DNA of 64,000 nucleotides from a virus: the IMG/VR virus record IMGVR_UViG_3300010938_000009, positions 40,284 through 104,283 of that record, one strand, 5' to 3'. Of the stretch, positions 1 through 64,000 are shown one piece after another (the first letter of the stretch is position 1; each line of letters starts with the position of its first letter). Below the pieces are notes generated by a model. That model worked only from the letters and a program-made list of their open reading frames with translations, did not search any database and was not told where the DNA came from. The translations under genes and the position numbers were made by a program.

Positions 1-517
1 TTTTTGTTATATTTGATATAATTTCATTAGGGACATTTAAAACTTGTAAAACTTTTTGTTTAGTAGGCTCTTTATAGTCCCTTTTACCTTGAGAAGTATC
101 AGGTTTGATACCTAGTTCACTTCTCCATTGTTGGGGGTAAATTGAAGTAACTTTTACTCCATTTTCTGCCGCCCCTACTTTAATAGCGCCGACCATTTCA
201 CTAACTACCATACAGCCCATAGCTTTTTTAGGATTTACACTATAATGTTCGTAAACTATATGGTCAACTTGTTCTACTACTTCAAAATAAGTCATAATAG
301 CGTTAAACATATAGGAAAACTTCTCTTGGTGGTCCCAATTAGGGTCTAACCATAAAGCTCCTGCAGACTTAATATTAGCTTTCTTATTAATAAAGTCTAC
401 AGCTACTTTACAATAACCTGTACAACTAGAACTAATATCTAGAAATAACACGTTAGCAGCATCTACATTAACTTCGTTATCTGTTAGTAGTTTTTTAATT
501 TCATCTAGATCTTCCAT
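1..517 (-). CDS. RuvC-like Holliday junction resolvase, C-terminus cut by window edge
   Basis: The leftward frame opens with ATG at 517 and runs off the window, giving about 172 residues. Near residue 25 it has FLDISSSCTGY, the first acidic motif of the RuvC/RNase H fold (D followed by S and TGY), and later VYEHYSVNPKKA, which fits the glutamate strand. RuvC-type enzymes resolve branched DNA before packaging. Its start overlaps the end of the next gene upstream by 17 bases, so it belongs to the same operon. The missing C-terminus should hold the last catalytic aspartates, so activity cannot be judged here. Confidence 0.75.
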   Translation of the reverse strand, partial: MEDLDEIKKLLTDNEVNVDAANVLFLDISSSCTGYCKVAVDFINKKANIKSAGALWLDPNWDHQEKFSYMFNAIMTYFEVVEQVDHIVYEHYSVNPKKAMGCMVVSEMVGAIKVGAAENGVKVTSIYPQQWRSELGIKPDTSQGKRDYKEPTKQKVLQVLNVPNEIISNITK

Positions 518-1031
518 ATTTACTTTTAAACTCCTGTATTAAGTCGTTAGCTAAATTTACATCTCCAGCTTTATAAGCTATTCTAATACGTTTATTTAAC
601 TCTCGTTTTATTTTATGTTGTTGTAATTCATTAAAATGACTAATTCTAGTATTTACCATTTTAGCTAACTCTATATCATTATTAATGTCTTTACCTTTTT
701 TTACAGCCACTTTGTATAATATATCGGATAGTTCTTGTTTATCTTCAGGAGCTAGAGCAGCTAAACTAAGTAGTTCTTTTAGTTCTGATAATACCCTTTC
801 ATATTCTTCTTTAGTAGCGGTTTTAGTTAAAGTGTTAATTTTAGTTTTAATTTGTTTTATACCTATATCATAATACATTTGATTAGTTTGTTTTATAATC
901 TGTTTAGTAGTAAAGTTAGGTAAGTTTTTACGTCTTTGTCTTCTTTCTATAAAATTATCATACCATAATAGAATATTAAAATAAATATTACCTAAAAAGC
1001 TAGTATAAAATAATTTTTTAATACTTTTCAC
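501..1031 (-). CDS. Helical protein of unknown function
   Basis: This 176-residue basic protein starts at GTG, with an AAGGAG site about nine bases upstream inside the previous gene. The first 25 residues are rich in aromatic and aliphatic residues and could touch a membrane; the rest reads as charged helices. I recognise no catalytic motif. It sits between the zinc-ribbon gene and the resolvase and overlaps both ends slightly, so it is cotranscribed with the replication block. Confidence 0.6.
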   Translation of the reverse strand: MKSIKKLFYTSFLGNIYFNILLWYDNFIERRQRRKNLPNFTTKQIIKQTNQMYYDIGIKQIKTKINTLTKTATKEEYERVLSELKELLSLAALAPEDKQELSDILYKVAVKKGKDINNDIELAKMVNTRISHFNELQQHKIKRELNKRIRIAYKAGDVNLANDLIQEFKSKYGRSR

Positions 1032-1395
1032 CTTTTAATACTCCTTTTACATTAGGGTTGTGTTTTTGAGCTTTAGTTCTATTAGAGCAAGTAGTACATT
1101 TTCTAAAATACCAAGGATTACCTTGTTTAGTATATAATACTATTTCTAAATAACCTGTCCCACATTGTAAACATTTCCATTCATCTTTTAGTTTTTCTAA
1201 AATATCTTCTCTTTCTTCTAATTTATCTTCATAGTAATATTTATCTAATAGTTCTTTAACATTATTATAATCATCTAAGTCAATTCTTGCTAACTGTTTT
1301 CTTAAAGCTCCTATTTGTTTCTTTAACTTATCATTCTCTCTTTTTAATTTCTGTAGTAAGTCATGTTCTTTATCCGTATGAACTCTTCTTTTCAT
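1018..1395 (-). CDS. Coiled-coil and zinc-ribbon protein
   Basis: The 125-residue product has an N-terminal coiled coil (roughly residues 10-60, Lys/Glu/Leu rich) followed by a CxxC...CxxC zinc ribbon (CLQC and CTTC). I place the start at ATG 1395 because an AGAGGT ribosome site precedes it; an in-frame start further upstream would overlap the dUTPase gene. Such small phage zinc ribbons usually bind nucleic acid or a protein partner; the role here is unknown. Confidence 0.7.
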   Translation of the reverse strand: MKRRVHTDKEHDLLQKLKRENDKLKKQIGALRKQLARIDLDDYNNVKELLDKYYYEDKLEEREDILEKLKDEWKCLQCGTGYLEIVLYTKQGNPWYFRKCTTCSNRTKAQKHNPNVKGVLKGEKY

Positions 1396-1411
1396 AATAC
1401 CTCTTATAACT

Positions 1412-1861
1412 TTATTTACCTGTATGACCAAAACCTCCAGCACCTCTACTACTAGTACTTAAATCAGTTACTTCTTCATATTCTACTTCAGGGTAAGGCA
1501 TTATTATAAGTTGTCCTATTCTATCTCCATATTGATATTCTAAGTGTTCTTTATTATCTTTGTAACTTAGTCTAAGTTTTATTTCACCTCTATAATCACT
1601 GTCAATTACTCCTATAGAATTAATTAAAGTATGACTAGTTTTGCTTATACTAGATCTAGGAAATACTAGTCCTACATATCCTTCAGGTATTTGTATAGCT
1701 AATCCTGTACCAAACTCTATGTATTCAAAGTCTAAGTTTTTATAACCATCTATACAGTATAAGTCATACCCTGCAGAACTTTCAGTACCTCTAGTTGGCG
1801 TAAAAGCGTTTTCTACTAGTTTTTTAAATTTAATTTTTAGTTTTGAGGAAGATTGCAGCAT
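1412..1861 (-). CDS. dut: dUTPase
   Basis: This 149-residue protein has all five motifs of trimeric dUTP pyrophosphatase: SAGYDLY, PRSS, GVIDSDYRGE, GDRIGQLI and the C-terminal RGAGGFGHTG loop that closes over the nucleotide. It hydrolyses dUTP to dUMP and pyrophosphate, keeping uracil out of phage DNA and feeding thymidylate synthesis. Length is normal for the family. It overlaps the upstream small gene by about 30 bases in a tight leftward operon with recombination genes. Confidence 0.97.
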   Translation of the reverse strand: MLQSSSKLKIKFKKLVENAFTPTRGTESSAGYDLYCIDGYKNLDFEYIEFGTGLAIQIPEGYVGLVFPRSSISKTSHTLINSIGVIDSDYRGEIKLRLSYKDNKEHLEYQYGDRIGQLIIMPYPEVEYEEVTDLSTSSRGAGGFGHTGK

Positions 1862-2060
1862 TATCGTCTCTATTTGGTTGTACCATTTCTTTCATAACTA
1901 GAATAGCTTGTTCTAGTTGTTTATATTCACTACCTTTTTTAGTACCTAATTTTATATGTAGGTTAATACCTATTTTTATTAAGTATTCTCCAGTTACAGC
2001 AATTAAATTTCCTATAACTATTGGAATATTAGCTATAAGGTTTTTCATTTTTTCCACCAT
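1830..2060 (-). CDS. Small protein with hydrophobic N-terminal half
   Basis: This product has 76 residues, with a hydrophobic or amphipathic segment of about 20 residues (IPIVIGNLIAVTGEYLI) followed by a charged tail. It could be a single-span membrane protein. Two start codons five residues apart are possible; the second ATG has a GGTGG sequence just upstream. No known family is recognised. It overlaps dut downstream and the preceding small gene upstream. Confidence 0.5.
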   Translation of the reverse strand: MVEKMKNLIANIPIVIGNLIAVTGEYLIKIGINLHIKLGTKKGSEYKQLEQAILVMKEMVQPNRDDNAAIFLKTKN

Positions 2061-2251
2061 CCCTTTATATCTTTTTTATCTTCTAATTCTTTACGTTCTT
2101 CTTTAAGTTTTTTAATTTCTTCATACATAAAAGCTACAGTTCTTTCGTACAACTTATTAGAGTCTTCTATACCAATAAACTCACTAGTAGCGGCTTTTAT
2201 TTCATCGTTCTTATGTGCCATAGTATTTAAAAGTGCTACTTTAACTTGCAT
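2045..2251 (-). CDS. Small helical protein downstream of the recombinase
   Basis: I choose ATG 2251, giving 68 residues, because it lies directly after the recombinase stop and has a GGAGAG ribosome site. A longer frame would run about 100 bases into the recombinase gene. The sequence is charged and probably helical, with a Lys/Glu-rich C-terminus (EEIKKLKEERKELEDKK). Function unknown; tight coupling to the recombinase suggests coexpression. Confidence 0.6.
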   Translation of the reverse strand: MQVKVALLNTMAHKNDEIKAATSEFIGIEDSNKLYERTVAFMYEEIKKLKEERKELEDKKDIKGWWKK

Positions 2252-2252
2252 T

Positions 2253-3182
2253 TCACTCTCCGTCGCTATAATGTTCAATAATTTGTGCGCTACCCCATTT
2301 TTCTCTATTTTCGTTTTTATAATCGTCAATAGCTCCTGGCTCATTGGCAAATATTTTATCTGCCACTATAACAAATTCTCCGCTATTTTTAACGCTATTA
2401 ATATGATTCTTTCTTACTACAATTTTACTAATTATTCCAAAAGCTAACTGTTGTCCATCAACTATAGCTTTTAGTTCTTTTACTTTTTTTGTTTCTATTT
2501 GTAATGAGGATACGTATTTTAGTTTTTTACCGCCTCTAGGTTTATTAGTTGCTTGGCCTCCAGGAAATTGAGCTGGTTCTACGTAAATTTGATTTAATAC
2601 TACCATTCCAACATAATGTGGAGCAGTATCATATCTAGTATCATTAATTTTATCAGACAAAATCATCAAATGTTCAGTTATTACTTTTGCATTTTGTTGA
2701 TGTACGTTTTTTAGTTTAGTAGTTCCGTCTTTTTGATCCATTCTAGCTGCTCTACAATTAACGCTACCTAACGAATCAATAAATATTAATGTATCATAAG
2801 GTAGTTTTCCTCTATTTACATCTGCTATAATTTTATCAGCAAACTCAAAAACATCTTCTATTGACTTACAAGAAAAATTCATAATAGCTTGTTTCTCGTC
2901 AAAACCCATTGCTGCGGCTCTTTCTTTTCTATATTTTTTTTCAATAATTATCATTACTGTAAATATTCCCTGTTGTTGAGCTTTTGCAGCAGCTTCTAGC
3001 ATTAATGAGCTTTTTCCTGTATCAGAATCCCCGTAAATTTCAGTTATATCTCCTAACGCAAATCCTGGAAGTCCTAAACAACTTTGTAATTCTTCGTTAA
3101 GAATAACGTATTTTGGTTCTTTTTCTATTAATTCAGTTAATTGCAAACTATTTTTATAAGCTTCTAAATTAAATTTTGCCAT
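2253..3182 (-). CDS. UvsX/RecA-like recombinase
   Basis: The 309-residue protein has a RecA-type core with Walker A GDSDTGKSS (residues 51-59) and Walker B LIFIDSLGS (about 132-140). It begins much as phage UvsX proteins do, with little N-terminal extension. It should form ATP-dependent filaments on single-stranded DNA and catalyse strand invasion for recombination-dependent replication. Nearby resolvase, ERF, ligase and primase-helicase genes fit that role. The start overlaps the preceding gene by 14 bases. Confidence 0.9.
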   Translation of the reverse strand: MAKFNLEAYKNSLQLTELIEKEPKYVILNEELQSCLGLPGFALGDITEIYGDSDTGKSSLMLEAAAKAQQQGIFTVMIIIEKKYRKERAAAMGFDEKQAIMNFSCKSIEDVFEFADKIIADVNRGKLPYDTLIFIDSLGSVNCRAARMDQKDGTTKLKNVHQQNAKVITEHLMILSDKINDTRYDTAPHYVGMVVLNQIYVEPAQFPGGQATNKPRGGKKLKYVSSLQIETKKVKELKAIVDGQQLAFGIISKIVVRKNHINSVKNSGEFVIVADKIFANEPGAIDDYKNENREKWGSAQIIEHYSDGE

Positions 3183-3549
3183 TTCTATCCTTTATAAAAC
3201 CTTCACAGATTTTAATATAACCGTCTTCTAATTCGTCATTTATACTTGGCCCATAACATAAGTGGTGCCAACCAAAAGTCTTATCTACACGATCTTTAGA
3301 ACTATAAGGTTCTATATATTTAATCCATTTTTTTACTAATTTAGTTAGTTCTTTATCTAGTTTAGAGTTTATTTGTACTTTACGAACGTCTATTTCTTTA
3401 TTCGGCGGCAAATAGAAATTATCTTTACTATATAAAGCCTTATTCATTGGATAAGCTTTATGTAATAACCACCAATATAACCTAGTATAAGGACAATTCT
3501 CTCTAGACTTTGCCTCAAACTTCTTAAGAGTTCCTATCTTGAATAACAT
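3169..3549 (-). CDS. Hypothetical protein upstream of the recombinase
   Basis: This 126-residue basic protein is rich in Trp, Tyr and Lys (YWWLLHKAYP, GWHHLCYGP). I recognise no family. It overlaps the recombinase by 14 bases and the gene before it by 26 bases, so it is translationally coupled in the recombination operon and may act with the recombinase, but nothing in the sequence proves this. Confidence 0.6.
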   Translation of the reverse strand: MLFKIGTLKKFEAKSRENCPYTRLYWWLLHKAYPMNKALYSKDNFYLPPNKEIDVRKVQINSKLDKELTKLVKKWIKYIEPYSSKDRVDKTFGWHHLCYGPSINDELEDGYIKICEGFIKDRNGKI

Positions 3550-3874
3550 TAATTACTCCTGCTAAAGTACGTTTAAGTCTAGGAGTAGCATTTTCTAAGT
3601 TCCTGATTAACTCATTAATATCTACTGCATCAGTTCTACCTGTACTACGTCTAATCCTATTACTAGCTCTTAAAGCTCCGTAAACGGACTGTAATCTATA
3701 ACCTAGTCTTCTATAGTACTTATTATCAGATTCTACAAGGAACCTGACTAGTTGGTTCACAGTTACTGTTCTATGATTATTAGTTGAATCACCTATATAA
3801 CCTTTAATACTATTATTACCTACAGTACTTACTACTGTACTTACGTTATTTACAAATGTATTTACTACTGACAT
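3524..3874 (-). CDS. Hypothetical protein
   Basis: This 116-residue protein has an Asn/Thr/Val-rich N-terminus (about 35 residues) and a basic helical C-terminal half with several Arg residues (RRLGYRLQ, RIRRSTGR). The arginine-rich half could bind nucleic acid. No family is recognised. It lies directly after the CYTH-domain gene in the leftward operon. Confidence 0.6.
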   Translation of the reverse strand: MSVVNTFVNNVSTVVSTVGNNSIKGYIGDSTNNHRTVTVNQLVRFLVESDNKYYRRLGYRLQSVYGALRASNRIRRSTGRTDAVDINELIRNLENATPRLKRTLAGVINVIQDRNS

Positions 3875-3883
3875 ACTTACTCC

Positions 3884-4468
3884 TTATAATTTATCTGCGT
3901 ACATATCAAACAATGACCTTCTAAGCCTATGTTGTGGTGTAATACCTATAGCAGCTAGAGTCTTTTCACCTTCTTTTAGCACGTCTTTAACGGTTATACC
4001 TAGTTCAGTTACTTTCTCTTTATTAACTTCTACTTCTATAAATCTACCTACTTCTTTCATATTCTTATCATAAACAGTATAATATACATAATTCAAATTA
4101 TCAAGAAAATAAATGAAACAAGACTTAAATATTCTAAAGTTTTCTTTCATACCTTCAAAGTCTAGAAAGTCCTTTATAGCCTTTTCAGTTATCTTTTTAG
4201 GGTCTAGTGGTAGATCAGCTTCTACTCGTTCCCATACAGATTCTTTTAGTCGTCTTTTTTTAGTTAGTTCTGGAGTTTCGTCGCTTTTTCTATACCTAGC
4301 AAAGAAATCTCTACGTTCATTTAGTGTGTAATACACATCCCATGAACTACGTTCTAAGCGTTTAATAGTACTTAGTTTAGCCATTAGAGCTTCAAAATCT
4401 TGAAGTTTAATGTCTGTGGCATCATATTTAAATTCTAACTCTAATGGTTCGTTATTAACATTTTCCAT
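3884..4468 (-). CDS. CYTH-domain triphosphatase-like protein
   Basis: This 194-residue protein opens with LELEFKYDA, the ExExK signature of the CYTH tunnel fold, and continues with DVYYTL, ARYRKS, KKRRLKE, RVEADLPL and RFIEVEV, the alternating basic and acidic strands that bind triphosphate and metal. CYTH enzymes include class IV adenylate cyclases, thiamine triphosphatase and RNA triphosphatases, all acting on triphosphate groups. Which substrate this one uses cannot be read from sequence. A near-perfect promoter lies 30-60 bases upstream, so it can be the first gene of its own transcript. Confidence 0.75.
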   Translation of the reverse strand: MENVNNEPLELEFKYDATDIKLQDFEALMAKLSTIKRLERSSWDVYYTLNERRDFFARYRKSDETPELTKKRRLKESVWERVEADLPLDPKKITEKAIKDFLDFEGMKENFRIFKSCFIYFLDNLNYVYYTVYDKNMKEVGRFIEVEVNKEKVTELGITVKDVLKEGEKTLAAIGITPQHRLRRSLFDMYADKL

Positions 4469-4498
4469 AATATTTTTAGTTTATACCTCATTATCATA

Positions 4499-4527
4499 AG
4501 TATAAACTGTTATTTTATTATTGTCAA
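4499..4527 (-). promoter_or_regulatory. Sigma70-type promoter for the CYTH-recombinase operon
   Basis: On the minus strand the sequence reads TTGACA, 17 bases, then TATACT. That is a full-consensus -35 and a 5/6 -10 at ideal spacing. It sits in the short gap between the DNA polymerase stop and the CYTH gene start, pointing into the CYTH gene. Confidence 0.85.
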
Positions 4528-4541
4528 GTATTATTTTCATT

Positions 4542-7500
4542 TTATTTACTTTCTGCCCAATTATCTGAAATTACGGGTTCAGCTTTTAAGGGTACGCTGA
4601 TTTTAATAGTATTTTCCATAGTTTCTTTCATAATTTTACTGGCTATTTCGGATTGGTCTTCCCTTACTATACAAGTAACTTCATCGTGAACCATAAGTAA
4701 AATATCTGCGTCGATATTATTAGCTTTAAAAGCTTTTGTTAAAGCTATCATAGATCTATTTATTATAGTTGCAGCTAAGCCTTGAATTTTAAAATTTTTA
4801 GCATTATTTAGAAGATTTTTATACTCTCTTCTTACCTTTTCTAGACCTTTTTTAGCTGCCCATTTATAATCTAAAATCTCACTATCATTATACATTGCTG
4901 CAGTTAATCTAGCTTGTTTTAAATGTCTTACTCTACCAAATTCCGTTTTTACAAAACCATATTTTTTAGCTTCATAATTACATTGATTCATATATTTTTT
5001 TAAATTAGGGTAAGCTTCTAAATAATCATTAATAATTCTATGAGCTTCTTGCCAAGATACGTTCAGTATATCCTTCACTCTTGAAGCTTCAGCACCATAA
5101 ACTACTGCTAAGCAAAAAGCCTTACTTTTTTGTCTAGCTTCTTTTTCATGTAAACCTAGATAATTAGGATCTTTTTTATTAGCGCTATAATCACTTAAAT
5201 TAAAAACATCAATAGCAATACGACTATATAGGTCTTCTCCATTTCTAAACACATTTCTGAGAGACTCATCGCCTGAAACATGAGCAAAACATATCGGTTC
5301 CAGACTATTATAATCGGCATTAAGTATTTTATAACCTTCTGGAGCTATAAAACCTTTTCTAATTTGATTAGAATATTTTAAAACTATTTCAGATATGCCA
5401 GAATCTTCGTCTTTTATTCGAGGTAAATTTTGACAGTTACCTGTTATGAAGGTATCTGAACCTCTACGAGCTATAAACATAGAACTAGGAACAGAAACAC
5501 ACCAAACCTTTTCACTAGAGATCTCTGAATTTATTTCAGCATTTGCTGTTAAAGAGAAATTTCTTTTAGTTATTTGTAACTCATAATTATTATTATTAGC
5601 TATTGTTTTATAAATTCTTTTGTGTGCTCGCCAACCTTCCATAACACACAAGGCTTGTATTAAATCGACATTTAATTCTTCATTAGAACTATAGTTACAT
5701 TTTCTAGTACTAAGATCATCCCATTCAAATATCTCTTTTAATACTGTCTTTCTTTCTTCTGAACCTAAAGTTACCCAATTATTAGGAAATATTTTTTCAT
5801 AACCAATAATATTAATGATAGCGTCTTTACAACCACTAACTAAAATTTCATACATACCATTTTTAGATTTATCTTCTACTAAGAATTTAAAATTATTTAA
5901 AATCTCAAGTAACCTATTATATTTTCTTTTTTTATAAAATCTAAATCTTATTTTAGAAGAATCTTTTCTTATTTCTGAATCCGCTTGACACGCTACTACA
6001 AACCTTAACCAATTTAAATCATAACCTTGAGGAATTGTTAAAGTGTGTATTCCATGATAAATTCTAGCATCTTTTGGAAAATTTTTTGCAGGTTTTTCGC
6101 ACATTTTATTGTTATTATGTCTATCAAAGTAGATAATTCTATGATTATCTGTCAGTCTCATATTAAGGTGTTGATTTTTAATAGTAATAATAGTTTTATT
6201 ATTATTTTCTGATAAATAAATATTATCTGGTGTTTCAAAAATTATTTTATCACCATCAAAACTAGCTATTTCGGTATATTTATTTATTTCGTTATATTTT
6301 TTAAAACCTTTATTCGTAAGAATTTCTGTATCCAAACTCAAACAATTTGGATTCCTACTACTATATCTACCTGAAGTAGTACCAAATTGTAGCATACTCG
6401 CATAAATATAACCATCTATTTGTCTTTCTAAAATACCTTCTACATAAGTTGATAATAGTTTATTAAGTTTCTTATAATCTAATAATTTCTTTATAGCACT
6501 TTTACGTTTAGCTACTAATTCTAGGAAATCATCGTCAATTTTAGGTTTACCTGTTTCAGTTTTCTCTTGAGGATTTAACTTCCATACCTTACATATCAAG
6601 TATGCTAAGTGATCATTACTAGACAAATTAAACACGTACTTTCTATTCTGATCAGCTAACAGCATATTTCGTTGTACAGCCTGTAATATAGAATCTGCTA
6701 GTTTATAAGGACTATTACTTATTATACTATCGTAAAAGTCTGAGTGAATAGGAGTTAGTTCTTTTTGTTTCTCTATAGCTTTCTTAGCTAGAGTTACTTT
6801 ACCTGTCTTAACACTTACTGGTAAAGGTATATTAAGATGTTCTGCTAGTTTTACTGGAAATAAACCACTAGTTTTGATAGGATAGTCCTTATCTAGTAAC
6901 TCTTGTTCAAAATTAGCTACTAGAGGTTTAATTTCTTGCATTATTTCAGTTTCCAGTTTAAGTATTTCTTGAGTAATTTCAGTTTTTAGGTTATTAAAGT
7001 GATCTAAGTCTATTTTAAAACCTTTACGTTTCATATTAATAGTAACGTGCTTATATAAAGGCATTACCTCATCCACGTAAAATAGGTTTACTAGGTCTTC
7101 TTCTATAAGTCTTGACTCATATATATTAAATAACATTATGGTTAAAATAACGTCATGACAACAATATTCTGATAGGATTTCTGTGTCGGCCAAATGTATG
7201 TCTTTTTGAGTCTTGACGAATTTTCCGCCGTTAGCTAATACGTTTTCTTTTAGTTTATCTTGAGCTTTATCGGCCCAATCTCCTAGCTCTTTAGTAGCTA
7301 TTTCTTTTAGAGCAAAGGGAGGTTCTTCTTCTAAAGTATGTTTTTGTAGGATAGTATCTGAATAAATATAGTCTGTTAAGTTTATACCTAAATTATTCTC
7401 TATAACTAGAATATCATATATAATGTTGTGACCAATAAGTCTAAATTTAGAACAGGTATCTTCAAGCCATTGACTTATAGTTATTTGTTGTTCTTTAGTC

Positions 7501-7721
7501 CAAGTTTCTGAACCATCTTTATTGCGCCACACAATATAGAAAGCCTTCTTTTCATTAAAGCATAAACCTATACCGTATAATAAGGCTATCTTCTCTATTT
7601 CAGAATTAGATTCTACATCTAATACTATATTTTGAGAATTTACTTGATTAGTGTATCTTACTAATTTATTAAAGTCTTCTATATTTGAAATGGTGTAAGT
7701 ACTAAATTCTGGTTTAATCAT
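4542..7721 (-). CDS. polA: Family A DNA polymerase interrupted by an intein
   Basis: The precursor is 1059 residues; removing the intein (residues 460-762) leaves a 756-residue polymerase. The N-terminal third is a 3'-5' exonuclease with VLDVESNSE, GHNIIYD and CHDVILT, the three acidic exo motifs. The polymerase core has the NPN/QNLPR motif split by the intein, motif A NADYNSLEP (near residue 800), motif B KAFCLAVVYG and motif C MVHDEV (near 1010). It is the replicative polymerase of the phage. The insertion falls in a conserved template-contacting motif, so no active polymerase forms without protein splicing. Confidence 0.95.
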   Translation of the reverse strand: MIKPEFSTYTISNIEDFNKLVRYTNQVNSQNIVLDVESNSEIEKIALLYGIGLCFNEKKAFYIVWRNKDGSETWTKEQQITISQWLEDTCSKFRLIGHNIIYDILVIENNLGINLTDYIYSDTILQKHTLEEEPPFALKEIATKELGDWADKAQDKLKENVLANGGKFVKTQKDIHLADTEILSEYCCHDVILTIMLFNIYESRLIEEDLVNLFYVDEVMPLYKHVTINMKRKGFKIDLDHFNNLKTEITQEILKLETEIMQEIKPLVANFEQELLDKDYPIKTSGLFPVKLAEHLNIPLPVSVKTGKVTLAKKAIEKQKELTPIHSDFYDSIISNSPYKLADSILQAVQRNMLLADQNRKYVFNLSSNDHLAYLICKVWKLNPQEKTETGKPKIDDDFLELVAKRKSAIKKLLDYKKLNKLLSTYVEGILERQIDGYIYASMLQFGTTSGRYSSRNPNCLSLDTEILTNKGFKKYNEINKYTEIASFDGDKIIFETPDNIYLSENNNKTIITIKNQHLNMRLTDNHRIIYFDRHNNNKMCEKPAKNFPKDARIYHGIHTLTIPQGYDLNWLRFVVACQADSEIRKDSSKIRFRFYKKRKYNRLLEILNNFKFLVEDKSKNGMYEILVSGCKDAIINIIGYEKIFPNNWVTLGSEERKTVLKEIFEWDDLSTRKCNYSSNEELNVDLIQALCVMEGWRAHKRIYKTIANNNNYELQITKRNFSLTANAEINSEISSEKVWCVSVPSSMFIARRGSDTFITGNCQNLPRIKDEDSGISEIVLKYSNQIRKGFIAPEGYKILNADYNSLEPICFAHVSGDESLRNVFRNGEDLYSRIAIDVFNLSDYSANKKDPNYLGLHEKEARQKSKAFCLAVVYGAEASRVKDILNVSWQEAHRIINDYLEAYPNLKKYMNQCNYEAKKYGFVKTEFGRVRHLKQARLTAAMYNDSEILDYKWAAKKGLEKVRREYKNLLNNAKNFKIQGLAATIINRSMIALTKAFKANNIDADILLMVHDEVTCIVREDQSEIASKIMKETMENTIKISVPLKAEPVISDNWAESK
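5436..6344 (-). mobile_element. Intein in DNA polymerase, 303 residues
   Basis: The intein starts with Cys (CLSLDTEILTNKGF, block A) and ends FITGN followed by Cys of the C-extein. Block B appears as LTDNHRII, and block F as VWCVSVPSSMFIARRG. Its span is exactly 303 codons, in frame. Between the splicing blocks is a region the size of a LAGLIDADG domain, but the motifs are poor (VACQADSEIR and CVMEGWRAH), so the homing endonuclease may be decayed or very divergent. Splice residues are all present, so protein splicing should work. Confidence 0.92.
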
Positions 7722-7728
7722 ACTTATA

Positions 7729-8775
7729 TTATACTATACTTTTATTTAGTTTGTCAATAGCTTCTGCAAATATTTCTGTATCTAATCCTAATGAAATTCT
7801 AGCTCTAGTTTTATCTCCAAAATAAACTCCGTCTATAATATTAACTTTAGCTTTTTCAGTAGCTTTAATAAAATTTTTACCTTTCTTTAAAAAGGCGAAC
7901 ATACCATTAGGTTTAATATCATTAGGGTCTAATATCGACTTATCAATTTGTTTTAACTTATTAATATTGACTCCTAGTTTATTTTTACATTGATTATGAA
8001 AGTAGGTTTCAGCGTTAGGATTATTATAGAAGAATACTTCTATATCGTATAATATCTTTTGAGAGAAATCACTTGTACCCATTGTAGTAATTTCTAAGTA
8101 TTCCGACATCTTAGTAGCTAGTTCCTCTGACTCACAAATTGCATAACCTATTCTTAAGCCTGATAATCCGAACTTTTTACTACAGGATACTAAATGTATA
8201 TTACCTTTAACTTCTAGTTTATGATTAGGTAGATATTGTTGACAATAGTAAGCCCCATCAAATATGATAGGTTTATCTGAAGTATAACTTATATAATCTA
8301 TATTACTATCAGGGTTATTAGGAGCTGTAATTAAGCTAAAGTCTGCGGTAGCTTCTTTATGTACCATCTTACAACCTTCTTTATTAATAAGTACAGGAAA
8401 TGATAGCCAATAAGGTTTAGGTACGTATATGTTAGCCTTCTTATCGTCTCTTAAAGCATATATAGCGGCTGATAAGCCTTGTTTAGCCCCGTTAGTAATA
8501 ACTACAGGCTTCTGGTATTTAAAGCTTAGAAATTGCTTTAATTCATCTGTACCTGCTGCTGGAGGGTATTTAGAGTTCCTAGGGTCAAATCTATAGTTTA
8601 GAGTTTCTCCAAATGTAGTTAAAGTCTTCTCTAAGGCTCTCTTAATTATATCAGGTTCGCCTATAGTTAAATTTATAGTACCTTCTGGTAAGGGATTTCT
8701 AGCTAATACTAGATCATTTTTTAGATATTTTACCATTACTGTATGCCGAGTTGTTTTTGCCGGATTTAATTTCAT
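7729..8775 (-). CDS. PLP-dependent aminotransferase, class I/II fold
   Basis: This 348-residue protein has the fold-type I aminotransferase landmarks: NGAKQGLS near the cofactor phosphate site, APNNPDSN, the aspartate strand IIFDGAYY, and SCSKKFGLSGLRIGY, where the Lys forms the Schiff base with PLP and the Arg binds the substrate carboxylate. It ends close to the usual C-terminal domain. The amino-acid substrate cannot be told. The start at 8775 overlaps the upstream gene by 62 bases; an internal ATG at 8736 lacks a ribosome site. Such an enzyme is unusual in a phage replication block. Confidence 0.85.
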   Translation of the reverse strand: MKLNPAKTTRHTVMVKYLKNDLVLARNPLPEGTINLTIGEPDIIKRALEKTLTTFGETLNYRFDPRNSKYPPAAGTDELKQFLSFKYQKPVVITNGAKQGLSAAIYALRDDKKANIYVPKPYWLSFPVLINKEGCKMVHKEATADFSLITAPNNPDSNIDYISYTSDKPIIFDGAYYCQQYLPNHKLEVKGNIHLVSCSKKFGLSGLRIGYAICESEELATKMSEYLEITTMGTSDFSQKILYDIEVFFYNNPNAETYFHNQCKNKLGVNINKLKQIDKSILDPNDIKPNGMFAFLKKGKNFIKATEKAKVNIIDGVYFGDKTRARISLGLDTEIFAEAIDKLNKSIV

Positions 8776-9088
8776 CTAAACTCTTTTTAATCTTAGTACT
8801 AGAAGAATTAGATATTTTAGCTTCTAGCATAAATAACTCTAAATGTCTATGTAATCTTTTAATTTCTTCTTCTCCTAAAATAGTACAATCAAAATGGTTA
8901 TTGTTTGGTTCTAATTTAAATAGGTATTTTATAGCATTTTTCAATCTATCAAAAAATCCTAAGTGTTGATTTAAATATGATTCAATAATTATTTCTTTGT
9001 ATTCTTTGTCTGAAGAAATTCTTAAAATATGCGACATATCGCAATCAATACATTCAAAGTATTCTGGTTTATTATTCTTTGGACTCAT
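8714..9088 (-). CDS. Hypothetical protein with a CxxC pair
   Basis: This 124-residue protein has an N-terminal CIDCDMSH pair that could hold a metal with later Cys or His residues. A helical region follows (FFDRLKNAIKYLFKL). It overlaps both its neighbours, the aminotransferase downstream and the ClpP-like protease upstream. No family is recognised. Confidence 0.6.
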   Translation of the reverse strand: MSPKNNKPEYFECIDCDMSHILRISSDKEYKEIIIESYLNQHLGFFDRLKNAIKYLFKLEPNNNHFDCTILGEEEIKRLHRHLELFMLEAKISNSSSTKIKKSLDEIKSGKNNSAYSNGKISKK

Positions 9089-9881
9089 TTTTTACCTCTA
9101 TTAATTTCTGTAGTTCTACTGGAGTATCGTCTACTATTAAGTTTTCGTCTACCTCTTCTTGTTTATATTCATTTATAACTATATTTGCTAATTTATTTTG
9201 ACCTATTCTAGCTAATAACTTATTAGTTAGGTTGGTCATTGTTTTTTTATCTACGGGTTTACTTAAATGTGTATCTCTAACTTTTCTAAAGTTACCTCGT
9301 TTTTTAGGTTCTATAATTTTATCTGCTAAACCTAAAGTTATACATTCTTTAGCTGTCAAATATAAATCTCTTTGACAAACTTCTTTCCAAAATTCTTTTG
9401 GCATATGGCTATTTTCTGAATAGATTTTGTATAATACTTCCATTAATCTCTTTGACTCATCTGCTTGAATATGCACATCTGTATAATTGCCTTCTATTCC
9501 TTCCCAACCATTATGAACCATAACTGTTGAATGAGGGTACAAATACCTTTCATCGCAAGCCGCCATAACCCAAGTAGCTGCACTCATAATAGCTCCACCG
9601 CCAAAAAACTTAATTTGACAGGTAGAAGCTAGTATAAAATCATGTAGGTATAACATAGCATAAGGATCTCCACCATAAGAATTCATGTGTATTTCTATAG
9701 GTTTCTTAGGGTGATCTGCTATCATCTTACCCATAGCTCTTATAACGTGACTTACAGAATCTATAGTAAAATCTGAATGAGAACTATGACTAGAGTCAAT
9801 AGGTACTCCAAAATAGATTTTTCTATTCTTCTCATCTACGCCATAAACTACAAAGCTTTCTAATTCTATTCTAGTTGACAT
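9072..9881 (-). CDS. ClpP-like serine protease
   Basis: This 269-residue protein has the ClpP fold order: IHMNSYGGDPYAML handle region, nucleophile Ser in GAIMSAATW (near residue 98), His in MVHNGWEG (near 120) and Asp in RDLYLTAKE (near 168). The body is about the size of host ClpP (near 200 residues), with an extra charged C-terminal tail of roughly 60 residues. Phage ClpP-like proteins often act as capsid maturation proteases, but this gene lies in the replication block far from capsid genes, so a role in cutting or degrading other proteins is also possible. Confidence 0.88.
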   Translation of the reverse strand: MSTRIELESFVVYGVDEKNRKIYFGVPIDSSHSSHSDFTIDSVSHVIRAMGKMIADHPKKPIEIHMNSYGGDPYAMLYLHDFILASTCQIKFFGGGAIMSAATWVMAACDERYLYPHSTVMVHNGWEGIEGNYTDVHIQADESKRLMEVLYKIYSENSHMPKEFWKEVCQRDLYLTAKECITLGLADKIIEPKKRGNFRKVRDTHLSKPVDKKTMTNLTNKLLARIGQNKLANIVINEYKQEEVDENLIVDDTPVELQKLIEVKNESKE

Positions 9882-9893
9882 TAATTATCCTAA

Positions 9894-10451
9894 CTATTTT
9901 AGTAAAGAACTCATAGCATAAAATACTTTAGCAGTAAGTTCTGTATCAAATTTAGCTCCATGTAAATCATCTTTATTAAAAGGTATTTTTAAAACTTCAG
10001 CTAGTCTACTCAAACTAACTTTATCTGTTTTGATAATACCTACAGATTGTAGGAATAATCCTATTGTAGCTGTATCAAGTACTTTATAAGAGAATAAATT
10101 ATTAAAACCATCAATACTATTGATATCAAATCTAGTCTTTATAAAGTTTATATCAAAATTAACATTATGACCACATATAACAGTATCTCTAGGTAAATCT
10201 AGAGCATAATCTACAAACTCACATAACATTTGTTGTTCTTGTTTATCTTTACCTGCTAGTAATAGAGTTTTAATTTTTTGTTTATTAACTACTAAAGCTC
10301 CTAAATTAACTTTAGTATTAGGACTAAAACCTTTAGAATGAAACTCTGATTGTATAGCTCCATTACTATAAAACTTACCTGAAATTTCTATAATAGAATT
10401 TATACTAGGATCTAGTCCTACAGTTTCTATATCTAAGAATAATATGTTCAT
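9894..10451 (-). CDS. DEDDh 3'-5' exonuclease, DnaQ-like
   Basis: This 185-residue protein carries FLDIETVGL (Exo I), GHNVNFDINF (Exo II) and HGAKFDTEL (Exo III, HxAxxD), the four acidic residues plus histidine of the DEDDh family. It should remove nucleotides from 3' ends of DNA or RNA using two metal ions. A second DEDDh gene lies two genes upstream. The polymerase also has its own exonuclease domain, so these two probably act in RNA or DNA turnover. Confidence 0.9.
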   Translation of the reverse strand: MNILFLDIETVGLDPSINSIIEISGKFYSNGAIQSEFHSKGFSPNTKVNLGALVVNKQKIKTLLLAGKDKQEQQMLCEFVDYALDLPRDTVICGHNVNFDINFIKTRFDINSIDGFNNLFSYKVLDTATIGLFLQSVGIIKTDKVSLSRLAEVLKIPFNKDDLHGAKFDTELTAKVFYAMSSLLK

Positions 10452-10666
10452 TTTTTACTCCGTCTGTCCATACATTTTGAATAAGAATTTAAAGCTCTAT
10501 CTTTAGCTAATTCTTTACCAATTTTATAATTAAAATTATCATCTGGTGAACAAAGAGCCGTACCTGAAAACATCTCTCCATCTCGAAGTATTACACAAAT
10601 AGTATGACCAGTTTTACTACCATCTATATTTCTTGGATAAATGTAAAATTCTTTACTTCTGTCCAC
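10448..10666 (-). CDS. Small phage protein, GTG start
   Basis: I start this gene at GTG 10666, preceded by AAGGAG at good spacing, giving 72 residues; upstream ATGs lie inside the previous exonuclease gene with no ribosome site. The sequence GHTICVILRDGEMFSGTALCSPDDNF resembles small conserved phage proteins of unknown role that pair a short beta sheet with a Cys-Ser-Pro segment. It overlaps the exonuclease downstream by four bases. Confidence 0.6.
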   Translation of the reverse strand: MDRSKEFYIYPRNIDGSKTGHTICVILRDGEMFSGTALCSPDDNFNYKIGKELAKDRALNSYSKCMDRRSKK

Positions 10667-11213
10667 TATCTTCTCCTTTTTTGAGAAATTGCATAAGATA
10701 TCTGTAAATTTTGAAAGTATTCCTCGCATCATATTTAGCATCGTGTTTTCTCCCTTCAAAAGTTAATCCTAACCTATTCATAGATTTGGATAATCCTGAC
10801 TGTAATTTTAATTCGTTTACTAAACAATAAGTTTGAAATAACTTTTTAGCATCAAAAAAACTTCTACCAAATACGTAATCTTTTTTGTCTATACCAAGTT
10901 GTTTTAATAAAGTTTCTGTATCCCCACAACCCCAAGTTATAGGATTATGAAAACAATTATGTCTTTTCTTAAAATCTAATAAAACTTTATGGGCATTTTC
11001 TAGCTCTATTCCATTATCAACTTGATCTTGAGTTATACCCGTTAGGTTTATTATATATTCTGATAATTGTTCTTTAGGGTTTATATACATAGAGAGTTCT
11101 TCCTTGATCTCTCCTGTATATAAATCTGCCGCAATGATTCCTACTTGAATAATGCGGTTTGATGGTTGATTCATCTCTAAATCTAAAGTCATTATATTTC
11201 TATATTTTATCAC
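10653..11213 (-). CDS. Second DEDDh exonuclease
   Basis: Exonuclease motifs are TLDLEMNQPS (Exo I), a WGCGDTETL strand and the C-terminal HDAKYDARN (HxAxxD). I begin at GTG 11213 (186 residues), just after the upstream stop; longer starts would run into the preceding gene, and ATG 11192 is an alternative without a visible ribosome site. It is a sister of the exonuclease at 9894 by family but clearly divergent, so it is not a recent duplicate. Confidence 0.85.
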   Translation of the reverse strand: MIKYRNIMTLDLEMNQPSNRIIQVGIIAADLYTGEIKEELSMYINPKEQLSEYIINLTGITQDQVDNGIELENAHKVLLDFKKRHNCFHNPITWGCGDTETLLKQLGIDKKDYVFGRSFFDAKKLFQTYCLVNELKLQSGLSKSMNRLGLTFEGRKHDAKYDARNTFKIYRYLMQFLKKGEDSGQK

Positions 11214-11223
11214 TTGTATCTTT

Positions 11224-11574
11224 CTATTGAGATTCAAAAATCCTAAAGTCTGGATGTTTTTCTTCTTTTCTATCTTTATTTTCAAAAGCTACTAATTTTA
11301 CTTTATCACCTTCTGTAGAAGCTTCAATTAAATTAATTAGTTTTTCTCTGTCAATACTAATAGATAAAAATCTATTACCATTCTTAGAAGACCTATCCCA
11401 CACAGCTCCAATATTCTGCTTCAATCCGCCCGAACCTCCACCATTTCCGCCTCTATTATAATTTCTGCCTTCTGCTCCGCCACCTACAGTTCCTCTGCCA
11501 ACTACTCCGCCTCCAGTTGAACTACCTTTATCAAAACCTGATCCAAAAGTGGATCTCTTAAAATTATCTGACAT
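11224..11574 (-). CDS. Gly-rich protein related to the 15950 gene product
   Basis: This 116-residue protein has a Gly/Arg-rich disordered N-terminal half (about residues 10-50) and a compact C-terminal domain with GAVWDRSSKNGNRF and KHPDFRIF. The same pattern (GAGWFKENPRDGTQY and HPKAPDVRFVF) occurs in the product at 15950, so the two are paralogues. Gly-rich tails with a small beta domain are common in single-strand nucleic acid binding proteins, and its place among exonuclease, nuclease and ligase genes fits, but this is inference. Confidence 0.7.
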   Translation of the reverse strand: MSDNFKRSTFGSGFDKGSSTGGGVVGRGTVGGGAEGRNYNRGGNGGGSGGLKQNIGAVWDRSSKNGNRFLSISIDREKLINLIEASTEGDKVKLVAFENKDRKEEKHPDFRIFESQ

Positions 11575-11576
11575 AT

Positions 11577-12041
11577 TTACTCCTTTTGTAACATTTTTAC
11601 AGATTTCTTAATATTATTAAACAAAACTTTTGCTTTGTCAACTTGAATAAATCTTTCTCCAAACCTAACATATTTATTAGGTACTATATTTATAGGGCTA
11701 TTAGCTAAATCATCACTAGTTACACACAGATAGCTAGTTTGATCACTATTAAACATAATATACAAAGTAGGTTTATCTAGTTCAGTATATTTTAGTTTTC
11801 TTTCTGGAAAATTTACCGATTGATACGGAAAATCTGGACCAGACCAAACCTTTTTAATTTCTACTTCTGCGTAAAATTGATGTTTTCCATTTTTAAACAC
11901 TAATAAATCTACTTTTCTCTTTTTCTCATTTTCTACAACTTCATAACATTTGCCTAGTGTAGCTAATAAGTTAGCTACCATTTCTTTTGCTATTCTGTCA
12001 TTTTCTGCATAAAGCTTTGGATCAAAGGGTTTTTTTATCAT
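11577..12041 (-). CDS. PD-(D/E)XK-type nuclease
   Basis: This 154-residue protein shows the core of a restriction-endonuclease fold: KKRKVDLLVF gives the catalytic Asp, and QFYAEVEIKKVW the ExK pair. The length is that of a single-domain nuclease. The target, single- or double-stranded DNA, cannot be read. It sits in the leftward replication operon next to the ligase. Confidence 0.7.
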   Translation of the reverse strand: MIKKPFDPKLYAENDRIAKEMVANLLATLGKCYEVVENEKKRKVDLLVFKNGKHQFYAEVEIKKVWSGPDFPYQSVNFPERKLKYTELDKPTLYIMFNSDQTSYLCVTSDDLANSPINIVPNKYVRFGERFIQVDKAKVLFNNIKKSVKMLQKE

Positions 12042-12279
12042 TTTTCCTCTTCTCTATTTCTTGTCTAAGTAAACTACAAATTACTGCCTCTTTACTAATT
12101 TTAAGTGTTTCACTAATATTACTTACTAACTTAAAAGTTTTATCTGTAGAGTTTAAGTCTACTTTTTTTAGCTTACTTTTAGATAATAGTTTATTAAGTA
12201 AATGTTCTTCTATTATCATGTTTTTAACTTGCTCTATACTAATATTTAGTTTTTTTGATAGTTTTTCTAGATCTTTCAT
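12022..12279 (-). CDS. Small helical, HTH-like protein
   Basis: This 85-residue protein has two similar segments, LSKKLNISIEQVKNMI and SETLKISKEAVICSLL, each like the first helices of a helix-turn-helix. It may be a small DNA-binding regulator. It overlaps the ligase start by four bases (ATGA type) and its neighbour downstream by 20 bases. Confidence 0.55.
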   Translation of the reverse strand: MKDLEKLSKKLNISIEQVKNMIIEEHLLNKLLSKSKLKKVDLNSTDKTFKLVSNISETLKISKEAVICSLLRQEIEKRKNDKKTL

Positions 12280-13532
12280 TTATCCATTCTCCATCTAATG
12301 AATACAGGATGTCTTAACGAACCTGCTTCCGTTTGTTCCATATATTTGATTTCAGCCACTTTACCCACAAACTTAGAGGGTGATGCGGCCATTTCTTTTC
12401 TATGGTCAATAGTAAACCCACTGCCACAACGAACGGTATGATTATTAAAATCAAACTCAATACCACCAGCCAAACCGACAAAATTACCTTCTGCTTCATA
12501 GAGCGACTTGACCGTAACATCTATAGTCTCCATAGGCTTTAATTTTAACATTTCACCTGATCTTAAAGTTACTCTCTTCCAGTGATATAAACCGTCAATA
12601 CTTCTTATTATACTACCTTCAAAACCACTTTGCAAGTGTTTTTTATAAATATCTACTAAATCTTTAGCATTATCTACTTTTGTAGTCTCAATGTCAACTA
12701 CTTTTTTATAATCAGCTACTTGATCATTTAAAGTCTCTCTAAGTAATTTTAATCTTTGTTCATATCTTAGTTTACAACTCTTATTATTCCAGTCCTTTAA
12801 AGGTATGCAGTCAAATACTGTAAATTTAAGGTCTTTAGGTATTTCAGCGTCTTCTGTAGTCAATACAGATACTAATTTCTCAAAGCTTAATTCATGACTA
12901 TATAGTTCTCCATCTAATACTACGTCTTTCACGTTTTGTAAAGCCTTAAAATGGCTTATAAGCTGTTTATTGCCGAATATCTTGCCCGACCTACTCCAAA
13001 GGGTTATTTGGCCGCCTAAAGGCAAACATACGCACCTAAAACCGTCTAATTTAGGAGTAATATAAGTAGGATAAGATATATTTGTAACATTAGCTAATTT
13101 ACTAGGAGCTAACATTACGTCAAAAGTAGGTATTAAGTTAGGCCACACTTTATTAACTGTACTTACTCCTACTCCTATAGCAGCTTTAAATAGTACGTCT
13201 TTGAATACCTGTTCTAGTTCTTCATTATCTACTGAGGCTAATACTCCTACAGTACGTTCTATAGCTTCGTTACCTGTATATACTCTATTTTCTAAATCTG
13301 CTAGTAATTGAATAAAGTGTTTCCAACTACTCAAGTCATTTAAAGGTCTGGCTTTGTTGTATTCAGGTATTTTCTTAATATAGAATAACTTATAAGGGTT
13401 AAGGTTAGCTTCTAACAAAGTTTGTAAATGGTAGTTATCTACTTCAGTTAATAGTATAGCTTCTTTATCTTTTATAGAATTAGTAGTTTTAAGCTTCGCT
13501 AAAGTCGCTAATGCTCTGTTCAGAGGATTCAT
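12276..13532 (-). CDS. ATP-dependent DNA ligase
   Basis: This 418-residue protein has the nucleotidyltransferase motif I KLDGFR, whose Lys (near residue 161) takes AMP, then LWSRSG (motif III region), VVLDGELY (motif IIIa/IV), FEGSIIRS and the C-terminal EMLKLKP (motif V). An OB-fold tail follows. It seals nicks during replication and recombination. An N-terminal region of about 150 residues precedes the catalytic domain. Start ATG 13532 has AAGGAA upstream and overlaps the KOW-like gene. Confidence 0.93.
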   Translation of the reverse strand: MNPLNRALATLAKLKTTNSIKDKEAILLTEVDNYHLQTLLEANLNPYKLFYIKKIPEYNKARPLNDLSSWKHFIQLLADLENRVYTGNEAIERTVGVLASVDNEELEQVFKDVLFKAAIGVGVSTVNKVWPNLIPTFDVMLAPSKLANVTNISYPTYITPKLDGFRCVCLPLGGQITLWSRSGKIFGNKQLISHFKALQNVKDVVLDGELYSHELSFEKLVSVLTTEDAEIPKDLKFTVFDCIPLKDWNNKSCKLRYEQRLKLLRETLNDQVADYKKVVDIETTKVDNAKDLVDIYKKHLQSGFEGSIIRSIDGLYHWKRVTLRSGEMLKLKPMETIDVTVKSLYEAEGNFVGLAGGIEFDFNNHTVRCGSGFTIDHRKEMAASPSKFVGKVAEIKYMEQTEAGSLRHPVFIRWRMDK

Positions 13533-13719
13533 TTATATATTCCTTAATTTGGTTAAGTTTTTTAATTACTATTTTAGTTTTACCTTCTAAGTCAGTTACT
13601 TTTAGTTTAGCTCGTTTGGGTAAGTATTCAATAAACTCGCCTACAATTCCTGTAGTAAATTTTACTTTGTCGCCTACTTGTAATATCATTTCGTCTGGTT
13701 TAAATATTTTTGTTTTCAT
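13489..13719 (-). CDS. Small KOW/SH3-like protein
   Basis: This 76-residue protein has VGDKVKFTTGIVGEFIEYL near its start, the G-D-x-V pattern of a small beta barrel of the KOW or SH3 type, followed by a basic strand (KTKIVIKKL). Such modules bind nucleic acid or protein. It is the last gene upstream of the ligase, separated from the primase-helicase by terminator hairpins. Confidence 0.55.
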   Translation of the reverse strand: MKTKIFKPDEMILQVGDKVKFTTGIVGEFIEYLPKRAKLKVTDLEGKTKIVIKKLNQIKEYINESSEQSISDFSEA

Positions 13720-13829
13720 TTAGTTTATCCTTTCTCCTAGTCAGTATCTTAATTTATGGAATGGTCAAATTTTTTCTATTTTCTTTTTATGATATAATAT
13801 TTTTCATTCTTTCTATGTTCCTTTTCTAA

Positions 13830-13860
13830 TAAAACGGGCTAGTATTTCTACTAGCCCTAC
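13830..13860 (-). terminator. Rho-independent terminator after the primase-helicase gene
   Basis: A perfect nine-base stem (GGGCTAGTA with TACTAGCCC, loop of four) is followed on the minus strand by GTTTTATT. It lies about 50 bases past the primase-helicase stop and would end that transcript before the ligase operon. Confidence 0.8.
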
Positions 13861-13862
13861 GT

Positions 13863-13910
13863 ATTGAACTAATCATCGGTGAGTGGAGAGACTCACTTAA
13901 TTAAGTTCAA
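13863..13910 (-). other. Long stem-loop at the end of the primase-helicase gene
   Basis: An outer inverted repeat (TTGAACT with AGTTCAA) encloses an inner perfect stem GTGAGT/ACTCAC. It overlaps the stop codon and precedes the terminator hairpin. It may protect the mRNA 3' end or assist termination. Confidence 0.55.
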
Positions 13911-15922
13911 AATGAAGTATTTCCATTTCTTTTATTTTTTAAATATTCTCTTTCTTCAGGTTCTACTTGAGCTTGGTATTCTGCGTACTCATGTTCACTT
14001 AAATCTCTTACTGTACACTTAGCTCCATCCCAATATAAAGGTCTTTCTACTTCTGAACCCATTCTATTTTTAGCTAAGAACATTCTTATAACGTAGTCTT
14101 TATTTTCTACGCCCATAAATGGCCGCCAAACAGTTATTACATTACTAGCAGTTTCTTCCCAATCTCCTGATTCTTTGGCTACTCTTTTTGACCTTAAAGG
14201 AGTAGAACCGTCCCCTGCTGCTCTAGCTATTTGAGCTATAAATATCCAATGAGCATCTGTTTGGTCTGCAGCTTGAGTTGATAACAAAGCGTTGTGTCTA
14301 GCTGTAGCATAAGAATCACTATAAGGCCCTGAAATTCTACTAGCATAATCTACTACTACTAGTTTAATTTTATTACCTGTACGTTCTTGAACTTGAATTA
14401 CTTTATCTCTCATTTGTTCTAAAGTCATTGTAGAACTAAAGTCAAAATAAGTTTTACTGTAAGTTTTTCTAATTATATCTCTAATTTCATTAATTTTTTT
14501 AGTATTTTTAGTGGCATAAAAAGCCATAATTTCATCTTGAGTATATTGTGTTAGTTTTTGAGCTAACTTTAAATATACTAAATTACGATGCATATCTAAA
14601 CTTGCAAAGTAAGTATGTTGTCCTAATTTGTTAGCATTTTCCATAATATTTAAAGCTATCGTAGTTTTACCTGATCCTGATGCCCCAACTAGTAAACTAG
14701 TAGTTCCTACTGTTAATTTCATATAATCGTCAATTAAATTAATTCCAGTTCTTACTATATTACTTTCAAAGTTTTCTGCAAAGTTTGAGAACATATCAGA
14801 AACTTCGTCAATTTGAACTACAGTTTTATCTTGTCCATGACCATGATGTAAAGTACATTTACAATCACTTTTAATAGCATCGCAATATCTCTTTAAAGGT
14901 TCGTAGTCTGCTGCTGTACCTATTGCTCCTGGTATTAATTTAAAATCTTCTTTAAAAGCGCTATTTACAGCGTTCCAAAGCCTTTTTTTGTCGTGAACTT
15001 CAGCTTCAGGGTATAACTGGTTATTTAACCTAGCTATTCCTTTTAATATATTATAAACTACTTCTTTATGTGCGCCTTGATTTCTGTAAAAAGTAGCTAA
15101 CCTTAAAAATAAATTATCCCTTTCTCCTCTACCTGGCACCATTATACCTTTAGATAAAGCGTAAATACATCTTGGAGTATTTTTAGGGCATTGTCTAAAA
15201 TCTATAGTTTCTAAACCTCTAATTCCATCTATTACTTCTGCATCAGCTATTACAGCTACTTTATTTTCTACTTTAGAATACTTATCTAGTAGTTCTTTAG
15301 ATGAATGAGGTTCTATAGTTATATTAATTATTCTAGAGTTCTGAGACATAATTTTAATTTGTCCCATACTTAAAGATTTTAATCTTGAAGGTCTAATATA
15401 GGTTTTATATAGCCCTGATTTTTGATTTTTTGTAAAAGGTATTCTAAATATTCTATTAGTATTATAAATACTTGTATCAAAAGTTTTTATATTACCTGCA
15501 AAGTTATTACAGAATTGTTTTAATTGTTTAGGAGTTATTTCTAAGTCTGTAGTTAGCTCTATATGAAAACCTTTATTACCTGAAAAGTAAACTGCTACAG
15601 ATTTATCAATATCTACACCTTCTTGTTGTAGTTTTTCTAGTAAGTTACAAGCGTCGATTCTAGCTGTGTCAGGGTTTACTTCGCAATCTAAGTCAAAAGT
15701 AATCTTATTAGTAAAGACTTCCCCTTTATAACCAGCTATACTACCATTATTATTATTAAAATGGTCTAAAGCTTCCTTACTGTAAGTAAATAAGGATGCG
15801 TACCAATCTTTTTTAGTATCTAATTTTTGAATTAGATTACTTAATTGGTTAACTGCAACTATTTCTCCAGTATCATTTAAACCGTCTTTTAATTGAACGT
15901 ATCTCTCCATTTGTAACTCCAT
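13907..15922 (-). CDS. Primase-helicase (AEP primase fused to DnaB-like helicase)
   Basis: This 671-residue protein has two parts. The N-terminal part shows archaeo-eukaryotic primase features: KITFDLDCE (catalytic acids, near residue 77), YFSGNKGFHIEL (near 119) and NRIFRIPFTKNQ. The C-terminal part is a RecA-fold helicase with Walker A VGASGSGKTT (near 411) and Walker B LVVVDYAS (near 520). One protein thus unwinds the fork and makes primers. It is followed by two hairpins including a terminator, so it closes the upstream operon that starts with the ERF and nuclease genes. Confidence 0.88.
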   Translation of the reverse strand: MELQMERYVQLKDGLNDTGEIVAVNQLSNLIQKLDTKKDWYASLFTYSKEALDHFNNNNGSIAGYKGEVFTNKITFDLDCEVNPDTARIDACNLLEKLQQEGVDIDKSVAVYFSGNKGFHIELTTDLEITPKQLKQFCNNFAGNIKTFDTSIYNTNRIFRIPFTKNQKSGLYKTYIRPSRLKSLSMGQIKIMSQNSRIINITIEPHSSKELLDKYSKVENKVAVIADAEVIDGIRGLETIDFRQCPKNTPRCIYALSKGIMVPGRGERDNLFLRLATFYRNQGAHKEVVYNILKGIARLNNQLYPEAEVHDKKRLWNAVNSAFKEDFKLIPGAIGTAADYEPLKRYCDAIKSDCKCTLHHGHGQDKTVVQIDEVSDMFSNFAENFESNIVRTGINLIDDYMKLTVGTTSLLVGASGSGKTTIALNIMENANKLGQHTYFASLDMHRNLVYLKLAQKLTQYTQDEIMAFYATKNTKKINEIRDIIRKTYSKTYFDFSSTMTLEQMRDKVIQVQERTGNKIKLVVVDYASRISGPYSDSYATARHNALLSTQAADQTDAHWIFIAQIARAAGDGSTPLRSKRVAKESGDWEETASNVITVWRPFMGVENKDYVIRMFLAKNRMGSEVERPLYWDGAKCTVRDLSEHEYAEYQAQVEPEEREYLKNKRNGNTSF

Positions 15923-15949
15923 TTTATTCTCCTGTAAAAGGAATATACT

Positions 15950-16180
15950 TTATTCTTCTTCTTCAGTTGTAAATACAAACCTTACGTCTGGTGCTTTAGG
16001 ATGATTTTTTTTATCGTTTGAATACATTGCAAAATTTGTAATAGGCACAGCTTCACCATTAGGTAATAGAGCAAAAAGCTTTAAAGTTTTCTCTTCAGCT
16101 TTAGCACTAACATACTGTGTTCCATCTCTAGGGTTTTCTTTAAACCAACCTGCTCCAATTATGTTATATTTTTTAGCCAT
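15950..16180 (-). CDS. Small beta-domain protein, paralogue of the 11224 product
   Basis: This 76-residue protein has GAGWFKENPRDGTQY, FALLPN and HPKAPDVRFVF, matching in order the C-terminal domain of the 11224 product but without the Gly-rich extension. It overlaps the preceding gene by eight bases and lies directly before the primase-helicase, so a role at the replication fork is plausible. Function unproven. Confidence 0.65.
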   Translation of the reverse strand: MAKKYNIIGAGWFKENPRDGTQYVSAKAEEKTLKLFALLPNGEAVPITNFAMYSNDKKNHPKAPDVRFVFTTEEEE

Positions 16181-16604
16181 TTTCTAACTCCTTGTTAACT
16201 TGTTCTACTTCTTTATTGAGTTCTTCTTCATTCATTTTAAGTCTTCTATCATGTTCTTGTTTTATATGATACTGCATTAATACAAATCTGTCACTAATTA
16301 ATCTTTGTCCTATTGCAAAAGCTAATTTTTCTTCTTCTTCTTTTAAGAAAACGGGTATTCCAGACGTAGGTAAGTCCATTATGGCAGCCATAACTCTATC
16401 TTTACCTCTTTTACTTAAACCTTTAAATAATTGAGCTAACCTAACTTTATTAGTAATGAAAGAATTACTAGCTCGTTTAGCCATTTCTTCAAAACTAGGT
16501 AGTTCTATTTTTTGTCCTGTTCTATCTTCTTCTTGAGCTATACTAGTAACTTCTGTAAGTACAGGTTCTTGTTTAGATTCTTCTACTTTATTTTCTTTAC
16601 TCAT
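16173..16604 (-). CDS. Hypothetical protein next to ERF
   Basis: This 143-residue acidic protein begins with a disordered Glu-rich stretch (about 40 residues) and continues as helices ending in a Glu/Lys coiled coil. No motif is recognised. It is wedged between the ERF annealing protein and the 15950 gene. Confidence 0.6.
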   Translation of the reverse strand: MSKENKVEESKQEPVLTEVTSIAQEEDRTGQKIELPSFEEMAKRASNSFITNKVRLAQLFKGLSKRGKDRVMAAIMDLPTSGIPVFLKEEEEKLAFAIGQRLISDRFVLMQYHIKQEHDRRLKMNEEELNKEVEQVNKELENG

Positions 16605-16614
16605 ATTTTATTCC

Positions 16615-17421
16615 TTATTCAAAATCTGGATCGTCTAGCAATCCTGGTTTACCTAAACTTTGAAATGTAGTATTAGTACTCTTAGCTGCTGCTGCTGCCA
16701 TTCTAGCTAATAACCCTGTAGCGTTACCATTAGCTTTAGGTTTAGGTTGTTCTACTTTATTAGGTTTAAGTCCTTCAGCTTGAATAACTGGAATATCTTT
16801 TAATATAGATTCTGTACCTACATTTATAGACTCTTTAACTGGAGGTTCAAACTTAGTTAGCTTAGTTTTTATAGCGTTATCTTTAAGCCCCTTTGGCGCT
16901 GATTCAAAATCTGGAGTAAAAGCAGCTTTTTTAGCTCCTAACTTAGCCATAATATTACCTGTAGCTTTAGCAGATTCAGTTATTACAGCTCCGTCGTTTT
17001 CAATATCAGCTCCCTCATCAGAAATCATAAAGTTCTTAACTAACGCAAACTTAACGCTGGCTGTTATAGCTTTAGATGCAGATTTATCGCCACTATCTAT
17101 TCCACTTCCGACTGAAGTAATAGTAAGCTGTTCACCCGACTCAGAATCAATAAAAGTGTGTTCTGTTTGTACAGTTACTAAAAATTCTGTAACATTATTA
17201 CCATTTTTATCCATTCTATCTTTTTTCTCAGTTTCTACGTGTTTAGCGGAAGTTAACATAAACATTTTTTTATCTATCAATTCACGTTTTAAAGCTTCCA
17301 TTACGTCTACTTCTCTCATATAGTAGTAGTTTTGACCTTTATTATAACCTTTTTTCGGCACAGAAGCTAAATTTTCTAGTATTTTTACTAGTTTAGCTGT
17401 AATTTTTGCTCTATTCTCCAT
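16615..17421 (-). CDS. erf: ERF-family single-strand annealing protein
   Basis: This 268-residue protein has the ERF core: KGYNKGQNYYYMREVDVMEA near residue 25 and GSGIDSGDKSASKAITASVK in the middle, followed by an extended Lys/Pro/Ala-rich tail that usually binds other replication proteins. ERF proteins anneal complementary single strands in recombination. The phage thus carries both an annealing protein and a RecA-type recombinase. Confidence 0.88.
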   Translation of the reverse strand: MENRAKITAKLVKILENLASVPKKGYNKGQNYYYMREVDVMEALKRELIDKKMFMLTSAKHVETEKKDRMDKNGNNVTEFLVTVQTEHTFIDSESGEQLTITSVGSGIDSGDKSASKAITASVKFALVKNFMISDEGADIENDGAVITESAKATGNIMAKLGAKKAAFTPDFESAPKGLKDNAIKTKLTKFEPPVKESINVGTESILKDIPVIQAEGLKPNKVEQPKPKANGNATGLLARMAAAAAKSTNTTFQSLGKPGLLDDPDFE

Positions 17422-17422
17422 A

Positions 17423-17662
17423 TTAACTCTCCTTTCGTTTCTTTATATCTTGAATCTGTTTTATCACTTCATCAGGATTATTTACTATATTAGCAGCAAA
17501 ACTATTAATAGTAAAGTGTAATCTAATAGTTTGTAACAAAAAATATATAACTGCTATAGACTCTAAAGGTATTTTAACCTCAAAAAACTTAAATATCAAT
17601 ATAGAAATTCCTAAAACAAACCCATGAAATATTATATTGAATAAAGTACCAAAAAATGCCAT
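17423..17662 (-). CDS. Small two-span membrane protein
   Basis: This 79-residue protein has two hydrophobic segments (LFNIIFHGFVLGISILIF and ESIAVIYFLLQTI) and a charged cytoplasmic-type tail. No family is recognised. It lies one base from the ERF gene stop region, in the same operon. Confidence 0.6.
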   Translation of the reverse strand: MAFFGTLFNIIFHGFVLGISILIFKFFEVKIPLESIAVIYFLLQTIRLHFTINSFAANIVNNPDEVIKQIQDIKKRKES

Positions 17663-17671
17663 TATAACCTC

Positions 17672-18790
17672 TTATTTCTTTATTAGCCCTGAAGGATCAT
17701 TTTTATGACACAAATTTTTGTAAACACAAATACTCCCGTACCAATTATCACACCTAGACGTATTCTTATAAACTATCTTATTCTTCATAGCTAGTATAAT
17801 ATTACTAATATCCTGAAATAGTGACTGTATCTGTTCAGGTGACTTCTCTTCTACTAATACCTGTACTATAGGCTTAGGTACTTTAGTTTCTATCCAGTCT
17901 CCATGACACCTATTTCCGGTACTATCTAGTGCATCACAGGTCTTATGCCTACCATTTCTATTACCATTACACTTATTGCAGTAAGCTACTATATCTTTAG
18001 GTATATTCTTACATAGTACTATATAACCTACTAAGTTAGTATTATAATAACTACCTTTCATACCAGCATATAAGGTTAATTGGTCTGAATAGTCTATATT
18101 ATTCTGATCATAAGGCATACCAGCAGTCTTTAAGTCAAATATAATAGGTTTATCGTAACCGTCTATTTCTAGTACCATATCTATTACTCCTACTACTGAA
18201 TCTCCAGTATTAGGGTCTGTTATATTTGTAAATTGCTGGGTAGCTATTACTTTCTTTATTTTAGGATAAAATTGCGTTTTAAACGCTTCTAATAGGATTC
18301 TACCCTTATGGTTCATTGATAACCATGAAAGTCTATTAAAATACTTAATTTGTTCGTTTGTAGGTCTTTTAAAGCTGTTTTTCTTAAGCTTTACAGTTTC
18401 TTTATATAAATTTACTAGTTTAGAAAAGTCTGCTGTTTCATTAGGTTGTAGTAAATTTAATTCTCTAGCCCAGCTTTCCATAGTTATAGAATCGTTAGTT
18501 TTGTCTAGTATTGCTTCATCAAAGTCATTGTAGCCGAAAATAATATCGTCGGCATCGTATATTTGCTTGGGTTTATTATTACTTATAGCTGTATGCCATC
18601 TATCGTAGAATTTCTCTATATAGTCATTATTACCTTTAAGTAAGTGTTCTACTGCTGTATCTATAGCTGAACCAAAGTATAAAGAAGCCCCTTCTGTAAC
18701 TCCTTTAAGCTTTTTAACATAACTATTAAACCAATACATTGGACACATTATATAAGTACTGTTTTGACTGTAACTTGTTTTTGTACTCAT
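17672..18790 (-). CDS. Cas4/RecB-like PD-(D/E)XK nuclease with zinc insertion
   Basis: This 372-residue protein starts with TKTSYSQNSTYIMCPMYWF and LYFGSAIDTAVEHLL, the RecB/Cas4-type N-terminus, then VIDMVLE and IIFDLKTAG (catalytic Asp and DxK). Cys residues in the N-terminal motif and the C-terminal CDNWYGSICVYKNLC resemble the Fe-S cluster ligands of Cas4 and AddB. An inserted segment CNKCNGN...CDALDSTGNRC looks like a zinc knuckle. It should process single-stranded DNA ends and likely works with ERF. No CRISPR array is nearby. Confidence 0.85.
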   Translation of the reverse strand: MSTKTSYSQNSTYIMCPMYWFNSYVKKLKGVTEGASLYFGSAIDTAVEHLLKGNNDYIEKFYDRWHTAISNNKPKQIYDADDIIFGYNDFDEAILDKTNDSITMESWARELNLLQPNETADFSKLVNLYKETVKLKKNSFKRPTNEQIKYFNRLSWLSMNHKGRILLEAFKTQFYPKIKKVIATQQFTNITDPNTGDSVVGVIDMVLEIDGYDKPIIFDLKTAGMPYDQNNIDYSDQLTLYAGMKGSYYNTNLVGYIVLCKNIPKDIVAYCNKCNGNRNGRHKTCDALDSTGNRCHGDWIETKVPKPIVQVLVEEKSPEQIQSLFQDISNIILAMKNKIVYKNTSRCDNWYGSICVYKNLCHKNDPSGLIKK

Positions 18791-19050
18791 AATCCCTTTT
18801 CTTTAAAGAAGCGTAAATATAGAAACTTATAAGATAACTTAATAGCTTCTGTGTGCCCTTTTTTCATTAAATATTTTGATAGATTAGCTAACTTCATTGC
18901 ATCGTTTATAGTTAAACTATTATCTCCGTTAAGTAATCTAACTCTTAAGGCTTCAGCTTCTTCTAATAATTTTATATAGCTAGTTTTATCTAGCTTTTTG
19001 TGAATGTGTTCTTCTAAAGAAGCCACTTTATCATCTTTATCGTCTTTCAT
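18787..19050 (-). CDS. Small helical hypothetical protein
   Basis: This 87-residue charged protein is probably all helical. It overlaps the nuclease start by four bases (ATGA), so translation is coupled. No family recognised. Confidence 0.5.
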   Translation of the reverse strand: MKDDKDDKVASLEEHIHKKLDKTSYIKLLEEAEALRVRLLNGDNSLTINDAMKLANLSKYLMKKGHTEAIKLSYKFLYLRFFKEKGL

Positions 19051-19294
19051 TATTAATTTCCTCTAATAAATCAGTTAAAGTAGCTATTGCAGATTTATGG
19101 AATACTACCTTATCTTTTAGAGACATTAATTCGTGAGCTGTTTTAATCTTTTCTTCTGTAGATATTGTACTGTTATTTTTTAGGTTGTCAAGTTTTTTCT
19201 GAATTTTAAGTAAAGAGCTATTACTACCGTTAATTTCTACCTTATGTTCAGATATTTTAGTATTTATAAGTTGTTGTAATTTATTAATCTCCAT
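19037..19294 (-). CDS. Small coiled-coil protein
   Basis: This 85-residue protein has heptad-like Leu/Lys/Asn patterning across most of its length, with few aromatic residues. Its ATG lies inside the Leu-Tyr-Gly codons ending the upstream gene (TTATATGG), a junction style repeated in the rightward array. Function unknown. Confidence 0.5.
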   Translation of the reverse strand: MEINKLQQLINTKISEHKVEINGSNSSLLKIQKKLDNLKNNSTISTEEKIKTAHELMSLKDKVVFHKSAIATLTDLLEEINNERR

Positions 19295-19544
19295 ATAATT
19301 CCTTAGCTAACCTATTACGTTTAAATACTATAACGTAAGTTGTACTAATAACTGTCATAGGTACTGAATAATGTAAAGGTGTACCATGAGTAGCAACACT
19401 ATAGTTATTATCATAGTCTGTACTTACATTAGGTAGTATTTGTACTACTTCCCAACCTCTTTCTAAACTCTCACTTATACGGTAGTCTATACTAGAAGCT
19501 TTTATATCAGTTAGCGTATAATATTCATACTCTAGTTCTTTCAT
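19284..19544 (-). CDS. Small protein with LY-tail ending
   Basis: This 86-residue protein reads as a compact mixed alpha/beta domain (SLERGWEVVQILPN, TTYVIVFKR). It ends NRLAKELYGD, matching the C-terminal E/L-xxx-LYG motif shared with the rightward array at 36.5-40.9 kb. The next gene starts inside the Leu-Tyr codons. The same ending on an otherwise unrelated protein suggests that the tail is a separate functional tag. Confidence 0.55.
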   Translation of the reverse strand: MKELEYEYYTLTDIKASSIDYRISESLERGWEVVQILPNVSTDYDNNYSVATHGTPLHYSVPMTVISTTYVIVFKRNRLAKELYGD

Positions 19545-20098
19545 AAATATAAACTTTCTAACATTTCGTTATTAAAACCTAAATTGTATTCTTTATTCAA
19601 TAAAAATAATAGTTTATAATATAATTCTGTATATTTAGTTTCTTTTTTGAAGGCATTGGTGGAGCAGGAGGCGGCATGGGCGACATCAGCAGCAGTAAAG
19701 GCGGTATTGGCGATGGCGGCATAAGCGGCATAGGAGGTAGCATAGGCGGCATAGGCGGCGGCATAGGCGGAGTCCATGGTGGTTTCGGTGGTGGTGGCGG
19801 AGGTATAGGCAGTATAAGCGGCGGCATTGGCGGTATTGGCAGCGTTTTTTAAATCTTTTATTTTATCTTTAGTTGGATTTAAAATGTAATTTGCTAATAA
19901 TTCCAAACAAATTTGCCTAGTTTTATAAACTTCAGGATATTTTTCTTTGTTGTAATATTGTTCTAAATTTAAAGCACATTGGTAAGCAAACTTTACTTTT
20001 AATAAATGCGGCAAACCTTTTATATTTAGAAGATTGGTAAGTTTAGTTTTATAGGTTAATTCTTTATTTTGAATAATTAAATTAATTTCAGTTTTCAT
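19541..20098 (-). CDS. Ala/Tyr-repeat protein with LY-tail ending
   Basis: This 185-residue protein has a normal AT-rich N-terminal part (residues 1-85), a central low-complexity stretch of about 65 residues built from Ala with Tyr, Thr or Asn in an AAY/AYA rhythm, and a C-terminal helix. It ends NEMLESLYL, the LY-tail motif. The central DNA is far richer in G+C than its surroundings. Ala-rich AAY repeats of this kind occur in some bacterial and phage proteins of unknown role; the rhythm would suit a helical repeat stack. Confidence 0.55.
   Translation of the reverse strand: MKTEINLIIQNKELTYKTKLTNLLNIKGLPHLLKVKFAYQCALNLEQYYNKEKYPEVYKTRQICLELLANYILNPTKDKIKDLKNAANTANAAAYTAYTSATTTETTMDSAYAAAYAAYATSYAAYAAIANTAFTAADVAHAASCSTNAFKKETKYTELYYKLLFLLNKEYNLGFNNEMLESLYL
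19660..19851 (-). repeat. GC-rich GCCGCCTAT-type repeat tract
   Basis: Imperfect short units of 6-12 bases (GCC TAT, GCC GCC TAT, GCC ACC) run for about 190 bases within the Ala/Tyr-repeat gene. The opposite strand reads GGCGGCATA units. The tract stands out against the AT-rich genome and looks like slippage-driven expansion. Confidence 0.8.
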
Positions 20099-20100
20099 TC

Positions 20101-20640
20101 TTATCCCTTGAATATAAAAGGTACATTATAGTTTACTTTACCTTTATTACGTTTCACAAATACTTGCCACTTTATATTATAATCTTGTACTAATTTACTT
20201 TTAACTTTATAAATAGCTTGTCGGCTAACTCCTAAGTCTTTACCTACTTGAGTTAAAGTTTTATTATCAAAGTATATTTTTTCTAATACATCAATTTGAT
20301 GAAAAGTTAATCTATTTCTATTTTCTTCTAAAAACTTACGCATTATTGCGTATTCACTTAATTTATTCAAACTGCTATAAAAATAATATTTTACTGTAGC
20401 AGCATTACTTAAGTTCATAACTTCTGATATATATTTAAAGCTTTTATTTTCGTACATATACATTTTTACTATTTTTTCTTTTTTATTTGTTAAGACGTCC
20501 CAAGGTATTGAAATATCTGGTTCTGGTTCTGTAAATAACTCTTCTTCTAATGACTTAGGATCAGGTATATTACTTAAGTCCTTTCTATATACTAATGTTG
20601 GTTCTTTCTTCATTCGTCTTTCATCATTACTCATTTTCAT
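20101..20640 (-). CDS. Sigma-region-4-like regulator with two HTH segments
   Basis: This 179-residue protein has a C-terminal helix-turn-helix close to sigma70 region 4: LTFHQIDVLEKIYFDNKTLT followed by GKDLGVSRQAIYKVKSKL. An earlier segment (KYISEVMNLSNAATVKYYF) may be a second HTH. It could redirect host RNA polymerase or act as a repressor. A strong promoter lies immediately upstream, so it is made early and independently of its upstream neighbours. Confidence 0.75.
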   Translation of the reverse strand: MKMSNDERRMKKEPTLVYRKDLSNIPDPKSLEEELFTEPEPDISIPWDVLTNKKEKIVKMYMYENKSFKYISEVMNLSNAATVKYYFYSSLNKLSEYAIMRKFLEENRNRLTFHQIDVLEKIYFDNKTLTQVGKDLGVSRQAIYKVKSKLVQDYNIKWQVFVKRNKGKVNYNVPFIFKG

Positions 20641-20686
20641 TTCTTCCTTAAAATCTATAAGCTTCTCATAAGCTCTAATGTATTTA

Positions 20687-20715
20687 AGTATAAAGCAGTT
20701 TTAATATTAAGTCAA
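20687..20715 (-). promoter_or_regulatory. Sigma70-type promoter for the sigma-like regulator
   Basis: Minus-strand TTGACT, 17 bases, TATACT in the 78-base gap upstream of the regulator gene. Predicted transcription starts near 20680, about 40 bases before the ATG, whose GGAAG ribosome site is clear. Confidence 0.8.
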
Positions 20716-20718
20716 GCT

Positions 20719-21057
20719 TTATTTAAGATAAAGTAATTTATCCATTTCATTTATCTCAAATTCTATCCCATCTTGGTTTTTAAGTACTTTATCATTTGCG
20801 TCTATAATGAATAAACTGACATGAGCTATAGTATTAAACCCATATGGTTCACTACTTAAGGGACTTATTACATCTAATATATCTTCTTTTCTAATAAGAA
20901 AATAGTGTTCTATAGTTTCAGGCCAATGGTCATCTAGTTTACTCGTAGAAAAGTATTTTCTTTCTACTATCAACTCTTTACCATATTTACTTTGATAATA
21001 TAACCAAGCCTTCTTAAGTCTTAGATAAGCTGTCTTATTTTCCTTGGTTAGTTTCAT
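20719..21057 (-). CDS. Hypothetical protein with LY-tail ending
   Basis: This 112-residue protein is of mixed character with aromatic-rich segments (KKAWLYYQSKYGKEL, DDHWPETIEHYFL). It ends NEMDKLLYLK, matching the LY-tail motif. It lies between the FGE-like gene and the regulator promoter. Function unknown. Confidence 0.6.
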   Translation of the reverse strand: MKLTKENKTAYLRLKKAWLYYQSKYGKELIVERKYFSTSKLDDHWPETIEHYFLIRKEDILDVISPLSSEPYGFNTIAHVSLFIIDANDKVLKNQDGIEFEINEMDKLLYLK

Positions 21058-21100
21058 ATTAAAATTCCTATAAAGTGTAAAAGATTAAAAGTATAAAGGA

Positions 21101-21678
21101 TCAAATTTTTGTTCTCACCAGGCGGAACCCCACACTACGGCTGTGGAGAATGGGGTAGTCCCTATTGCAAAAAGCAGAACGCAAGCCCTGAGGGTCGCTG
21201 CACCAACCGCCCCCATGGAAAACACGAAGGGAACCACTATAAATACTAGAGGTCCATTCCCAAACGTTTCCGTGCATATCGTATAATCCCCATTTATTAG
21301 GTTTTTTAAGCCTACAGCTTGAGTTTTATGATTCGAGTTCTCATAAAACCAAACATAGTTAAATAATTCTTCTACGTCGTTGCCGAAGCAATACTCCGTC
21401 GTAGAACCAGCTCTGCAACAATACTCCCACTCTTCTTCTGAAGGTAAACGGTAAATGTAATCTTTTTGTTTTAGATTTAATTGCTGAATTAAATCTAAGC
21501 AAGCGTTATAACTAACTTGTTCTATTGGATTACTTGTGCCTTTAAAATAACTGGGATTGTTTTGCATAAAAAACTCCCAAAGCTTTTGCGTAAATTGAGT
21601 AGTTTGAATTTCAAAAGCTTTGTTAGGGATTTTAACAAAATCAAACTCATATAACTGTTTTAATAATTCTTCATTCAT
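21101..21678 (-). CDS. FGE/SUMF1-type C-type-lectin protein, frameshifted; likely retroelement target
   Basis: Frame 0 encodes about 126 residues with the sulfatase-modifying-factor pattern (QTTQFTQKLWEF, NPIEQVSYNACL, YRLPSEEEWEYCCRAG). At an A-tract (21301-21307) it leaves the family consensus and ends at 21115. Reading in the -1 frame restores the consensus exactly: PNKWGLYDMHGNVWEWTSS, then HGGGWCSDPQGLRSAF and VGFRLVRTK, ending at 21101 for a 192-residue product. The last 35 residues look like the variable region of a diversity-generating-retroelement target, with runs of NNC codons. The shift may be programmed, a real mutation or a read error. Such proteins usually bind receptors or surface ligands. 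Its N-terminus (NEELLKQLYEF) also resembles the LY-tail motif. Confidence 0.7.
21110..21216 (-). other. Putative DGR variable region
   Basis: This GC-rich segment encodes HGGGW to GFRLVRT in the -1 frame. Many codons end in C where the family tolerates any residue (TGC AGC GAC, then TGC, GAC TAC, CTC CAC AGC), the trace expected when AAC codons of a template repeat are mutated at adenines. I found no template repeat or reverse transcriptase in the window. Confidence 0.5.
21301..21307 (-). other. Slippery heptamer A-AAA-AAC at the frameshift
   Basis: In frame 0 the codons are TTA AAA AAC, giving the classical -1 slip heptamer exactly where the protein must move to the -1 frame. Adding one A to the tract would also restore the frame (GLKKPNKW), so an indel in the homopolymer is an equally simple explanation. 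Confidence 0.6.
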
Positions 21679-22108
21679 ATATTTTTAATGCTTTCTTTAC
21701 CTTATTTAGATAATTAAAATTAATAATTAAACCTTTTTTATTATACCTTATACTACCTGCATTATAAGCTAGTATAGCTAAGTCTATGTCTTTATACCTA
21801 GTTAACTGGTACTTTAAATATTTGGCGGCATAGTAAGCATTAGTATAAGGCTCTAATAATCCTAGTTTAGTGCCTTTATAGCCCATATCTTTAGCTGTAG
21901 GGTATTGTACCTGACATAAACCCATACTATTATGTCCATTTCCATCGTTGTAGTTAATAGCTTTAGGATTATGACTACTTTCTACCCAACATATAGCTTT
22001 AAGTACTTTACTGTCAACTCCTACTGTATTAGCAGCTTTAATTATAACGTCTGTTACAGCTAAAGCTTTAATAGATAGTAATGATAATAATATTATAGTT
22101 TTTGTCAT
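21671..22108 (-). CDS. Exported lytic transglycosylase (SLT fold)
   Basis: This 145-residue protein has an N-terminal signal peptide (TIILLSLLSIKALA) and an SLT domain: catalytic Glu in CWVESSHNP (Glu43), SMGLCQVQ, and AYNAGS. It cleaves the glycan strands of peptidoglycan. With a signal peptide it would act in the periplasm or outside, either for lysis or for local wall opening. It overlaps the FGE-like gene by eight bases and is far from the holin-like gene at 57261. Confidence 0.85.
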   Translation of the reverse strand: MTKTIILLSLLSIKALAVTDVIIKAANTVGVDSKVLKAICWVESSHNPKAINYNDGNGHNSMGLCQVQYPTAKDMGYKGTKLGLLEPYTNAYYAAKYLKYQLTRYKDIDLAILAYNAGSIRYNKKGLIINFNYLNKVKKALKIYE

Positions 22109-22114
22109 AGGAAG

Positions 22115-22174
22115 TCAATCGTTAGTTTTACCTATAATACCTATAAGTAATGTTATTACTATTAAAGTTAACAT
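22115..22174 (-). CDS. Possible 19-residue membrane peptide
   Basis: ATG at 22174 follows a GGGAGAG ribosome site and encodes a very hydrophobic peptide (MLTLIVITLLIGIIGKTND). It may be a real single-span micropeptide between the transglycosylase and the next gene; its size makes this uncertain. Confidence 0.35.
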   Translation of the reverse strand: MLTLIVITLLIGIIGKTND

Positions 22175-22201
22175 AGTTTTCTCTCCCAATGGTTTTCTAT
22201 T

Positions 22202-22609
22202 TTATCTATTATAAGAGTTTCTAATAGTTAGAATACTAGAAAATATTATTTTGTTGCGACATTTTTGAGTAGCTTTTTTTCTTATAATATTTATCATATT
22301 CTTTTTGTATTTTTTTCCAGGTTTATTACAATTTTTATAAGTTTGTAAGTTACAATATTTTAATTGAATTGACTTTTCTCCTAAAAATACATATAAACCT
22401 AATACGTTAGTAAAAGATTTTAAACCATAAGTATTAAATTCATTTGTTAAACTTTTATCTTTTTTTTCTATCTCTATATCTCTCTGTACTTTATATCTAG
22501 GATTTTTAATAGCTATATAAGTTACTAGAGTTTTAGCCACTTTTTCTTCAACAGTAACAGGAAGCTCATATAGCTCTTTAAATAAATCTAGGTTAATTTT
22601 AGAGAACAT
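22202..22609 (-). CDS. Basic hypothetical protein
   Basis: This 135-residue Lys-rich protein ends in a basic region with three Cys (CNLQTYKNC, KCRNK). It follows the metallopeptidase-VWA gene with one base between them. No family is recognised. Its N-terminus contains NLDLFKELYEL, which resembles the LY-tail motif but at the wrong end. Confidence 0.55.
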   Translation of the reverse strand: MFSKINLDLFKELYELPVTVEEKVAKTLVTYIAIKNPRYKVQRDIEIEKKDKSLTNEFNTYGLKSFTNVLGLYVFLGEKSIQLKYCNLQTYKNCNKPGKKYKKNMINIIRKKATQKCRNKIIFSSILTIRNSYNR

Positions 22610-22610
22610 T

Positions 22611-25007
22611 TTACTTCCTTTTCTGCACTTCTACTTTAGTTTTAGCTCCCCAATCATACTGCACTTTACAGTTAGGTAATAAAGCCCATAATACAGGGTA
22701 TTTAGGTTTTTTTAGCTCATTACCTTCAAAGTTCATACCATCAGTAAAGTAAATTAAACCGTCTATTTCTAAGTCTTTACACTTATCAAATACAGGTTTA
22801 AATGCAGTACCACCTCTACCTTTAAACTCAAACTTATGTTTAGGATCAAATTCTCCTATCCATTGAATTTTAGCATCACAAGCTATTAAAGTAATTTTAA
22901 CGTCATCTCTATGTATTCTATCTACTTCCGCCATAAATTGATTTAAACACTCTGTATCAACTGAACCTGATTCGTCAATAGCTACTGCTAAGTGTAGTTT
23001 AGGATAAACTTTAGTTCCTGGAAAAATAATACCATAACGTCTATTTCTAGCTTTTCTTGAGGACTCAATAACTATTTCTGCTGTTTTAGCTACAAACCTT
23101 TGTAAGTCTTGTTTCCAGTTTTTAGGTTTATAATTAAGCCTATTAATAGCTTCAAGTATATCTCCAGGTAAATTACCTATACCGCCACTTTGTTCTACAG
23201 ATTTATTAATTATAGACTTTACCTTTTCAGTAACATATTCTTCATCGGGATTACCTTCAGCCCATAAACTATGATCATCAATTATTATAACTCCTTGTCC
23301 ACCGCTTTGATTACCATCTTTACTTTCTTCTTGCTTAAGAAATTCATAGTAATATTCCATATTTTGCCTATGTTCTATTCTAGGTATTTCTTTCTTTAAG
23401 TCTTCTACTAAACAAGGTCTACCTTCCATTGGTTTACCTGCATCTAGACTAGGATTAGGTATTTTATTACCATCTTTATCCATTATTTCAGTAGGATGAC
23501 GCATTACATTACCTTCTTTATCAAACATTTGTAGTTTTTTAGGTAAATTAGGTAAATATTCATTAATAGCATAATCTGCGGCTCTGTTTAATCTATTAGC
23601 ATCAAACATACTTTTAATTTTATCAATTAAAGGTTTATCTTTTTCTAACATATTAGGTTCAAGGAAATTAAACCTGTGAAAGTGATTCATCATTACATGA
23701 TAACAATTGTGTACAAGAGTTTTATTTGCAAAAAAATTATGATTATCAGCTACAGTAATATCATACAATTGTGATCTTACAAACTTTTTATTTTTTACAG
23801 AAATTATCTTTTTTGCTGAAAATTCTAAAAAGTTTGTATTAAGTTTTTTAGAATTTAATTTATTATAATATTTTTCAGAAATTTTATATTTCATGCTATT
23901 ATGAATATAAGGTGCTATTAAAGCAAATAATTTATTTGTAGCTTCTTTTTTTAATTTAATATTAAATAAATGTGGTTTTCCAGATCTTTGTTTAATTTCT
24001 GATCTTAAACCAAATTTATTTTTTAAAGTTTTTACAATAAGTTTTTGTTCTTCCAAAGAAAAACCTTCCGTATGAAAAAAAGAAGAACCATAATTATTCC
24101 AACTTCCATCATCCATAAACCAAAAAGCTAAAGCTACAGTATCTAAATTTTTCATTAAAAACTTAATATTTTTTTTGTTTTTAATATAAACTAATTCTCT
24201 TAGTTTTTTTGTTTGCTCATTAGTGCCATGATTGATCCTTAAATTAGAGTATTCATTTTTATAATCGCTCCAACTATTTACAATTTTTCCACCTAATATA
24301 GAATGTTTATATTCTATATAATCTTTATGAATTTTGCTTCCAGTAGAAGAAAATTGACCTGTAGAATTAATACAAGAATCTCCCAATAAACAACCGATAA
24401 TTACACTTAATTGATCTTTATTGAATAAAGGTCTTTCTTTGTTTCTTTGTCTATCTATATCTATTTTTCTAATACTATATAAATTTTTAGCTTTTTCCGC
24501 TTCAATATACTCTATTTTTGGATTAAATATATCTCTAGTTACAGCTATTTTATGATCATTCGTACAAACTACTGAAGAGTATAAATAAGGACTTTTAGCA
24601 TATTTCAAACTTACCCATCGTTTATTAGGATAATCTTTAATAGGTTTTTTAGAATAACCTATTACTGGTTTATATTCTAATTTTCCTTTTTTAGATAAAG
24701 ATAGAACATTTACTTTAAGTTTATTTTCTACTATTTCTCCAATAGTAATATCTCCTTTATCTGTTTTTACTAATACGTTTTTAGCTACACATTCATGCTT
24801 TAAAACGTCTACTTGCTCTGTTAATGACATACTTTTCCAAAAGAAAGGGTTAACATACAGATTTACATTATCTGTAACATTAACTCCCAAAGTTGGTACA
24901 TCAGTAGTATAAGTTCTAGTCATATTTAATATTAAATTAGCAAAAAAGGGTTCTTTTTTAATTAACTCTGTTATCGCTACTTCTATTAAATTTGCATGGT
25001 TACTCAT
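22611..25007 (-). CDS. Metallopeptidase-like VWA protein interrupted by an intein
   Basis: The 798-residue precursor loses a 362-residue intein (residues 73-434) to give a 436-residue protein. After splicing, KHE joins CYHVMMNH to form HExxH, the zinc motif of the putative metallopeptidase domain (DUF2201 type). The C-terminal half is a VWA domain with MIDAS residues DESGS and GRGGTAF, and a final FTDGMNF. DUF2201/VWA proteins pair with MoxR-type AAA+ ATPases, and the gene just upstream is one. The pair probably acts as a chaperone-like or remodelling machine; the target in the phage cycle is unknown. Confidence 0.88.
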   Translation of the reverse strand: MSNHANLIEVAITELIKKEPFFANLILNMTRTYTTDVPTLGVNVTDNVNLYVNPFFWKSMSLTEQVDVLKHECVAKNVLVKTDKGDITIGEIVENKLKVNVLSLSKKGKLEYKPVIGYSKKPIKDYPNKRWVSLKYAKSPYLYSSVVCTNDHKIAVTRDIFNPKIEYIEAEKAKNLYSIRKIDIDRQRNKERPLFNKDQLSVIIGCLLGDSCINSTGQFSSTGSKIHKDYIEYKHSILGGKIVNSWSDYKNEYSNLRINHGTNEQTKKLRELVYIKNKKNIKFLMKNLDTVALAFWFMDDGSWNNYGSSFFHTEGFSLEEQKLIVKTLKNKFGLRSEIKQRSGKPHLFNIKLKKEATNKLFALIAPYIHNSMKYKISEKYYNKLNSKKLNTNFLEFSAKKIISVKNKKFVRSQLYDITVADNHNFFANKTLVHNCYHVMMNHFHRFNFLEPNMLEKDKPLIDKIKSMFDANRLNRAADYAINEYLPNLPKKLQMFDKEGNVMRHPTEIMDKDGNKIPNPSLDAGKPMEGRPCLVEDLKKEIPRIEHRQNMEYYYEFLKQEESKDGNQSGGQGVIIIDDHSLWAEGNPDEEYVTEKVKSIINKSVEQSGGIGNLPGDILEAINRLNYKPKNWKQDLQRFVAKTAEIVIESSRKARNRRYGIIFPGTKVYPKLHLAVAIDESGSVDTECLNQFMAEVDRIHRDDVKITLIACDAKIQWIGEFDPKHKFEFKGRGGTAFKPVFDKCKDLEIDGLIYFTDGMNFEGNELKKPKYPVLWALLPNCKVQYDWGAKTKVEVQKRK
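23706..24791 (-). mobile_element. Intein with LAGLIDADG endonuclease, 362 residues, inside HExxH
   Basis: It begins Cys-Val-Ala-Lys (block A CVAKNVLVKTDKGD), has block B VCTNDHKIAV, two LAGLIDADG helices (IIGCLLGDSCIN and LAFWFMDDGSW) and ends DNHNFFANKTLVHN before Cys of the C-extein. It spans exactly 362 codons. The endonuclease motifs look intact, so it is likely still mobile. The insertion site is the zinc-binding HExxH of the host protein. Confidence 0.95.
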
Positions 25008-25010
25008 AAA

Positions 25011-26105
25011 TTAAGTCTTTCCTCTAGCCTTTTTAATAATTTCTATAATTTCTTTATCAGCTTGGAACATTTCTCTACAATTTTCTAAGATGTATAACTC
25101 ATGAAGTATGTTAAAACATAACTCTCTTGGAATAGTTTTAACAAAACCGATAATATTTTCTTCTTCTTTTTTAGTTAATTTCTTGTTACTTTTTCTTGAC
25201 TTAAGGTTATCCATTAAGTCATCACAAGTATATTTAAGTAAATCAATTCTACCACCTGTTTCAGAATTAGAATACTTTTCAAGTCTTTCTTTAAAGTCTG
25301 GAAAGTTTTTGATAATATCATTAGCTGAAATAGGTTTATCTTTATTTTTAAGTGAAGACATAAAAGCCACTGTAGCTTCATGTCCTATTAGACCATAACA
25401 TAGTTCTTGTAATAAAGGTAGTGGAGTTTTAGCGGCGATTAGTCTGTTAACGCTGTCCCAACTACGTCTACTAGGTTTAACTTCTTCTAATGTAAATTCT
25501 TCTAGTTTACTTTGAAGTAATTCAGGTTGATCTACAATAAAGTTAATTACTTCTTTAGAAAAGTTAGTGTTTTTAGCATACTCTATCCACTCTTGTACTG
25601 ATGGGGATAGTTTAATATGACAAAACCTATCCATTAAAGCTTTATCTGACACATCTGTTACTATATAATCTTCTGTATTTGGATTTTGGGCGGCGATAAC
25701 ATATACATTTTCAGGTAATGTAATAGTATGCATTTTTCTATCCAACACTAGTTGAAATACCGCTTGCAATACGTCTCTTCTAGCTCTGTTAAATTCATCT
25801 AGAAAAATAATACCATATTTCTTAGGGTTTTTATTAGCCCAATCAATTAGCTCTGTTAGCCATTTTGGAGTCATAAAAACTGTAGTTGTTTTATTGCCTG
25901 ACTTATCTGTACCAAAATCAGGTAGACCTAATAAATCTCCTACATCTTGTGTACCTAGTCTTAGGTCAACAAATTTATGTCCACCTTCCTCTGCAAACTG
26001 CTTTACAGCTTGTGATTTACCTATTCCATGATGTCCAATTACCAATGGCGCAATATTTGACTGAAACAAATAAGGTAATGCCTCTTTGAATGTACTAATA
26101 AACAT
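25011..26105 (-). CDS. MoxR-type AAA+ ATPase
   Basis: This 364-residue protein has Walker A GHHGIGKS, Walker B IIFLDEFNRA, sensor region AAQNPNTEDY and arginine-finger region LMDRFCHIKL, the MoxR order. It should form a hexameric ring that remodels protein complexes, with the VWA protein at 22611 as adaptor. The two genes are three bases apart. MoxR-VWA pairs are common in bacteria; their job in phages is not settled. Confidence 0.92.
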   Translation of the reverse strand: MFISTFKEALPYLFQSNIAPLVIGHHGIGKSQAVKQFAEEGGHKFVDLRLGTQDVGDLLGLPDFGTDKSGNKTTTVFMTPKWLTELIDWANKNPKKYGIIFLDEFNRARRDVLQAVFQLVLDRKMHTITLPENVYVIAAQNPNTEDYIVTDVSDKALMDRFCHIKLSPSVQEWIEYAKNTNFSKEVINFIVDQPELLQSKLEEFTLEEVKPSRRSWDSVNRLIAAKTPLPLLQELCYGLIGHEATVAFMSSLKNKDKPISANDIIKNFPDFKERLEKYSNSETGGRIDLLKYTCDDLMDNLKSRKSNKKLTKKEEENIIGFVKTIPRELCFNILHELYILENCREMFQADKEIIEIIKKARGKT

Positions 26106-26173
26106 AATTTTCTCTCCTTTATTTAGTCTTATTTAAAAATTTAAATCTAAGTTAAGTAGTCTAGTTCGATTAT

Positions 26174-26362
26174 CTATTTTCCTATTAATTTAATTAAAGT
26201 TTTACTTAATTTTTTAATTGTTGATTTTTTAAAAACTATTTTATTTTCAAAATTAAAGTGATTTAAACCTACATATTCTTGGTCATTAAAAATATAATGT
26301 TCTACCGATAGTTTATCATTGATTTTATATTTTTTCAAAACTTTTATTTGTTCTTGCTCCAT
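26174..26362 (-). CDS. Small hypothetical protein
   Basis: This 62-residue basic protein has alternating short strands (VEHYIFNDQEYVGLNHF) and a Lys-rich helix. No family recognised. It follows the MoxR gene in a run of very small genes. Confidence 0.5.
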   Translation of the reverse strand: MEQEQIKVLKKYKINDKLSVEHYIFNDQEYVGLNHFNFENKIVFKKSTIKKLSKTLIKLIGK

Positions 26363-26373
26363 TTTAGCCTTTC

Positions 26374-26655
26374 TTAAAAAATTATTATTTGTTCATAATT
26401 TATAGGTAATACTATAAAACCTTCTATAATCTGATTATTATAGATTATTCCATAAGTTTCATTTATATAATATTTTCTACATTTAGTTTTACCTATAACA
26501 AATAAAGGTTTAATTTCTGCAATAGGAGGTATTTCTGAATCTTTTAAAAACCTTCTTTTACTTAGATCTGTGTTATTAATATATTCTTCAAATTTAACTT
26601 TTTTCTTTTTTATGAAAAATTCTTTTATCGTTTTTAGCATTTTTAATCTCTTCAT
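26374..26655 (-). CDS. Small hypothetical protein
   Basis: This 93-residue protein has a Lys-rich N-terminus and a beta-rich C-terminal half (PPIAEIKPLFVIGKTKCRKYY). ATG 26655 has AAGGAA at good spacing; it overlaps the gene before by 62 bases. A second ATG six codons on is possible. Function unknown. Confidence 0.5.
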   Translation of the reverse strand: MKRLKMLKTIKEFFIKKKKVKFEEYINNTDLSKRRFLKDSEIPPIAEIKPLFVIGKTKCRKYYINETYGIIYNNQIIEGFIVLPINYEQIIIF

Positions 26656-26926
26656 TTTTATTCCTTGATTTAAAATAATCTTCTTTTTCTTTACGTTTCA
26701 TTTCCTGATAATACTTCATAACTTTTTCATCAGCTTTACCTCTTTTAAGAGTTTCTTCCACCTCTTTTATAGCCAGTGCCGCCATTTGTTTGCTAGGATA
26801 TAATCCACAAATAGTACCTTTATTATCTACTAAAACGTACCATTTTCCTGTAGCTTTTAAATTATACTCCGGATATTCTGTACTCCACTCACCTCTTTCT
26901 TGAATAACTAATTCTAATTTACTCAT
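26594..26926 (-). CDS. Hypothetical protein with charged tail
   Basis: This 110-residue protein has an N-terminal beta-rich half (GKWYVLVDNKGTICGLYPSK) and a C-terminal half that is almost entirely Lys/Glu/Asn. The tail overlaps the next gene's start, which may explain its unusual composition. No family recognised. Confidence 0.55.
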   Translation of the reverse strand: MSKLELVIQERGEWSTEYPEYNLKATGKWYVLVDNKGTICGLYPSKQMAALAIKEVEETLKRGKADEKVMKYYQEMKRKEKEDYFKSRNKNEEIKNAKNDKRIFHKKEKS

Positions 26927-26936
26927 ATAACTCCTT

Positions 26937-27176
26937 TTATAAGTATAGATTTTTTACTAAATCTTTATTATCTACTCTAACGCATAACTGTTCTATTTTA
27001 GTTTCATAATATCTTGCTAACTCTTTTGTTTTTACTTTAACTAGATCATAAAGATAACCTTCTTGTTTACCTCTAATTGGTAATGTTACATCTATTACTT
27101 GTAAGTAACAATTTTTATCTGATCTATAAAACATATCTCCAACTTTATATTTAGGTTTTCTTTTTTTAATATTCAT
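26937..27176 (-). CDS. KOW/SH3-like small protein with LY-tail ending
   Basis: This 79-residue protein opens with YKVGDMFYRSDKNCYLQVIDV, a small beta-barrel start, and ends NKDLVKNLYL. Both features recur in the rightward LY-tail array (compare the products at 38263 and 40016), so this is a leftward member of the same family. Confidence 0.65.
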   Translation of the reverse strand: MNIKKRKPKYKVGDMFYRSDKNCYLQVIDVTLPIRGKQEGYLYDLVKVKTKELARYYETKIEQLCVRVDNKDLVKNLYL

Positions 27177-27313
27177 ATTTCTAATCCTTCCTGTTCTAAA
27201 GTTAACATTAGATTATCTAATTGATCTTTTAATTTTATATATTCATCATGTTCAGCTTCAATCATTTGATATTCTATTTCTTCAAGTATATTAAATAATT
27301 CTATTTCTTTCAT
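27173..27313 (-). CDS. 46-residue acidic coiled-coil protein
   Basis: ATG 27313 encodes an acidic helical peptide (KEIELFNILEEIEYQM) that ends in ATATGA, overlapping the next gene's ATG. Codon use matches neighbouring genes. A ribosome site of the GAAAGG type precedes it. Function unknown. Confidence 0.5.
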   Translation of the reverse strand: MKEIELFNILEEIEYQMIEAEHDEYIKLKDQLDNLMLTLEQEGLEI

Positions 27314-27322
27314 ATATACCTT

Positions 27323-27508
27323 TCAATGTATTAACTGACTTTTAATATATTGTTCATATATCATTTTTAATTGTTCATCATCCATATTTAATAAGTCTTC
27401 TAAAGCTTTATTTTGTGCGTATTCTAATAAATCTTCTTTATCCCAAAATTCCATATTTTCTATCAATGTTTCAATCATATCATTTTTTTGTTTGTCTGTT
27501 AGTTTCAT
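27323..27508 (-). CDS. Small acidic helical protein
   Basis: ATG 27508 with AAAGG upstream gives 61 residues; an upstream TTG would lie in the protease gene. The sequence (WDKEDLLEYAQNKALEDLLN) is acidic and helical, like short phage proteins of unknown role that may mimic DNA or bind partner proteins. Confidence 0.55.
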   Translation of the reverse strand: MKLTDKQKNDMIETLIENMEFWDKEDLLEYAQNKALEDLLNMDDEQLKMIYEQYIKSQLIH

Positions 27509-28196
27509 TGTTTGCCTTTGGTGCAAGTTTTATATTAAATATTGTTTTAGCTAATTTTCCTGTATATATAGCCGTAGCCTGACTAGTACCTTCCCAACAT
27601 ACATTATAAAAACAAGATTTACCTATTTCATAGGTATGAACAATTATACCGTAATTACTTTTTTCATGTAAGGTATTATTATTTTTTAAATTACCTACTA
27701 CAATAAGATTTTTAATATTAGTGTAACAAGCAGGATATACGTCACAAGTTTTTGTTGTAAGGTTTTTACTATCATTTCCAGCACTTACTACAACTTTTAT
27801 ACCTAAATCACTAGCTTTTGATATAACAAAATATTCTTTAGTTATAAATTTCTTTCCAGATAATGATATATTAAGTAAATCTACTTTATTTATAATAGCT
27901 TTATCTACTGCTTTGTAAACTGTGCTAACGTCTTTTATATTATATTTATATATAACCAAACAATAATCTATTGTACCAAGATTTTCTACAATTGTCAAAG
28001 CTATATTTGTGCCATGTCCGTTAAAATCTCTACCAATCCCTTTTTTATTAGTTTCAAAGTCATAATGCCCTTTAGAGCAAAGTTTTATATTGCCTAATTT
28101 AGTTAAATCTAATCCAGTGTCAATTATCCCAATTTTTACTTGGGCGGCATAAACCAAATTTATGTTCAATATAAGTAATATTAATAATTTTAACAT
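27480..28196 (-). CDS. Exported subtilisin-like serine protease
   Basis: This 238-residue protein has a signal peptide (KLLILLILNINLVYAA), then the full S8 triad: Asp26 in IGIIDTGLD, His61 in FNGHGTNI and Ser in WEGTSQATA (near residue 203), plus the oxyanion Asn in VVSAGNDS. There is no visible propeptide between signal and catalytic Asp. It should be secreted to the periplasm or outside. Exported subtilases are rare in phages; possible jobs are release of progeny, cutting surface receptors or attack on competitors. It overlaps the genes on both sides. Confidence 0.9.
   Translation of the reverse strand: MLKLLILLILNINLVYAAQVKIGIIDTGLDLTKLGNIKLCSKGHYDFETNKKGIGRDFNGHGTNIALTIVENLGTIDYCLVIYKYNIKDVSTVYKAVDKAIINKVDLLNISLSGKKFITKEYFVISKASDLGIKVVVSAGNDSKNLTTKTCDVYPACYTNIKNLIVVGNLKNNNTLHEKSNYGIIVHTYEIGKSCFYNVCWEGTSQATAIYTGKLAKTIFNIKLAPKANNETNRQTKK
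28138..28148 (-). repeat. GCCGCCCAAGT repeat, copy 1 (inside protease signal peptide)
   Basis: An 11-base GC-rich string identical on the minus strand at 28138, 33398 and 33883. This copy encodes Ala-Ala-Gln-Val at the predicted signal-peptide cleavage site. Confidence 0.6.
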
Positions 28197-28420
28197 TATT
28201 TATCCTTTCTAACGTCTTTATCATCTTTATATAATAAAGTAGCTGTTTCTAAGTCAACTTTAGAACAAAACCTATTAACAAAACTAGCTGTTAAGTGTAA
28301 ACATTCGTCATTTTCTTCTTTTCTAACAAATACTACGTCATTTAAGGTATTTATAACAAAATATATCTCTTTAGTTCCTACGTCTATTATATAGTCGTTC
28401 TTTTTAAATTTACACGCCAT
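28196..28420 (-). CDS. Small beta-barrel-like protein with LY-tail
   Basis: This 74-residue protein starts CKFKKNDYIIDVGTKEIYFV, like the KxGD-type members, and has DLETATLLYKDD near its end, with a ten-residue charged extension after the LY. Its ATG lies inside the Leu-Ile-Tyr-Gly codons of the upstream gene. It belongs to the LY-tail family. Confidence 0.6.
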   Translation of the reverse strand: MACKFKKNDYIIDVGTKEIYFVINTLNDVVFVRKEENDECLHLTASFVNRFCSKVDLETATLLYKDDKDVRKDK

Positions 28421-29030
28421 AAATTAATTCCAACTCTTCGTTTTTATAAGAATCTATAACTTTTTGAATTTCATTATTTAAAGTATCTTTTTCTTTTATT
28501 AAACTGTTTAATTCTTCTTGGTAAGAGTTAACTTTAGTTTTTAATTCATTTGTTTGATTATTATAAGCAACTATTTTAGCTTTAAAAAGATCACAAGCTT
28601 GTTGATGACTCGCAATCGCATCATCAATAGCTTTGAAATGATTTGTTCTAATACCTTCTTTTTTAAGGTTTTTTAATAATATTATATTACTGCTTTTATT
28701 ATAATATTTCTCAGGGTTAAAATAAGTAATTTTAACTAATTTTTCAGGATTAAATATAATTTCAACAGTAGGACTAACAGAAATATAAAATTTAGATAGT
28801 TTTTCAACTTTAACTTTATCATTTGTTCTACTTTTTATAGAATTTAATTCCAAATTAGCAGTTTCTAAACTATTATAAACTTTAACTTTATAAAGATTAG
28901 ATTTCTGTGGAGTCATAAACATTACTTTAGTACCATAACCTTTGTATAATAAAGTTTTGCCTTGACTCTTTTTAGTTATAACATAATAGTTATTAAAATC
29001 ATAATAGTTCACTTCAAATTTAAAACTCAT
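28410..29030 (-). CDS. Hypothetical protein with coiled coil and LY-tail
   Basis: This 206-residue protein has a beta-rich N-terminal half (residues 1-110) and a coiled coil (about 125-195), ending KNEELELIYGV, the LY-tail motif. It is the largest member carrying this ending. The next gene starts inside the final codons. Confidence 0.6.
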   Translation of the reverse strand: MSFKFEVNYYDFNNYYVITKKSQGKTLLYKGYGTKVMFMTPQKSNLYKVKVYNSLETANLELNSIKSRTNDKVKVEKLSKFYISVSPTVEIIFNPEKLVKITYFNPEKYYNKSSNIILLKNLKKEGIRTNHFKAIDDAIASHQQACDLFKAKIVAYNNQTNELKTKVNSYQEELNSLIKEKDTLNNEIQKVIDSYKNEELELIYGV

Positions 29031-29191
29031 TGTATAGTCCTTTCTTCATACAGATAATCTAATTTTTCTGGATGTATTTCTAATTCTTTTTTAGCTTTAA
29101 ACTTTTCTCGGTCAATATCTTGATAAAACTTATAAGTTTCAATGTAGCCTGTATTTTTATCTCTAATGTATAATACAAACTTTTTAGTCAT
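29027..29191 (-). CDS. 54-residue basic protein
   Basis: ATG 29191 encodes a Lys/Glu-rich peptide (KKFVLYIRDKNTGYIETYKF) whose stop overlaps the next ATG (ATGA-type). Near its end EKLDYLYEE loosely recalls the LY-tail. Function unknown. Confidence 0.5.
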   Translation of the reverse strand: MTKKFVLYIRDKNTGYIETYKFYQDIDREKFKAKKELEIHPEKLDYLYEERTIQ

Positions 29192-29193
29192 GT

Positions 29194-29463
29194 TTAATCA
29201 CATGAGTTACTACACCACCATTGTGTAATATAATCCTTTCCTATTTTCTTATAACTACTATATCCATAAAATCCGTATCCTGATGGATGTCTGTTACATT
29301 GTAATTGGATTAGCCTAGCTTTTTCTACATCAATAGGCATATCAGATACCACAGTAAAAATCCATTCTCCGTAACCTTTTGTTGGTTTAAATGTCATATC
29401 TAAATGTGATATACCGTAAAGATTCACAATATTTGGATCTAATTTTTCTAATTGGTTTACCAT
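29194..29463 (-). CDS. Hypothetical protein, start fixed by promoter
   Basis: I choose ATG 29463 (89 residues), which has AAGGAAGG directly upstream; an earlier GTG at 29490 would lie within the -10 region of the promoter. The sequence is rich in Tyr, Gly and Cys near its end (GYGFYGYSSY, WWCSNSC). No family recognised. Confidence 0.6.
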   Translation of the reverse strand: MVNQLEKLDPNIVNLYGISHLDMTFKPTKGYGEWIFTVVSDMPIDVEKARLIQLQCNRHPSGYGFYGYSSYKKIGKDYITQWWCSNSCD

Positions 29464-29480
29464 AACCTTCCTTTTAAAGG

Positions 29481-29509
29481 AGTTTATCACAACTAAAAAC
29501 TATTGTCAA
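29481..29509 (-). promoter_or_regulatory. Sigma70-type promoter at 29.5 kb
   Basis: Minus-strand TTGACA, 17 bases, TAAACT, ending about 18 bases before the ATG at 29463, with a short leader carrying the ribosome site. It can drive the leftward run of small genes down to the MoxR region. Confidence 0.8.
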
Positions 29510-29606
29510 CCACAAACTTTCTTTTTATTTTTAATTTTTCTTTTATTATTCAATAAACTAATTATCATATAAGTATTATTATAATATAAGTATATTATAG
29601 TATACT

Positions 29607-29641
29607 AATTAATATAATTATTTATTATAATTATATTAATT
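29607..29641. repeat. Perfect 15-base AT-only inverted repeat
   Basis: A 15-base arm (29607-29621) pairs perfectly with 29627-29641 around a five-base loop, with no G or C at all. It lies in a 165-base AT-rich gap between the Cro/CI-like gene and the 29.5 kb promoter. It could end the upstream transcript, bind an AT-hook type protein or mark an unwinding site. Confidence 0.7.
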
Positions 29642-29655
29642 TATTATAATACTAT

Positions 29656-30057
29656 CTAGTTACTACCTAAGTCTTTGTTAATTGATAGTTTAATATAATC
29701 TTTATCTAAATCAGTTAGGTTATATAACTTTTGTACTATTTCTAGTGTTATATCTGTTAACATATCTACGTCTATAACATTAATGTAATAACTAGAATTA
29801 ACTAATTCTATTATAGCTTTTTTGTATTTCTCTATATCATTAACAGTCATAACCTTAGTTATAATGATATCCTCTTTTTTTATCTTTAAAACATCTAATA
29901 ACTTATTAAGATATACTTCACTAACTTGATTAGGACTATTCAACATTCTACTTAAACTACTTTGGGCGACTCCCATTAGTTGAGCTACTTTTGACACATT
30001 ACTGTGTTTATCAATTAGCCGTCTTAGTTCTTTTTTAAACTCTTTAACATTATCCAT
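29656..30057 (-). CDS. Cro/CI-type HTH regulator
   Basis: This 133-residue protein has an N-terminal helix-turn-helix: SKVAQLMGVAQSSLSRMLN (about residues 21-39), typical of the HTH_3 class, followed by a helical C-terminal region likely for dimerisation. It could repress promoters in the 29-36 kb region. No integrase is in the window, so a lysogeny role is not shown. Confidence 0.75.
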   Translation of the reverse strand: MDNVKEFKKELRRLIDKHSNVSKVAQLMGVAQSSLSRMLNSPNQVSEVYLNKLLDVLKIKKEDIIITKVMTVNDIEKYKKAIIELVNSSYYINVIDVDMLTDITLEIVQKLYNLTDLDKDYIKLSINKDLGSN

Positions 30058-30069
30058 ATTATTTCCTTT

Positions 30070-30318
30070 CTATATTCCCCAGAAACTATCATCATCATTA
30101 TCATAGATACTAATAAAGGCATTATCCTCAACGTCTAAGTCTGTTAAGGTATCGTTATCCAACTCTTTATCGTCAATCATAATACCTTCTAATTCATCTA
30201 ATGCCTTGCTTAAATGATAATACAAATGATCATACTTAGTAGTATTATCAGATTCACTTTTAGTCTTAATAATACTAGAAATTTCATATAGTTTACTTCT
30301 AATTTCTCTATTATTCAT
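30070..30318 (-). CDS. Acidic hypothetical protein
   Basis: This 82-residue protein has a helical N-terminal half and a strongly acidic C-terminal half (DDKELDNDTLTDLDVED, then DNDDDSFWGI). The acidic end could mimic nucleic acid, but nothing proves it. It directly precedes the HTH regulator gene. Confidence 0.5.
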   Translation of the reverse strand: MNNREIRSKLYEISSIIKTKSESDNTTKYDHLYYHLSKALDELEGIMIDDKELDNDTLTDLDVEDNAFISIYDNDDDSFWGI

Positions 30319-30319
30319 A

Positions 30320-30490
30320 TTATTCTCCTTTTAAAGCTTTCAAATTCATAGTTAAACACCAAATATTAAAAGCGGCTAATATTACACTTGCTAAACTAAG
30401 ATTTGTATTTCCTAAACTAAACATAACCATGGCAGTAAAGCTACAAAAGCCTATTGCTATACAATTACATACTATTAAAAACTTTAACAT
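30320..30490 (-). CDS. Small two-span membrane protein
   Basis: ATG 30490 with AAAGGAC upstream gives 56 residues made of two hydrophobic segments (FLIVCNCIAIGFCSF and LSLASVILAAFNIWCL). Upstream start codons would overlap the preceding gene. Function unknown. Confidence 0.6.
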   Translation of the reverse strand: MLKFLIVCNCIAIGFCSFTAMVMFSLGNTNLSLASVILAAFNIWCLTMNLKALKGE

Positions 30491-30503
30491 AAAAATGTCC
30501 TTT

Positions 30504-30734
30504 CTATTTATCACATTTATTTTCACAGCCTGAACAATTAGAACAAGATTTACTAGCTAGTTCTAGCTCTATATCATCCAATGCCCGTCTTAATTGTTCA
30601 AAAGGCGACTCTTCTATAGTACCGTCATGATAATTATCAAGAGCCTTTTGAAATCCCATATTAGCCACATATTCTAATGTTTGTTCATTTTCATCTACTT
30701 CTTTAGTTTCCTTTTTTGTTTTTTTCTTAACCAT
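30504..30734 (-). CDS. Small protein with Cys cluster
   Basis: This 76-residue protein has a Lys/Glu N-terminus and a terminal cluster CSNCSGCENKC that could bind a metal. No family recognised. Confidence 0.55.
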   Translation of the reverse strand: MVKKKTKKETKEVDENEQTLEYVANMGFQKALDNYHDGTIEESPFEQLRRALDDIELELASKSCSNCSGCENKCDK

Positions 30735-30746
30735 ATATTATCCTCT

Positions 30747-30983
30747 CTATTTTAGAACTCTGAAACCTTTTCTATAGGTTATACTATTATTATTTTTATT
30801 TAACCACTCATTTAAGTAATTAGTTATTTTATTAGTTAAGTCTATCATTTCAGGAGTTAATGCTTTGTTTTGTAAAGTTTTTAACATTTCTAAACTATCT
30901 ATAACCTTTTTATGATATAATGATTTATTTTTTATGTTTTGATGCAATTCTAGTAATTCAATTAATAATTCTGATCTATTCAT
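30747..30983 (-). CDS. Small helical protein
   Basis: This 78-residue, Leu/Lys/Asn-rich protein appears fully helical. It starts at ATG 30983 with AAGGAAA upstream. Function unknown. Confidence 0.5.
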   Translation of the reverse strand: MNRSELLIELLELHQNIKNKSLYHKKVIDSLEMLKTLQNKALTPEMIDLTNKITNYLNEWLNKNNNSITYRKGFRVLK

Positions 30984-30997
30984 ATAATTTCCTTTCC

Positions 30998-31501
30998 TTA
31001 TAATTCTGTTACACTATTAAGATATACAGTAACATAACTACCTGAAATTAGTTGCTGTATTTCTAACTCTACTACTAACTTATTAGAACTATTAAAACTA
31101 AATTTAAACTTATGCCTATAAGTACCTGTATTTACTAATTGTACTCCATTACTAGCTTGACCACTAATATTACCTACGAATACACTAGCATTACTCCCTG
31201 TTAATACAGCTAATGGAGTAATTACAACATTATCAAGTATATCTAAATCAACTAATGCGCCAATAGTTATAGTAGCTAAACTATTATTACTATTAGGATA
31301 AACTAATGAATTACTAATAGTAGCTATTTGATTATTGTAGTCGTTATATAATTCAACTATACCTCCATTAGGCATATAGTATCTACCTTCAAAGTCTTCA
31401 CTAGATAATACTTCAATAGTCCTTTCAGTATCTTTTCCTTTGGTTTCGACTATATTGTCTTTACAACCTATTAATATGAATAATACTAATAATTTAAACA
31501 T
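30998..31501 (-). CDS. Phage-encoded lipoprotein
   Basis: This 167-residue protein begins MFKLLVLFILIGC, a short signal peptide with a lipobox (LIGC), so Cys13 should be lipid-modified and the rest exported. The mature part is beta-rich with many Ser, Asn and Val. Phage lipoproteins often block superinfection by masking receptors or stopping DNA entry; that role is inference here. Confidence 0.8.
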   Translation of the reverse strand: MFKLLVLFILIGCKDNIVETKGKDTERTIEVLSSEDFEGRYYMPNGGIVELYNDYNNQIATISNSLVYPNSNNSLATITIGALVDLDILDNVVITPLAVLTGSNASVFVGNISGQASNGVQLVNTGTYRHKFKFSFNSSNKLVVELEIQQLISGSYVTVYLNSVTEL

Positions 31502-31503
31502 AA

Positions 31504-31632
31504 TTACTTCCTTTCTTTATCATTAATTAAAAATATACCTAATGCTTGATAAAATAGTATTCCACTCATTACACTAATTAATACAACTATAACAAATATG
31601 CTAATAATTTTATCCCATTCCCATTCTAACAT
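31504..31632 (-). CDS. 42-residue single-span membrane protein
   Basis: ATG 31632 with AAGGAG upstream encodes a peptide with one membrane span (IISIFVIVVLISVMSGILF). It ends three bases before the lipoprotein start, so the two may be coexpressed and act together at the envelope. Confidence 0.55.
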   Translation of the reverse strand: MLEWEWDKIISIFVIVVLISVMSGILFYQALGIFLINDKERK

Positions 31633-31648
31633 TGGCTACTCCTTTCTT

Positions 31649-31732
31649 TTATTTCATTTTTAATTGTGTTTTAGTTTCACAACTATATGTAATATTTTCA
31701 ATTTTTATTAATTTTTTTAAATAATTATTCAT
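31649..31732 (-). CDS. Possible 27-residue basic peptide
   Basis: ATG 31732 overlaps the stop of the upstream gene (ATGA), giving a Lys-rich 27-residue peptide. No ribosome site is clear. Weak candidate. Confidence 0.25.
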   Translation of the reverse strand: MNNYLKKLIKIENITYSCETKTQLKMK

Positions 31733-32373
31733 TCTACTTCATTCCAAGTAGTATTATCATAATTCTTTGTTCCATGGTAAACTAATCCTACTTTATGATT
31801 ATCAGTCAAAGCTAGGTTATCGTCTTTACTAGCGTCAATATAACCTTGCTCTATTAGTTGCTCTAAACTCTCAAATACTCTGCTATGGCGCTCATTTTCT
31901 GCCTTAATTAAATTGTCTTGTTTACCGCCATAACTGTATATGTAGTTAAAATTTACGGGCATAAGTCCCCTATTTTCAAAGTCTTTAAAAACCTTAACCA
32001 TTTTAGTATAAGCATAAAATTGAGTACTAGGATTAAGTCTCATTATTTCTAACCATTTACTTAAATATACAGGACTATAGAAATCACCACTATCATGTAT
32101 TCTAACCCTTAAAACTTTACGTCTTTTAATCTCACTATCAATTACTTGTACAAATGAGTCACTTAGAGTCAATTGTAACCTTTCCTCAAATGCCCTAGCT
32201 ACATTACTAAATCTATATGTACCCATTGTAGCATAACAACCTTTCACGCATTTATCAGCCATAGGACAGGTAACTAGTCCAGTATTAGACTTATATGCTG
32301 GAATACCAAAGTTATAAGTTTTAATACCACTCATAGACTTAATCTTACTATTTTGAGTTAAGTAATTTTTCAT
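31729..32373 (-). CDS. Gp88-like Cys-motif protein
   Basis: This 214-residue protein has CPMADKCVKGCYA near residue 36, a C-x5-C-x3-C cluster typical of the phage gene-product-88 family, and RVRIHDSGDFYSPVYLSKW in the middle. The family's biochemical role is not known; the Cys cluster may hold iron or zinc. It has its own promoter and AAAGGAG site. Confidence 0.7.
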   Translation of the reverse strand: MKNYLTQNSKIKSMSGIKTYNFGIPAYKSNTGLVTCPMADKCVKGCYATMGTYRFSNVARAFEERLQLTLSDSFVQVIDSEIKRRKVLRVRIHDSGDFYSPVYLSKWLEIMRLNPSTQFYAYTKMVKVFKDFENRGLMPVNFNYIYSYGGKQDNLIKAENERHSRVFESLEQLIEQGYIDASKDDNLALTDNHKVGLVYHGTKNYDNTTWNEVE

Positions 32374-32394
32374 TTTAAACTCCTTTACAATCTA

Positions 32395-32422
32395 ATTATG
32401 ACTATAACCTAATTTATCACAA
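32395..32422 (-). promoter_or_regulatory. Promoter for the Gp88-like gene
   Basis: Minus-strand TTGTGA, 16 bases, CATAAT, about 20 bases upstream of the ATG at 32373. The motif TAGGTTATA in its spacer recurs several times in intergenic DNA between 32.4 and 35.8 kb. Confidence 0.6.
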
Positions 32423-32431
32423 TAGGTATTA

Positions 32432-32662
32432 TTACCTATCCTGCAATAAATCCCAATAATATTCTGCTTGACAGGCTTGATTTTCATACCATTTTTCATA
32501 TAATTCTTGCTGATAATTCTCATAGATATATTCTAAATCTTCATCACTTATATCTTTATTTGTATCTACATAATAGGCGCAACCGATTTGTATATCGTTC
32601 TCATATTTACCGTAAATACTTTCAATTTCTATTTCTTGTCCTAATTTATTTTTAACTAGCAT
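32432..32662 (-). CDS. Acidic, Tyr-rich small protein
   Basis: This 76-residue protein has a short beta start (NKLGQEIEIESIYGKYE) and an acidic Tyr/Trp-rich helix (LYEKWYENQACQAEYYW). Its stop codon lies in a short palindrome (ATAGGTA/TACCTAT). No family recognised. Confidence 0.5.
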   Translation of the reverse strand: MLVKNKLGQEIEIESIYGKYENDIQIGCAYYVDTNKDISDEDLEYIYENYQQELYEKWYENQACQAEYYWDLLQDR

Positions 32663-32677
32663 AAAACCTACCTTTCA

Positions 32678-32866
32678 TTATTTAACTTTACTTATTTTGC
32701 CGTCGCCTAATTCTATTACTTCTAATTCCTTAGTTTGATCACATTCTATAGTAATACTTCCTACTCCCTCAACTTTAACTATTCCAGTAACTTCATCATA
32801 ACCCAAGTATTTAAATACTGTATTTTTAGTTACAATAACTTTATCGCCTACTTTAAACTTAGTCAT
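32678..32866 (-). CDS. Small KOW/SH3-like protein
   Basis: This 62-residue protein begins FKVGDKVIVTKNTVFKYLGY, the small beta-barrel start seen in several LY-tail family members, but it ends DGKISKVK with no LY motif. It overlaps the preceding gene by four bases. Confidence 0.55.
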   Translation of the reverse strand: MTKFKVGDKVIVTKNTVFKYLGYDEVTGIVKVEGVGSITIECDQTKELEVIELGDGKISKVK

Positions 32867-33054
32867 TGTGATAACCCTAATTTCTTTTTAGTTCTATTTA
32901 ATTGAGCTAATTCTAAATTAGGATAACATTCTATATTAACTACAATATAGCCTAATCTTTTAAGTTTGTTTACTATAATGTTTAGTTCACAGTTTAAATA
33001 TATGTTATATTCTTCTAGTCCTTTGTCATCTATTATAGTTACTAAGTTAAACAT
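32863..33054 (-). CDS. Small hypothetical protein
   Basis: This 63-residue protein has a strand-helix-strand look (LVTIIDDKG, ELNIIVNKLKRLGYIVVNI). The KLKRLGYIVV segment loosely resembles the micro-proteins at 35154 and 35536. Function unknown. Confidence 0.5.
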   Translation of the reverse strand: MFNLVTIIDDKGLEEYNIYLNCELNIIVNKLKRLGYIVVNIECYPNLELAQLNRTKKKLGLSQ

Positions 33055-33097
33055 AATTAAGTCCTTTCATGTTATACTATAACCTATCTATAACCTT

Positions 33098-33125
33098 ATT
33101 ATAGCTTAATTTTTGATTATTGCAA
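33098..33125 (-). promoter_or_regulatory. Sigma70-type promoter at 33.1 kb
   Basis: Minus-strand TTGCAA, 16 bases, TATAAT, in the gap upstream of the gene at 32863. The -10 is a perfect match. Confidence 0.65.
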
Positions 33126-33128
33126 TAG

Positions 33129-33329
33129 TTATTTTAACCTATATAACTCTATTAGTTCATTAGCTCTAATCCTAGTTTTATCTATATCTAGGTTATTAGC
33201 TAATAGTTCTAGTTCAATAGACTTGCTAATTTGAGGTAAATCAGTCATTTTAAATTGTTTGTAATTACCTACCTCTTTAAATAGGTCATTTACTAGTTTA
33301 TCTATTTTCTTTTTAGAAATTTTAACCAT
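33129..33329 (-). CDS. Small basic helical protein
   Basis: This 66-residue protein is Lys/Leu/Ile rich and helical. It ends NELIELYRLK, a weak echo of the LY-tail. Function unknown. Confidence 0.5.
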   Translation of the reverse strand: MVKISKKKIDKLVNDLFKEVGNYKQFKMTDLPQISKSIELELLANNLDIDKTRIRANELIELYRLK

Positions 33330-33392
33330 AAAATTACCTTTCTAGGTTATTTAAACCCATTAATAATTTCGATTACTTAGGCTAAGAGCTTG

Positions 33393-33421
33393 TAATTACT
33401 TGGGCGGCACAGTAATTTCAA
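33393..33421 (-). promoter_or_regulatory. Possible promoter with GCCGCCCAAG spacer
   Basis: Minus-strand TTGAAA, 17 bases, TAATTA; the spacer carries the GC-rich repeat GCCGCCCAAGT. The -10 is weak, so this is tentative. Confidence 0.35.
33398..33408 (-). repeat. GCCGCCCAAGT repeat, copy 2 (intergenic)
   Basis: Second identical copy of the 11-base string, here in the gap between the genes at 33129 and 33426. Confidence 0.6.
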
Positions 33422-33425
33422 TAGC

Positions 33426-33758
33426 TTAACCCTCAATTTTCCCTGTTTTTAAACATTTACTTAACCAAGCTATGAAAATATTAGCGTCAACTTTACCACC
33501 TACATTATAAGTATTGACTCCACTAGCTCTAAACTCGGCTACACTAGGATAATTACTATCATATAGATTAGTACATTTCCAGTCATATACTGTAAAGGTG
33601 TTGCCTAAAGAGTCACTAAAAACCCATTCTCCACTAACTTTGTAGTCATCTCCATCAATTGGCTGGCCAAACAATTCAGCCATTTTATTGAAATCTAAAT
33701 CAATATGTCCTCTCAAGTTAGTTCCATTTACATCAGCGTTATTATTTAACTTAAACAT
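33426..33758 (-). CDS. Conserved-looking small phage protein
   Basis: This 110-residue protein has the order DFNKMAELFGQP, YKVSGEWVFSD, TVYDWKCTNLYD and YNVGGKVDANIF, which I recall from small proteins in several phages of Gram-negative bacteria. Their role is unknown. It is preceded by a CCTTTCC-complement ribosome site (GGAAAGG). Confidence 0.6.
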   Translation of the reverse strand: MFKLNNNADVNGTNLRGHIDLDFNKMAELFGQPIDGDDYKVSGEWVFSDSLGNTFTVYDWKCTNLYDSNYPSVAEFRASGVNTYNVGGKVDANIFIAWLSKCLKTGKIEG

Positions 33759-34346
33759 AAAACAATCCTTTCCAAAAAGCTAATATTAAATTTGCCTTTC
33801 CTAATGTAACTGTCAATTATAATCTACGTCAATAATGACTTATGTCAAAACGCTACCTATTTTAACAAAATTAATAACTTAAACTTGGGCGGCATAAATT
33901 AAGTCTTTACCATATACTTACTTTACAAATACTGTAATAACCTTATTAGTATCATTTAATTGCATACAAACTCCTATTTAGTTTAATAGTACCTATTGTA
34001 TGTATTAAACCTATTCAAATAAGTACCTATTCTATACTATTCAAGTAACTGTTTATGATTACTAGAATTACTAGCAGTAATTGTAATAAGTGTAATGATT
34101 ACTTGTAGTTGTAGTGGTATTTGTAGTAATAACAAGTACTTAGCTCATCCACATTTTTCATGCCTACCCTCCATTACCACTAATAATACCTGTAATTACA
34201 ACAACTTACACCAATTACACTACAATTACTTGCGATATAACTTAGTATAACCCTTATAACTATTATTAGTTGTACTATAACGTGTACTAGTTATACTTAT
34301 AGATAGGCTATAGCTAGTTATACTATAACCTACCCTAGGAGTACAA
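33759..34346. other. Gene-poor region with micro-ORFs
   Basis: About 590 bases without a clear gene. Two leftward micro-ORFs have good ribosome sites: 33918-33965 (15 residues, MQLNDTNKVITVFVK, AGGAG upstream) and 34099-34161 (20 residues, Tyr-rich, GGAGGG upstream). Copies of TAGGTTATA and several ATAACCTA strings are present, as well as TTGAC boxes near 33815-33850. It may hold promoters or a small RNA; I cannot define one. Confidence 0.4.
33883..33893 (-). repeat. GCCGCCCAAGT repeat, copy 3 (intergenic)
   Basis: Third identical copy. With copy 1 it shares the longer string TATGCCGCCCAAGT. Confidence 0.6.
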
Positions 34347-34562
34347 TTATTTGTTAGTCCTTTTACACCAACGCAAGTAAACTCCTAAAGTCTCTGTTTT
34401 AAATAATTGACCTGTAAATTGCTGACAAGCTACAATAAACCTAGCTGTATCAATTACTCCATTAATTTTTATGTAATTAGAATTTGATACTTTATCTTCT
34501 TTCACTAGTTTGTAGAAATCTAATACCTGATCTTTAATAGTTCTATTACTCACTTTACTCAT
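34347..34562 (-). CDS. Small basic protein
   Basis: This 71-residue protein is mixed in character (VIDTARFIVACQQFTGQLF, then YLRWCKRTNK). The C-terminal part recalls small phage proteins that replace host regulators, but no family is recognised. Confidence 0.55.
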   Translation of the reverse strand: MSKVSNRTIKDQVLDFYKLVKEDKVSNSNYIKINGVIDTARFIVACQQFTGQLFKTETLGVYLRWCKRTNK

Positions 34563-34619
34563 ATACGTTCTCCTTAGTTATTAGTGGCGCATTTTTACGC
34601 CACTAGGTTTAATTTAAGT

Positions 34620-34892
34620 TTAGTTTAAGTCTAAAGTTATACCTTCCATATACTCTAATTCATTACTATTTGAGTGATTAATTACATATACTACGTTCTT
34701 ACGCTTAATAACCCTATAGCCGAAAGGTTGTAAGGCTAAGTTAAAACACTTCCTAGTATGGGATGAAGACTCCCACCCATTAGCTAAGAGCGTGATTTTC
34801 TTAGTACTGTAGTCTACCGTTACTATATTAGTATAATACAGTCTATGTACAACCTTGTCTTTGTATGGCGTGATACTGTAACCTTTTGGCAT
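34620..34892 (-). CDS. Small beta-rich hypothetical protein
   Basis: This 90-residue protein has several short strands (HRLYYTNIVTVDYSTKKIT, YRVIKRKNVVYVINH). It starts at ATG 34892 with AAGGAGG upstream. Function unknown. Confidence 0.55.
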   Translation of the reverse strand: MPKGYSITPYKDKVVHRLYYTNIVTVDYSTKKITLLANGWESSSHTRKCFNLALQPFGYRVIKRKNVVYVINHSNSNELEYMEGITLDLN

Positions 34893-34902
34893 AAATACCT
34901 CC

Positions 34903-35127
34903 TTATTTTTTAAGTTTAACCTTACTATCTAACTTGTCAACTAGTCCAGTAACTTGATTTAATTGTGATTCTATTAGTTTAGTTTGTTCTAATACTTGTA
35001 GAGTCTTTAAATCACTTATAAGTCTTATTAAATCACTTATAGCCTTATTAGTAATATTAGTTTTGCCTAGTCTTGCATCTACCACTAGTTGCGCTATTAT
35101 TTGAGCTATTTTAAATTCTATAGTCAT
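34903..35127 (-). CDS. Small helical protein
   Basis: This 74-residue Leu/Ile-rich protein is helical with a likely coiled coil at its C-terminus (TKLIESQLNQVTGLVDKL). Function unknown. Confidence 0.5.
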   Translation of the reverse strand: MTIEFKIAQIIAQLVVDARLGKTNITNKAISDLIRLISDLKTLQVLEQTKLIESQLNQVTGLVDKLDSKVKLKK

Positions 35128-35153
35128 ATATACCTCTATTCCTTGGCTTATAA

Positions 35154-35252
35154 TTACTTAGTTCTATATAATACTGTATAACCTAAATCTAATAACTTCT
35201 CTACTGACTTCATATTCACTTTACCTACTAGTATAATTACTTTACTTGTCAT
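35154..35252 (-). CDS. 32-residue micro-protein, family A
   Basis: ATG 35252 has AAGGAAGG and a consensus promoter ending 15 bases before it. The peptide (SKVIILVGKVNMKSVEKLLD then LGYTVLYR) has a strand-helix-strand pattern shared with the product at 35536. Promoter plus ribosome site make it a convincing gene despite its size. Confidence 0.65.
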   Translation of the reverse strand: MTSKVIILVGKVNMKSVEKLLDLGYTVLYRTK

Positions 35253-35273
35253 ACTCACCTTCCTTCTAATATA

Positions 35274-35302
35274 ACTATAACCTACTAGTGTTATAGAGTC
35301 AA
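35274..35302 (-). promoter_or_regulatory. Sigma70-type promoter at 35.3 kb
   Basis: Minus-strand TTGACT, 17 bases, TATAGT. It is the last strong leftward promoter seen before the divergent region and drives the micro-protein gene and those after it. Confidence 0.8.
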
Positions 35303-35354
35303 CTATAATCGTAATAGTCAATAGTTACACAGTACCTAGTATAAGTACTTGTAA

Positions 35355-35513
35355 TTACAGTACTTCCTTAATATAACTTAATTCTAGCTCATTTATAATA
35401 TAACCTAGTCTATAACATAGGCTAGTTATATAATCAGTATGAATATAACTTGACTCAATGTTACTCATTCTAATTAAATCAATTATTGTATAACACTTAA
35501 TATAGTCTATCAT
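35355..35513 (-). CDS. 52-residue hypothetical protein
   Basis: ATG 35513 has AAGGGG upstream. The product is Ile/Tyr-rich (MIDYIKCYTIIDLIRMSN) and helical. It is not obviously related to its micro-protein neighbours. Confidence 0.5.
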   Translation of the reverse strand: MIDYIKCYTIIDLIRMSNIESSYIHTDYITSLCYRLGYIINELELSYIKEVL

Positions 35514-35535
35514 ATAATCCCCTTGTTAGTAGTAA

Positions 35536-35649
35536 CTATCTTATAATGATCTTATAACCAGCATTATAGAAGCTATCATAAGCTTGACTAGTAATGCTAC
35601 TTACTATTACTACCTTAGTTACTTTGTTTATTTTAATTATGTTTGTCAT
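35536..35649 (-). CDS. 37-residue micro-protein, family A
   Basis: This peptide (KVVIVSSITSQAYDSFYNAG then YKIIIR) matches the 35154 product in the spacing of KV(I/V)I and GYxxxxR. No clear ribosome site is present, but TATAGT lies only six bases before the ATG, so the message could be leaderless. Confidence 0.5.
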   Translation of the reverse strand: MTNIIKINKVTKVVIVSSITSQAYDSFYNAGYKIIIR

Positions 35650-35911
35650 ACTTAGACTATAGCAAGTGATGTACCAAGTATAAGTATTTGTAATTACTGG
35701 AGTGGTAGTAGTAGTAATTGTATAACTTGTAGTCGTTATAGTATAACCTATTGATACTATTCAATGTTATATTATAGTCAGTGTATAGAAGTTCTATAGT
35801 AATAATAACATAGGTTATAAGTGACACTTGTAGTTATAGTATTACAAGAAGGGGTATACGGTGTAAAAAATGACACACCCCACACCCAGGGGTACTCAAG
35901 GTCTCTTTTTT
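35650..35911. other. Divergent control region, left part
   Basis: No gene is seen in about 260 bases between the last leftward micro-protein and the rightward promoters. It carries repeated TTATA/TATAA strings and one TATAACCTA copy, and may contain further leftward promoters. Confidence 0.4.
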
Positions 35912-35967
35912 AAATTTTAAAAAAATTAAAAACGGGGCTTGACGATAGTCAAGAAATAGATTACACT
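35912..35967 (+). promoter_or_regulatory. Rightward promoter P1 with A-rich upstream element
   Basis: TTGACG, 17 bases, TACACT. A 21-base A/T block ends six bases before the -35 and is repeated identically at P2. The -35 lies in an inverted repeat TTGAC-GATA-GTCAA that could be an operator. The ATG of the mini LY-tail gene is only eight bases past the -10. Confidence 0.7.
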
Positions 35968-35974
35968 CTTCAAC

Positions 35975-36088
35975 ATGACTCAATATAATCCTGGTGATAT
36001 CCTAGAACTAACACTACAACAACATACAGGACTACCTACTCTAGTACCAGAAGCTAATAAAGTACTAATAAAACAGCTATACTTCTAA
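35975..36088 (+). CDS. 37-residue mini LY-tail protein
   Basis: ATG 35975 opens a 37-residue frame starting TQYNPGDILELTL (a PGD beta-barrel start) and ending NKVLIKQLYF, the LY-tail motif. It thus keeps the two hallmarks of the array proteins with almost nothing between them. Its ATG lies eight bases after the -10 of P1, so its mRNA would be nearly leaderless, and no ribosome site is visible. It could be a founder, a remnant or a decoy peptide. Confidence 0.6.
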   Translation: MTQYNPGDILELTLQQHTGLPTLVPEANKVLIKQLYF

Positions 36089-36330
36089 TAGCTTATTAGA
36101 GCCTCTACAATCAATTATAATACCCTTTCTACTACTAACTCTAGTCCTACTACTTACAATCGATCTAATAGCCTTCTAGGCTCTTTAAACTTACATTATA
36201 AGTACGGGGGATTAGCCGCCCCTTCTAAACTGCTAATAACTAGCATTTTCGGAAGTTAAATTGCTGTAAGTTATTGTAATTACGTAAGGGGTAGCCCTAA
36301 TAACTAGCGTTTTTAGCTAGTTACTGGTTA
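36089..36330. other. Hairpin-rich leader between P1 and P2
   Basis: About 240 bases without a gene. CTAATAACTAGC occurs twice (near 36227 and 36296), the second as part of a hairpin TAACTAGC/GCTAGTTA. A GGGG...CCCC hairpin lies near 36214. The layout suggests a terminator or regulatory leader on P1 transcripts. Confidence 0.45.
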
Positions 36331-36386
36331 AAATTTTAAAAAAATTAAAAAAATAGCTTTACAAGTCCTATAAAGTAAGCTACAAT
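36331..36386 (+). promoter_or_regulatory. Rightward promoter P2 with A-rich upstream element
   Basis: TTTACA, 17 bases, TACAAT, preceded by the same 21-base A/T block as P1 ending six bases before the -35. The leader to the first array gene is about 115 bases and includes a CCCTATA/TATAGGG hairpin. Confidence 0.75.
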
Positions 36387-36509
36387 AAGCCCTATAGCTA
36401 ATATTAAAACAATTATAGGGAGTTTGAAGTAGGGCCTTGCTACCGGACTTAGCTAATGCCTTAAAAAACGGATTAATAGTACCTTATAATTAAATAACTA
36501 AGGAGATTT

Positions 36510-36911
36510 ATGAAAAATAAGAAAGAGCCTATATTTGATAATTTTAAAATAGAACTTGGGCCTGAAATTGATAGAAGTAGTTGGAATATTACATTAAATA
36601 GCGATTCAGATTTAGGTGTATTACCTTTTAAAGAAAGAATACAACAACAAATCAAACATCATAAAGATAGCCTAGAAAAAGCTGAAGAATGCTTAAAACA
36701 ACTAGAAGCTGCTAAATATAAGGAAGGGGACGTACTTTTACATAAAACTAAAGGTAAGGTATTTGTAATTGAGGTTTATATAGATGAATATATTAAACCT
36801 GGAATTTTATATAAAGTTAGCTGTCCAGGGTTTGACAGGTTTCTAACTTACCAAGAAGAAGAATTATTACCTTTAAATGAACTTACACAAGGGTTATATG
36901 ACTCTAATTAG
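36510..36911 (+). CDS. LY-tail array protein 1
   Basis: This 133-residue protein, the first gene of the rightward array, has a helical N-terminal part with a Lys/Glu coiled coil (about 50-75), then KYKEGDVLLHKTKGKVFVI, a small beta-barrel start, and ends LNELTQGLYDSN. AAGGAG precedes its ATG. The next gene's ATG lies inside its Leu-Tyr-Asp codons. Function unknown. Confidence 0.7.
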   Translation: MKNKKEPIFDNFKIELGPEIDRSSWNITLNSDSDLGVLPFKERIQQQIKHHKDSLEKAEECLKQLEAAKYKEGDVLLHKTKGKVFVIEVYIDEYIKPGILYKVSCPGFDRFLTYQEEELLPLNELTQGLYDSN

Positions 36912-37293
36912 AACTGTTAAGGACTTAAGGGGCCTCGGCACCGAAGTCCTTAAAAAGGAATTAGAGGCTTATATAGGAATTGAACTTTATAGTAAAACTG
37001 AAAGAAAAAGCTTTATTATTGACCAAATTATTTTTAATTTAGATTTAGCTCCAAATCAATCCTATTCTGATTACAGAGCTATTGGAACTATATTTGTTTC
37101 TCCTGTCTACTTAGATAGGTTTTATATAGAAAGAGTTACTACAGTTTCAGCTAATGTACTACATTTAGAGACTTTTGATACGTTTATAGAACAAAACCTT
37201 AAACCCATGCTAGATAACTTAGTACTTGACTTTAAAACTGAGTATGTTAAACTAGATACTGAAATGGCTAAAATACTATACAAAAAGGACTAA
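36898..37293 (+). CDS. LY-tail array protein 2
   Basis: I start at ATG 36898 (131 residues), embedded in GGTTATATG at the end of protein 1, with AAGGG five bases before. The body is unlike protein 1 (KTERKSFIIDQIIFNLD, FVSPVYLDRFYIE). It ends DTEMAKILYKKD, the shared motif. Confidence 0.65.
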   Translation: MTLIRTVKDLRGLGTEVLKKELEAYIGIELYSKTERKSFIIDQIIFNLDLAPNQSYSDYRAIGTIFVSPVYLDRFYIERVTTVSANVLHLETFDTFIEQNLKPMLDNLVLDFKTEYVKLDTEMAKILYKKD

Positions 37294-37295
37294 TA

Positions 37296-37640
37296 ATGGC
37301 TATTAATAAATACAAATACTTAGAAGAAGCTGTAGAACAACTTAAACCTATTATAGCTCCTTATGTAGGTAAAACAATGTTTTGTAGAAAATATAGAGTA
37401 TTATTACAAATAGTAGAACCTAAATTAACGATATATTATAATAACCCTTATATACTTTATGCAGTTGATAATATTGATAATCTTGAAAATATTTTTGCAA
37501 TAAGTAAGTTTTACAAAGATTTTGAAGGCTATTATAAGCCTAACATAGATTTTAAGTATATTCAACATACTGTTATAACTAATATATTAAATATAGACTT
37601 TAACGACCCATTAGCTAAAGCCTTATATTCAAGGATTTAA
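37296..37640 (+). CDS. LY-tail array protein 3
   Basis: This 114-residue protein is Tyr/Lys-rich (KYLEEAVEQLKPIIAPYVGK) and ends NDPLAKALYSRI. It starts just after the previous stop (TAATAATGG). The N-terminal part (LKPIIAPYVGK) is like that of protein 4 (IQTCIQPYSKQ), hinting at a shared origin. Confidence 0.65.
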   Translation: MAINKYKYLEEAVEQLKPIIAPYVGKTMFCRKYRVLLQIVEPKLTIYYNNPYILYAVDNIDNLENIFAISKFYKDFEGYYKPNIDFKYIQHTVITNILNIDFNDPLAKALYSRI

Positions 37641-37642
37641 TA

Positions 37643-37990
37643 ATGAAAAATGAAGTATTCCAAATTATTCAGACTTGTATTCAACCTTATAGTAAACAAC
37701 TAGTTTATAGTTTATACCACCGTAAGTTTGTTTCTTGCACTTTTACTACTGGTTATAACATACGTCCGCCAGCTACCGAAGAATCAGATTACAGCTATTT
37801 ACTAACTATTACAGCTAGTTGTACTGATAATAACGCTATTTTAATACCTATACATCTAGATCTTATACTTAATAGTTTAACTCCTTTAGCAGAGGTACAA
37901 GCTAAGGTACAAACTGCCCTAGACCAACAATTTGCTATTATACCTGCAACAGAACTTAGTGAGACTCTATATGGCTTCGATAACGAATAA
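37643..37990 (+). CDS. LY-tail array protein 4
   Basis: This 115-residue, beta-rich protein (SLYHRKFVSCTFTTGYNI) ends PATELSETLYGFDNE. The ATG of the next gene lies inside its Leu-Tyr-Gly codons (CTATATGGC). Function unknown. Confidence 0.65.
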   Translation: MKNEVFQIIQTCIQPYSKQLVYSLYHRKFVSCTFTTGYNIRPPATEESDYSYLLTITASCTDNNAILIPIHLDLILNSLTPLAEVQAKVQTALDQQFAIIPATELSETLYGFDNE

Positions 37991-38273
37991 TTACGTAATT
38001 TTATATAATAAAAGGACTAAGGAGTTTTTTGAGCAAGATTGTGATAGTCCTATTATTAAAGCTATTAAAAATATTGATAATTTAAGAGATTTTCTACACG
38101 GTTTAACTTTAGCTGAATTTAATAACTATAATATAGATAGCGTAACAGGGGATGCTTTTTATCAAATTTGGCACGATAAAGGAATTACAAGTATAAGTGT
38201 AGAAGACGTTAGAAATAATAACTGGGTAGTTTTACCTAACACAGAATTAACTAAGAGTTTATATGGCCTCTAA
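37971..38273 (+). CDS. LY-tail array protein 5
   Basis: ATG 37971 is embedded in the end of protein 4 and gives 100 residues; an ATG upstream would overlap further without a ribosome site. It ends NTELTKSLYGL, nearly the same as the tail of protein 4 despite a different body. Confidence 0.65.
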   Translation: MASITNNYVILYNKRTKEFFEQDCDSPIIKAIKNIDNLRDFLHGLTLAEFNNYNIDSVTGDAFYQIWHDKGITSISVEDVRNNNWVVLPNTELTKSLYGL

Positions 38274-38493
38274 CCTAAAATTTAAGGTCGGCGACATCAT
38301 TTGTAATAAAAAATATCCAGGACTACTACTAGAAATAATAAATATTAACTGTTACCTAGACGGTTGTTATTATACAGTAAGGTTATTAAAAGAACTTTTT
38401 GAAGTACCTTTTAGACAAGAACAAGCAGAAACAGAGTATGAATTAGTTGCTAATGAAGAAGCTATAACCCTAAAGTTATTATATGATAAGTAA
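38263..38493 (+). CDS. LY-tail array protein 6, beta-barrel type
   Basis: This 76-residue protein starts LKFKVGDIICNKKYPGLLLE, a KOW/SH3-like opening, and ends NEEAITLKLLYDK. Its ATG lies in the Leu-Tyr-Gly codons of protein 5 (TTATATGGCC). Confidence 0.65.
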   Translation: MASNLKFKVGDIICNKKYPGLLLEIININCYLDGCYYTVRLLKELFEVPFRQEQAETEYELVANEEAITLKLLYDK

Positions 38494-38725
38494 TTATAAA
38501 GTAGGTAGTTACTTATTAGATAATAAGAAGGAACTATTTGTTATAACTAGTATTAATATTATAAACGATACTATTAGTACTGTAGGTATTACTAGGATTA
38601 AAGTGCCTACTTATAATACTACAGTTGTTAGTATAGAGGGTAGTATTGTAAGTTTAACTAGTAGAAACTATTTTCAAGTAGTACCAGAACAGGATGTAGA
38701 GTTAACGGAATTATTGTATAAATGA
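38483..38725 (+). CDS. LY-tail array protein 7, beta-barrel type
   Basis: This 80-residue protein starts SNYKVGSYLLDNKKELFVIT, clearly like protein 6, and ends DVELTELLYK. Its ATG lies in the Leu-Leu-Tyr-Asp codons of protein 6. These two are the closest neighbours in the array and look like a tandem duplicate. Confidence 0.65.
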   Translation: MISNYKVGSYLLDNKKELFVITSINIINDTISTVGITRIKVPTYNTTVVSIEGSIVSLTSRNYFQVVPEQDVELTELLYK

Positions 38726-38732
38726 GGTCTTA

Positions 38733-38837
38733 ATGGACTTTTCATGTTTACCACCATTAAGCCCAGGATGGGATCACCTCTGTTTTGAGCAGAAGGTTTA
38801 CATTATACATATTTCAGCCCATAATAGGAGTTTATGA
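38733..38837 (+). CDS. Possible 34-residue peptide in the array
   Basis: ATG 38733 follows GAGGT and encodes a 34-residue peptide (MDFSCLPPLSPGWDHLCF) whose TGA overlaps the next ATG (TTATGA). It fills the only sizeable gap in the array but has no LY-tail, and its base use differs from its neighbours. Confidence 0.4.
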   Translation: MDFSCLPPLSPGWDHLCFEQKVYIIHISAHNRSL

Positions 38838-39100
38838 ATAGAGTATCAAAATATATTAATACTACAAATAAAACGATTATAGAGCTAAATAACTATGTTT
38901 TACAAAGCTTTAGAGAAAAAGTTCAAGCTTTAAGTTTGAATTCTGACCCTTACCTTTTAAAAAACTACTTATCTCAACAAATTAAGGTTTTTAAACCTCA
39001 ATCTAATTGTAAGGAATATTATTCTATTGAACAATTATTGAATGATTTCAAAGAGTTAACTCCAGAAGAGGAAGCTATAGCAACTTTATTATATGAATAA
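38834..39100 (+). CDS. LY-tail array protein 8
   Basis: This 88-residue, largely helical protein (NLYNN-poor, Lys/Asn/Leu-rich: YLLKNYLSQQIKVFKPQ) ends PEEEAIATLLYE. AGGAG precedes its ATG. The next ATG lies in its Leu-Leu-Tyr-Glu codons. Confidence 0.65.
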   Translation: MNRVSKYINTTNKTIIELNNYVLQSFREKVQALSLNSDPYLLKNYLSQQIKVFKPQSNCKEYYSIEQLLNDFKELTPEEEAIATLLYE

Positions 39101-39353
39101 ACCTCAATATTATACCTATGAAGGTACTTTATTTAAATTAATACATTTTAACAGTTTAAATTCTTGTTGCCTTATGTTAGGCTTAAATAAAAATAGCCTT
39201 AAAACCTACCCTATAGAGTATATAGAAACTTATTTTGAGCCTTTAACTAATTACGATGAAAGTATGATAGACTTACTTTATGGTAAAAAGGACGCTGCGG
39301 AAGCCGTGCATGATCTATGTCATCAAATTCTAACAAAACACTTAAAAATCTAG
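39093..39353 (+). CDS. LY-tail array protein 9, extended tail
   Basis: This 86-residue protein has ESMIDLLYGKKDA at residues 58-70, then a 17-residue extension (EAVHDLCHQILTKHLKI). It is one of two members whose LY motif is not terminal. The extension overlaps the next gene's start and may come from loss of an earlier stop. Confidence 0.6.
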   Translation: MNKPQYYTYEGTLFKLIHFNSLNSCCLMLGLNKNSLKTYPIEYIETYFEPLTNYDESMIDLLYGKKDAAEAVHDLCHQILTKHLKI

Positions 39354-39589
39354 AAGGAAAGTGGTTCAAACCTATTTTTGGACAGTTAATATATAAGGGC
39401 GAAAATACTAAAATTTACATTTCTGACCCTTTTCTTATCAAACGCCTTATAAGAACTAATCCTTACCGAGGTGACGAGTTCTTAGTAAAAACGCTAAATC
39501 CCAATTACCCCGAAGTTATAATAGTATTAGATATGATGCTATTAGAACCTTATGAACCTACCGAATTAGAAAAACTACTCTATTCTTAA
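39317..39589 (+). CDS. LY-tail array protein 10
   Basis: This 90-residue protein (LEGKWFKPIFGQLIYKGEN) is beta-rich and ends YEPTELEKLLYS. It overlaps protein 9 by 37 bases. Function unknown. Confidence 0.6.
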   Translation: MSSNSNKTLKNLEGKWFKPIFGQLIYKGENTKIYISDPFLIKRLIRTNPYRGDEFLVKTLNPNYPEVIIVLDMMLLEPYEPTELEKLLYS

Positions 39590-39593
39590 TCTT

Positions 39594-40016
39594 ATGCTAA
39601 CTTTCCTTAAAATATTTTATAATACAGGTCTAGGTATATTTTACGCTGTAAATAAACTTATTTCTATTAAAAATTACTTTAAATTTCAAATACTTAGGTT
39701 ATTTTATTATATATTAATAAAAACTAAGGGTAAAGCTTTTCCTGAATTTAAAACTGGAGAATATTGTTTTTATTTAGATAGAGATAAAAAAGAACTTATT
39801 CCTGTTGAAATATTAGATTTACGTTGGGAATATAATGAAAACTATGAAATCTACGTTAAAGGTAATTATAAAAATCTTATAGGTTACTATATAAAAGATT
39901 TAAAAATAACTAATAATAGTCAATTATGGGGTAAATTAGCCTACCCTTACGACTTATTAAAAATAAACGACGAAGAACTAATAGATATACTAAAAACTCT
40001 GTATAAAAGGGATTAA
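39594..40016 (+). CDS. LY-tail array protein 11, hydrophobic N-terminus
   Basis: This 140-residue protein starts with an aromatic, hydrophobic region (MLTFLKIFYNTGLGIFYAVN) that may associate with a membrane, then has a beta-rich part (KTGEYCFYLDRDKKELIPVE). It ends ELIDILKTLYKRD. It is the largest protein of the array. Confidence 0.65.
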   Translation: MLTFLKIFYNTGLGIFYAVNKLISIKNYFKFQILRLFYYILIKTKGKAFPEFKTGEYCFYLDRDKKELIPVEILDLRWEYNENYEIYVKGNYKNLIGYYIKDLKITNNSQLWGKLAYPYDLLKINDEELIDILKTLYKRD

Positions 40017-40273
40017 TGTTTAAAAAAGGCGATTTCATTCACCCTATAGAAGAACAGGTAGAAGCTTTAATAACTACGGGCAAAAGTCAGTATATTCTAC
40101 TTTTCGGGCCTAAAAATATATTTATAGTTCACAGTTTTAATAAATGGCACTTGATATTTCAGTATTTAGATGATAAAACGACTTATATTGAAGGTTTATA
40201 TACTAAGTTCAAACTAGTAGAAGACCCAACTCAATTAGAACTACTACAGGCGTTATATGGACAAGATTACTAA
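40016..40273 (+). CDS. LY-tail array protein 12, beta-barrel type
   Basis: This 85-residue protein starts MFKKGDFIHPIEEQVEALIT and ends PTQLELLQALYGQDY. Start overlaps the previous stop (TTAATG). The next ATG lies inside its Leu-Tyr-Gly codons. Confidence 0.65.
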   Translation: MFKKGDFIHPIEEQVEALITTGKSQYILLFGPKNIFIVHSFNKWHLIFQYLDDKTTYIEGLYTKFKLVEDPTQLELLQALYGQDY

Positions 40274-40574
40274 AAGATACGGAGAATACCAAGGCACTAT
40301 TTACGAAATCGTAGGTTACGGTTATTGTAGATTTTGTACTCCTGGTAATGAAAGTCTTTACGAAGGAAATGTTCTGTGTTTTCAACTAAAACCTCTTATT
40401 AGAACTAACCCTAAATCTATTACTACAACTACTACTTATCATGTAAGTGGTGATGCTGTTAGTCATACTGCTACTTATTATCCTAATAGTTCTTTCTACG
40501 TAGAAGAGACTTCAGTTACTGAAATAGAAGACCCTTCTACTATAGAGGCTCTTAACGTATTATATAACCTATAA
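40257..40574 (+). CDS. LY-tail array protein 13
   Basis: This 105-residue protein is Thr/Tyr-rich in its second half (SITTTTTYHVSGDAVSHTAT) and ends PSTIEALNVLYNL. Its acidic lead-in (EIEDPSTIE) resembles that of protein 12 (VEDPTQLE). Confidence 0.65.
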   Translation: MDKITKRYGEYQGTIYEIVGYGYCRFCTPGNESLYEGNVLCFQLKPLIRTNPKSITTTTTYHVSGDAVSHTATYYPNSSFYVEETSVTEIEDPSTIEALNVLYNL

Positions 40575-40601
40575 TAACTCTAATAACAAGTATAACCTTT
40601 T

Positions 40602-40901
40602 ATGCATATACAACTAATGTATGAAATGATGGAAGCTGTGTACGATACCTACAAAGATGTAGAAAATACTAGCTTACTAAAGTTTCCTATAAATACTACT
40701 AATACTATAAAAGATTTTAATATAGACGATCATGCTATATGTTGTTATAGTATAGGTAATTACGTTATAGTAGGTTATAATGTAAATAAGTTAGTAGTTC
40801 GTAATATAGAGAAAGGTTATCTTGTTTGCATTTCTCCACGTTTTTTAAAAGTGGTTGAGGACAAAACAGAGCTTTTTAAAGCTATTTACGGTAAAAAGTA
40901 A
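40602..40901 (+). CDS. LY-tail array protein 14, last of the array
   Basis: This 99-residue protein ends VEDKTELFKAIYGKK, with Ile replacing Leu before Tyr. Start is uncertain: ATG 40602 has no clear ribosome site and ATG 40617 is possible. It closes the array before the 650-base gene-free region. Confidence 0.6.
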   Translation: MHIQLMYEMMEAVYDTYKDVENTSLLKFPINTTNTIKDFNIDDHAICCYSIGNYVIVGYNVNKLVVRNIEKGYLVCISPRFLKVVEDKTELFKAIYGKK

Positions 40902-41547
40902 CTATTTTTAAAAATATTTGGGTTTACTTTGTATATACTTTTGAGGGTATAGTGAGAAGTCTTTTTTGATTATGCGTGGATATTAATTAATGTTAGTTTC
41001 TTTAAACAATTAATTATACCGTTAAATTAAAAAACAAGTGATTTTAGTTAGTTATATTAAACAAATCACTTAATAAACTAATTTAACTAAAGCTCTACAA
41101 AAGAGCTTTAGTAGTACAGTTACTAACTAGTTACTAATATTATAAAGTTACTAGTTAATAAAACAGTCATAATAATATGACTCAAAAAAATTACTTATAA
41201 GTACAATTACTTAATAGTAAATACTACAGTAATATAACATAAAGATTGAATTTAAGTTATAATTGTAATAATAAGTAAAAGCTTAGTTTTTGATTTTACA
41301 TAAGTAGAGAATACAGCCTCTCACCCTTATATAGAGGGCTTTGAATTTCCGAACTGATAAGATTAATTATTAAGTTCCTATTACCTGAATTTTTTAATAT
41401 GAACGGATATTAAAGGTTTTGACGGTAATACGGCCTCCGTTACTAGAGAATTCCCCGATTCTCTTTATAAGGTTAAGTTTTTCCTAATAAAAAACTATAT
41501 ATATATCGGGGGCTTTATTAGCCCCCTTATTATACCGAGGAGTAAAT
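40902..41547 (+). other. Gene-free, hairpin-rich region before the virion genes
   Basis: No gene is seen in 646 bases. Inverted repeats include AAGTGATTT/AAATCACTT (near 41034-41070), AAAGCTCT/AGAGCTTT (near 41090), AGTCA/TGACT (41165), a GCC-TCT/AGAGGGC pair (41320) and AGAGAAT/ATTCTCT (41443). TTGAAT, 17 bases, TAATAA at 41246-41274 is a weak promoter candidate. The region may hold the late promoter, a structured RNA or a packaging or replication signal. Confidence 0.5.
41505..41531 (+). terminator. Hairpin terminator or attenuator just before the late genes
   Basis: GGGGGCT and AGCCCCC form a perfect seven-base stem with loop TTATT, followed by TTATTAT. It lies about 20 bases before the ATG at 41548, leaving room only for a ribosome site. 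Confidence 0.75.
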
Positions 41548-41790
41548 ATGGTAAATAAGAAGGTAAAATATACCTGTAAAAATTGCAATTGGCAAACTTC
41601 TATAAGAGTTGAATGGGCTGATTTACGCCCAAAAAGATGTATGAACCGTAAATGCAATATTAGTTTTCTAAAAAACCCAGACTCCTTATTAATTGAGTTA
41701 CCAGAAGAAATAAAGATAGCTCCTGAAAAGAAGACTAAAAAGTCTAAAAAACAAGAAGAGCTACAAAAAGAAGGTGAACCTAATGAGTAG
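41548..41790 (+). CDS. Small zinc-finger protein ahead of terminase
   Basis: This 80-residue protein has YTCKNCNWQ and RCMNRKCNI, four Cys in a zinc-finger layout, and a Lys/Glu-rich tail. GAGGAG precedes ATG. It may bind DNA or act in packaging together with the small terminase; this is inference from position. Confidence 0.7.
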   Translation: MVNKKVKYTCKNCNWQTSIRVEWADLRPKRCMNRKCNISFLKNPDSLLIELPEEIKIAPEKKTKKSKKQEELQKEGEPNE

Positions 41791-41929
41791 TGGAGTTATT
41801 AATAAAGAAGAAGCTGCTAAGTTAGTGAATAATAAAATAACTAATAAATTAGTTGAAACAATTAAAACTATAGTAAATTTAGGGAATAGAAAGAAGAATG
41901 CAAGACGACGAAAAAAAGCCAGAAGATAA
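41783..41929 (+). CDS. 48-residue basic protein
   Basis: ATG 41783 with AAGGTG upstream overlaps the end of the zinc-finger gene by eight bases. The C-terminus is nearly all Arg/Lys (RKKNARRRKKARR) and overlaps the start of the small terminase gene in another frame. Confidence 0.5.
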   Translation: MSSGVINKEEAAKLVNNKITNKLVETIKTIVNLGNRKKNARRRKKARR

Positions 41930-42494
41930 GACTGATAGACAAATTTCTATGAAAGAGAAGGCTAAAAGAGGCGGCCAAGTTTCTGTTATTAAAATGGAAG
42001 CTAAAAGAGCTTTAAAAGAATACAGCAACCCTGATTCTAAATGGGACCTTATACAAGAGTTATACCAAGAAATACAAGCTCTTTATATTAGTGTAAATCC
42101 AGACCAACCTATGCCGACTGTCCCAAAATTGAGACAACATTTAATAGATGAAATAAAATTAAGATATGAAGATGAACCAGAATTAAGAGATTTATTACTA
42201 CAATGCCTTCCTAGCACTGACCGATATATTAGAGCTTGGTATAAAAAAGAAGGTTGGATGGATGCAGTTTGGGATAAAGTTAGAGTTAAAGGTTTATTTA
42301 CAGAAAGTAAAAGATCTCAAGTTATAGAAGCTTTAAGAAAAAGAGCTATAGAAAAAGATACTGCAGCAGCTAAAATATGGTTACAACTTTCTGGAGATTT
42401 AGTAGAAAATAACCCTATAGCAGCTTCAGATAAAGCTCAAGATTTTTATAGAGAAATTAATAAAATTTTACATAGTAAAAAAGGTAACGAATAA
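41898..42494 (+). CDS. Probable small terminase subunit
   Basis: This 198-residue protein lies directly before the large subunit. It has a basic N-terminus, then helical segments (TDRYIRAWYKKEGWMDAVWD) that may form the DNA-binding part and a C-terminal helix. Small terminases recognise the packaging site and regulate the motor. The assignment rests on position and helix pattern rather than a family motif. Confidence 0.7.
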   Translation: MQDDEKKPEDKTDRQISMKEKAKRGGQVSVIKMEAKRALKEYSNPDSKWDLIQELYQEIQALYISVNPDQPMPTVPKLRQHLIDEIKLRYEDEPELRDLLLQCLPSTDRYIRAWYKKEGWMDAVWDKVRVKGLFTESKRSQVIEALRKRAIEKDTAAAKIWLQLSGDLVENNPIAASDKAQDFYREINKILHSKKGNE

Positions 42495-42497
42495 TTA

Positions 42498-44099
42498 ATG
42501 CAAGTTCAATATAATACAGAAGGTAAACCTTTAAGAATAAATGAACTCGACATAGAAGGTTTAGCTAAATGGTTATATGAAAATAAAGTTAGAACGACTC
42601 AAGGTAAATTATATCAACCATTACATAAGGGACATTTAGAAGTTTTAAAAGATCCAGCTAGATTCAAAGTTTTAGCTTGCGGTAGAAGATGGGGGAAAAC
42701 TTTATTAACTTCTTTAATGGCTTTAGCTGTTCTGTTTCAAATGAACAGAAGAGTTTGGATTATTGGCCCAGATTATTCTTTGTGTGAAAAGGTTTTTAGA
42801 GAACTTTATAGCATTTTAGTATTACAATTGAAGATTATAGTTCCTGGAAAAAAAGGACGTGCTCGGAACCAAAAAGGGGATTATTACTTAGAAACTCCTT
42901 GGGGAAGCATATTAGAAGCTAAATCAATGGAGAATCCTGACAGTTTAGCAGGAGAAGCGAACGACCTAATTATTATAGATGAAGCAGCTCTTACAACTAA
43001 TTTAGAAAATATATGGGTGCAAATGCTAAATCCGACGTTAATGGATAAAGAAGGTTCAGCAATTTTTATTTCTACACCACGAGGTAAAAATAATTTTTAT
43101 AAACTATTTTTATTTGGTGAAAAAGGTAAACGACAAAGAGAGGGTAAACTTAAAATAACCATAGATCCAGAAACAGGCATTAATAACGATATGACTGAAT
43201 GGAGTAGTTTTCAGAGAACTAGTTACGATAACCCTTTGTTAGCAGCTACGCCAGAAAAATCTAAAAGTGAAATTGATGCTGCTTATAGACGCTCTATAAT
43301 GTCTGGTAAAATAGTCATGTTTAAACAAGAATACTTAGCAGATTTTGAATCAGTTTCTGACAGTTGTTTTCCAGGTTTTAACGTAGAAGCTACTGAAAAA
43401 ATACAATATCCTAATGTAATAGATTATAATTGGCACCCTGATGAAGGCCCAATTTACTCAGCTTGCGATCATAACTTTGCTAAACCAGCAAGTACTATAT
43501 TCGCTCAAGTAAATCAATTTGGAGACGTAGTAATATTTGATGAATATTTTACACCACATACAACCTCCTACATGCAAGCCCAACAAATAGTAGACAAAGA
43601 AAGAGAACTTACAAGAAGAGCTATAAAAATTTGGGACGACGAAGCACAATTATTAAAAAATAGAAGACATATAAAATTTGAAGAAATAATAGCAGATATT
43701 TCAGGAGATCAAGTACAACTACATGGTAGAGCAGCTTGGGATGATTTTGAAGCAGTTTTAGGTAGAAGACCAAAAGGTTTAGCTCAAAATAGAGAAACAG
43801 GTTGTAATATGATAAGACTTTGGTTACAATTTCCAAAGTTTGATCAAAAAGGACAGCCAGTATTCGACAAAAACAACGAACAAGAAACTTACCCTAAATT
43901 ATTTGTTTCTAGTAATTGTACTAATTTAATTTACGCTTTAAGTACTGCTAAGTTCAAAAAAGGAAACGGCGGCAACTTAAAAGAAGATTATGAAGAAACT
44001 CCAGAAGGTTACGAAGGTTTAATTGATGCTTTACGTTATTTAATAGTATACTTATTTCACAATAAGGGTAATTACGTAGAAGTTTACAAAGGATTTTAA
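42498..44099 (+). CDS. terL: Large terminase subunit
   Basis: This 533-residue protein has Walker A CGRRWGKT (residues 61-68), Walker B LIIIDEAA (about 157-164), the coupling motif FISTPRGKNNF and a C-terminal RNase H-like nuclease starting ACDHNFAKP. It pumps DNA into the procapsid with ATP and cuts concatemers. Length is normal. Confidence 0.93.
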   Translation: MQVQYNTEGKPLRINELDIEGLAKWLYENKVRTTQGKLYQPLHKGHLEVLKDPARFKVLACGRRWGKTLLTSLMALAVLFQMNRRVWIIGPDYSLCEKVFRELYSILVLQLKIIVPGKKGRARNQKGDYYLETPWGSILEAKSMENPDSLAGEANDLIIIDEAALTTNLENIWVQMLNPTLMDKEGSAIFISTPRGKNNFYKLFLFGEKGKRQREGKLKITIDPETGINNDMTEWSSFQRTSYDNPLLAATPEKSKSEIDAAYRRSIMSGKIVMFKQEYLADFESVSDSCFPGFNVEATEKIQYPNVIDYNWHPDEGPIYSACDHNFAKPASTIFAQVNQFGDVVIFDEYFTPHTTSYMQAQQIVDKERELTRRAIKIWDDEAQLLKNRRHIKFEEIIADISGDQVQLHGRAAWDDFEAVLGRRPKGLAQNRETGCNMIRLWLQFPKFDQKGQPVFDKNNEQETYPKLFVSSNCTNLIYALSTAKFKKGNGGNLKEDYEETPEGYEGLIDALRYLIVYLFHNKGNYVEVYKGF

Positions 44100-44100
44100 C

Positions 44101-44415
44101 ATGAGTATAGTAAAAAAAGAAAGTAAGAAACTAAGACAAGCTACAGCTACTGGCGACGCTATATCTACTAGTTTATTAGACGCAGTGAATACTTCAGAGA
44201 TTATAACATTATCTACTGTAGCTAGTAAGATAACTTTTCAGAGTTCAGGTACACTAGCATTTGATTATACTGTATCAGCTAACGGTATTAACTTTGTTGC
44301 TGGAGCATCTGTAGCTGCAAATACACTAGCATCGTATAACACACATAACGTAATAGCAGTAACTATTACAAGAACTGCAGGAGCTGGACGAGTATCAATA
44401 TTAGCAGTATCGTAA
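44101..44415 (+). CDS. Small beta-rich virion-type protein
   Basis: This 104-residue, Ser/Thr/Ala-rich protein has strands typical of a small Ig-like or decoration domain (LSTVASKITFQSSGTLAF, VIAVTITRTAGAGRVSI). It lies one base after terL. Function inferred as virion decoration. Confidence 0.55.
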   Translation: MSIVKKESKKLRQATATGDAISTSLLDAVNTSEIITLSTVASKITFQSSGTLAFDYTVSANGINFVAGASVAANTLASYNTHNVIAVTITRTAGAGRVSILAVS

Positions 44416-44643
44416 ATGAAACAAGTTATTATAAGAAAAAATAGAAGATTTATTATAAACGAGGAACAACTAAAGCCTCAAGCTAACAAACCTGACATTT
44501 GTAATGCTCTTTATGCGGCTATTTATAGAGAATTTTTAGGAGCGAGTGAAAACCCTAAATACAAAGATTTAACGCCCATAGATAGATTAAACAAATTAAA
44601 TGAGTTTGCCTTAGATTGGCTTAAAAAAAGAGGGTTAGAATAA
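44416..44643 (+). CDS. Small hypothetical protein
   Basis: This 75-residue basic helical protein (FIINEEQLKPQANKPDICNA) starts directly after the previous stop. No family recognised. Confidence 0.5.
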   Translation: MKQVIIRKNRRFIINEEQLKPQANKPDICNALYAAIYREFLGASENPKYKDLTPIDRLNKLNEFALDWLKKRGLE

Positions 44644-44906
44644 TGTCAAATCACAAATTAGAGATTAAATACAAAACTTCTAATAAAAAGCAAGGACAAA
44701 ATGCTGACGGAAAGCATAAAGCTTCCGATGGTAAAAAACGAGCACCTAGACAAGAAGATAATGGTATCGGATCAGCTTATGCAATTGCTGTAGGAGAAGC
44801 TTTAAATTTAGAAAAAGGTAGCAAACAAGGTTTTCTTGGAAAAGAAAAGAAAACTATTGACCCAAAACAGTTCGCAGGTAGTACATTAAAAAAGGAGAAC
44901 AAATAA
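44643..44906 (+). CDS. Lys-rich hypothetical protein
   Basis: This 87-residue protein is Lys/Gly/Asp-rich in its first half (KKQGQNADGKHKASDGKKRA) and probably disordered. ATG overlaps the preceding TAA (TAATG). Confidence 0.5.
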   Translation: MSNHKLEIKYKTSNKKQGQNADGKHKASDGKKRAPRQEDNGIGSAYAIAVGEALNLEKGSKQGFLGKEKKTIDPKQFAGSTLKKENK

Positions 44907-44907
44907 A

Positions 44908-45183
44908 ATGGCAAAAGTAAAAGCAGAACACCAATTAAAACATAAAGGCATGAAAGCTCCAAAGCCTGATAGCGCACAATTAGGAGATGTTAAAGCAGCT
45001 CCAAAACATAAACCAAAAATGAATTACAAAGAACCAGCATTTAAACTTCAATCTGACGCTCAATCAATGGCTCCAGATCATAAGAAAAAATCTATGCCGC
45101 ACGATTGTGCTCCAGAAGGAGTTTCTAGTGTTAATGGTGGAAATTCCTATCCAATGGAAAAGGATCATTCTTTAAAAAAATAA
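44908..45183 (+). CDS. Lys/His/Pro-rich hypothetical protein
   Basis: This 91-residue, mostly disordered protein is rich in Lys, His, Pro and Ala (HKGMKAPKPDSAQLGD). AAGGAG precedes its ATG. It lies just before the portal gene; a structural or internal virion role is possible. Confidence 0.5.
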   Translation: MAKVKAEHQLKHKGMKAPKPDSAQLGDVKAAPKHKPKMNYKEPAFKLQSDAQSMAPDHKKKSMPHDCAPEGVSSVNGGNSYPMEKDHSLKK

Positions 45184-45251
45184 CCTCATAATAAGATACA
45201 CGATGGACAGTAGAGCTGTTCGACCTGTTCCTTGAGAGGAAAGGAGGAAAA

Positions 45252-45386
45252 TTGAGTTTTAACCTAGGCGTGTCTAATCATCCAACGAGTAGATTAGGCG
45301 GATTAAGTTCTGTAGGGATTTATCTTTACGAAGATATTTACTATAGACAGTGGATCAGTGAGATCGCCTTGGCCTTTTATGAAGGT
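45252..45386 (+). CDS. Portal protein, exon 1
   Basis: A TTG start with a strong AAAGGAGG five bases upstream opens the portal gene. Exon 1 gives 45 residues ending EIALAFYEG. It joins exon 2 at KQQILPLNLTKEIID, giving FYEG-KQQIL, a usual portal N-terminal pattern, and a full protein of about 627 residues. The frame would otherwise stop at 45411. The splice point after 45386 is set by pairing of GAAGGT with an internal guide sequence. Confidence 0.75.
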
Positions 45387-46531
45387 GAATATATCGGCCT
45401 TCGCTTTAAGTAATTAAAGAGTTATGATGCGACAAGACGAATTAAGATAAGTTCGTCGGTAACGAAAGTTACAAAAATAATATAAATAACCACAAAATGT
45501 TATCTGGTTAGACTTAGAGTAAGACAGTTTCGTAATCCTGAGAAAATTTAAAAACTGTTTACTGAGTCTCTAAAATGGGGTGAATTGCTGGAAACTCCTA
45601 AAACTCACATAGCTACAAAGTAAATCGAAAGATTAAGCTTGACATGCTAGAGAATATGTGAGATACTCCTTAAAAGGTGTAATGGATAATCAGCAGCTAA
45701 GCGTAGTAGGGTTTAAGTTACTGCGAAAGTTCAACGACTAGAAGGTGAGTCCCAACAATAAGTCCTTCCTGAGAGTGCCCGATCCTGACCGAGTAAAGTC
45801 GAAGGATAAGATATAGTCTACTCCTATTTGAAAAAAGAGGTATATGATTAACGTAAAAAAATTAAAAAGTTCCGAATTAGATTCCGCCATATATGGTATG
45901 ATTCTAGGTGATGGATGTATACAAATGGCTAGTTCTGGAAAAGGAAATAGCAATTTAAAAATAGGACATTCAATAAAACAAGAAGAGTATTTAAAATGGA
46001 AACAAGAGATTGTAAATCAAATTGGAACGGTAAAAACTAGATTTTGGTATTATCAAAAACAAAACGCTTGTTATATAGAAACCAACACTAGAAACTACTT
46101 TACTAAATTAGAAAAAATATTTTATATTAACAGAAAAAAAACTATTAATAAAAAAATATTGAATAAATTAACAGATTTATCTTTAGCTATATGGTTTTTA
46201 GATAATGGTTATATGAGTTATAATAAATCTGGTTCTGTTTACGGAGAACTCTGTACAGATCAATTTAGTTTAGAAAAAGTACAATTAATAAAAGATTGGT
46301 TTAAAATTAAATTTAATATGGAAGTTGGTATTAGAACTTTACGATATTTAAGCGGCAAACAAAAAGATACTATAGCTTATAGAATAAAGTTTAACAAAGA
46401 AAACTGTATTAAATTAACAGAAATAATTAAACCTTATGTTAATCAAGTGAGTTGTATGCACTATAAATTATACGAGAATAAAATTGCTTCTCAGGCAGTA
46501 GAGAAATCTTCTGTGCAAAAATCTGTTATTG
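45387..46531 (+). ncRNA. Group I intron in the portal gene
   Basis: Conserved core elements appear in order: P (AATTGCTGGAAACTCC, near 45583), Q (AATCAGCAGC, near 45688), R (GTTCAACGACTAGA, near 45729) and S (AAGATATAGTC, near 45808). P1 forms between exon GAAGGT and intron GCCTTC (45397-45402), a six-base pairing with the required U-G at the splice site. The 3' end is a G at 46531 (or 46534), both in frame. The intron is about 1,145 bases and carries an endonuclease gene beyond the core. Confidence 0.9.
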
Positions 46532-46554
46532 AAGCAACAGATACTACCACTTAA
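45844..46554 (+). CDS. Intron-encoded LAGLIDADG homing endonuclease
   Basis: This 236-residue protein has two LAGLIDADG helices, YGMILGDGCIQM (near residue 20) and LAIWFLDNGYMS (near 120), as in single-chain enzymes. AAGAGG precedes its ATG. Its stop codon lies about 20 bases beyond the intron's 3' end, inside exon 2, so the full protein can be made only from unspliced RNA. It should cut intron-less portal alleles and spread the intron. Confidence 0.9.
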   Translation: MINVKKLKSSELDSAIYGMILGDGCIQMASSGKGNSNLKIGHSIKQEEYLKWKQEIVNQIGTVKTRFWYYQKQNACYIETNTRNYFTKLEKIFYINRKKTINKKILNKLTDLSLAIWFLDNGYMSYNKSGSVYGELCTDQFSLEKVQLIKDWFKIKFNMEVGIRTLRYLSGKQKDTIAYRIKFNKENCIKLTEIIKPYVNQVSCMHYKLYENKIASQAVEKSSVQKSVIEATDTTT

Positions 46555-48280
46555 TCTTACTAAAGAGATTATAGATGAAACCTCTATACTATATAGAGAA
46601 GATCCTATATATCAAGTAGTAGATGATAAGGGTAAGATATTAAAAAAAGATCAAGAATTATGGGAGCAAATCCAAAAGGATTCTCGCTACTTGACCTTTA
46701 TGGACAAACTTGATAGATGGGTACGACTACTAGGTACCGTACTAGTTAAAGTTTCTTTTGTAGATCCGCAGACTGGACTACTAGTAGATAAAAATAAAGA
46801 AGGTACTGTACAACTGGATATGCTACATGGCGGCGTATACGATATAAGACATGGAGCTTCTCCCTACTATATTACAGAATTACTTATAGGTTTTGGCACT
46901 AAATTTGGAGGATTCAGAGAAAGATCTGGAACTCAAATTATAGGCGGATCACTTACAGGTAAATTACCTGATCCTAGTAGTATGGGGCAAGCCGACATAA
47001 AAACACGACAACGAATTGATTCTCCAGGACAATTAGGTTCAGTTAATAGAATTTATTGGAGTGCTCACTCACATTACGTTGAGGACGAAGATAGTAAGTA
47101 TTACGAAACTAAAAATCCTTATGGAATAATTCCTGCTGTGCCGTTTTTTAATCAAGACCCAGCTCACTATTACTTTTTACCAATTAATGAACCTCTTATT
47201 TACGCTAATCATGCGACTAATATGAGGATTACAGATTTGAATCATATTGCTAAGTTTCAATCGTTTGGAGTACCTGTAGTAAGTGGTATCGAAAGACCTA
47301 CTTCACTAAGACAAGGTAGACCTGTAGACGATTTTAACGTATTAAAAGGTGGTACAGCTCAATCTAGATTTGGTGGAATTAGTGGTTTTGGAGCTAACGG
47401 ACAATTTAGAACCTTTGACCAAGGTTTAGGAGTAACAAGAGATGGAAACGCTGATGCTAATGCATTAGGTTTTTCTATTGGACCTGATACTGCTATAGCT
47501 GTTGGAGAAAAAGGGGATTTTAGATTTGAACACCCTTCTGCAGATATTACAGGCTTAATTAAGGTTATACATAGTATAACTGATATGGTTAGAATTAACC
47601 ACGGATTAAGACCTAAATATGAAAATACATTACCTTCATCAGGTTTTGCATTATTAATGGAGAAGATTGGTGTTATAGAAAATAATATTAGAAGAGGTAA
47701 ACTCTTTAAAGAAAGAGAAGAACAACTTTTCAATGTTATTAAGAATTTGTGGAATGTACATCATAATAAATCAGGAAGTAAAAGGTTTTCTGAAAAAGCT
47801 AAGTTAATTATAACTTACGTTAATCCTAAATTTCCAGTTGACCCTAAAACTGAAAAAGAAGATATTATGATGGAAAGTAAAATAGTAGAAACTGGAGACA
47901 GAGCTGCTATTAAAAGAATGTATCCACACATAAAAGAACCAGAAATAGATAAATTAATTATACAAGCAAGAAAAGATAAAGAAGAAAGATCCTTATTTGA
48001 AGCTGAACTTCAAGCCAAGGTTACTGAGATTATAGGACCTAAAGAAGATCCTAAAAATCCTGGAGCTAAACATAAATATTTAAGAAAATCTAAAGAAGCA
48101 GAAAGCGACAAAGAAACTTATATTTATGAAGACGAAGACGGAAAAGAAAAAGAAGTCAAAAGATTAGATAAGAGTAAGGAAAAACTAGGTAAGCCTAAGA
48201 TCGATAATAAAGCAAAACACGCTGAAGAAAGTTCTAAGCAACCTGGTAAAAATGGTGATCCAAGAAGAAAAGAGGAGTAA
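46532..48280 (+). CDS. Portal protein, exon 2
   Basis: The larger exon encodes 582 residues starting KQQILPLNLTKEIIDETSIL, then the portal core and a C-terminal Lys/Glu-rich tail (about 100 residues). The dodecameric portal forms the DNA entry pore and binds terminase and connector. A TTG at 46529 could be misread as a start, but its codon belongs to the intron. Confidence 0.8.
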   Translation, partial: KQQILPLNLTKEIIDETSILYREDPIYQVVDDKGKILKKDQELWEQIQKDSRYLTFMDKLDRWVRLLGTVLVKVSFVDPQTGLLVDKNKEGTVQLDMLHGGVYDIRHGASPYYITELLIGFGTKFGGFRERSGTQIIGGSLTGKLPDPSSMGQADIKTRQRIDSPGQLGSVNRIYWSAHSHYVEDEDSKYYETKNPYGIIPAVPFFNQDPAHYYFLPINEPLIYANHATNMRITDLNHIAKFQSFGVPVVSGIERPTSLRQGRPVDDFNVLKGGTAQSRFGGISGFGANGQFRTFDQGLGVTRDGNADANALGFSIGPDTAIAVGEKGDFRFEHPSADITGLIKVIHSITDMVRINHGLRPKYENTLPSSGFALLMEKIGVIENNIRRGKLFKEREEQLFNVIKNLWNVHHNKSGSKRFSEKAKLIITYVNPKFPVDPKTEKEDIMMESKIVETGDRAAIKRMYPHIKEPEIDKLIIQARKDKEERSLFEAELQAKVTEIIGPKEDPKNPGAKHKYLRKSKEAESDKETYIYEDEDGKEKEVKRLDKSKEKLGKPKIDNKAKHAEESSKQPGKNGDPRRKEE

Positions 48281-48282
48281 AT

Positions 48283-48630
48283 ATGGTAAAACCAGAATCT
48301 CAAAAAATATATGAATTAACCTTATTCAGAAGAGATGGTGGTCATATTAACGTAACTCAAAGTAACAACTTTGAGGAAGTAAGTTCTTTATGGACAGAAT
48401 TAACAGAAAGGTGGGCTATTGCAATAAAAGAGCAAAAGCCGTTTATTCTAAATAAACCTGTAGTCACAAGTTTTGACCCAGGTTTAATTTATGAAATAAC
48501 GGTTAGACCCCTTGTAGAGACAAGCAGGGCTAATCTTAACAATCCCTATTATCAAGATATGTTAGATAAAGGTTTAGGTAACACTTTACAAAAAACTAAC
48601 GGTCTTATAGATGGTGGATATAAGTACTAG
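48283..48630 (+). CDS. Hypothetical protein after portal
   Basis: This 115-residue protein has a beta-rich first half (QKIYELTLFRRDGGHINVT) and likely a small compact fold. Two bases separate it from the portal stop. Function unknown; virion assembly is likely from position. Confidence 0.55.
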   Translation: MVKPESQKIYELTLFRRDGGHINVTQSNNFEEVSSLWTELTERWAIAIKEQKPFILNKPVVTSFDPGLIYEITVRPLVETSRANLNNPYYQDMLDKGLGNTLQKTNGLIDGGYKY

Positions 48631-48673
48631 ATTAAACCCTTTATAACTAGTAGAGCTAGTTGGAGGAAATTTT

Positions 48674-49600
48674 ATGGGATTAAGAAATTCCAATAGTAAT
48701 GATTTGATAGGTAAACTTGGAGCTATGAAAGCTTCAAACAGTAACGGAGTTTCAACAGAAGCTTCTGTTAATACAGACGCAAGCCAGACTGATAAAGCTG
48801 GTAATAAGTCAACTTCTGCTGCCACAGGAGAGACAAATAGTGTTGAGACTAAAGGAACAGTTTCTAGTGAGAAAGAGTCTTCAGAAAATAGTTCCGTAGT
48901 TAAAGATCCTGATAGCTGGTCGAAAGAAAGTGCTCTTCTTGAAGTTAAAAAACTTCGAGAAGAAAACAAAGCTACTAGGCTCAAATACGAGGAATCTTTA
49001 GAACAACTCAAAGCTGATATGGAAGCCCGTATCAAAGCTAGAGAAGAAAAAGAGCGTGAATTAGTTGAGTATAAAAAGCAATTAGAGGAAATCAAAACTA
49101 AAGAAGAGGACAAGAAGCGAGATTTAACTGAAAAGTTATCGCATCGGGAAGCTCTTTTAGCTGAGATGAAAATCAAACAAGAAGCTTTAGAGAAAGCTTT
49201 TCAAAGCCAATTGCAAGAGAAAGAAATGATTCTTAAAAAGTACGAAGCTGAAATTTCTGCTCAAACTGAAGTATATAAACAAAGACTAGATTCAGAATTA
49301 AACGGGATACCCGAAAAATACAAAGAAATAGCTAGTCTTATTGTTAAAGGCGCTGGAGATCCAAGAGATGCTCTAGTAGCTCTAAGCGAAGCAAAAATCA
49401 AAGGCGTTTTTGAGGACAAAACAGTGGTTGTAAATCACTCTGTTCCAGGAGCTAATGATGGCGCTAGAGTTACACAAGATAAATTAAATGCTGTCGAAAG
49501 AGAACGAAGAGAAAAAATGAACTCAAGTAGTCTTATCGGAGAAGCATTGAAAAGCATTAGAAGTGGTAATCCAAACTCAGCCTTTAGATCAAACAAATAA
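48674..49600 (+). CDS. Capsid scaffold protein
   Basis: This 308-residue protein is disordered and Ser/Thr/Asn-rich at first (residues 1-75), then a long Glu/Lys coiled coil (about 90-210), then a helical end. That build and its place between portal and major capsid are typical of scaffolding proteins that shape the procapsid. No protease motif is visible in it. Confidence 0.8.
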   Translation: MGLRNSNSNDLIGKLGAMKASNSNGVSTEASVNTDASQTDKAGNKSTSAATGETNSVETKGTVSSEKESSENSSVVKDPDSWSKESALLEVKKLREENKATRLKYEESLEQLKADMEARIKAREEKERELVEYKKQLEEIKTKEEDKKRDLTEKLSHREALLAEMKIKQEALEKAFQSQLQEKEMILKKYEAEISAQTEVYKQRLDSELNGIPEKYKEIASLIVKGAGDPRDALVALSEAKIKGVFEDKTVVVNHSVPGANDGARVTQDKLNAVERERREKMNSSSLIGEALKSIRSGNPNSAFRSNK

Positions 49601-49616
49601 AAGGAGTTAACATACA

Positions 49617-50939
49617 ATGGCTCAAGTAATTTCATTATCCGATGCAGCGAAACTTTCTAACAACATGCTTGTTGAAGGTATTATCGCAGACATCATTTCA
49701 ATAGATGATTGGTTCAAATACCTTCCTTTCGTAGTTTTCGAGGGGTTGGCTTACACGTTCACTAGAGAGGCTACTCTTGCTGCGGCAGATTTCGCTTCCC
49801 CAGGAACTAACTTAAATCAATCAAAATACCAAGCTGGAGCTTCTTTCCAGAATGTAAACGTAAATTTATCTGCTATCATTGCAGATATTATCATCGACGG
49901 TCAAATTGAAGATCAATTCAGCGAGACTAACGATCAATTACAAGTTCAAATTAGCTCAAAAGCTAAACAACTTGCACGTATTTACATGAATGCTATCATC
50001 AATGCTAAAAGATCTGCTTCTCTTACTCAGAGTAACAATGGTCCTATAGGTATTGCTGACAGATTTCACGGAATGGCTTCTATTTTAGATGCTGAATCAG
50101 GAAATGTTGATGATGTAAATCATCCATTTTACAATGCTGGTAATCCTACTCAAACAGAAGTACTAGTTGAAGACGACCCTTCTTCTCCTCGAAACGGGAA
50201 GAATGGTAGAGTTTTTACTCTAGAAGATCTGGATGCTCTAATCGATAGAGTAACTGTAGGTCGTCCTGATTTTATCATGATGCATTCACGAGATATCCGA
50301 ACACTAAGAGTTTTGATGAGAAACACTGGTGGCGGTACAGATGCATACATGCTACAACAACAAGGTCTTGGTAACATGAAGCCTATGCTTTATTATCAAG
50401 ATATTCCAGTTTTCAGAAATGATTTCATTTCTAAATCTGATCCAGTAAACAGTACTGTACATACTATCTCTTCTGTTACAGATGCTAATACTATCGTACT
50501 AAGTTCTGCTACTGCTGCTGATGCAGAACACCTTCTTCTTAGAGGGTCTGATGGCGTTAATTATAGATATGCTATTGCTTCAGGTGCCGGAACTGCTACT
50601 ATTGACGTAGCTTCTGTTTCTGGTTCTTTCTTTGATCCGGAGCAAAATAAACAAGTAGCTCGACAAGCTCTTAACACTGCAGGATTATTTCTTGCTGGCG
50701 CTCAAGCTATCTCTGCTGAAAGAATTGATGGATCTTCCATCTATTGTGGATGTTGGGGAGAGTTTAAAGGGGTTGTAGGTTTTACTTCTGCTAACAACGC
50801 AGGATTGAAACTTGAGTACGTAGGTCCTCGTGAGAACGAAAACGCTTACCAATATCGTATGAAATGGTATTGTGGATTTGACTTATACAATCGTTTAGCT
50901 TTAGCGAGAATTAAAGAAGCATTACCACTTGGTGCGTAA
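49617..50939 (+). CDS. Major capsid protein
   Basis: This 440-residue protein follows scaffold, the usual order, and reads like an HK97-fold capsid subunit: an N-terminal helical arm (SLSDAAKLSNNMLVEGII), then FTREATLAAADFASPG and a long central domain, with GFTSANNAGLKLEYVG and CGFDLYNRLALARI at the end. AAGGAG precedes ATG and a strong terminator follows, consistent with very high expression. Confidence 0.88.
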   Translation: MAQVISLSDAAKLSNNMLVEGIIADIISIDDWFKYLPFVVFEGLAYTFTREATLAAADFASPGTNLNQSKYQAGASFQNVNVNLSAIIADIIIDGQIEDQFSETNDQLQVQISSKAKQLARIYMNAIINAKRSASLTQSNNGPIGIADRFHGMASILDAESGNVDDVNHPFYNAGNPTQTEVLVEDDPSSPRNGKNGRVFTLEDLDALIDRVTVGRPDFIMMHSRDIRTLRVLMRNTGGGTDAYMLQQQGLGNMKPMLYYQDIPVFRNDFISKSDPVNSTVHTISSVTDANTIVLSSATAADAEHLLLRGSDGVNYRYAIASGAGTATIDVASVSGSFFDPEQNKQVARQALNTAGLFLAGAQAISAERIDGSSIYCGCWGEFKGVVGFTSANNAGLKLEYVGPRENENAYQYRMKWYCGFDLYNRLALARIKEALPLGA

Positions 50940-50948
50940 TAAATAAAT

Positions 50949-50980
50949 AAAAAGGAGGCATTAATTTGCCTCCTTTTAAC
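50949..50980 (+). terminator. Terminator after the major capsid gene
   Basis: AAAAGGAGGCA and TGCCTCCTTTT form an eleven-base perfect stem with a six-base loop. The A and T ends make it work in both directions. Confidence 0.9.
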
Positions 50981-51010
50981 CCTTCAATAGAGCTAGAGTA
51001 GAGGAGTATT

Positions 51011-51595
51011 ATGTCAGTTTGGACAACTAAATCTTTTGATAGAAATCGAGAGTATATAGTATTAAGACATACTTTAAGAGGCGTTAATTATATTATTAAC
51101 GGTATAAAGTTTAGAGATGGTTTTGCAGTAGTAGCTAAAAATAGTAAAGATTATTATAATTTAAAAAAGATACCAGTATTAAAAGGAGCACAAGAATTTC
51201 CATTAATTCATCTAAGGAAACTACCTTTTATCACTAGAACTTTAGATATTAAAACTATTTATGGTAGAGATGTTTATAGATACTATTTACAAGAACTAGA
51301 TAAAGAACTTAAAGTAGAGAAAGTAGAACGTATTAAACAAGAAATTGTAGAACATATACAAGAAAATAAGTTATGTTCTAGAAAAATAATTAAAGACGGA
51401 GAAGAGTATCTTTGTAGTTTGGAAGCTGAAGAAGTTAGTCCTAGCGGTTATTGTAAACGACATATACTATTAGACCCTAAATTACCAGAACTAGGTATAC
51501 AAGTACCTTTAGTTATTCCTAAACACGAAAGAAAAAAGTTTGCCGACAAAGTATTAAATAAATTAAAAGACCTAAAAAACGAAACGCAGGAATAA
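51011..51595 (+). CDS. Hypothetical protein with Cys/His cluster
   Basis: This 194-residue protein has a beta-rich N-terminal half (YIVLRHTLRGVNYIINGI) and a later set of Cys/His (KLCSRK, YLCSLE, GYCKRHILL) that may bind zinc. No family recognised; position suggests a head protein. Confidence 0.6.
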   Translation: MSVWTTKSFDRNREYIVLRHTLRGVNYIINGIKFRDGFAVVAKNSKDYYNLKKIPVLKGAQEFPLIHLRKLPFITRTLDIKTIYGRDVYRYYLQELDKELKVEKVERIKQEIVEHIQENKLCSRKIIKDGEEYLCSLEAEEVSPSGYCKRHILLDPKLPELGIQVPLVIPKHERKKFADKVLNKLKDLKNETQE

Positions 51596-51600
51596 ATTGA

Positions 51601-52272
51601 ATGGGTACTAAGTCTAATAGATCATCAGGAACTCAGTTTAATCCTAAAGGTATGACTCAAGGTAACACTTTAGTTGACCCTTTTACAGGGTTACCTATAC
51701 ACGTTATAACTGATAATGCTGGTATTAGACGTTTAGCTGTAGATGCTAATATTACTGCTCAAAATATTACAGTAGATGTTAATTTAGATTCTGATAACGA
51801 TCAAGTAGCTGTAGAAGACCCAGATACAGGCGCACATATTAAAGTAGAACTTGATGGTTCTATTAATACTAATGTAAATATTAATGCTGCTAGTGGGGAT
51901 AATATTGCCATAAAAGACACTGATGGCGATGAATTAGATATAAACCCTGACGGTAGTTTAAATGTAAAGCTCTTAAGAGCTAATACAGAAGCTATTACCG
52001 TTTTAAACTTACCGACTGCTGCTACCGAGGTAGCTTTTACATTTCCTAATAAAACTAAATTTTACAGAATTAGAGTTAGAAATGACGCTGACGAAGTTAG
52101 GTTAGGTTTAAATACAGGAGACATAGCAAGCGGAACGTATTGGACAATAAATCGAGGAACATACATAACTTCTGAAAAAGAAATAGATTTTGTAGACAAC
52201 TACACAATTTATTTTGAAAGTAAGAATAAGAATAATGTTGATTTAGAAATTCAATATTGGTACGTAAACTAA
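51601..52272 (+). CDS. Head decoration-like protein A
   Basis: This 223-residue, beta-rich protein is built from Val/Asp/Asn-rich short repeats (VNLDSDNDQVAVEDPD, NTNVNINAASGD) followed by a C-terminal domain (FTFPNKTKFYRIRVRNDADE). The section RRLAVDANI matches DRLAVDATL in the next gene, so the two are related. Likely a virion surface protein. Confidence 0.65.
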   Translation: MGTKSNRSSGTQFNPKGMTQGNTLVDPFTGLPIHVITDNAGIRRLAVDANITAQNITVDVNLDSDNDQVAVEDPDTGAHIKVELDGSINTNVNINAASGDNIAIKDTDGDELDINPDGSLNVKLLRANTEAITVLNLPTAATEVAFTFPNKTKFYRIRVRNDADEVRLGLNTGDIASGTYWTINRGTYITSEKEIDFVDNYTIYFESKNKNNVDLEIQYWYVN

Positions 52273-52298
52273 TATTGAATAAAACGGAGGAAAACTAA

Positions 52299-52946
52299 AT
52301 GAAAATGAAATTAGTTTTTGATGTTACGGACGCTAATACAATCGCAGATAGTGATAGCGTTGGAGCATATTTACGATCAAGTGACGGCACTCTAATTGAC
52401 CATGCTAGTATTAATAGCGTTGATAGATTAGCAGTAGACGCAACTCTAAAAGACGGAGCTGGTACAGCTCTAACTAGCACTTTAATAGGTGGAGCGCAAG
52501 CTCTTGATGTTAATATCGTTGAAGGTATTAATGTAGAAGTAGATCTTAGCCATCTAGACGATTCAGTAAGATTAGGGGATGGTACAAATTTCTTTACCTC
52601 TACTACAATTGGAGCTGATATCGGTTTAGACGTTAATATTATTAACAGCCTAACTGTTAATGATGCAGCTCTAGCTAACACAGCTATTGCTAATGCAGCT
52701 AACACCTTAGATGTAGCTAATACTGCAGAAAATGTTGTAGCTTCTCCCTTAGCTAATAGAAAGTACCTATTTATTTATAATAATGGTAATAAAACTGCTT
52801 ATATCGGAGCTTCAGGAGTAAGCGCTGCTAACGGATTTCCTATGCCCCCTGGTTCTATGATAGAACTTAGAGCTGGTGACGCTTTGGATATTGAGTGGGT
52901 ATCTAATAACACTAGTCAAAATATTAGAACTTTAGAATTAAGTTAA
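52299..52946 (+). CDS. Head decoration-like protein B
   Basis: This 215-residue paralogue of the previous product has LDVNI-type repeats and a C-terminal domain (NRKYLFIYNNGNKTAYIGAS) that resembles small phage head or tail decoration domains. GGAGG precedes ATG. A terminator follows. Confidence 0.65.
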   Translation: MKMKLVFDVTDANTIADSDSVGAYLRSSDGTLIDHASINSVDRLAVDATLKDGAGTALTSTLIGGAQALDVNIVEGINVEVDLSHLDDSVRLGDGTNFFTSTTIGADIGLDVNIINSLTVNDAALANTAIANAANTLDVANTAENVVASPLANRKYLFIYNNGNKTAYIGASGVSAANGFPMPPGSMIELRAGDALDIEWVSNNTSQNIRTLELS

Positions 52947-52953
52947 TTAAATT

Positions 52954-52980
52954 AGGGGAGCTTTATGCTCCCCTTTTTAT
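52954..52980 (+). terminator. Terminator after decoration gene B
   Basis: GGGGAGC and GCTCCCC stem with TTTAT loop, followed by TTTTTATTT. The same stem recurs after the tail tube gene. Confidence 0.88.
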
Positions 52981-52992
52981 TTCCGAGGAAGT

Positions 52993-53223
52993 ATGAAACC
53001 TAATAGTTTTACCGATAAAGACAAAGAAAAGATAATTTCTTTTTTAAATATGATAGCAGAAAAAGGTGAGTTTAAATTTAAAGTAGAAGATAGTATAAAA
53101 TTCTACGGATTACTTTCTTATTTTCAAACTGAATTATTAAAAAAAGTAGACTCTCATATATTAGAAGTAAAAAATTATATAGAACCTAAACTTGAAGTTA
53201 AACCTATAACTAAGAAGAAATAA
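52993..53223 (+). CDS. Small Lys-rich protein
   Basis: This 76-residue helical protein (EKIISFLNMIAEKGEFKF) starts 13 bases after the terminator's T-run, so it needs its own promoter or read-through. Function unknown. Confidence 0.5.
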   Translation: MKPNSFTDKDKEKIISFLNMIAEKGEFKFKVEDSIKFYGLLSYFQTELLKKVDSHILEVKNYIEPKLEVKPITKKK

Positions 53224-53226
53224 ACT

Positions 53227-53538
53227 ATGGCTTTTCTACCTTTAGATGGACCTTCTTTACAATCTGCTGTAAATGTTACAGATTCTGTAGTATTTAGAGT
53301 TAAAGTTGGTAGTTCAGAATTTGAAGAAAGAGACGTAGTTTCTATTCACCCTATAAATGGTAAAATATGGGTATTTTTCGGAGATAATATAACAGTACCT
53401 AGTGCTGCTGATGTTAAAAATAAAGGATTTCCTCAACCTAAAAATTCATTCAGAACTTATGAAGCTTCAGGTAGTCAAGAAATATATATAGTAGCTGATA
53501 CAGGTACAGTTAATGTAAGATTTGCGGAGAGAGGCTAA
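53227..53538 (+). CDS. Small beta-rich virion-type protein
   Basis: This 103-residue protein has regular strands (VTDSVVFRVKVGSSEFEERD, KIWVFFGDN, EIYIVADTG), typical of a small structural sandwich. Its stop overlaps the next start (TAATG). Confidence 0.55.
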   Translation: MAFLPLDGPSLQSAVNVTDSVVFRVKVGSSEFEERDVVSIHPINGKIWVFFGDNITVPSAADVKNKGFPQPKNSFRTYEASGSQEIYIVADTGTVNVRFAERG

Positions 53539-54029
53539 TGAGTAGAAGAGATCTTCATAATCCTGTAGCAGAAGAAATTCCTTACGATGATCAAAATATC
53601 CCTACAAATTTAGGAGATAATACTCAAAAAGCTATTGATAATTTATATAATAAAGTAGCTACTTCTGCCAGTCCAGGATTTACTTGGGGAAGATCAGGGA
53701 CCGCCCCACCTAATACTTGGTTATTAAACGATTCAGTACCATCTAATACTTCAGGTAGAACGGTATTTTTAAATAATGCTGAAATACAAAATGTATTCGT
53801 AGCTAATCAAGATGCAACTTCAGGTATAATTTTAGGTGTTTATTCTCATGAAGGGAATGAAGTTAATTTAACTTTATTAGGAACGGTTACTACAATAGCT
53901 ACTAGGAGTAATACTTTTACTGTAGCTTTTCCAATAGCTGTAAATAAACAAATAGGTATAAAAATTATGCCAGGTTCAGCTTCTTCTAAAAATATAGTAG
54001 TAGGTATTTTAATTAGAGGAAGTAACTAA
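53538..54029 (+). CDS. Fibre-type structural protein
   Basis: This 163-residue protein has an N-terminal linker (PTNLGDNTQKAIDNLYNK), a segment common to phage fibre proteins, and a beta-sandwich C-terminal part (NTFTVAFPIAVNKQIGIKI). Likely part of a head or tail fibre. Confidence 0.6.
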   Translation: MSRRDLHNPVAEEIPYDDQNIPTNLGDNTQKAIDNLYNKVATSASPGFTWGRSGTAPPNTWLLNDSVPSNTSGRTVFLNNAEIQNVFVANQDATSGIILGVYSHEGNEVNLTLLGTVTTIATRSNTFTVAFPIAVNKQIGIKIMPGSASSKNIVVGILIRGSN

Positions 54030-54412
54030 TGCCTAAAATATTAAAAAATATAACAATTTCTGATATATCTATAAAAGATACAGGAATAACTATAGCAGCA
54101 GGGAGTCAATATATAATTCAACCTCAAGATTTTTGGTTATGGTCTTCTTCTGAAGACGTTGTAACAGAAATTATAGCTGGTAATATTATAGTTAATGACG
54201 GCGAAGATGATTTTACTAATAAAAGAGCTGCAATAGCATTAATTCAAGAAAATAAAGTAGTACTCAACGAACATTATACGTTAGTTCAGGATGATGACGT
54301 ATTGATAGGTAATGGGCAAATATTATTTTTAAATGATGAATTTGATACAACTGATAATGTTCCCGACTACTTAGACGAACAAATCGAAGATGACAATCCG
54401 ACGGAGAGCTAA
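54029..54412 (+). CDS. Structural protein in the fibre cluster
   Basis: This 127-residue protein starts with a strand-rich region (ISDISIKDTGITIAAGSQYI) and ends with an acidic tail (DEQIEDDNPTES). Start overlaps the previous stop. Likely a fibre-associated protein. Confidence 0.55.
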   Translation: MPKILKNITISDISIKDTGITIAAGSQYIIQPQDFWLWSSSEDVVTEIIAGNIIVNDGEDDFTNKRAAIALIQENKVVLNEHYTLVQDDDVLIGNGQILFLNDEFDTTDNVPDYLDEQIEDDNPTES

Positions 54413-54414
54413 AT

Positions 54415-55914
54415 ATGGCTAAACATATATTTAAAGGTTCAGGTGCTCCAACATTTGCACCAAGACAAGTAGGACATCATTACGTTGATTTAGTTAGTGG
54501 TGATCAATATTTATCAAAAGGTACTGCTACACCAACAGACTGGGTACTATTGACTCCTAGCATCGACGATAAAGTTAAGATTAGCGCAGCAGATACTACT
54601 TCAGGTTACTTAAATAGTGAACTTACTGTAGATAATGGAATAAATTCTACTAATCCTTTAGAAAAAAGTATTGTTAATCCTGGAGCAGATGAAAAATTAA
54701 ATATTAGACTAGATCAAACTAAATTAGCTATATTAGCTTCACAAGTTACAGATTTTAACGAAGCTGCTCAAGACGCTGTTGGTGGAATTTTAACTGATTC
54801 ATCCTCTGTTGATTTCACTTATAATGATAGTACAAATACTATAACTGCTTCTGTTCTTTATGGAACCCCTACAACTTTAATTCCCGATGGTGGAAACATT
54901 GCAGGAACAGCTAATACTGCAGCAAGAAGTGATCACACGCACGATGTGCCAACCGCAGTAGCTTCTACAAATAACGTAGATCAAGCTAACGCTGAAGGTA
55001 GTTCTGCTAGTTTTGCTAGAGCGGATCATATTCATAATATTCCTACAGCCACTCCTACAGATATAGGCTCAGATAACTATGCAGGCTCGGCTACCACTAC
55101 TGTTAAATCAGATCACGTACACAAAGGCGTACATTCCTTAGCTAAAACAACAGGAGATACTACTCAGCTTTTCGGAGACATAACCTTAGAAGAAGGTAGT
55201 GGAATAACTATTACTAGAAATAGTAATAAACTTACTTTCTCTACTCAAGCCTCAAGTGCAAAATCACAAGTAGCTTATGAAGATTTTCTATTTGATGCCT
55301 ACGCAGGTGGTGGTAGTAATGATAATCCATATTCATTTCAAACTACTTCTAACGCAGGATCTTCTGATATAGAAACTACCGCTACTGGTAATGATTACAT
55401 GGGAATGCACGTATTAAGTACTCTGGCTTCTGCTAGTTCTAGACCACTCTTAGAATCCTTCGGAGGATTTAATAAACTTATATTAGGCGGCTTAGATTTC
55501 AGTTATGAAATTCGAGTAAGAATGCCCACATTATCTGATGGAACCAATACTTATACTGTCAGATTTGGTTTGATGGATGGTATTGCTGCAGGTCAACCAG
55601 CTAATGGAGTTATTTTCTCTTATACTAACGGAACTAACTCTGGAAGATGGAGAGGAAGCACCATAGCTTCATCTACCGCTACTAATGTAGATAGTACTAT
55701 AACTGTAACAGCTAATACCTGGTACAGAGTTAAAATAATTGTTAATGCCGCAGGTTCCAATGTAGATTTCTACATTGATGATGTACTTATCGGATCAGCG
55801 ACTACAAATATTCCAACAGCAGCTTTAAGACTTGTAGCTAAAATAGAAAAGTCCGCAGGAACTACCGCAAGAACAGCGAATATTGATTATTTTGCTTGGA
55901 GTAGATCTAGATAA
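54415..55914 (+). CDS. Fibre protein with DHxH repeats and a C-terminal lectin-like domain
   Basis: This 499-residue protein has three repeats carrying SDHTHD, ADHIHN and SDHVHK (about residues 170-240), a motif in trimeric phage fibres that can bind metal along the axis. The C-terminal 200 residues read as a LamG/concanavalin-type beta sandwich (YTVRFGLMDG, WYRVKIIVNAAG, DFYIDDVLIG) likely to bind sugars. It is a good candidate host- or surface-binding fibre. Confidence 0.75.
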   Translation: MAKHIFKGSGAPTFAPRQVGHHYVDLVSGDQYLSKGTATPTDWVLLTPSIDDKVKISAADTTSGYLNSELTVDNGINSTNPLEKSIVNPGADEKLNIRLDQTKLAILASQVTDFNEAAQDAVGGILTDSSSVDFTYNDSTNTITASVLYGTPTTLIPDGGNIAGTANTAARSDHTHDVPTAVASTNNVDQANAEGSSASFARADHIHNIPTATPTDIGSDNYAGSATTTVKSDHVHKGVHSLAKTTGDTTQLFGDITLEEGSGITITRNSNKLTFSTQASSAKSQVAYEDFLFDAYAGGGSNDNPYSFQTTSNAGSSDIETTATGNDYMGMHVLSTLASASSRPLLESFGGFNKLILGGLDFSYEIRVRMPTLSDGTNTYTVRFGLMDGIAAGQPANGVIFSYTNGTNSGRWRGSTIASSTATNVDSTITVTANTWYRVKIIVNAAGSNVDFYIDDVLIGSATTNIPTAALRLVAKIEKSAGTTARTANIDYFAWSRSR

Positions 55915-56447
55915 TGAACTTAGCAGTCAAATTCTTTAAAAATCTATCAGAAAAGCCTGAGGGCATTCCTGACAGTTGGCCAGCAGAGACAGTTGAATTA
56001 GGTGATTCGGAAGTATTGCCAGATGATTCAGGTGATTGGATTCTAATGACTTCAGAAGAATTAGAAGATTATAAAAACACTATTCAGGAAGAGTATAATA
56101 CATGGATAGTTTCTTATACAACTACTCAGCAACAATTGAAAACTCAAATGTATTTAGAATCAGTTATAGAAAAAGCTACTCTATTTGGCAACAAACTTAT
56201 TGAAGAAGCTTCTAATCGAAATATACAACTAGGAATCACACAAGCAGGAAAAACTGAAGCAGTTATGAATTTTTGTCACAAATTAATTCATTGTTTATTA
56301 GTAGGGTCTTTATATGCCGCTTTATCAGAATTAGACGCTCTTATCGCAGATACTAGCCAAACAAAAACAGATTTAGCACCTTTTATAACAAACGACATTC
56401 TAAATGACTTTAAAAACAAGATACTAAAGTATTTAGGACTAATATAA
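55914..56447 (+). CDS. Possible fibre chaperone
   Basis: This 177-residue protein directly follows the fibre gene, overlapping by one base. Its N-terminus (AVKFFKNLSEKPEGIPDSWP) and central helices are like small proteins encoded after fibres, which often help folding. No firm family match. Confidence 0.5.
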   Translation: MNLAVKFFKNLSEKPEGIPDSWPAETVELGDSEVLPDDSGDWILMTSEELEDYKNTIQEEYNTWIVSYTTTQQQLKTQMYLESVIEKATLFGNKLIEEASNRNIQLGITQAGKTEAVMNFCHKLIHCLLVGSLYAALSELDALIADTSQTKTDLAPFITNDILNDFKNKILKYLGLI

Positions 56448-56926
56448 TGTATATAGGTTTTAGTTATAAAAAAAATAACCTTTTTTCTAGTATTATAGCA
56501 AAAACTACTAAATCTAACTATAGTCATTGTTTTATAATACTTAAACCTATAGGTACTGACTATCTTATAATAGAATCTAGTTTTGTAGGAGGAGTTAAGT
56601 TTAACTTACTTTCTAGCTATAAAGATACTAATAAATACGACTTAGCAATATATAGGCTACCTATTGAGGATGACAATGTAGATATTCTACTTCCTTATAT
56701 AGGGAAGAATTATGGTTATACTCAGATTTTAGGGTTTTTACTAGCTAAGTTATTAAAATTAAAAGAAAATCCTTTTACTAAAAATATAATATGTTCTGAA
56801 ATAGTACTATTAGCTTTACTAAATAGTAATTTATCAGTACTTTTTGAACAATTAGATCTTAATTATACATCACCTCAAGATATATTCGTTATAGCAGACA
56901 ATAATTTTGAAAAGGTTAACATTTAA
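56447..56926 (+). CDS. Permuted NlpC/P60-like hydrolase
   Basis: This 159-residue protein has the circularly permuted order: His27 in NYSHCFII, Glu43 in YLIIESSF, and Cys116 in IICSEIVLL. These match YiiX/YebB-type papain-like enzymes, which cleave amide or ester bonds, including cell-wall peptides in some members. With the fibre and holin-like genes around it, it may help in wall crossing or lysis. Confidence 0.75.
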   Translation: MYIGFSYKKNNLFSSIIAKTTKSNYSHCFIILKPIGTDYLIIESSFVGGVKFNLLSSYKDTNKYDLAIYRLPIEDDNVDILLPYIGKNYGYTQILGFLLAKLLKLKENPFTKNIICSEIVLLALLNSNLSVLFEQLDLNYTSPQDIFVIADNNFEKVNI

Positions 56927-56927
56927 T

Positions 56928-57071
56928 ATGGCTAAATATAACCCAAATCCTAATAACAAAGTGGTCCCTTTCAAACTCATAAAAGGACAAGGCCCCCACA
57001 AATATGAACGGCTAATATGGTTAAATATACTGTTAGTAATAGGTTTATACATTATAGTATTGACTAAATAG
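56928..57071 (+). CDS. 47-residue single-span membrane protein
   Basis: ATG 56928 encodes a short protein with a basic N-terminus and a C-terminal hydrophobic segment (LIWLNILLVIGLYIIVLT). It lies between the hydrolase and the holin-like gene, so a lysis role is possible. Confidence 0.55.
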   Translation: MAKYNPNPNNKVVPFKLIKGQGPHKYERLIWLNILLVIGLYIIVLTK

Positions 57072-57079
57072 GAATAATT

Positions 57080-57244
57080 ATGGAAAAACCACAAAATAAA
57101 CTTAAAAAGAAGAAAAAGTGTTGTTCTAAAGAATTAAACGAAAAGATAGAGCAAGCAGCAAAACTATTAGAAGAACTTAATAAAGATGCTCTACTTATAT
57201 TGAATGATACAAAAAATTTAGAATTAACCAAAACCGACAATTAA
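57080..57244 (+). CDS. 54-residue Lys-rich protein
   Basis: ATG 57080 has AGGAAT upstream. The product starts KLKKKKKCCSKELNEK and continues as a helix. Function unknown; it fits tightly between its neighbours. Confidence 0.5.
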   Translation: MEKPQNKLKKKKKCCSKELNEKIEQAAKLLEELNKDALLILNDTKNLELTKTDN

Positions 57245-57260
57245 ACCTATAGACATTTTT

Positions 57261-57503
57261 ATGGAAGATAAAGATTACTTACAAAGATTAGCTTCATTAG
57301 AAGCAAAAATGGAACTCATTAGAGAATTATTAAAAGAAATAAGAGATGACATAAAAAATCAACCAACTAGAGAAGAACTAAATGAAGTAGAAGATAGAGT
57401 AGATAGACTTGAAAAATCTCAAATAAGTCTAGTAATTAAAGTAGGAGTAACTTCAGGAATACTAGGAGCCTTAGCAGGTTACCTAGTCAAACTATTAGCC
57501 TAA
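57261..57503 (+). CDS. Holin-like coiled-coil membrane protein
   Basis: This 80-residue protein has a charged coiled coil (residues 5-50) and one C-terminal membrane span (VIKVGVTSGILGALAGYLV). This is the layout of XhlA-type proteins, which help holins open the inner membrane. It may alternatively anchor the neighbouring hydrolase. Confidence 0.65.
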   Translation: MEDKDYLQRLASLEAKMELIRELLKEIRDDIKNQPTREELNEVEDRVDRLEKSQISLVIKVGVTSGILGALAGYLVKLLA

Positions 57504-57512
57504 AGGAGAATT

Positions 57513-58268
57513 ATGGCAGTTATAAGTCCTATTGCAGGTACTAGAACAGAACCTGTAGACGGTTATACCTTTATTAAAGGTACTACTGCAGTATTTAAAG
57601 TTATTTTTACTAGTAATGGAGTACCTACAAAAGTAGATACTGGTACAGACCCTTTTATTAAAATATTTAAACCTGTATTTCTTAACCAAACTGGAATACC
57701 TAGTCCAGAAGTTATACATACAGCTATAGGTACATTAGTACCTGGACAAGAATTTGAATATCAATTTGAGTGGAGTATTCCAGCTAATACTACACCTTTA
57801 GACGATTATATCGTTAGTTATAATGGTATATTAGGCGGCGTTAGTTTAAACTTCGGAGACGAATATTTCGCCGTTTCTGAAGGACCTGGAATGATAGGTT
57901 TAAAAAGACCTGCATACGCTACTGTAAATGATATTAGGCAGATGAAATTTAATATAGACGATTACTTACCTCCTAGTACTAGAAACGATGTGACAGCTAG
58001 AAATAACTTAATTGAATACCACTTACAAAACGCTACAACCAAACTTAGAGAAGAATTGAATTTACATAAATCTAGAGGTATGAGTGAGAATTATAAATTA
58101 TTCTGTGTTTACTACACTATTTGGAGTATACTTTTAAGTTCTAAAGGAGAAGATGGAAGTTCTGTAAGCGAATCTAATCTTCTAACCTATAAAAATGAAT
58201 GGAATAATATTTTAGCACAATTAAAAAGGCAATCAGTTATGCAAGGAATTAATTTAGGGCGTTCATAA
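57513..58268 (+). CDS. Head-tail connector with N-terminal Ig-like domain
   Basis: This 251-residue protein has a beta-rich N-terminal domain (about 1-125; TAVFKVIFTSNGVPTKVD) and a helical C-terminal part beginning YATVNDIRQMKF, the look of head-tail adaptor proteins. AAGGAG precedes ATG. It likely joins portal to the neck. Confidence 0.6.
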   Translation: MAVISPIAGTRTEPVDGYTFIKGTTAVFKVIFTSNGVPTKVDTGTDPFIKIFKPVFLNQTGIPSPEVIHTAIGTLVPGQEFEYQFEWSIPANTTPLDDYIVSYNGILGGVSLNFGDEYFAVSEGPGMIGLKRPAYATVNDIRQMKFNIDDYLPPSTRNDVTARNNLIEYHLQNATTKLREELNLHKSRGMSENYKLFCVYYTIWSILLSSKGEDGSSVSESNLLTYKNEWNNILAQLKRQSVMQGINLGRS

Positions 58269-58292
58269 GTTCTTGAAATCATTGAGGATTTT

Positions 58293-59201
58293 ATGAAATT
58301 AGTTTGGACAGAAGATAAAATAAATTATTTGCAGAATAATTATAGTAATTTACCTGCAGAAGAATTAGCAGCGAATTTAAATACTACTGTTAATTCTGTT
58401 TATCAGAAAGCTTACAAATTAGGGCTAAAAGGTAGAGAAAACGGAAGTTGGAATAAAGATAAAATTAAGTGTTTGAATGAACAAGAAATAAATTTTATTA
58501 AAGAAAACTATACCAATTATGGAGCTAAGTACTGTGCTAATAAACTAAATAAAGTAACCTCTAGTATACAAAAAATAGCTAATAAATTAGGACTTAAAGT
58601 TAATATTTCTATTTCTACTAGAAATAATTTAGAATTTATGGAAAAACTTAGAAATAATACTTCTAAAATTTTACAAAAATATAACGAACAAAATAAAAAA
58701 ATTAAAACAGAAGAAGATAAACAAACAGTTTTAGAATTATATCAACAAGGAAAATCTGTAAAACAAATTGCTGAAATTTTTAAATGTTCAACAGGACCAA
58801 TTAGTAAAATCTTAAAAAATACGCCAAAAAGAAAACCTGGAGAGTATGAAAATCATTTCTCTAAAAAACAAGGTTTCGGAGAAACTCATCACACTTGGAA
58901 AGGCGGTTATAAATCTATTTATGAAAGAGTAAGAGACTTAAATAGATACTGGGAATGGCGTGATGCGGTTCTAAATAGAGATAACAACTGTTGTATAAAT
59001 TGTAAGTCTACAGATAAATTACACGCTCATCATATAGTTACTCTTAAAAACCTAATAGATACTTATTGTATTACTAACAATAAACTAGTTAAAGATTTGA
59101 ATAAAGAAGATCTAACTAATGACTATTTTTATGATATAAACAATGGCTCTACTCTATGTGAACCTTGCCATAAAGATTATCATAAAAAATTTGGTAGATA
59201 A
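58293..59201 (+). CDS. Free-standing HNH homing endonuclease
   Basis: This 302-residue protein has several N-terminal DNA-binding segments (KINYLQNNYSNLPAEELA, TVLELYQQGKSVKQIAEIF) and a C-terminal HNH domain: CINCKSTDKLHAHHIV, then NNGSTLCEPCHKDYH. Four Cys hold zinc and the His pair forms the active site. It lies between two intact connector genes rather than inside one, so it is free-standing; it probably cuts related phage genomes at this spot. Confidence 0.9.
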   Translation: MKLVWTEDKINYLQNNYSNLPAEELAANLNTTVNSVYQKAYKLGLKGRENGSWNKDKIKCLNEQEINFIKENYTNYGAKYCANKLNKVTSSIQKIANKLGLKVNISISTRNNLEFMEKLRNNTSKILQKYNEQNKKIKTEEDKQTVLELYQQGKSVKQIAEIFKCSTGPISKILKNTPKRKPGEYENHFSKKQGFGETHHTWKGGYKSIYERVRDLNRYWEWRDAVLNRDNNCCINCKSTDKLHAHHIVTLKNLIDTYCITNNKLVKDLNKEDLTNDYFYDINNGSTLCEPCHKDYHKKFGR

Positions 59202-60262
59202 TGTTTAAAATAGATATAAAAGAAGATATTAACGCTTTTTCCGATAGGCTTACTAAAGCTATAAAAAAAGATATTAAAGTTGATGTTATACAAAATGGTA
59301 TGGATAAACAACTTGATAAGTCTTTAAGTCAATTAAAAACTCAGTTACTAGATTATATAAATAAAGAAGTTAAAGAACAAAGTCAAATAGAAAATAAAGG
59401 TGTTACAAAAGATGAAATAGATGTGCCTAAGTCTGATGAAGATTTAATGAAACATTTATTTGGTATAGATATCTCTAAAATTAATAAACAAAAAGATTAT
59501 ACTACTTCAGTACAATCTAACGTATTTATGATTAAAGATGGTAGAATTAGGTTAAGACTTCCAGAAGGACCTGACGGAAATATGGAACAGTCTTACCAAA
59601 GAGCTTTAAGTCATTTTAGGAATGCTGTGTTTGTAGACACAACTTCTCCTCAACCTAAATACTTTTTAAATACTCAATTTGATCCTACTCCTTTTGTAAA
59701 GATAGTATGTTCTAGAGATGCCGGAGTAACTGATAAAGGTAAAAAAACTTACGATTCTTATCTTAACTCTAACAAAAGAACTAGACATAATGATAGCGAG
59801 TTAGGTAGGTTTTCTGAATGGACGATGTTTAAAGATGGAGTTGATAAATTAATAAGAGAATCTACTAATATTACTGATATACTAGAGAGCGTAAAAAACG
59901 GCGAATACGAAAGAGCTATAGAGAATTTTAAAAGATTAAATAGAACAGGATCTTCTCTTCAAGTTGAACAAAAACTAGAAGATTTAAAAGATAATAAAAA
60001 TTTAGCGCCTAATATAGAAGCTCATAGAAATTTAGTAACTTTAATTAAAAATTTAAAAATATCTAAAAGAATAGAAAAAGAACAAACAGTTTATAGCGTA
60101 GTTTCCTCTTTTAGCGAAGAAGGGGACGGCTTCGATAAGTTTTATGATGAGATTAAACAACGAATAAGTTTATGGGTTATAACTAATGACTCAGTTTGGT
60201 TTAAACATCTTATAAATGTTATCAAAGCTACTATAGAAAAAACACTTAAAGGTCTAAAATAA
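59201..60262 (+). CDS. Neck or connector-region protein
   Basis: This 353-residue Lys-rich protein is helical at the start and end with a mixed centre (VFMIKDGRIRLRLPEG). It starts at the stop of the HNH gene. No family recognised; place between connector and sheath suggests a neck protein. Confidence 0.55.
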   Translation: MFKIDIKEDINAFSDRLTKAIKKDIKVDVIQNGMDKQLDKSLSQLKTQLLDYINKEVKEQSQIENKGVTKDEIDVPKSDEDLMKHLFGIDISKINKQKDYTTSVQSNVFMIKDGRIRLRLPEGPDGNMEQSYQRALSHFRNAVFVDTTSPQPKYFLNTQFDPTPFVKIVCSRDAGVTDKGKKTYDSYLNSNKRTRHNDSELGRFSEWTMFKDGVDKLIRESTNITDILESVKNGEYERAIENFKRLNRTGSSLQVEQKLEDLKDNKNLAPNIEAHRNLVTLIKNLKISKRIEKEQTVYSVVSSFSEEGDGFDKFYDEIKQRISLWVITNDSVWFKHLINVIKATIEKTLKGLK

Positions 60263-61713
60263 TGAGTAGACGTATATTTAGAGACGTAGAAGAAGCTCTA
60301 TCAAGAGAAGTAAGACGTATTACTTTTCATGAAAATAGAACTACAGATCATAAGGTATTAAAAGATACTTTTGATCCTTTTACAGGAGAAATAGTATCTC
60401 TACCTATAGAACCTAAGTTTTATGATAGTTCTGCTGACGCACATAATATACAATACCCACATTTCTTTATAAGATTACTTAAATCTAGAGAAGATAGAGA
60501 GTCTGGTAGAGTAGTACCTCAGTACGGCAAATGGATAGAAACTCCAGTTAAAACTTCTCCTAGAGCTTATGAAATAGTATTAGGAGGTTCTGACGGACTT
60601 ATTAATGCTATAGGTAATAAGTTTGAAACTAGTAATTTTCAAATTAGAAAAGCTGTGGCAGGACATTATCTAAGAATTTTAAGTGGTAATAATAAAGGTA
60701 CTTATATAATAGATTCAGTAGTTCCTAGTAGTGTAGGACCTCATTCTATTTTTGTAAGTAACACTTTAGTAGAAAATTTACCTACAAGTAGTTTTAATAC
60801 TACTACAAGAGATTTACAGTTTACTCAAGCTGTAGACTTGAATACAATAGTAATAGGCGATAATTTTATCGACGCTAGTAACGCTAGTTTTCCTATTACT
60901 GCAATTAATATAAACACAAACACAATTACTTTGGGCGGTATGGGATCGCCCGATTTAAGTGCTGGAGGAGAGCTGAACCGACCTGGTGATGTTTTCCCAA
61001 ACACAGATTTGAGCGTAGTTAGATATATTATTATGGACCCAAGTAAGCCTATAACGGCATTAACTGCTTGCGGCCCACAAGATGCATTTAGTTCTACCTC
61101 AAACGTAAGTCCACAAGTCCCATTAGATATATATTATCTTATTAGAATTGATTCTAAAGAGAGAGATACTCATATCGACATATTAAACAGAGTATGGGAA
61201 GAATTCAATCCTCCTCGTACTGGATTACCCATAATTAGAAGATCGGCGTTGAGCGCCGAAGAACTTCTAACTTCTGATGTATCATTGGGTGGCAGCTCAA
61301 CGATAAACGTAGGTAGTAATGCTAACTACGAAGTAGGAGATTCTGTTTTTATATTTGACGATTTAATGCCTAGCAAAAGTGCTGATGGCAAGTTTCAAAG
61401 ACCTTTTAAATCAAAGATAATAGATAAAATTTCTAATAATCAATTGGTATTAGACGACACAGTTCCCGATACATTTAAAATCGAGAACCGAGCTAAAATA
61501 GTAAGTAATGCAGACTTTGTATTATGGATGTTTCATTTTGTTGACCATGTAACTAAAGATATAGAAGGTGCTCAGTATTGGGTACATGAATTTACTTTTT
61601 GGGTACAAATATGGGTAGACAGATTAGAAGTACCATCAGTTTACGGAGTTATTACAGATATTGCTACTCCAATTGAAGATTTAGAAGGAAATGTAATTAT
61701 AGAGGACTGTTAA
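60262..61713 (+). CDS. Large neck/tail-completion-like protein
   Basis: This 483-residue protein has a beta-rich body with a helical start (RDVEEALSREVRRITFHE). ATG overlaps the preceding TAA (TAATG). Its place right before the sheath suggests a tail terminator or completion role; size is larger than most such proteins, suggesting inserted domains (about 110-230 and 315-400). Confidence 0.6.
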   Translation: MSRRIFRDVEEALSREVRRITFHENRTTDHKVLKDTFDPFTGEIVSLPIEPKFYDSSADAHNIQYPHFFIRLLKSREDRESGRVVPQYGKWIETPVKTSPRAYEIVLGGSDGLINAIGNKFETSNFQIRKAVAGHYLRILSGNNKGTYIIDSVVPSSVGPHSIFVSNTLVENLPTSSFNTTTRDLQFTQAVDLNTIVIGDNFIDASNASFPITAININTNTITLGGMGSPDLSAGGELNRPGDVFPNTDLSVVRYIIMDPSKPITALTACGPQDAFSSTSNVSPQVPLDIYYLIRIDSKERDTHIDILNRVWEEFNPPRTGLPIIRRSALSAEELLTSDVSLGGSSTINVGSNANYEVGDSVFIFDDLMPSKSADGKFQRPFKSKIIDKISNNQLVLDDTVPDTFKIENRAKIVSNADFVLWMFHFVDHVTKDIEGAQYWVHEFTFWVQIWVDRLEVPSVYGVITDIATPIEDLEGNVIIEDC

Positions 61714-61730
61714 AAAACGGAGAATAATAA

Positions 61731-63176
61731 ATGGCACTATTAAACACAAATAGCGGTCCAGAAAGGGTTCAAGTATTTGATGTACCTATTGGTACAGTTC
61801 AAGTTCCTGGAGTTCCTACTTCTGTGACCGCATTCATAATTAGCACATCACAAACTGGTGCACCAGAGAATCTTCCTGTTAAAGTTACAGATTTAACAGC
61901 TTTTGAAGATTTATTTGGAGGCCCAGATGAAGTTGCTTACGAAGCGTATTACGCTATACAAGGTTTCTTTGATAACGGAGGAACTGGAAATACGGCTATA
62001 ATCGTTAACGTAGGTGATAACGCTACTGCTTCAGACTTTATTGGTAATGCTTCTGCTGGAACAGGATTAAGAGCATTAGATGCTGAAGATATCCTAGGAT
62101 TAGTTACTATTCCTGGATTACCTTTATCTATGGCTTACTTAGTTCACCCTGCATTAGTAGATTACACTGAAACAGTTAGAGCTGAATTTGGAGCAACACT
62201 TTCAACCTCTTACTCTTTACTAGCTATTCCAAGAGAAATTAAAAAAGCTAATAAAGACGTACTACAATTAGGACCTTTAACTATTAATAGTATATCATCT
62301 TTAGTTTTAACTTTAGATGGAACCCCGAATTTATCGGCTATTACACCTGGAATGATAGTTAGAGATAGTAGTAATGCTTTTATAGGCACTATTACAAATG
62401 TTAATGATGGAGCAGATCAAATTACTTTGACTTCTGTTGGAGCATTAGCACCTTTAGACCAAATTAATATTTATATGCCTTCTGCAGTTAACTATAAGGA
62501 TTTGGTTATTAATCAACCTTCTAGAGTAGCTGCTTGGTATTTTAATAACCCTTTAGTACTTGATAGAAGTACTGGAGCAAATCCTGGAGATCTTATCGCA
62601 GTTGATTCTACAGGACACGTAGCTGGAGTTATGGCTAGAATTGACGCTAATATTTCTATTGGCGGCCCTTCTCATGCTCCTGCTGGAATTCAGTTTGCTG
62701 GTTTAGCTGGAATTAACGGTTTAGAATTGTCAATTTCTGAAAGAATTGATGCTGAATCTTTAAGATTAGCTTTTATTAATCGTATTACTTCGTTCCCTGG
62801 ATCAGGTAATATTATTTTTGGAGGTTATTCTGCTGGTGGTAACTCTGTAACTGCAGACGAACAGTTAATTCAAGTAATGAGAGCATTACAATTCATTAAA
62901 GGTTCTTTAGAAAGAGGTTTACGAAGTTTCTTATGGGAGAATTTCTCTCCAGAAACTCAAGCTCAAGTACAAAGAGCTATTGAAGCTTTTTTGCGAAACA
63001 ATATTCATTTATTTCCTGCTGGATTACCTGAAAATCAACAATTCAGAGTTATAAGTGTAGAACCTACCCAAAATGATTTGGACCAAGGTTTATTAAAAGT
63101 TAGAATTCAAGTTAAACCAAATAAAGCTGTTCGCTTTATTGAAGTAGCTCTTGAGTTCCCATTACCTACTGCGTAA
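61731..63176 (+). CDS. Tail sheath protein
   Basis: This 481-residue protein has the sheath N-terminus (VQVPGVPTSVTAFIISTSQ), DLFGGPDEVAYEAYYAIQG, and the conserved C-terminal domain (RIDAESLRLAFINRITSF, LRSFLWENFSPETQAQVQRA). It forms the contractile outer tail layer and marks the phage as a myovirus. Confidence 0.95.
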   Translation: MALLNTNSGPERVQVFDVPIGTVQVPGVPTSVTAFIISTSQTGAPENLPVKVTDLTAFEDLFGGPDEVAYEAYYAIQGFFDNGGTGNTAIIVNVGDNATASDFIGNASAGTGLRALDAEDILGLVTIPGLPLSMAYLVHPALVDYTETVRAEFGATLSTSYSLLAIPREIKKANKDVLQLGPLTINSISSLVLTLDGTPNLSAITPGMIVRDSSNAFIGTITNVNDGADQITLTSVGALAPLDQINIYMPSAVNYKDLVINQPSRVAAWYFNNPLVLDRSTGANPGDLIAVDSTGHVAGVMARIDANISIGGPSHAPAGIQFAGLAGINGLELSISERIDAESLRLAFINRITSFPGSGNIIFGGYSAGGNSVTADEQLIQVMRALQFIKGSLERGLRSFLWENFSPETQAQVQRAIEAFLRNNIHLFPAGLPENQQFRVISVEPTQNDLDQGLLKVRIQVKPNKAVRFIEVALEFPLPTA

Positions 63177-63190
63177 AGGAGTAATATAAT

Positions 63191-63766
63191 ATGGCAAGAA
63201 GTTCAGTTGTAGATCCTTTAGAGAAATTTCGATTCGCAGTATCTTGGACAAGTAACGGAGACTCTGAAAGTACTTCTTTAGTACGTTTAGGTTTCCATGA
63301 TATTCAGATGCCTAAAAGATCAACTACAAAAATCAATTACAGGGAAGGTATCGATCCAGATATTAGTCAATTATCTCCTGGTTTAAGTACTATGGAAGAT
63401 GTTGTAATGAGTCGAGGTCTAATTATAGAAGACGCTAATAATGAATTCTATAAATGGATGAGCGCAGTACACAACCCTACTACAGGGCATATTTCTAGAG
63501 CTGCTTTAAGCGCTAGAAATCCTGACGCTGCTGCTGCAAATTACAGAAAAGATGTAACCATACAAATGTTGGATCGAGAGGGTAATACTGTTCGTCAATG
63601 GACACTTTATCAAGCTTGGCCCATGAATTTTACACCTGGTTCAGATTTGAATGCTGGAGAAGATGGAGAGAAATCTCTTGAACAACTTACTCTAGCTTAC
63701 GAAGATTTTCGAGAAGAGAATCCTAGTTCTAGTCAACCAAAAGATTCTAGTTCATCTTATTTATAA
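63191..63766 (+). CDS. Tail tube protein
   Basis: This 191-residue protein starts VVDPLEKFRFAVSW and contains ISQLSPGLSTMEDVVMSRG and QMLDREGNTVRQWTLYQAWP, the T4 gp19-type tube pattern. It directly follows the sheath gene, as in most myoviruses. A terminator follows it. Confidence 0.92.
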   Translation: MARSSVVDPLEKFRFAVSWTSNGDSESTSLVRLGFHDIQMPKRSTTKINYREGIDPDISQLSPGLSTMEDVVMSRGLIIEDANNEFYKWMSAVHNPTTGHISRAALSARNPDAAAANYRKDVTIQMLDREGNTVRQWTLYQAWPMNFTPGSDLNAGEDGEKSLEQLTLAYEDFREENPSSSQPKDSSSSYL

Positions 63767-63773
63767 TAATTTA

Positions 63774-63797
63774 AGGGGAGCGTAAGCTCCCCTTTAA
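63774..63797 (+). terminator. Terminator after the tail tube gene
   Basis: GGGGAGC and GCTCCCC stem with GTAA loop, followed by TTTAAT. It limits read-through into the second tube-like gene. Confidence 0.85.
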
Positions 63798-63812
63798 TAA
63801 GGAAATTAATAA

Positions 63813-64000
63813 ATGTCATCAAGAAGTTCACATAGCGATCCAATAGAAAAATTTAGATTTAGCGTAATTATAGTTACTTTAGATTTAAGTGCTACTGGTG
63901 CATTAGAAACTATTTCTGGATTATCAGGGCAAAATACTTTTGCAAAAAAGAATTTAGCAATAATGTCTAGAGCTGGTTTCAGTGAGGTAGTTTTACCTTC
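63813..64000 (+). CDS. Second tail-tube-like protein, cut by window edge
   Basis: ATG 63813, with AAGGAAA upstream, opens SSRSSHSDPIEKFRFSVII, closely like the start of the tail tube product. About 62 residues are visible. It is a paralogue that could be a tube variant, tube initiator or tail-fibre-linked baseplate protein. Confidence 0.75.
   Translation, partial: MSSRSSHSDPIEKFRFSVIIVTLDLSATGALETISGLSGQNTFAKKNLAIMSRAGFSEVVLP

Follow-up and report, generated by a model that had tools for sequence, protein, structure and literature searches.

Why do fourteen consecutive small genes of one phage, whose products look mostly dissimilar, finish on nearly the same few residues? The question is raised by positions 36510 to 40901 of the window, the whole 64,000-nucleotide stretch of viral DNA analyzed here. 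An earlier note on this DNA had described the shared ending as a possible tag on unlike bodies. We asked how real the tail is, where else it occurs, whether it is kept as a peptide, and what might read it.

A shared C-terminal tail in the array and beyond

All fourteen array genes lie on the + strand, and an [LI]-Y tail was found in 14/14 of their products, as the note had claimed. Gene 1 (36510-36911, 133 aa) has an N-terminal helical part followed by a KxGD barrel and the tail NELTQGLYDSN, whose LY codons contain the ATG of gene 2; this tail is kept by orthologues in G001, G002, G009 and G014. Genes 2 (36898-37293, 131 aa) and 3 (37296-37640, 114 aa) end in TEMAKILYKKD and DPLAKALYSRI, respectively. 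Genes 4 (37643-37990, 115 aa; TELSETLYGFDNE) and 5 (37971-38273, 100 aa; TELTKSLYGL) each hold the next gene's ATG within their LYG codons, as does gene 6 (38263-38493, 76 aa; AITLKLLYDK), of the KxGD barrel type, within its LYD codons. The starts of genes 2 and 5 were taken as 36898 and 37971; the mechanical open reading frame starts are longer and were not used. Gene 7 (38483-38725, 80 aa; VELTELLYK), of a KxG barrel type, is separated by 108 nt from gene 8 (38834-39100, 88 aa; EAIATLLYE), which has no barrel signature and whose LYE codons contain the ATG of gene 9 (39093-39353, 86 aa). Gene 10 (39317-39589, 90 aa) ends in TELEKLLYS and gene 11 (39594-40016, 140 aa) in IDILKTLYKRD. The KxGD barrel type recurs in gene 12 (40016-40273, 85 aa; LELLQALYGQDY), whose LYG codons contain the ATG of gene 13 (40257-40574, 105 aa; IEALNVLYNL); all six distant orthologues of gene 13 end in LY or LF. 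Gene 14 (40602-40901, 99 aa), with an N-terminal helix, a five-strand barrel and the tail TELFKAIYGKK, closes the array 646 nt before the next start. On this strand, the array is followed directly by the terminase and head genes.

The tyrosine falls 1-5 residues from the end in 13/14 proteins, the exception being gene 9, in which the motif ESMIDLLYG places it 23 residues from the end. A strict form of the motif, [LIMVA]xxx[LI]Y no more than 6 residues from the end, is present in 12/14 array genes, whereas 5000 shuffles average 0.49 matches and never exceed 5. Mean pairwise identity is 41% among the tail octamers versus 6% among random body octamers. Chance composition as the source of the tail is ruled out by the shuffles and by the expectation from internal windows.

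While the tail is indeed a property of the array, it is not confined to it, and at least 8 further genes of the same phage carry it, including genes on the opposite strand. Six are - strand genes of the window, namely 19284-19544 (RLAKELYGD), 19541-20098 (EMLESLYL), 20719-21057 (EMDKLLYLK), 26937-27176 (DLVKNLYL), 28196-28420 (ETATLLYKDDKDVRKDK) and 28410-29030 (ELELIYGV), the last of which contains the ATG of the gene at 28196-28420 within its tail. The product of 26937-27176 is a barrel, and its homologue in another phage (L118:8609-8968) is without the tail. Two more carriers lie elsewhere in the record (L003:13149-13526 and L003:14734-14943). Furthermore, a + strand mini-ORF at 35975-36088 (37 aa, YNPGDIL...NKVLIKQLYF) joins a barrel-like start to a tail with the body nearly missing, and is possibly a fifteenth member or a relic.

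Distribution and dialects of the tail among related phages

Across a related clade of IMG/VR phages, the tail-bearing members of which are all uncultivated, we counted 126 tail proteins, whose bodies fall into 91 clusters; one phage alone carries 34. The consensus reads hydrophobic, P, x, [TGS], E, L, [AG], [KE], A, [LI], Y, [GE], or roughly T-E-L-A-K-A-L-Y-G. Small proteins of nine related phages show an excess of C-terminal [LI]Y (z of 3 to 14), amounting to 24 against 8.1 expected in the window phage and 35 against 5.1 expected in G009, whereas proteins longer than 220 aa in the same nine phages show none. The excess is likewise missing from the sister phages G005-G007 (8/462 versus 18.8 expected). 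Loci at 70% MCP identity or above have 50 such ends against 19.3 expected, and loci at 48-67% have 6 against 6.0 expected. Most of 80 gp88 loci also show no excess (63 versus 56.5 expected). A generic phage feature is therefore ruled out by the sister phages and by most of the gp88 loci. The note had allowed that unrelated proteins might end in the motif just as often, and the large proteins and the other phages, in which there is no excess, show that they do not.

The motif is also terminal in its placement, with 119 C-terminal and 37 internal high-scoring sites in the tail-bearing phages versus 1 and 10 in the sister phages. Residues flanking [LI]Y carry at most 0.09 bits at internal sites, compared with up to 0.9 bits upstream and 1.1 bits at +1 at terminal sites. 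Orthologues retain the tail while body identity drops to 20-31%.

Even on non-homologous bodies, tails are closer to one another within a genome than between genomes (7.99 versus 2.11, p=0.001), also when G009 is left out (p=0.0005), and the tails thus follow a genome-specific dialect. A search of viral contigs for the exact DNA pattern of ELGEAIY returned terminal copies in G009 only. Such dialects presumably reflect co-evolution with a partner, but could instead have arisen as tail-coding DNA was duplicated and recombined.

Peptide, gene joint or fold element

Since so many tails overlap the following gene, LY might merely read the Shine-Dalgarno site and overlapping ATG of that gene (TTATATG) and have no function as a peptide. 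The Tyr codon (TAT-G) supplies the next ATG in 67/126 tail genes, and 67 of the 82 TAT-G tails use it. In G009 the codons at positions -3, -2 and -1 hardly vary, and the [KE]-A-I codons spell an apparent Shine-Dalgarno site for the next gene, so that tail, stop and next start make up a compact gene-to-gene joint. However, motif strength is similar across overlapping, near and non-overlapping classes and is equal in the 31 tail genes without a near downstream start, 17 of which write the tyrosine as TAC. The E-L pair at -6/-5 falls beyond the ribosome-binding zone and is written in freely varying codons; in the window phage, the codons at tail positions match genome usage. Moreover, among 108 gene pairs that overlap by 5-26 nt in the tail-less sister phages, LY ends are almost absent from those listed. 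A pure ribosome-binding-site artefact as the main cause is largely refuted by the non-overlapping genes and the TAC codons, and we regard a purely nucleotide-level origin as very improbable. The tail is selected as protein.

A peptide under selection could still be part of a fold. The note had recognized that the tail might simply be the last helix of one structure; all carriers would then descend from a single SH3-like barrel family whose bodies diverged past recognition while the helix was conserved. Two carriers, L076:8591-8833 and gene 14, were modeled with AlphaFold2, and both are predicted to be small SH3/KOW/PWWP-like barrels of five strands, the fold known from small SH3/KOW-like barrel proteins of phages. 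The bodies of the array are therefore only in part as dissimilar as the note had it: no pair scores below E=0.01 (Z=14), but several are less unlike than they look. Weak body-body scores within the array, between 0.012 and 0.03, hint at shared barrel ancestry. One body cluster consists of 15 barrels, 14 of them from G009, and the A2-A5 link found by hhalign spans the last strand as well as the tail. For the G009 barrel, the model makes the tail a confident helix (pLDDT about 87) that follows the barrel and could thus belong to that fold.

Several observations stand against a single fold. In the model of gene 14, the barrel is confident but the tail helix has a pLDDT below 50. The tail PNTAMAKQLYE is joined to an L7/L12-like body in L060:3089-3295, which hhalign aligned with the barrel profile at the tail only. 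Two barrel homologues from beyond the clade, in L118 and L104, are without the tail, and a helix required for folding should vary with its body instead of following the dialect of the genome. The carriers gave no convincing match in Pfam and only weak matches in PHROG (best E=8e-4, function unknown), and a search of the small barrel proteins against phage isolates led nowhere. Because many bodies are of one barrel type, common descent may account for part of the pattern; as an explanation of the whole, a fold element seems to us unlikely.

Candidate readers of the tail

We favor a different account, in which the tail serves as a C-terminal docking peptide for a putative common hub, and from the sequences we would give this about an even chance. 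The note's idea of a tag on unlike bodies is supported in that the tail is C-terminal, clade-restricted, present on more than one fold and missing from the barrel homologues beyond the clade, and is weakened by the many bodies that share the SH3-like barrel type. The tail would form a short amphipathic helix, with T, S or G as N-cap, then E-L-x-[KE]-A-[LI]-Y and often a G cap. Appended to many small accessory proteins, it would allow one common partner to recruit them all, and a single partner presumably serves every tail. The carriers probably act in host takeover or counter-defence and would be delivered to a machine of the phage or of its host. A more elaborate version, which we propose only tentatively, is a plug-in accessory proteome, in which gaining the tail would be enough for any small protein to be recruited to one phage-specific hub. 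Because the tail DNA would also serve the next gene as ribosome-binding site and start codon, a new gene could enter the operon with its tag and translation signal together in a single short joint.

The proposed docking would work like the sliding-clamp-binding motif at the C-termini of T4 gp43, gp55 and gp33. By PWM and position, the tail is likewise a short hydrophobic and acidic C-terminal segment common to unlike proteins. The T4 motif, in contrast, has few carriers, with replication and transcription roles, whereas the carriers here are tens of small accessory proteins; and unlike the T4 clamp-motif polymerase, the family A DNA polymerase of this phage (4542-7721) ends in ...SDNWAESK, without the tail. 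A search of core and head proteins found no conserved motif copy that would name a partner. Phylogenetic profiles gave three small candidate partners, at 41548-41790, 44416-44643 and 19037-19294, in a comparison confounded by shared ancestry. The first (+ strand, Cys-rich, 80 aa) and the second (+ strand, 75 aa), candidates by profile only, are each present in 8/8 tail-bearing phages searched and undetected in tail-less ones. A search of bacterial genomes with the MCP gave no host, and a search of viral contigs with the terminase as a single protein led nowhere, as did Rfam and tRNA scans.

A protease could also read such an ending. As a C-terminal degron, the tail would shorten the life of early and accessory proteins through Lon, ClpXP or a phage ClpP. 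Its place at or near the C-terminus of small proteins fits this role, and the Lon degrons of SulA and Smg (x-L/I-L/I/V-H or LYH) are similarly short and hydrophobic with LY near the end (PMC11986505). Lon, however, needs a terminal His, whereas the tails here have an acidic E-L lead and end in G, E, K, D, L, S, N and others; no LYH end occurs among the tails listed, and with terminal residues so varied a Lon His-degron is ruled out. The tail lies anywhere from 0 to 6 residues from the terminus, and in some proteins the motif matches 9-45 residues away; a free C-terminus is not required. The phage does encode a ClpP-like protease (9072-9881, - strand; PF00574, E=3.5e-28), which the note had suggested as a possible reader. 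That suggestion is not supported, since the presence of ClpP does not track the tail: it was found in G000-G003 and in the tail-less G007, and was undetected in the tail-less G005 and G006. Overall, we consider a degron rather unlikely.

Packaging into the virion is a further alternative: the tail would direct proteins to the prohead, from which they would be ejected into the next host. Small, fast-changing, unlike proteins with one short terminal signal recall the T4 internal proteins IPI, IPII and IPIII with their capsid targeting sequence (PMC9026906), and the position of the array before same-strand terminase and head genes agrees with such a role. Yet the T4 signal is an N-terminal propeptide cleaved by gp21, while the motif shared here is C-terminal, with no cleavage known. 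Many carriers lie outside the late-gene region, in an opposite-strand region among replication genes, and no conserved match in a scaffold or capsid protein emerged when core and head proteins were searched for the motif. Packaging by a C-terminal counterpart of the T4 signal is in our view quite unlikely.

In a limited search of the open-access literature, we found no description of a clade-wide C-terminal tag of this kind. Phages keep in their small hypervariable genes a large store of proteins for host takeover and counter-defence whose function is unreadable. A shared docking tail, if true, would make some 14 to 35 such proteins per phage accessible to biochemistry at once, and one pull-down could then name the machine on which they act. 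Genome-specific dialects would render the co-evolution of tag and receptor testable. Finally, a tail that is both a protein tag and the start of the next gene would be an unusual case of overlapping coding.

The tail and its carriers

The 104,283-base IMG/VR record of the window phage, of which the window covers bases 40284–104283 (GC 30%), encodes a tail sheath, a family A polymerase and a DnaB-type helicase. An earlier note had described 14 consecutive plus-strand genes at 36510–40901 sharing only a C-terminal motif. That motif, here called the tail, reads roughly TELAKALYG. This array is real, and the tail is present in 14/14 genes, 12 of them with the strict motif against 0.49 expected from shuffled sequences. 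The implied restriction to the array did not hold. The same phage bears the tail at the end of six minus-strand genes (19284–29030), in two genes that lie elsewhere in its record, outside the window, and in a 37-residue mini-ORF (35975–36088) with a barrel-like start and little body. The tail is therefore a property of small accessory genes generally. AT-rich stretches (35128–36509 and 40902–41547), in which long genes are absent, mini-ORF aside, flank the array and likely hold divergent and late promoters.

The motif was profiled on sites anchored on the tyrosine with no conditioning on flanks. The 164 terminal [LI]Y sites have Glu at −6 (46 sites), Leu at −5 (55), Lys or Glu at −3 (93), Ala, Val, Ile or Leu at −2, and Gly or Glu at +1 (95), whereas 557 internal [LI]Y sites showed no comparable flanking preference. 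The tyrosine is sometimes Phe. Judged from its residues, the tail may form a short amphipathic helix with a T/S/G N-cap and a Gly C-cap.

The tail is a separable module. The 126 tail proteins across the clade, a set picked by motif score and the only set that cluster counts describe, fall into 91 clusters (E<1e-3), and many have a KxGD start. Orthologues of array genes 1, 13 and 14 in related phages keep the tail at 20–31% body identity. Outside the clade, L118:8609-8968 has the 26937 barrel (RYTETRINTDC versus RYYETKIEQLC) and then continues differently, and L104:391-1065 carries the barrel of the tail-rich phage G009 (FHPDWL) without the tail. AlphaFold2 was applied to two carriers. For L076:8591-8833, from G009, the model (pLDDT 86) is an SH3-like barrel that ends in a confidently predicted helix, with L21e, Mib repeat and KOW as structural neighbours; for array gene 14 (40602–40901), it has an N-terminal helix, a barrel (pLDDT 83–89; neighbours PWWP and KOW) and a tail helix below 50. 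The body of L060:3089-3295, which ends in PNTAMAKQLYE, resembles the L7/L12 C-terminal domain (Pfam E=1.2e-4, under the curated cut-off; PDB L7/L12 chains match), and hhalign aligned it to the barrel profile at the tail only.

Selection on the tail acts on the protein

In 67 of the 126 tail genes the next gene's ATG lies inside the tail tyrosine codon (TAT-G). Overlap as the main cause of the tail was rejected, and we regard it as a secondary use. The motif is similarly strong in the 31 tail genes with no nearby start (Tyr is TAC in 17), and the tail-less sister phages have 108 gene pairs overlapping by 5–26 nt with almost no LY among the listed ends. Codons at every tail position match genome usage in the window phage. 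In G009 bias is confined to −3 to −1 (GAG/AAG, GCT, ATT), which reads as the Shine-Dalgarno site of the following gene, while codons for Glu and Leu at −6/−5 vary freely. Joints there (L076 and L077) run ...[GA]AG-GCT-ATT-TAT-GAG-TAA, the next gene starting ATG-AGT-AAA, and simultaneously encode tail end, likely Shine-Dalgarno site and start. The mild preference for TAC without overlap (28/53 versus 20 expected, p=0.03) is too weak for support. Selection on the tail acts at the protein level.

A clade-restricted tail with genome dialects

Relatives were gathered by a major capsid protein (MCP) search (53 loci) and pieces of related records were read; gene calls were mechanical and several compared genomes partial. 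Counting [LI]Y in the final seven residues of small proteins, observed versus expected, we found an excess (z 3 to 14) in G000, G001, G002, G003, G008, G009, G013, G014 and G015, a weak one in G010 and none in G012 or in the tail-less sister phages G005, G006 and G007 (8/462 versus 18.8). Loci with MCP identity of at least 70% gave 50 versus 19.3 expected, and those at 48–67% gave 6 versus 6.0. Control loci bearing gp88 (L129 onward) gave 63 versus 56.5 in a pool that still contains one G009 locus, and their high scorers are clade members. The tail marks, and is restricted to, a clade. The extreme case is G009, which has 34 tail proteins; almost all of them are encoded on the minus strand and follow the pattern [TSG]-E-L-x-[EK]-A-[IL]-Y. 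The window's own GP88 family protein (PF17338, E=1.7e-40; 31729–32373, minus strand) has matches in 278 viral stretches, a conserved gene of no assigned function.

Tails also have a genome-specific dialect. By BLOSUM62 over positions −7 to −2, tails on non-homologous bodies scored 7.99 within a genome versus 2.11 between genomes (p=0.001); those on homologous bodies in different genomes scored 4.15. G010, for example, favors Trp or Phe at −5. Homogenization by duplication is an alternative source, most plausibly in G009; with G009 excluded the within- versus between-genome difference is 2.54 (p=0.0005). Such a dialect is the pattern expected of tags that co-evolve with a genome-specific partner.

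Other genes and a candidate role

Several further genes of the phage were observed. A VWA/DUF2201 protein (22611–25007, minus strand), adjoined by a MoxR-like AAA ATPase (25011–26105), is split by a LAGLIDADG endonuclease. The insert shows weak intein-splicing similarity and is probably an intein. In the rest of the record (L003), a small membrane-anchored protein with a CxxCH heme motif (NKTCTHCHNS; L003:14159-14536, minus strand) looks like a c-type cytochrome. A second ClpP-like protease (L003:18836-19720, minus strand; phrog_94, E=5e-17) has an apparent signal peptide and joins the first at window 9072–9881. A class I aminotransferase/alliinase-like protein (7729–8775, minus strand; Pfam E=6e-19) is unusual in a phage. 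A GDG-type motif protein (45844–46554, plus strand) has homologues in some relatives only and is possibly a homing endonuclease; its gene runs into the start of the large gene that follows. Amid three tail genes lies a Sigma-70 region-4-like factor (20101–20640, minus strand), conserved in tail-bearing phages with weak matches in two tail-less ones.

The working analogue for the tail is found in T4, where gp43, gp55 and gp33 carry interchangeable C-terminal clamp-binding motifs (PMC2988020, PMC7892883). Unlike in that family, the window phage's own polymerase has no tail, and for this reason the tail is not assigned to it. We favor, at even odds, reading the tail as a docking peptide that serves a single shared hub. 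The small proteins would then dock by their tails on this putative hub, the binding and its purpose being likewise presumed.
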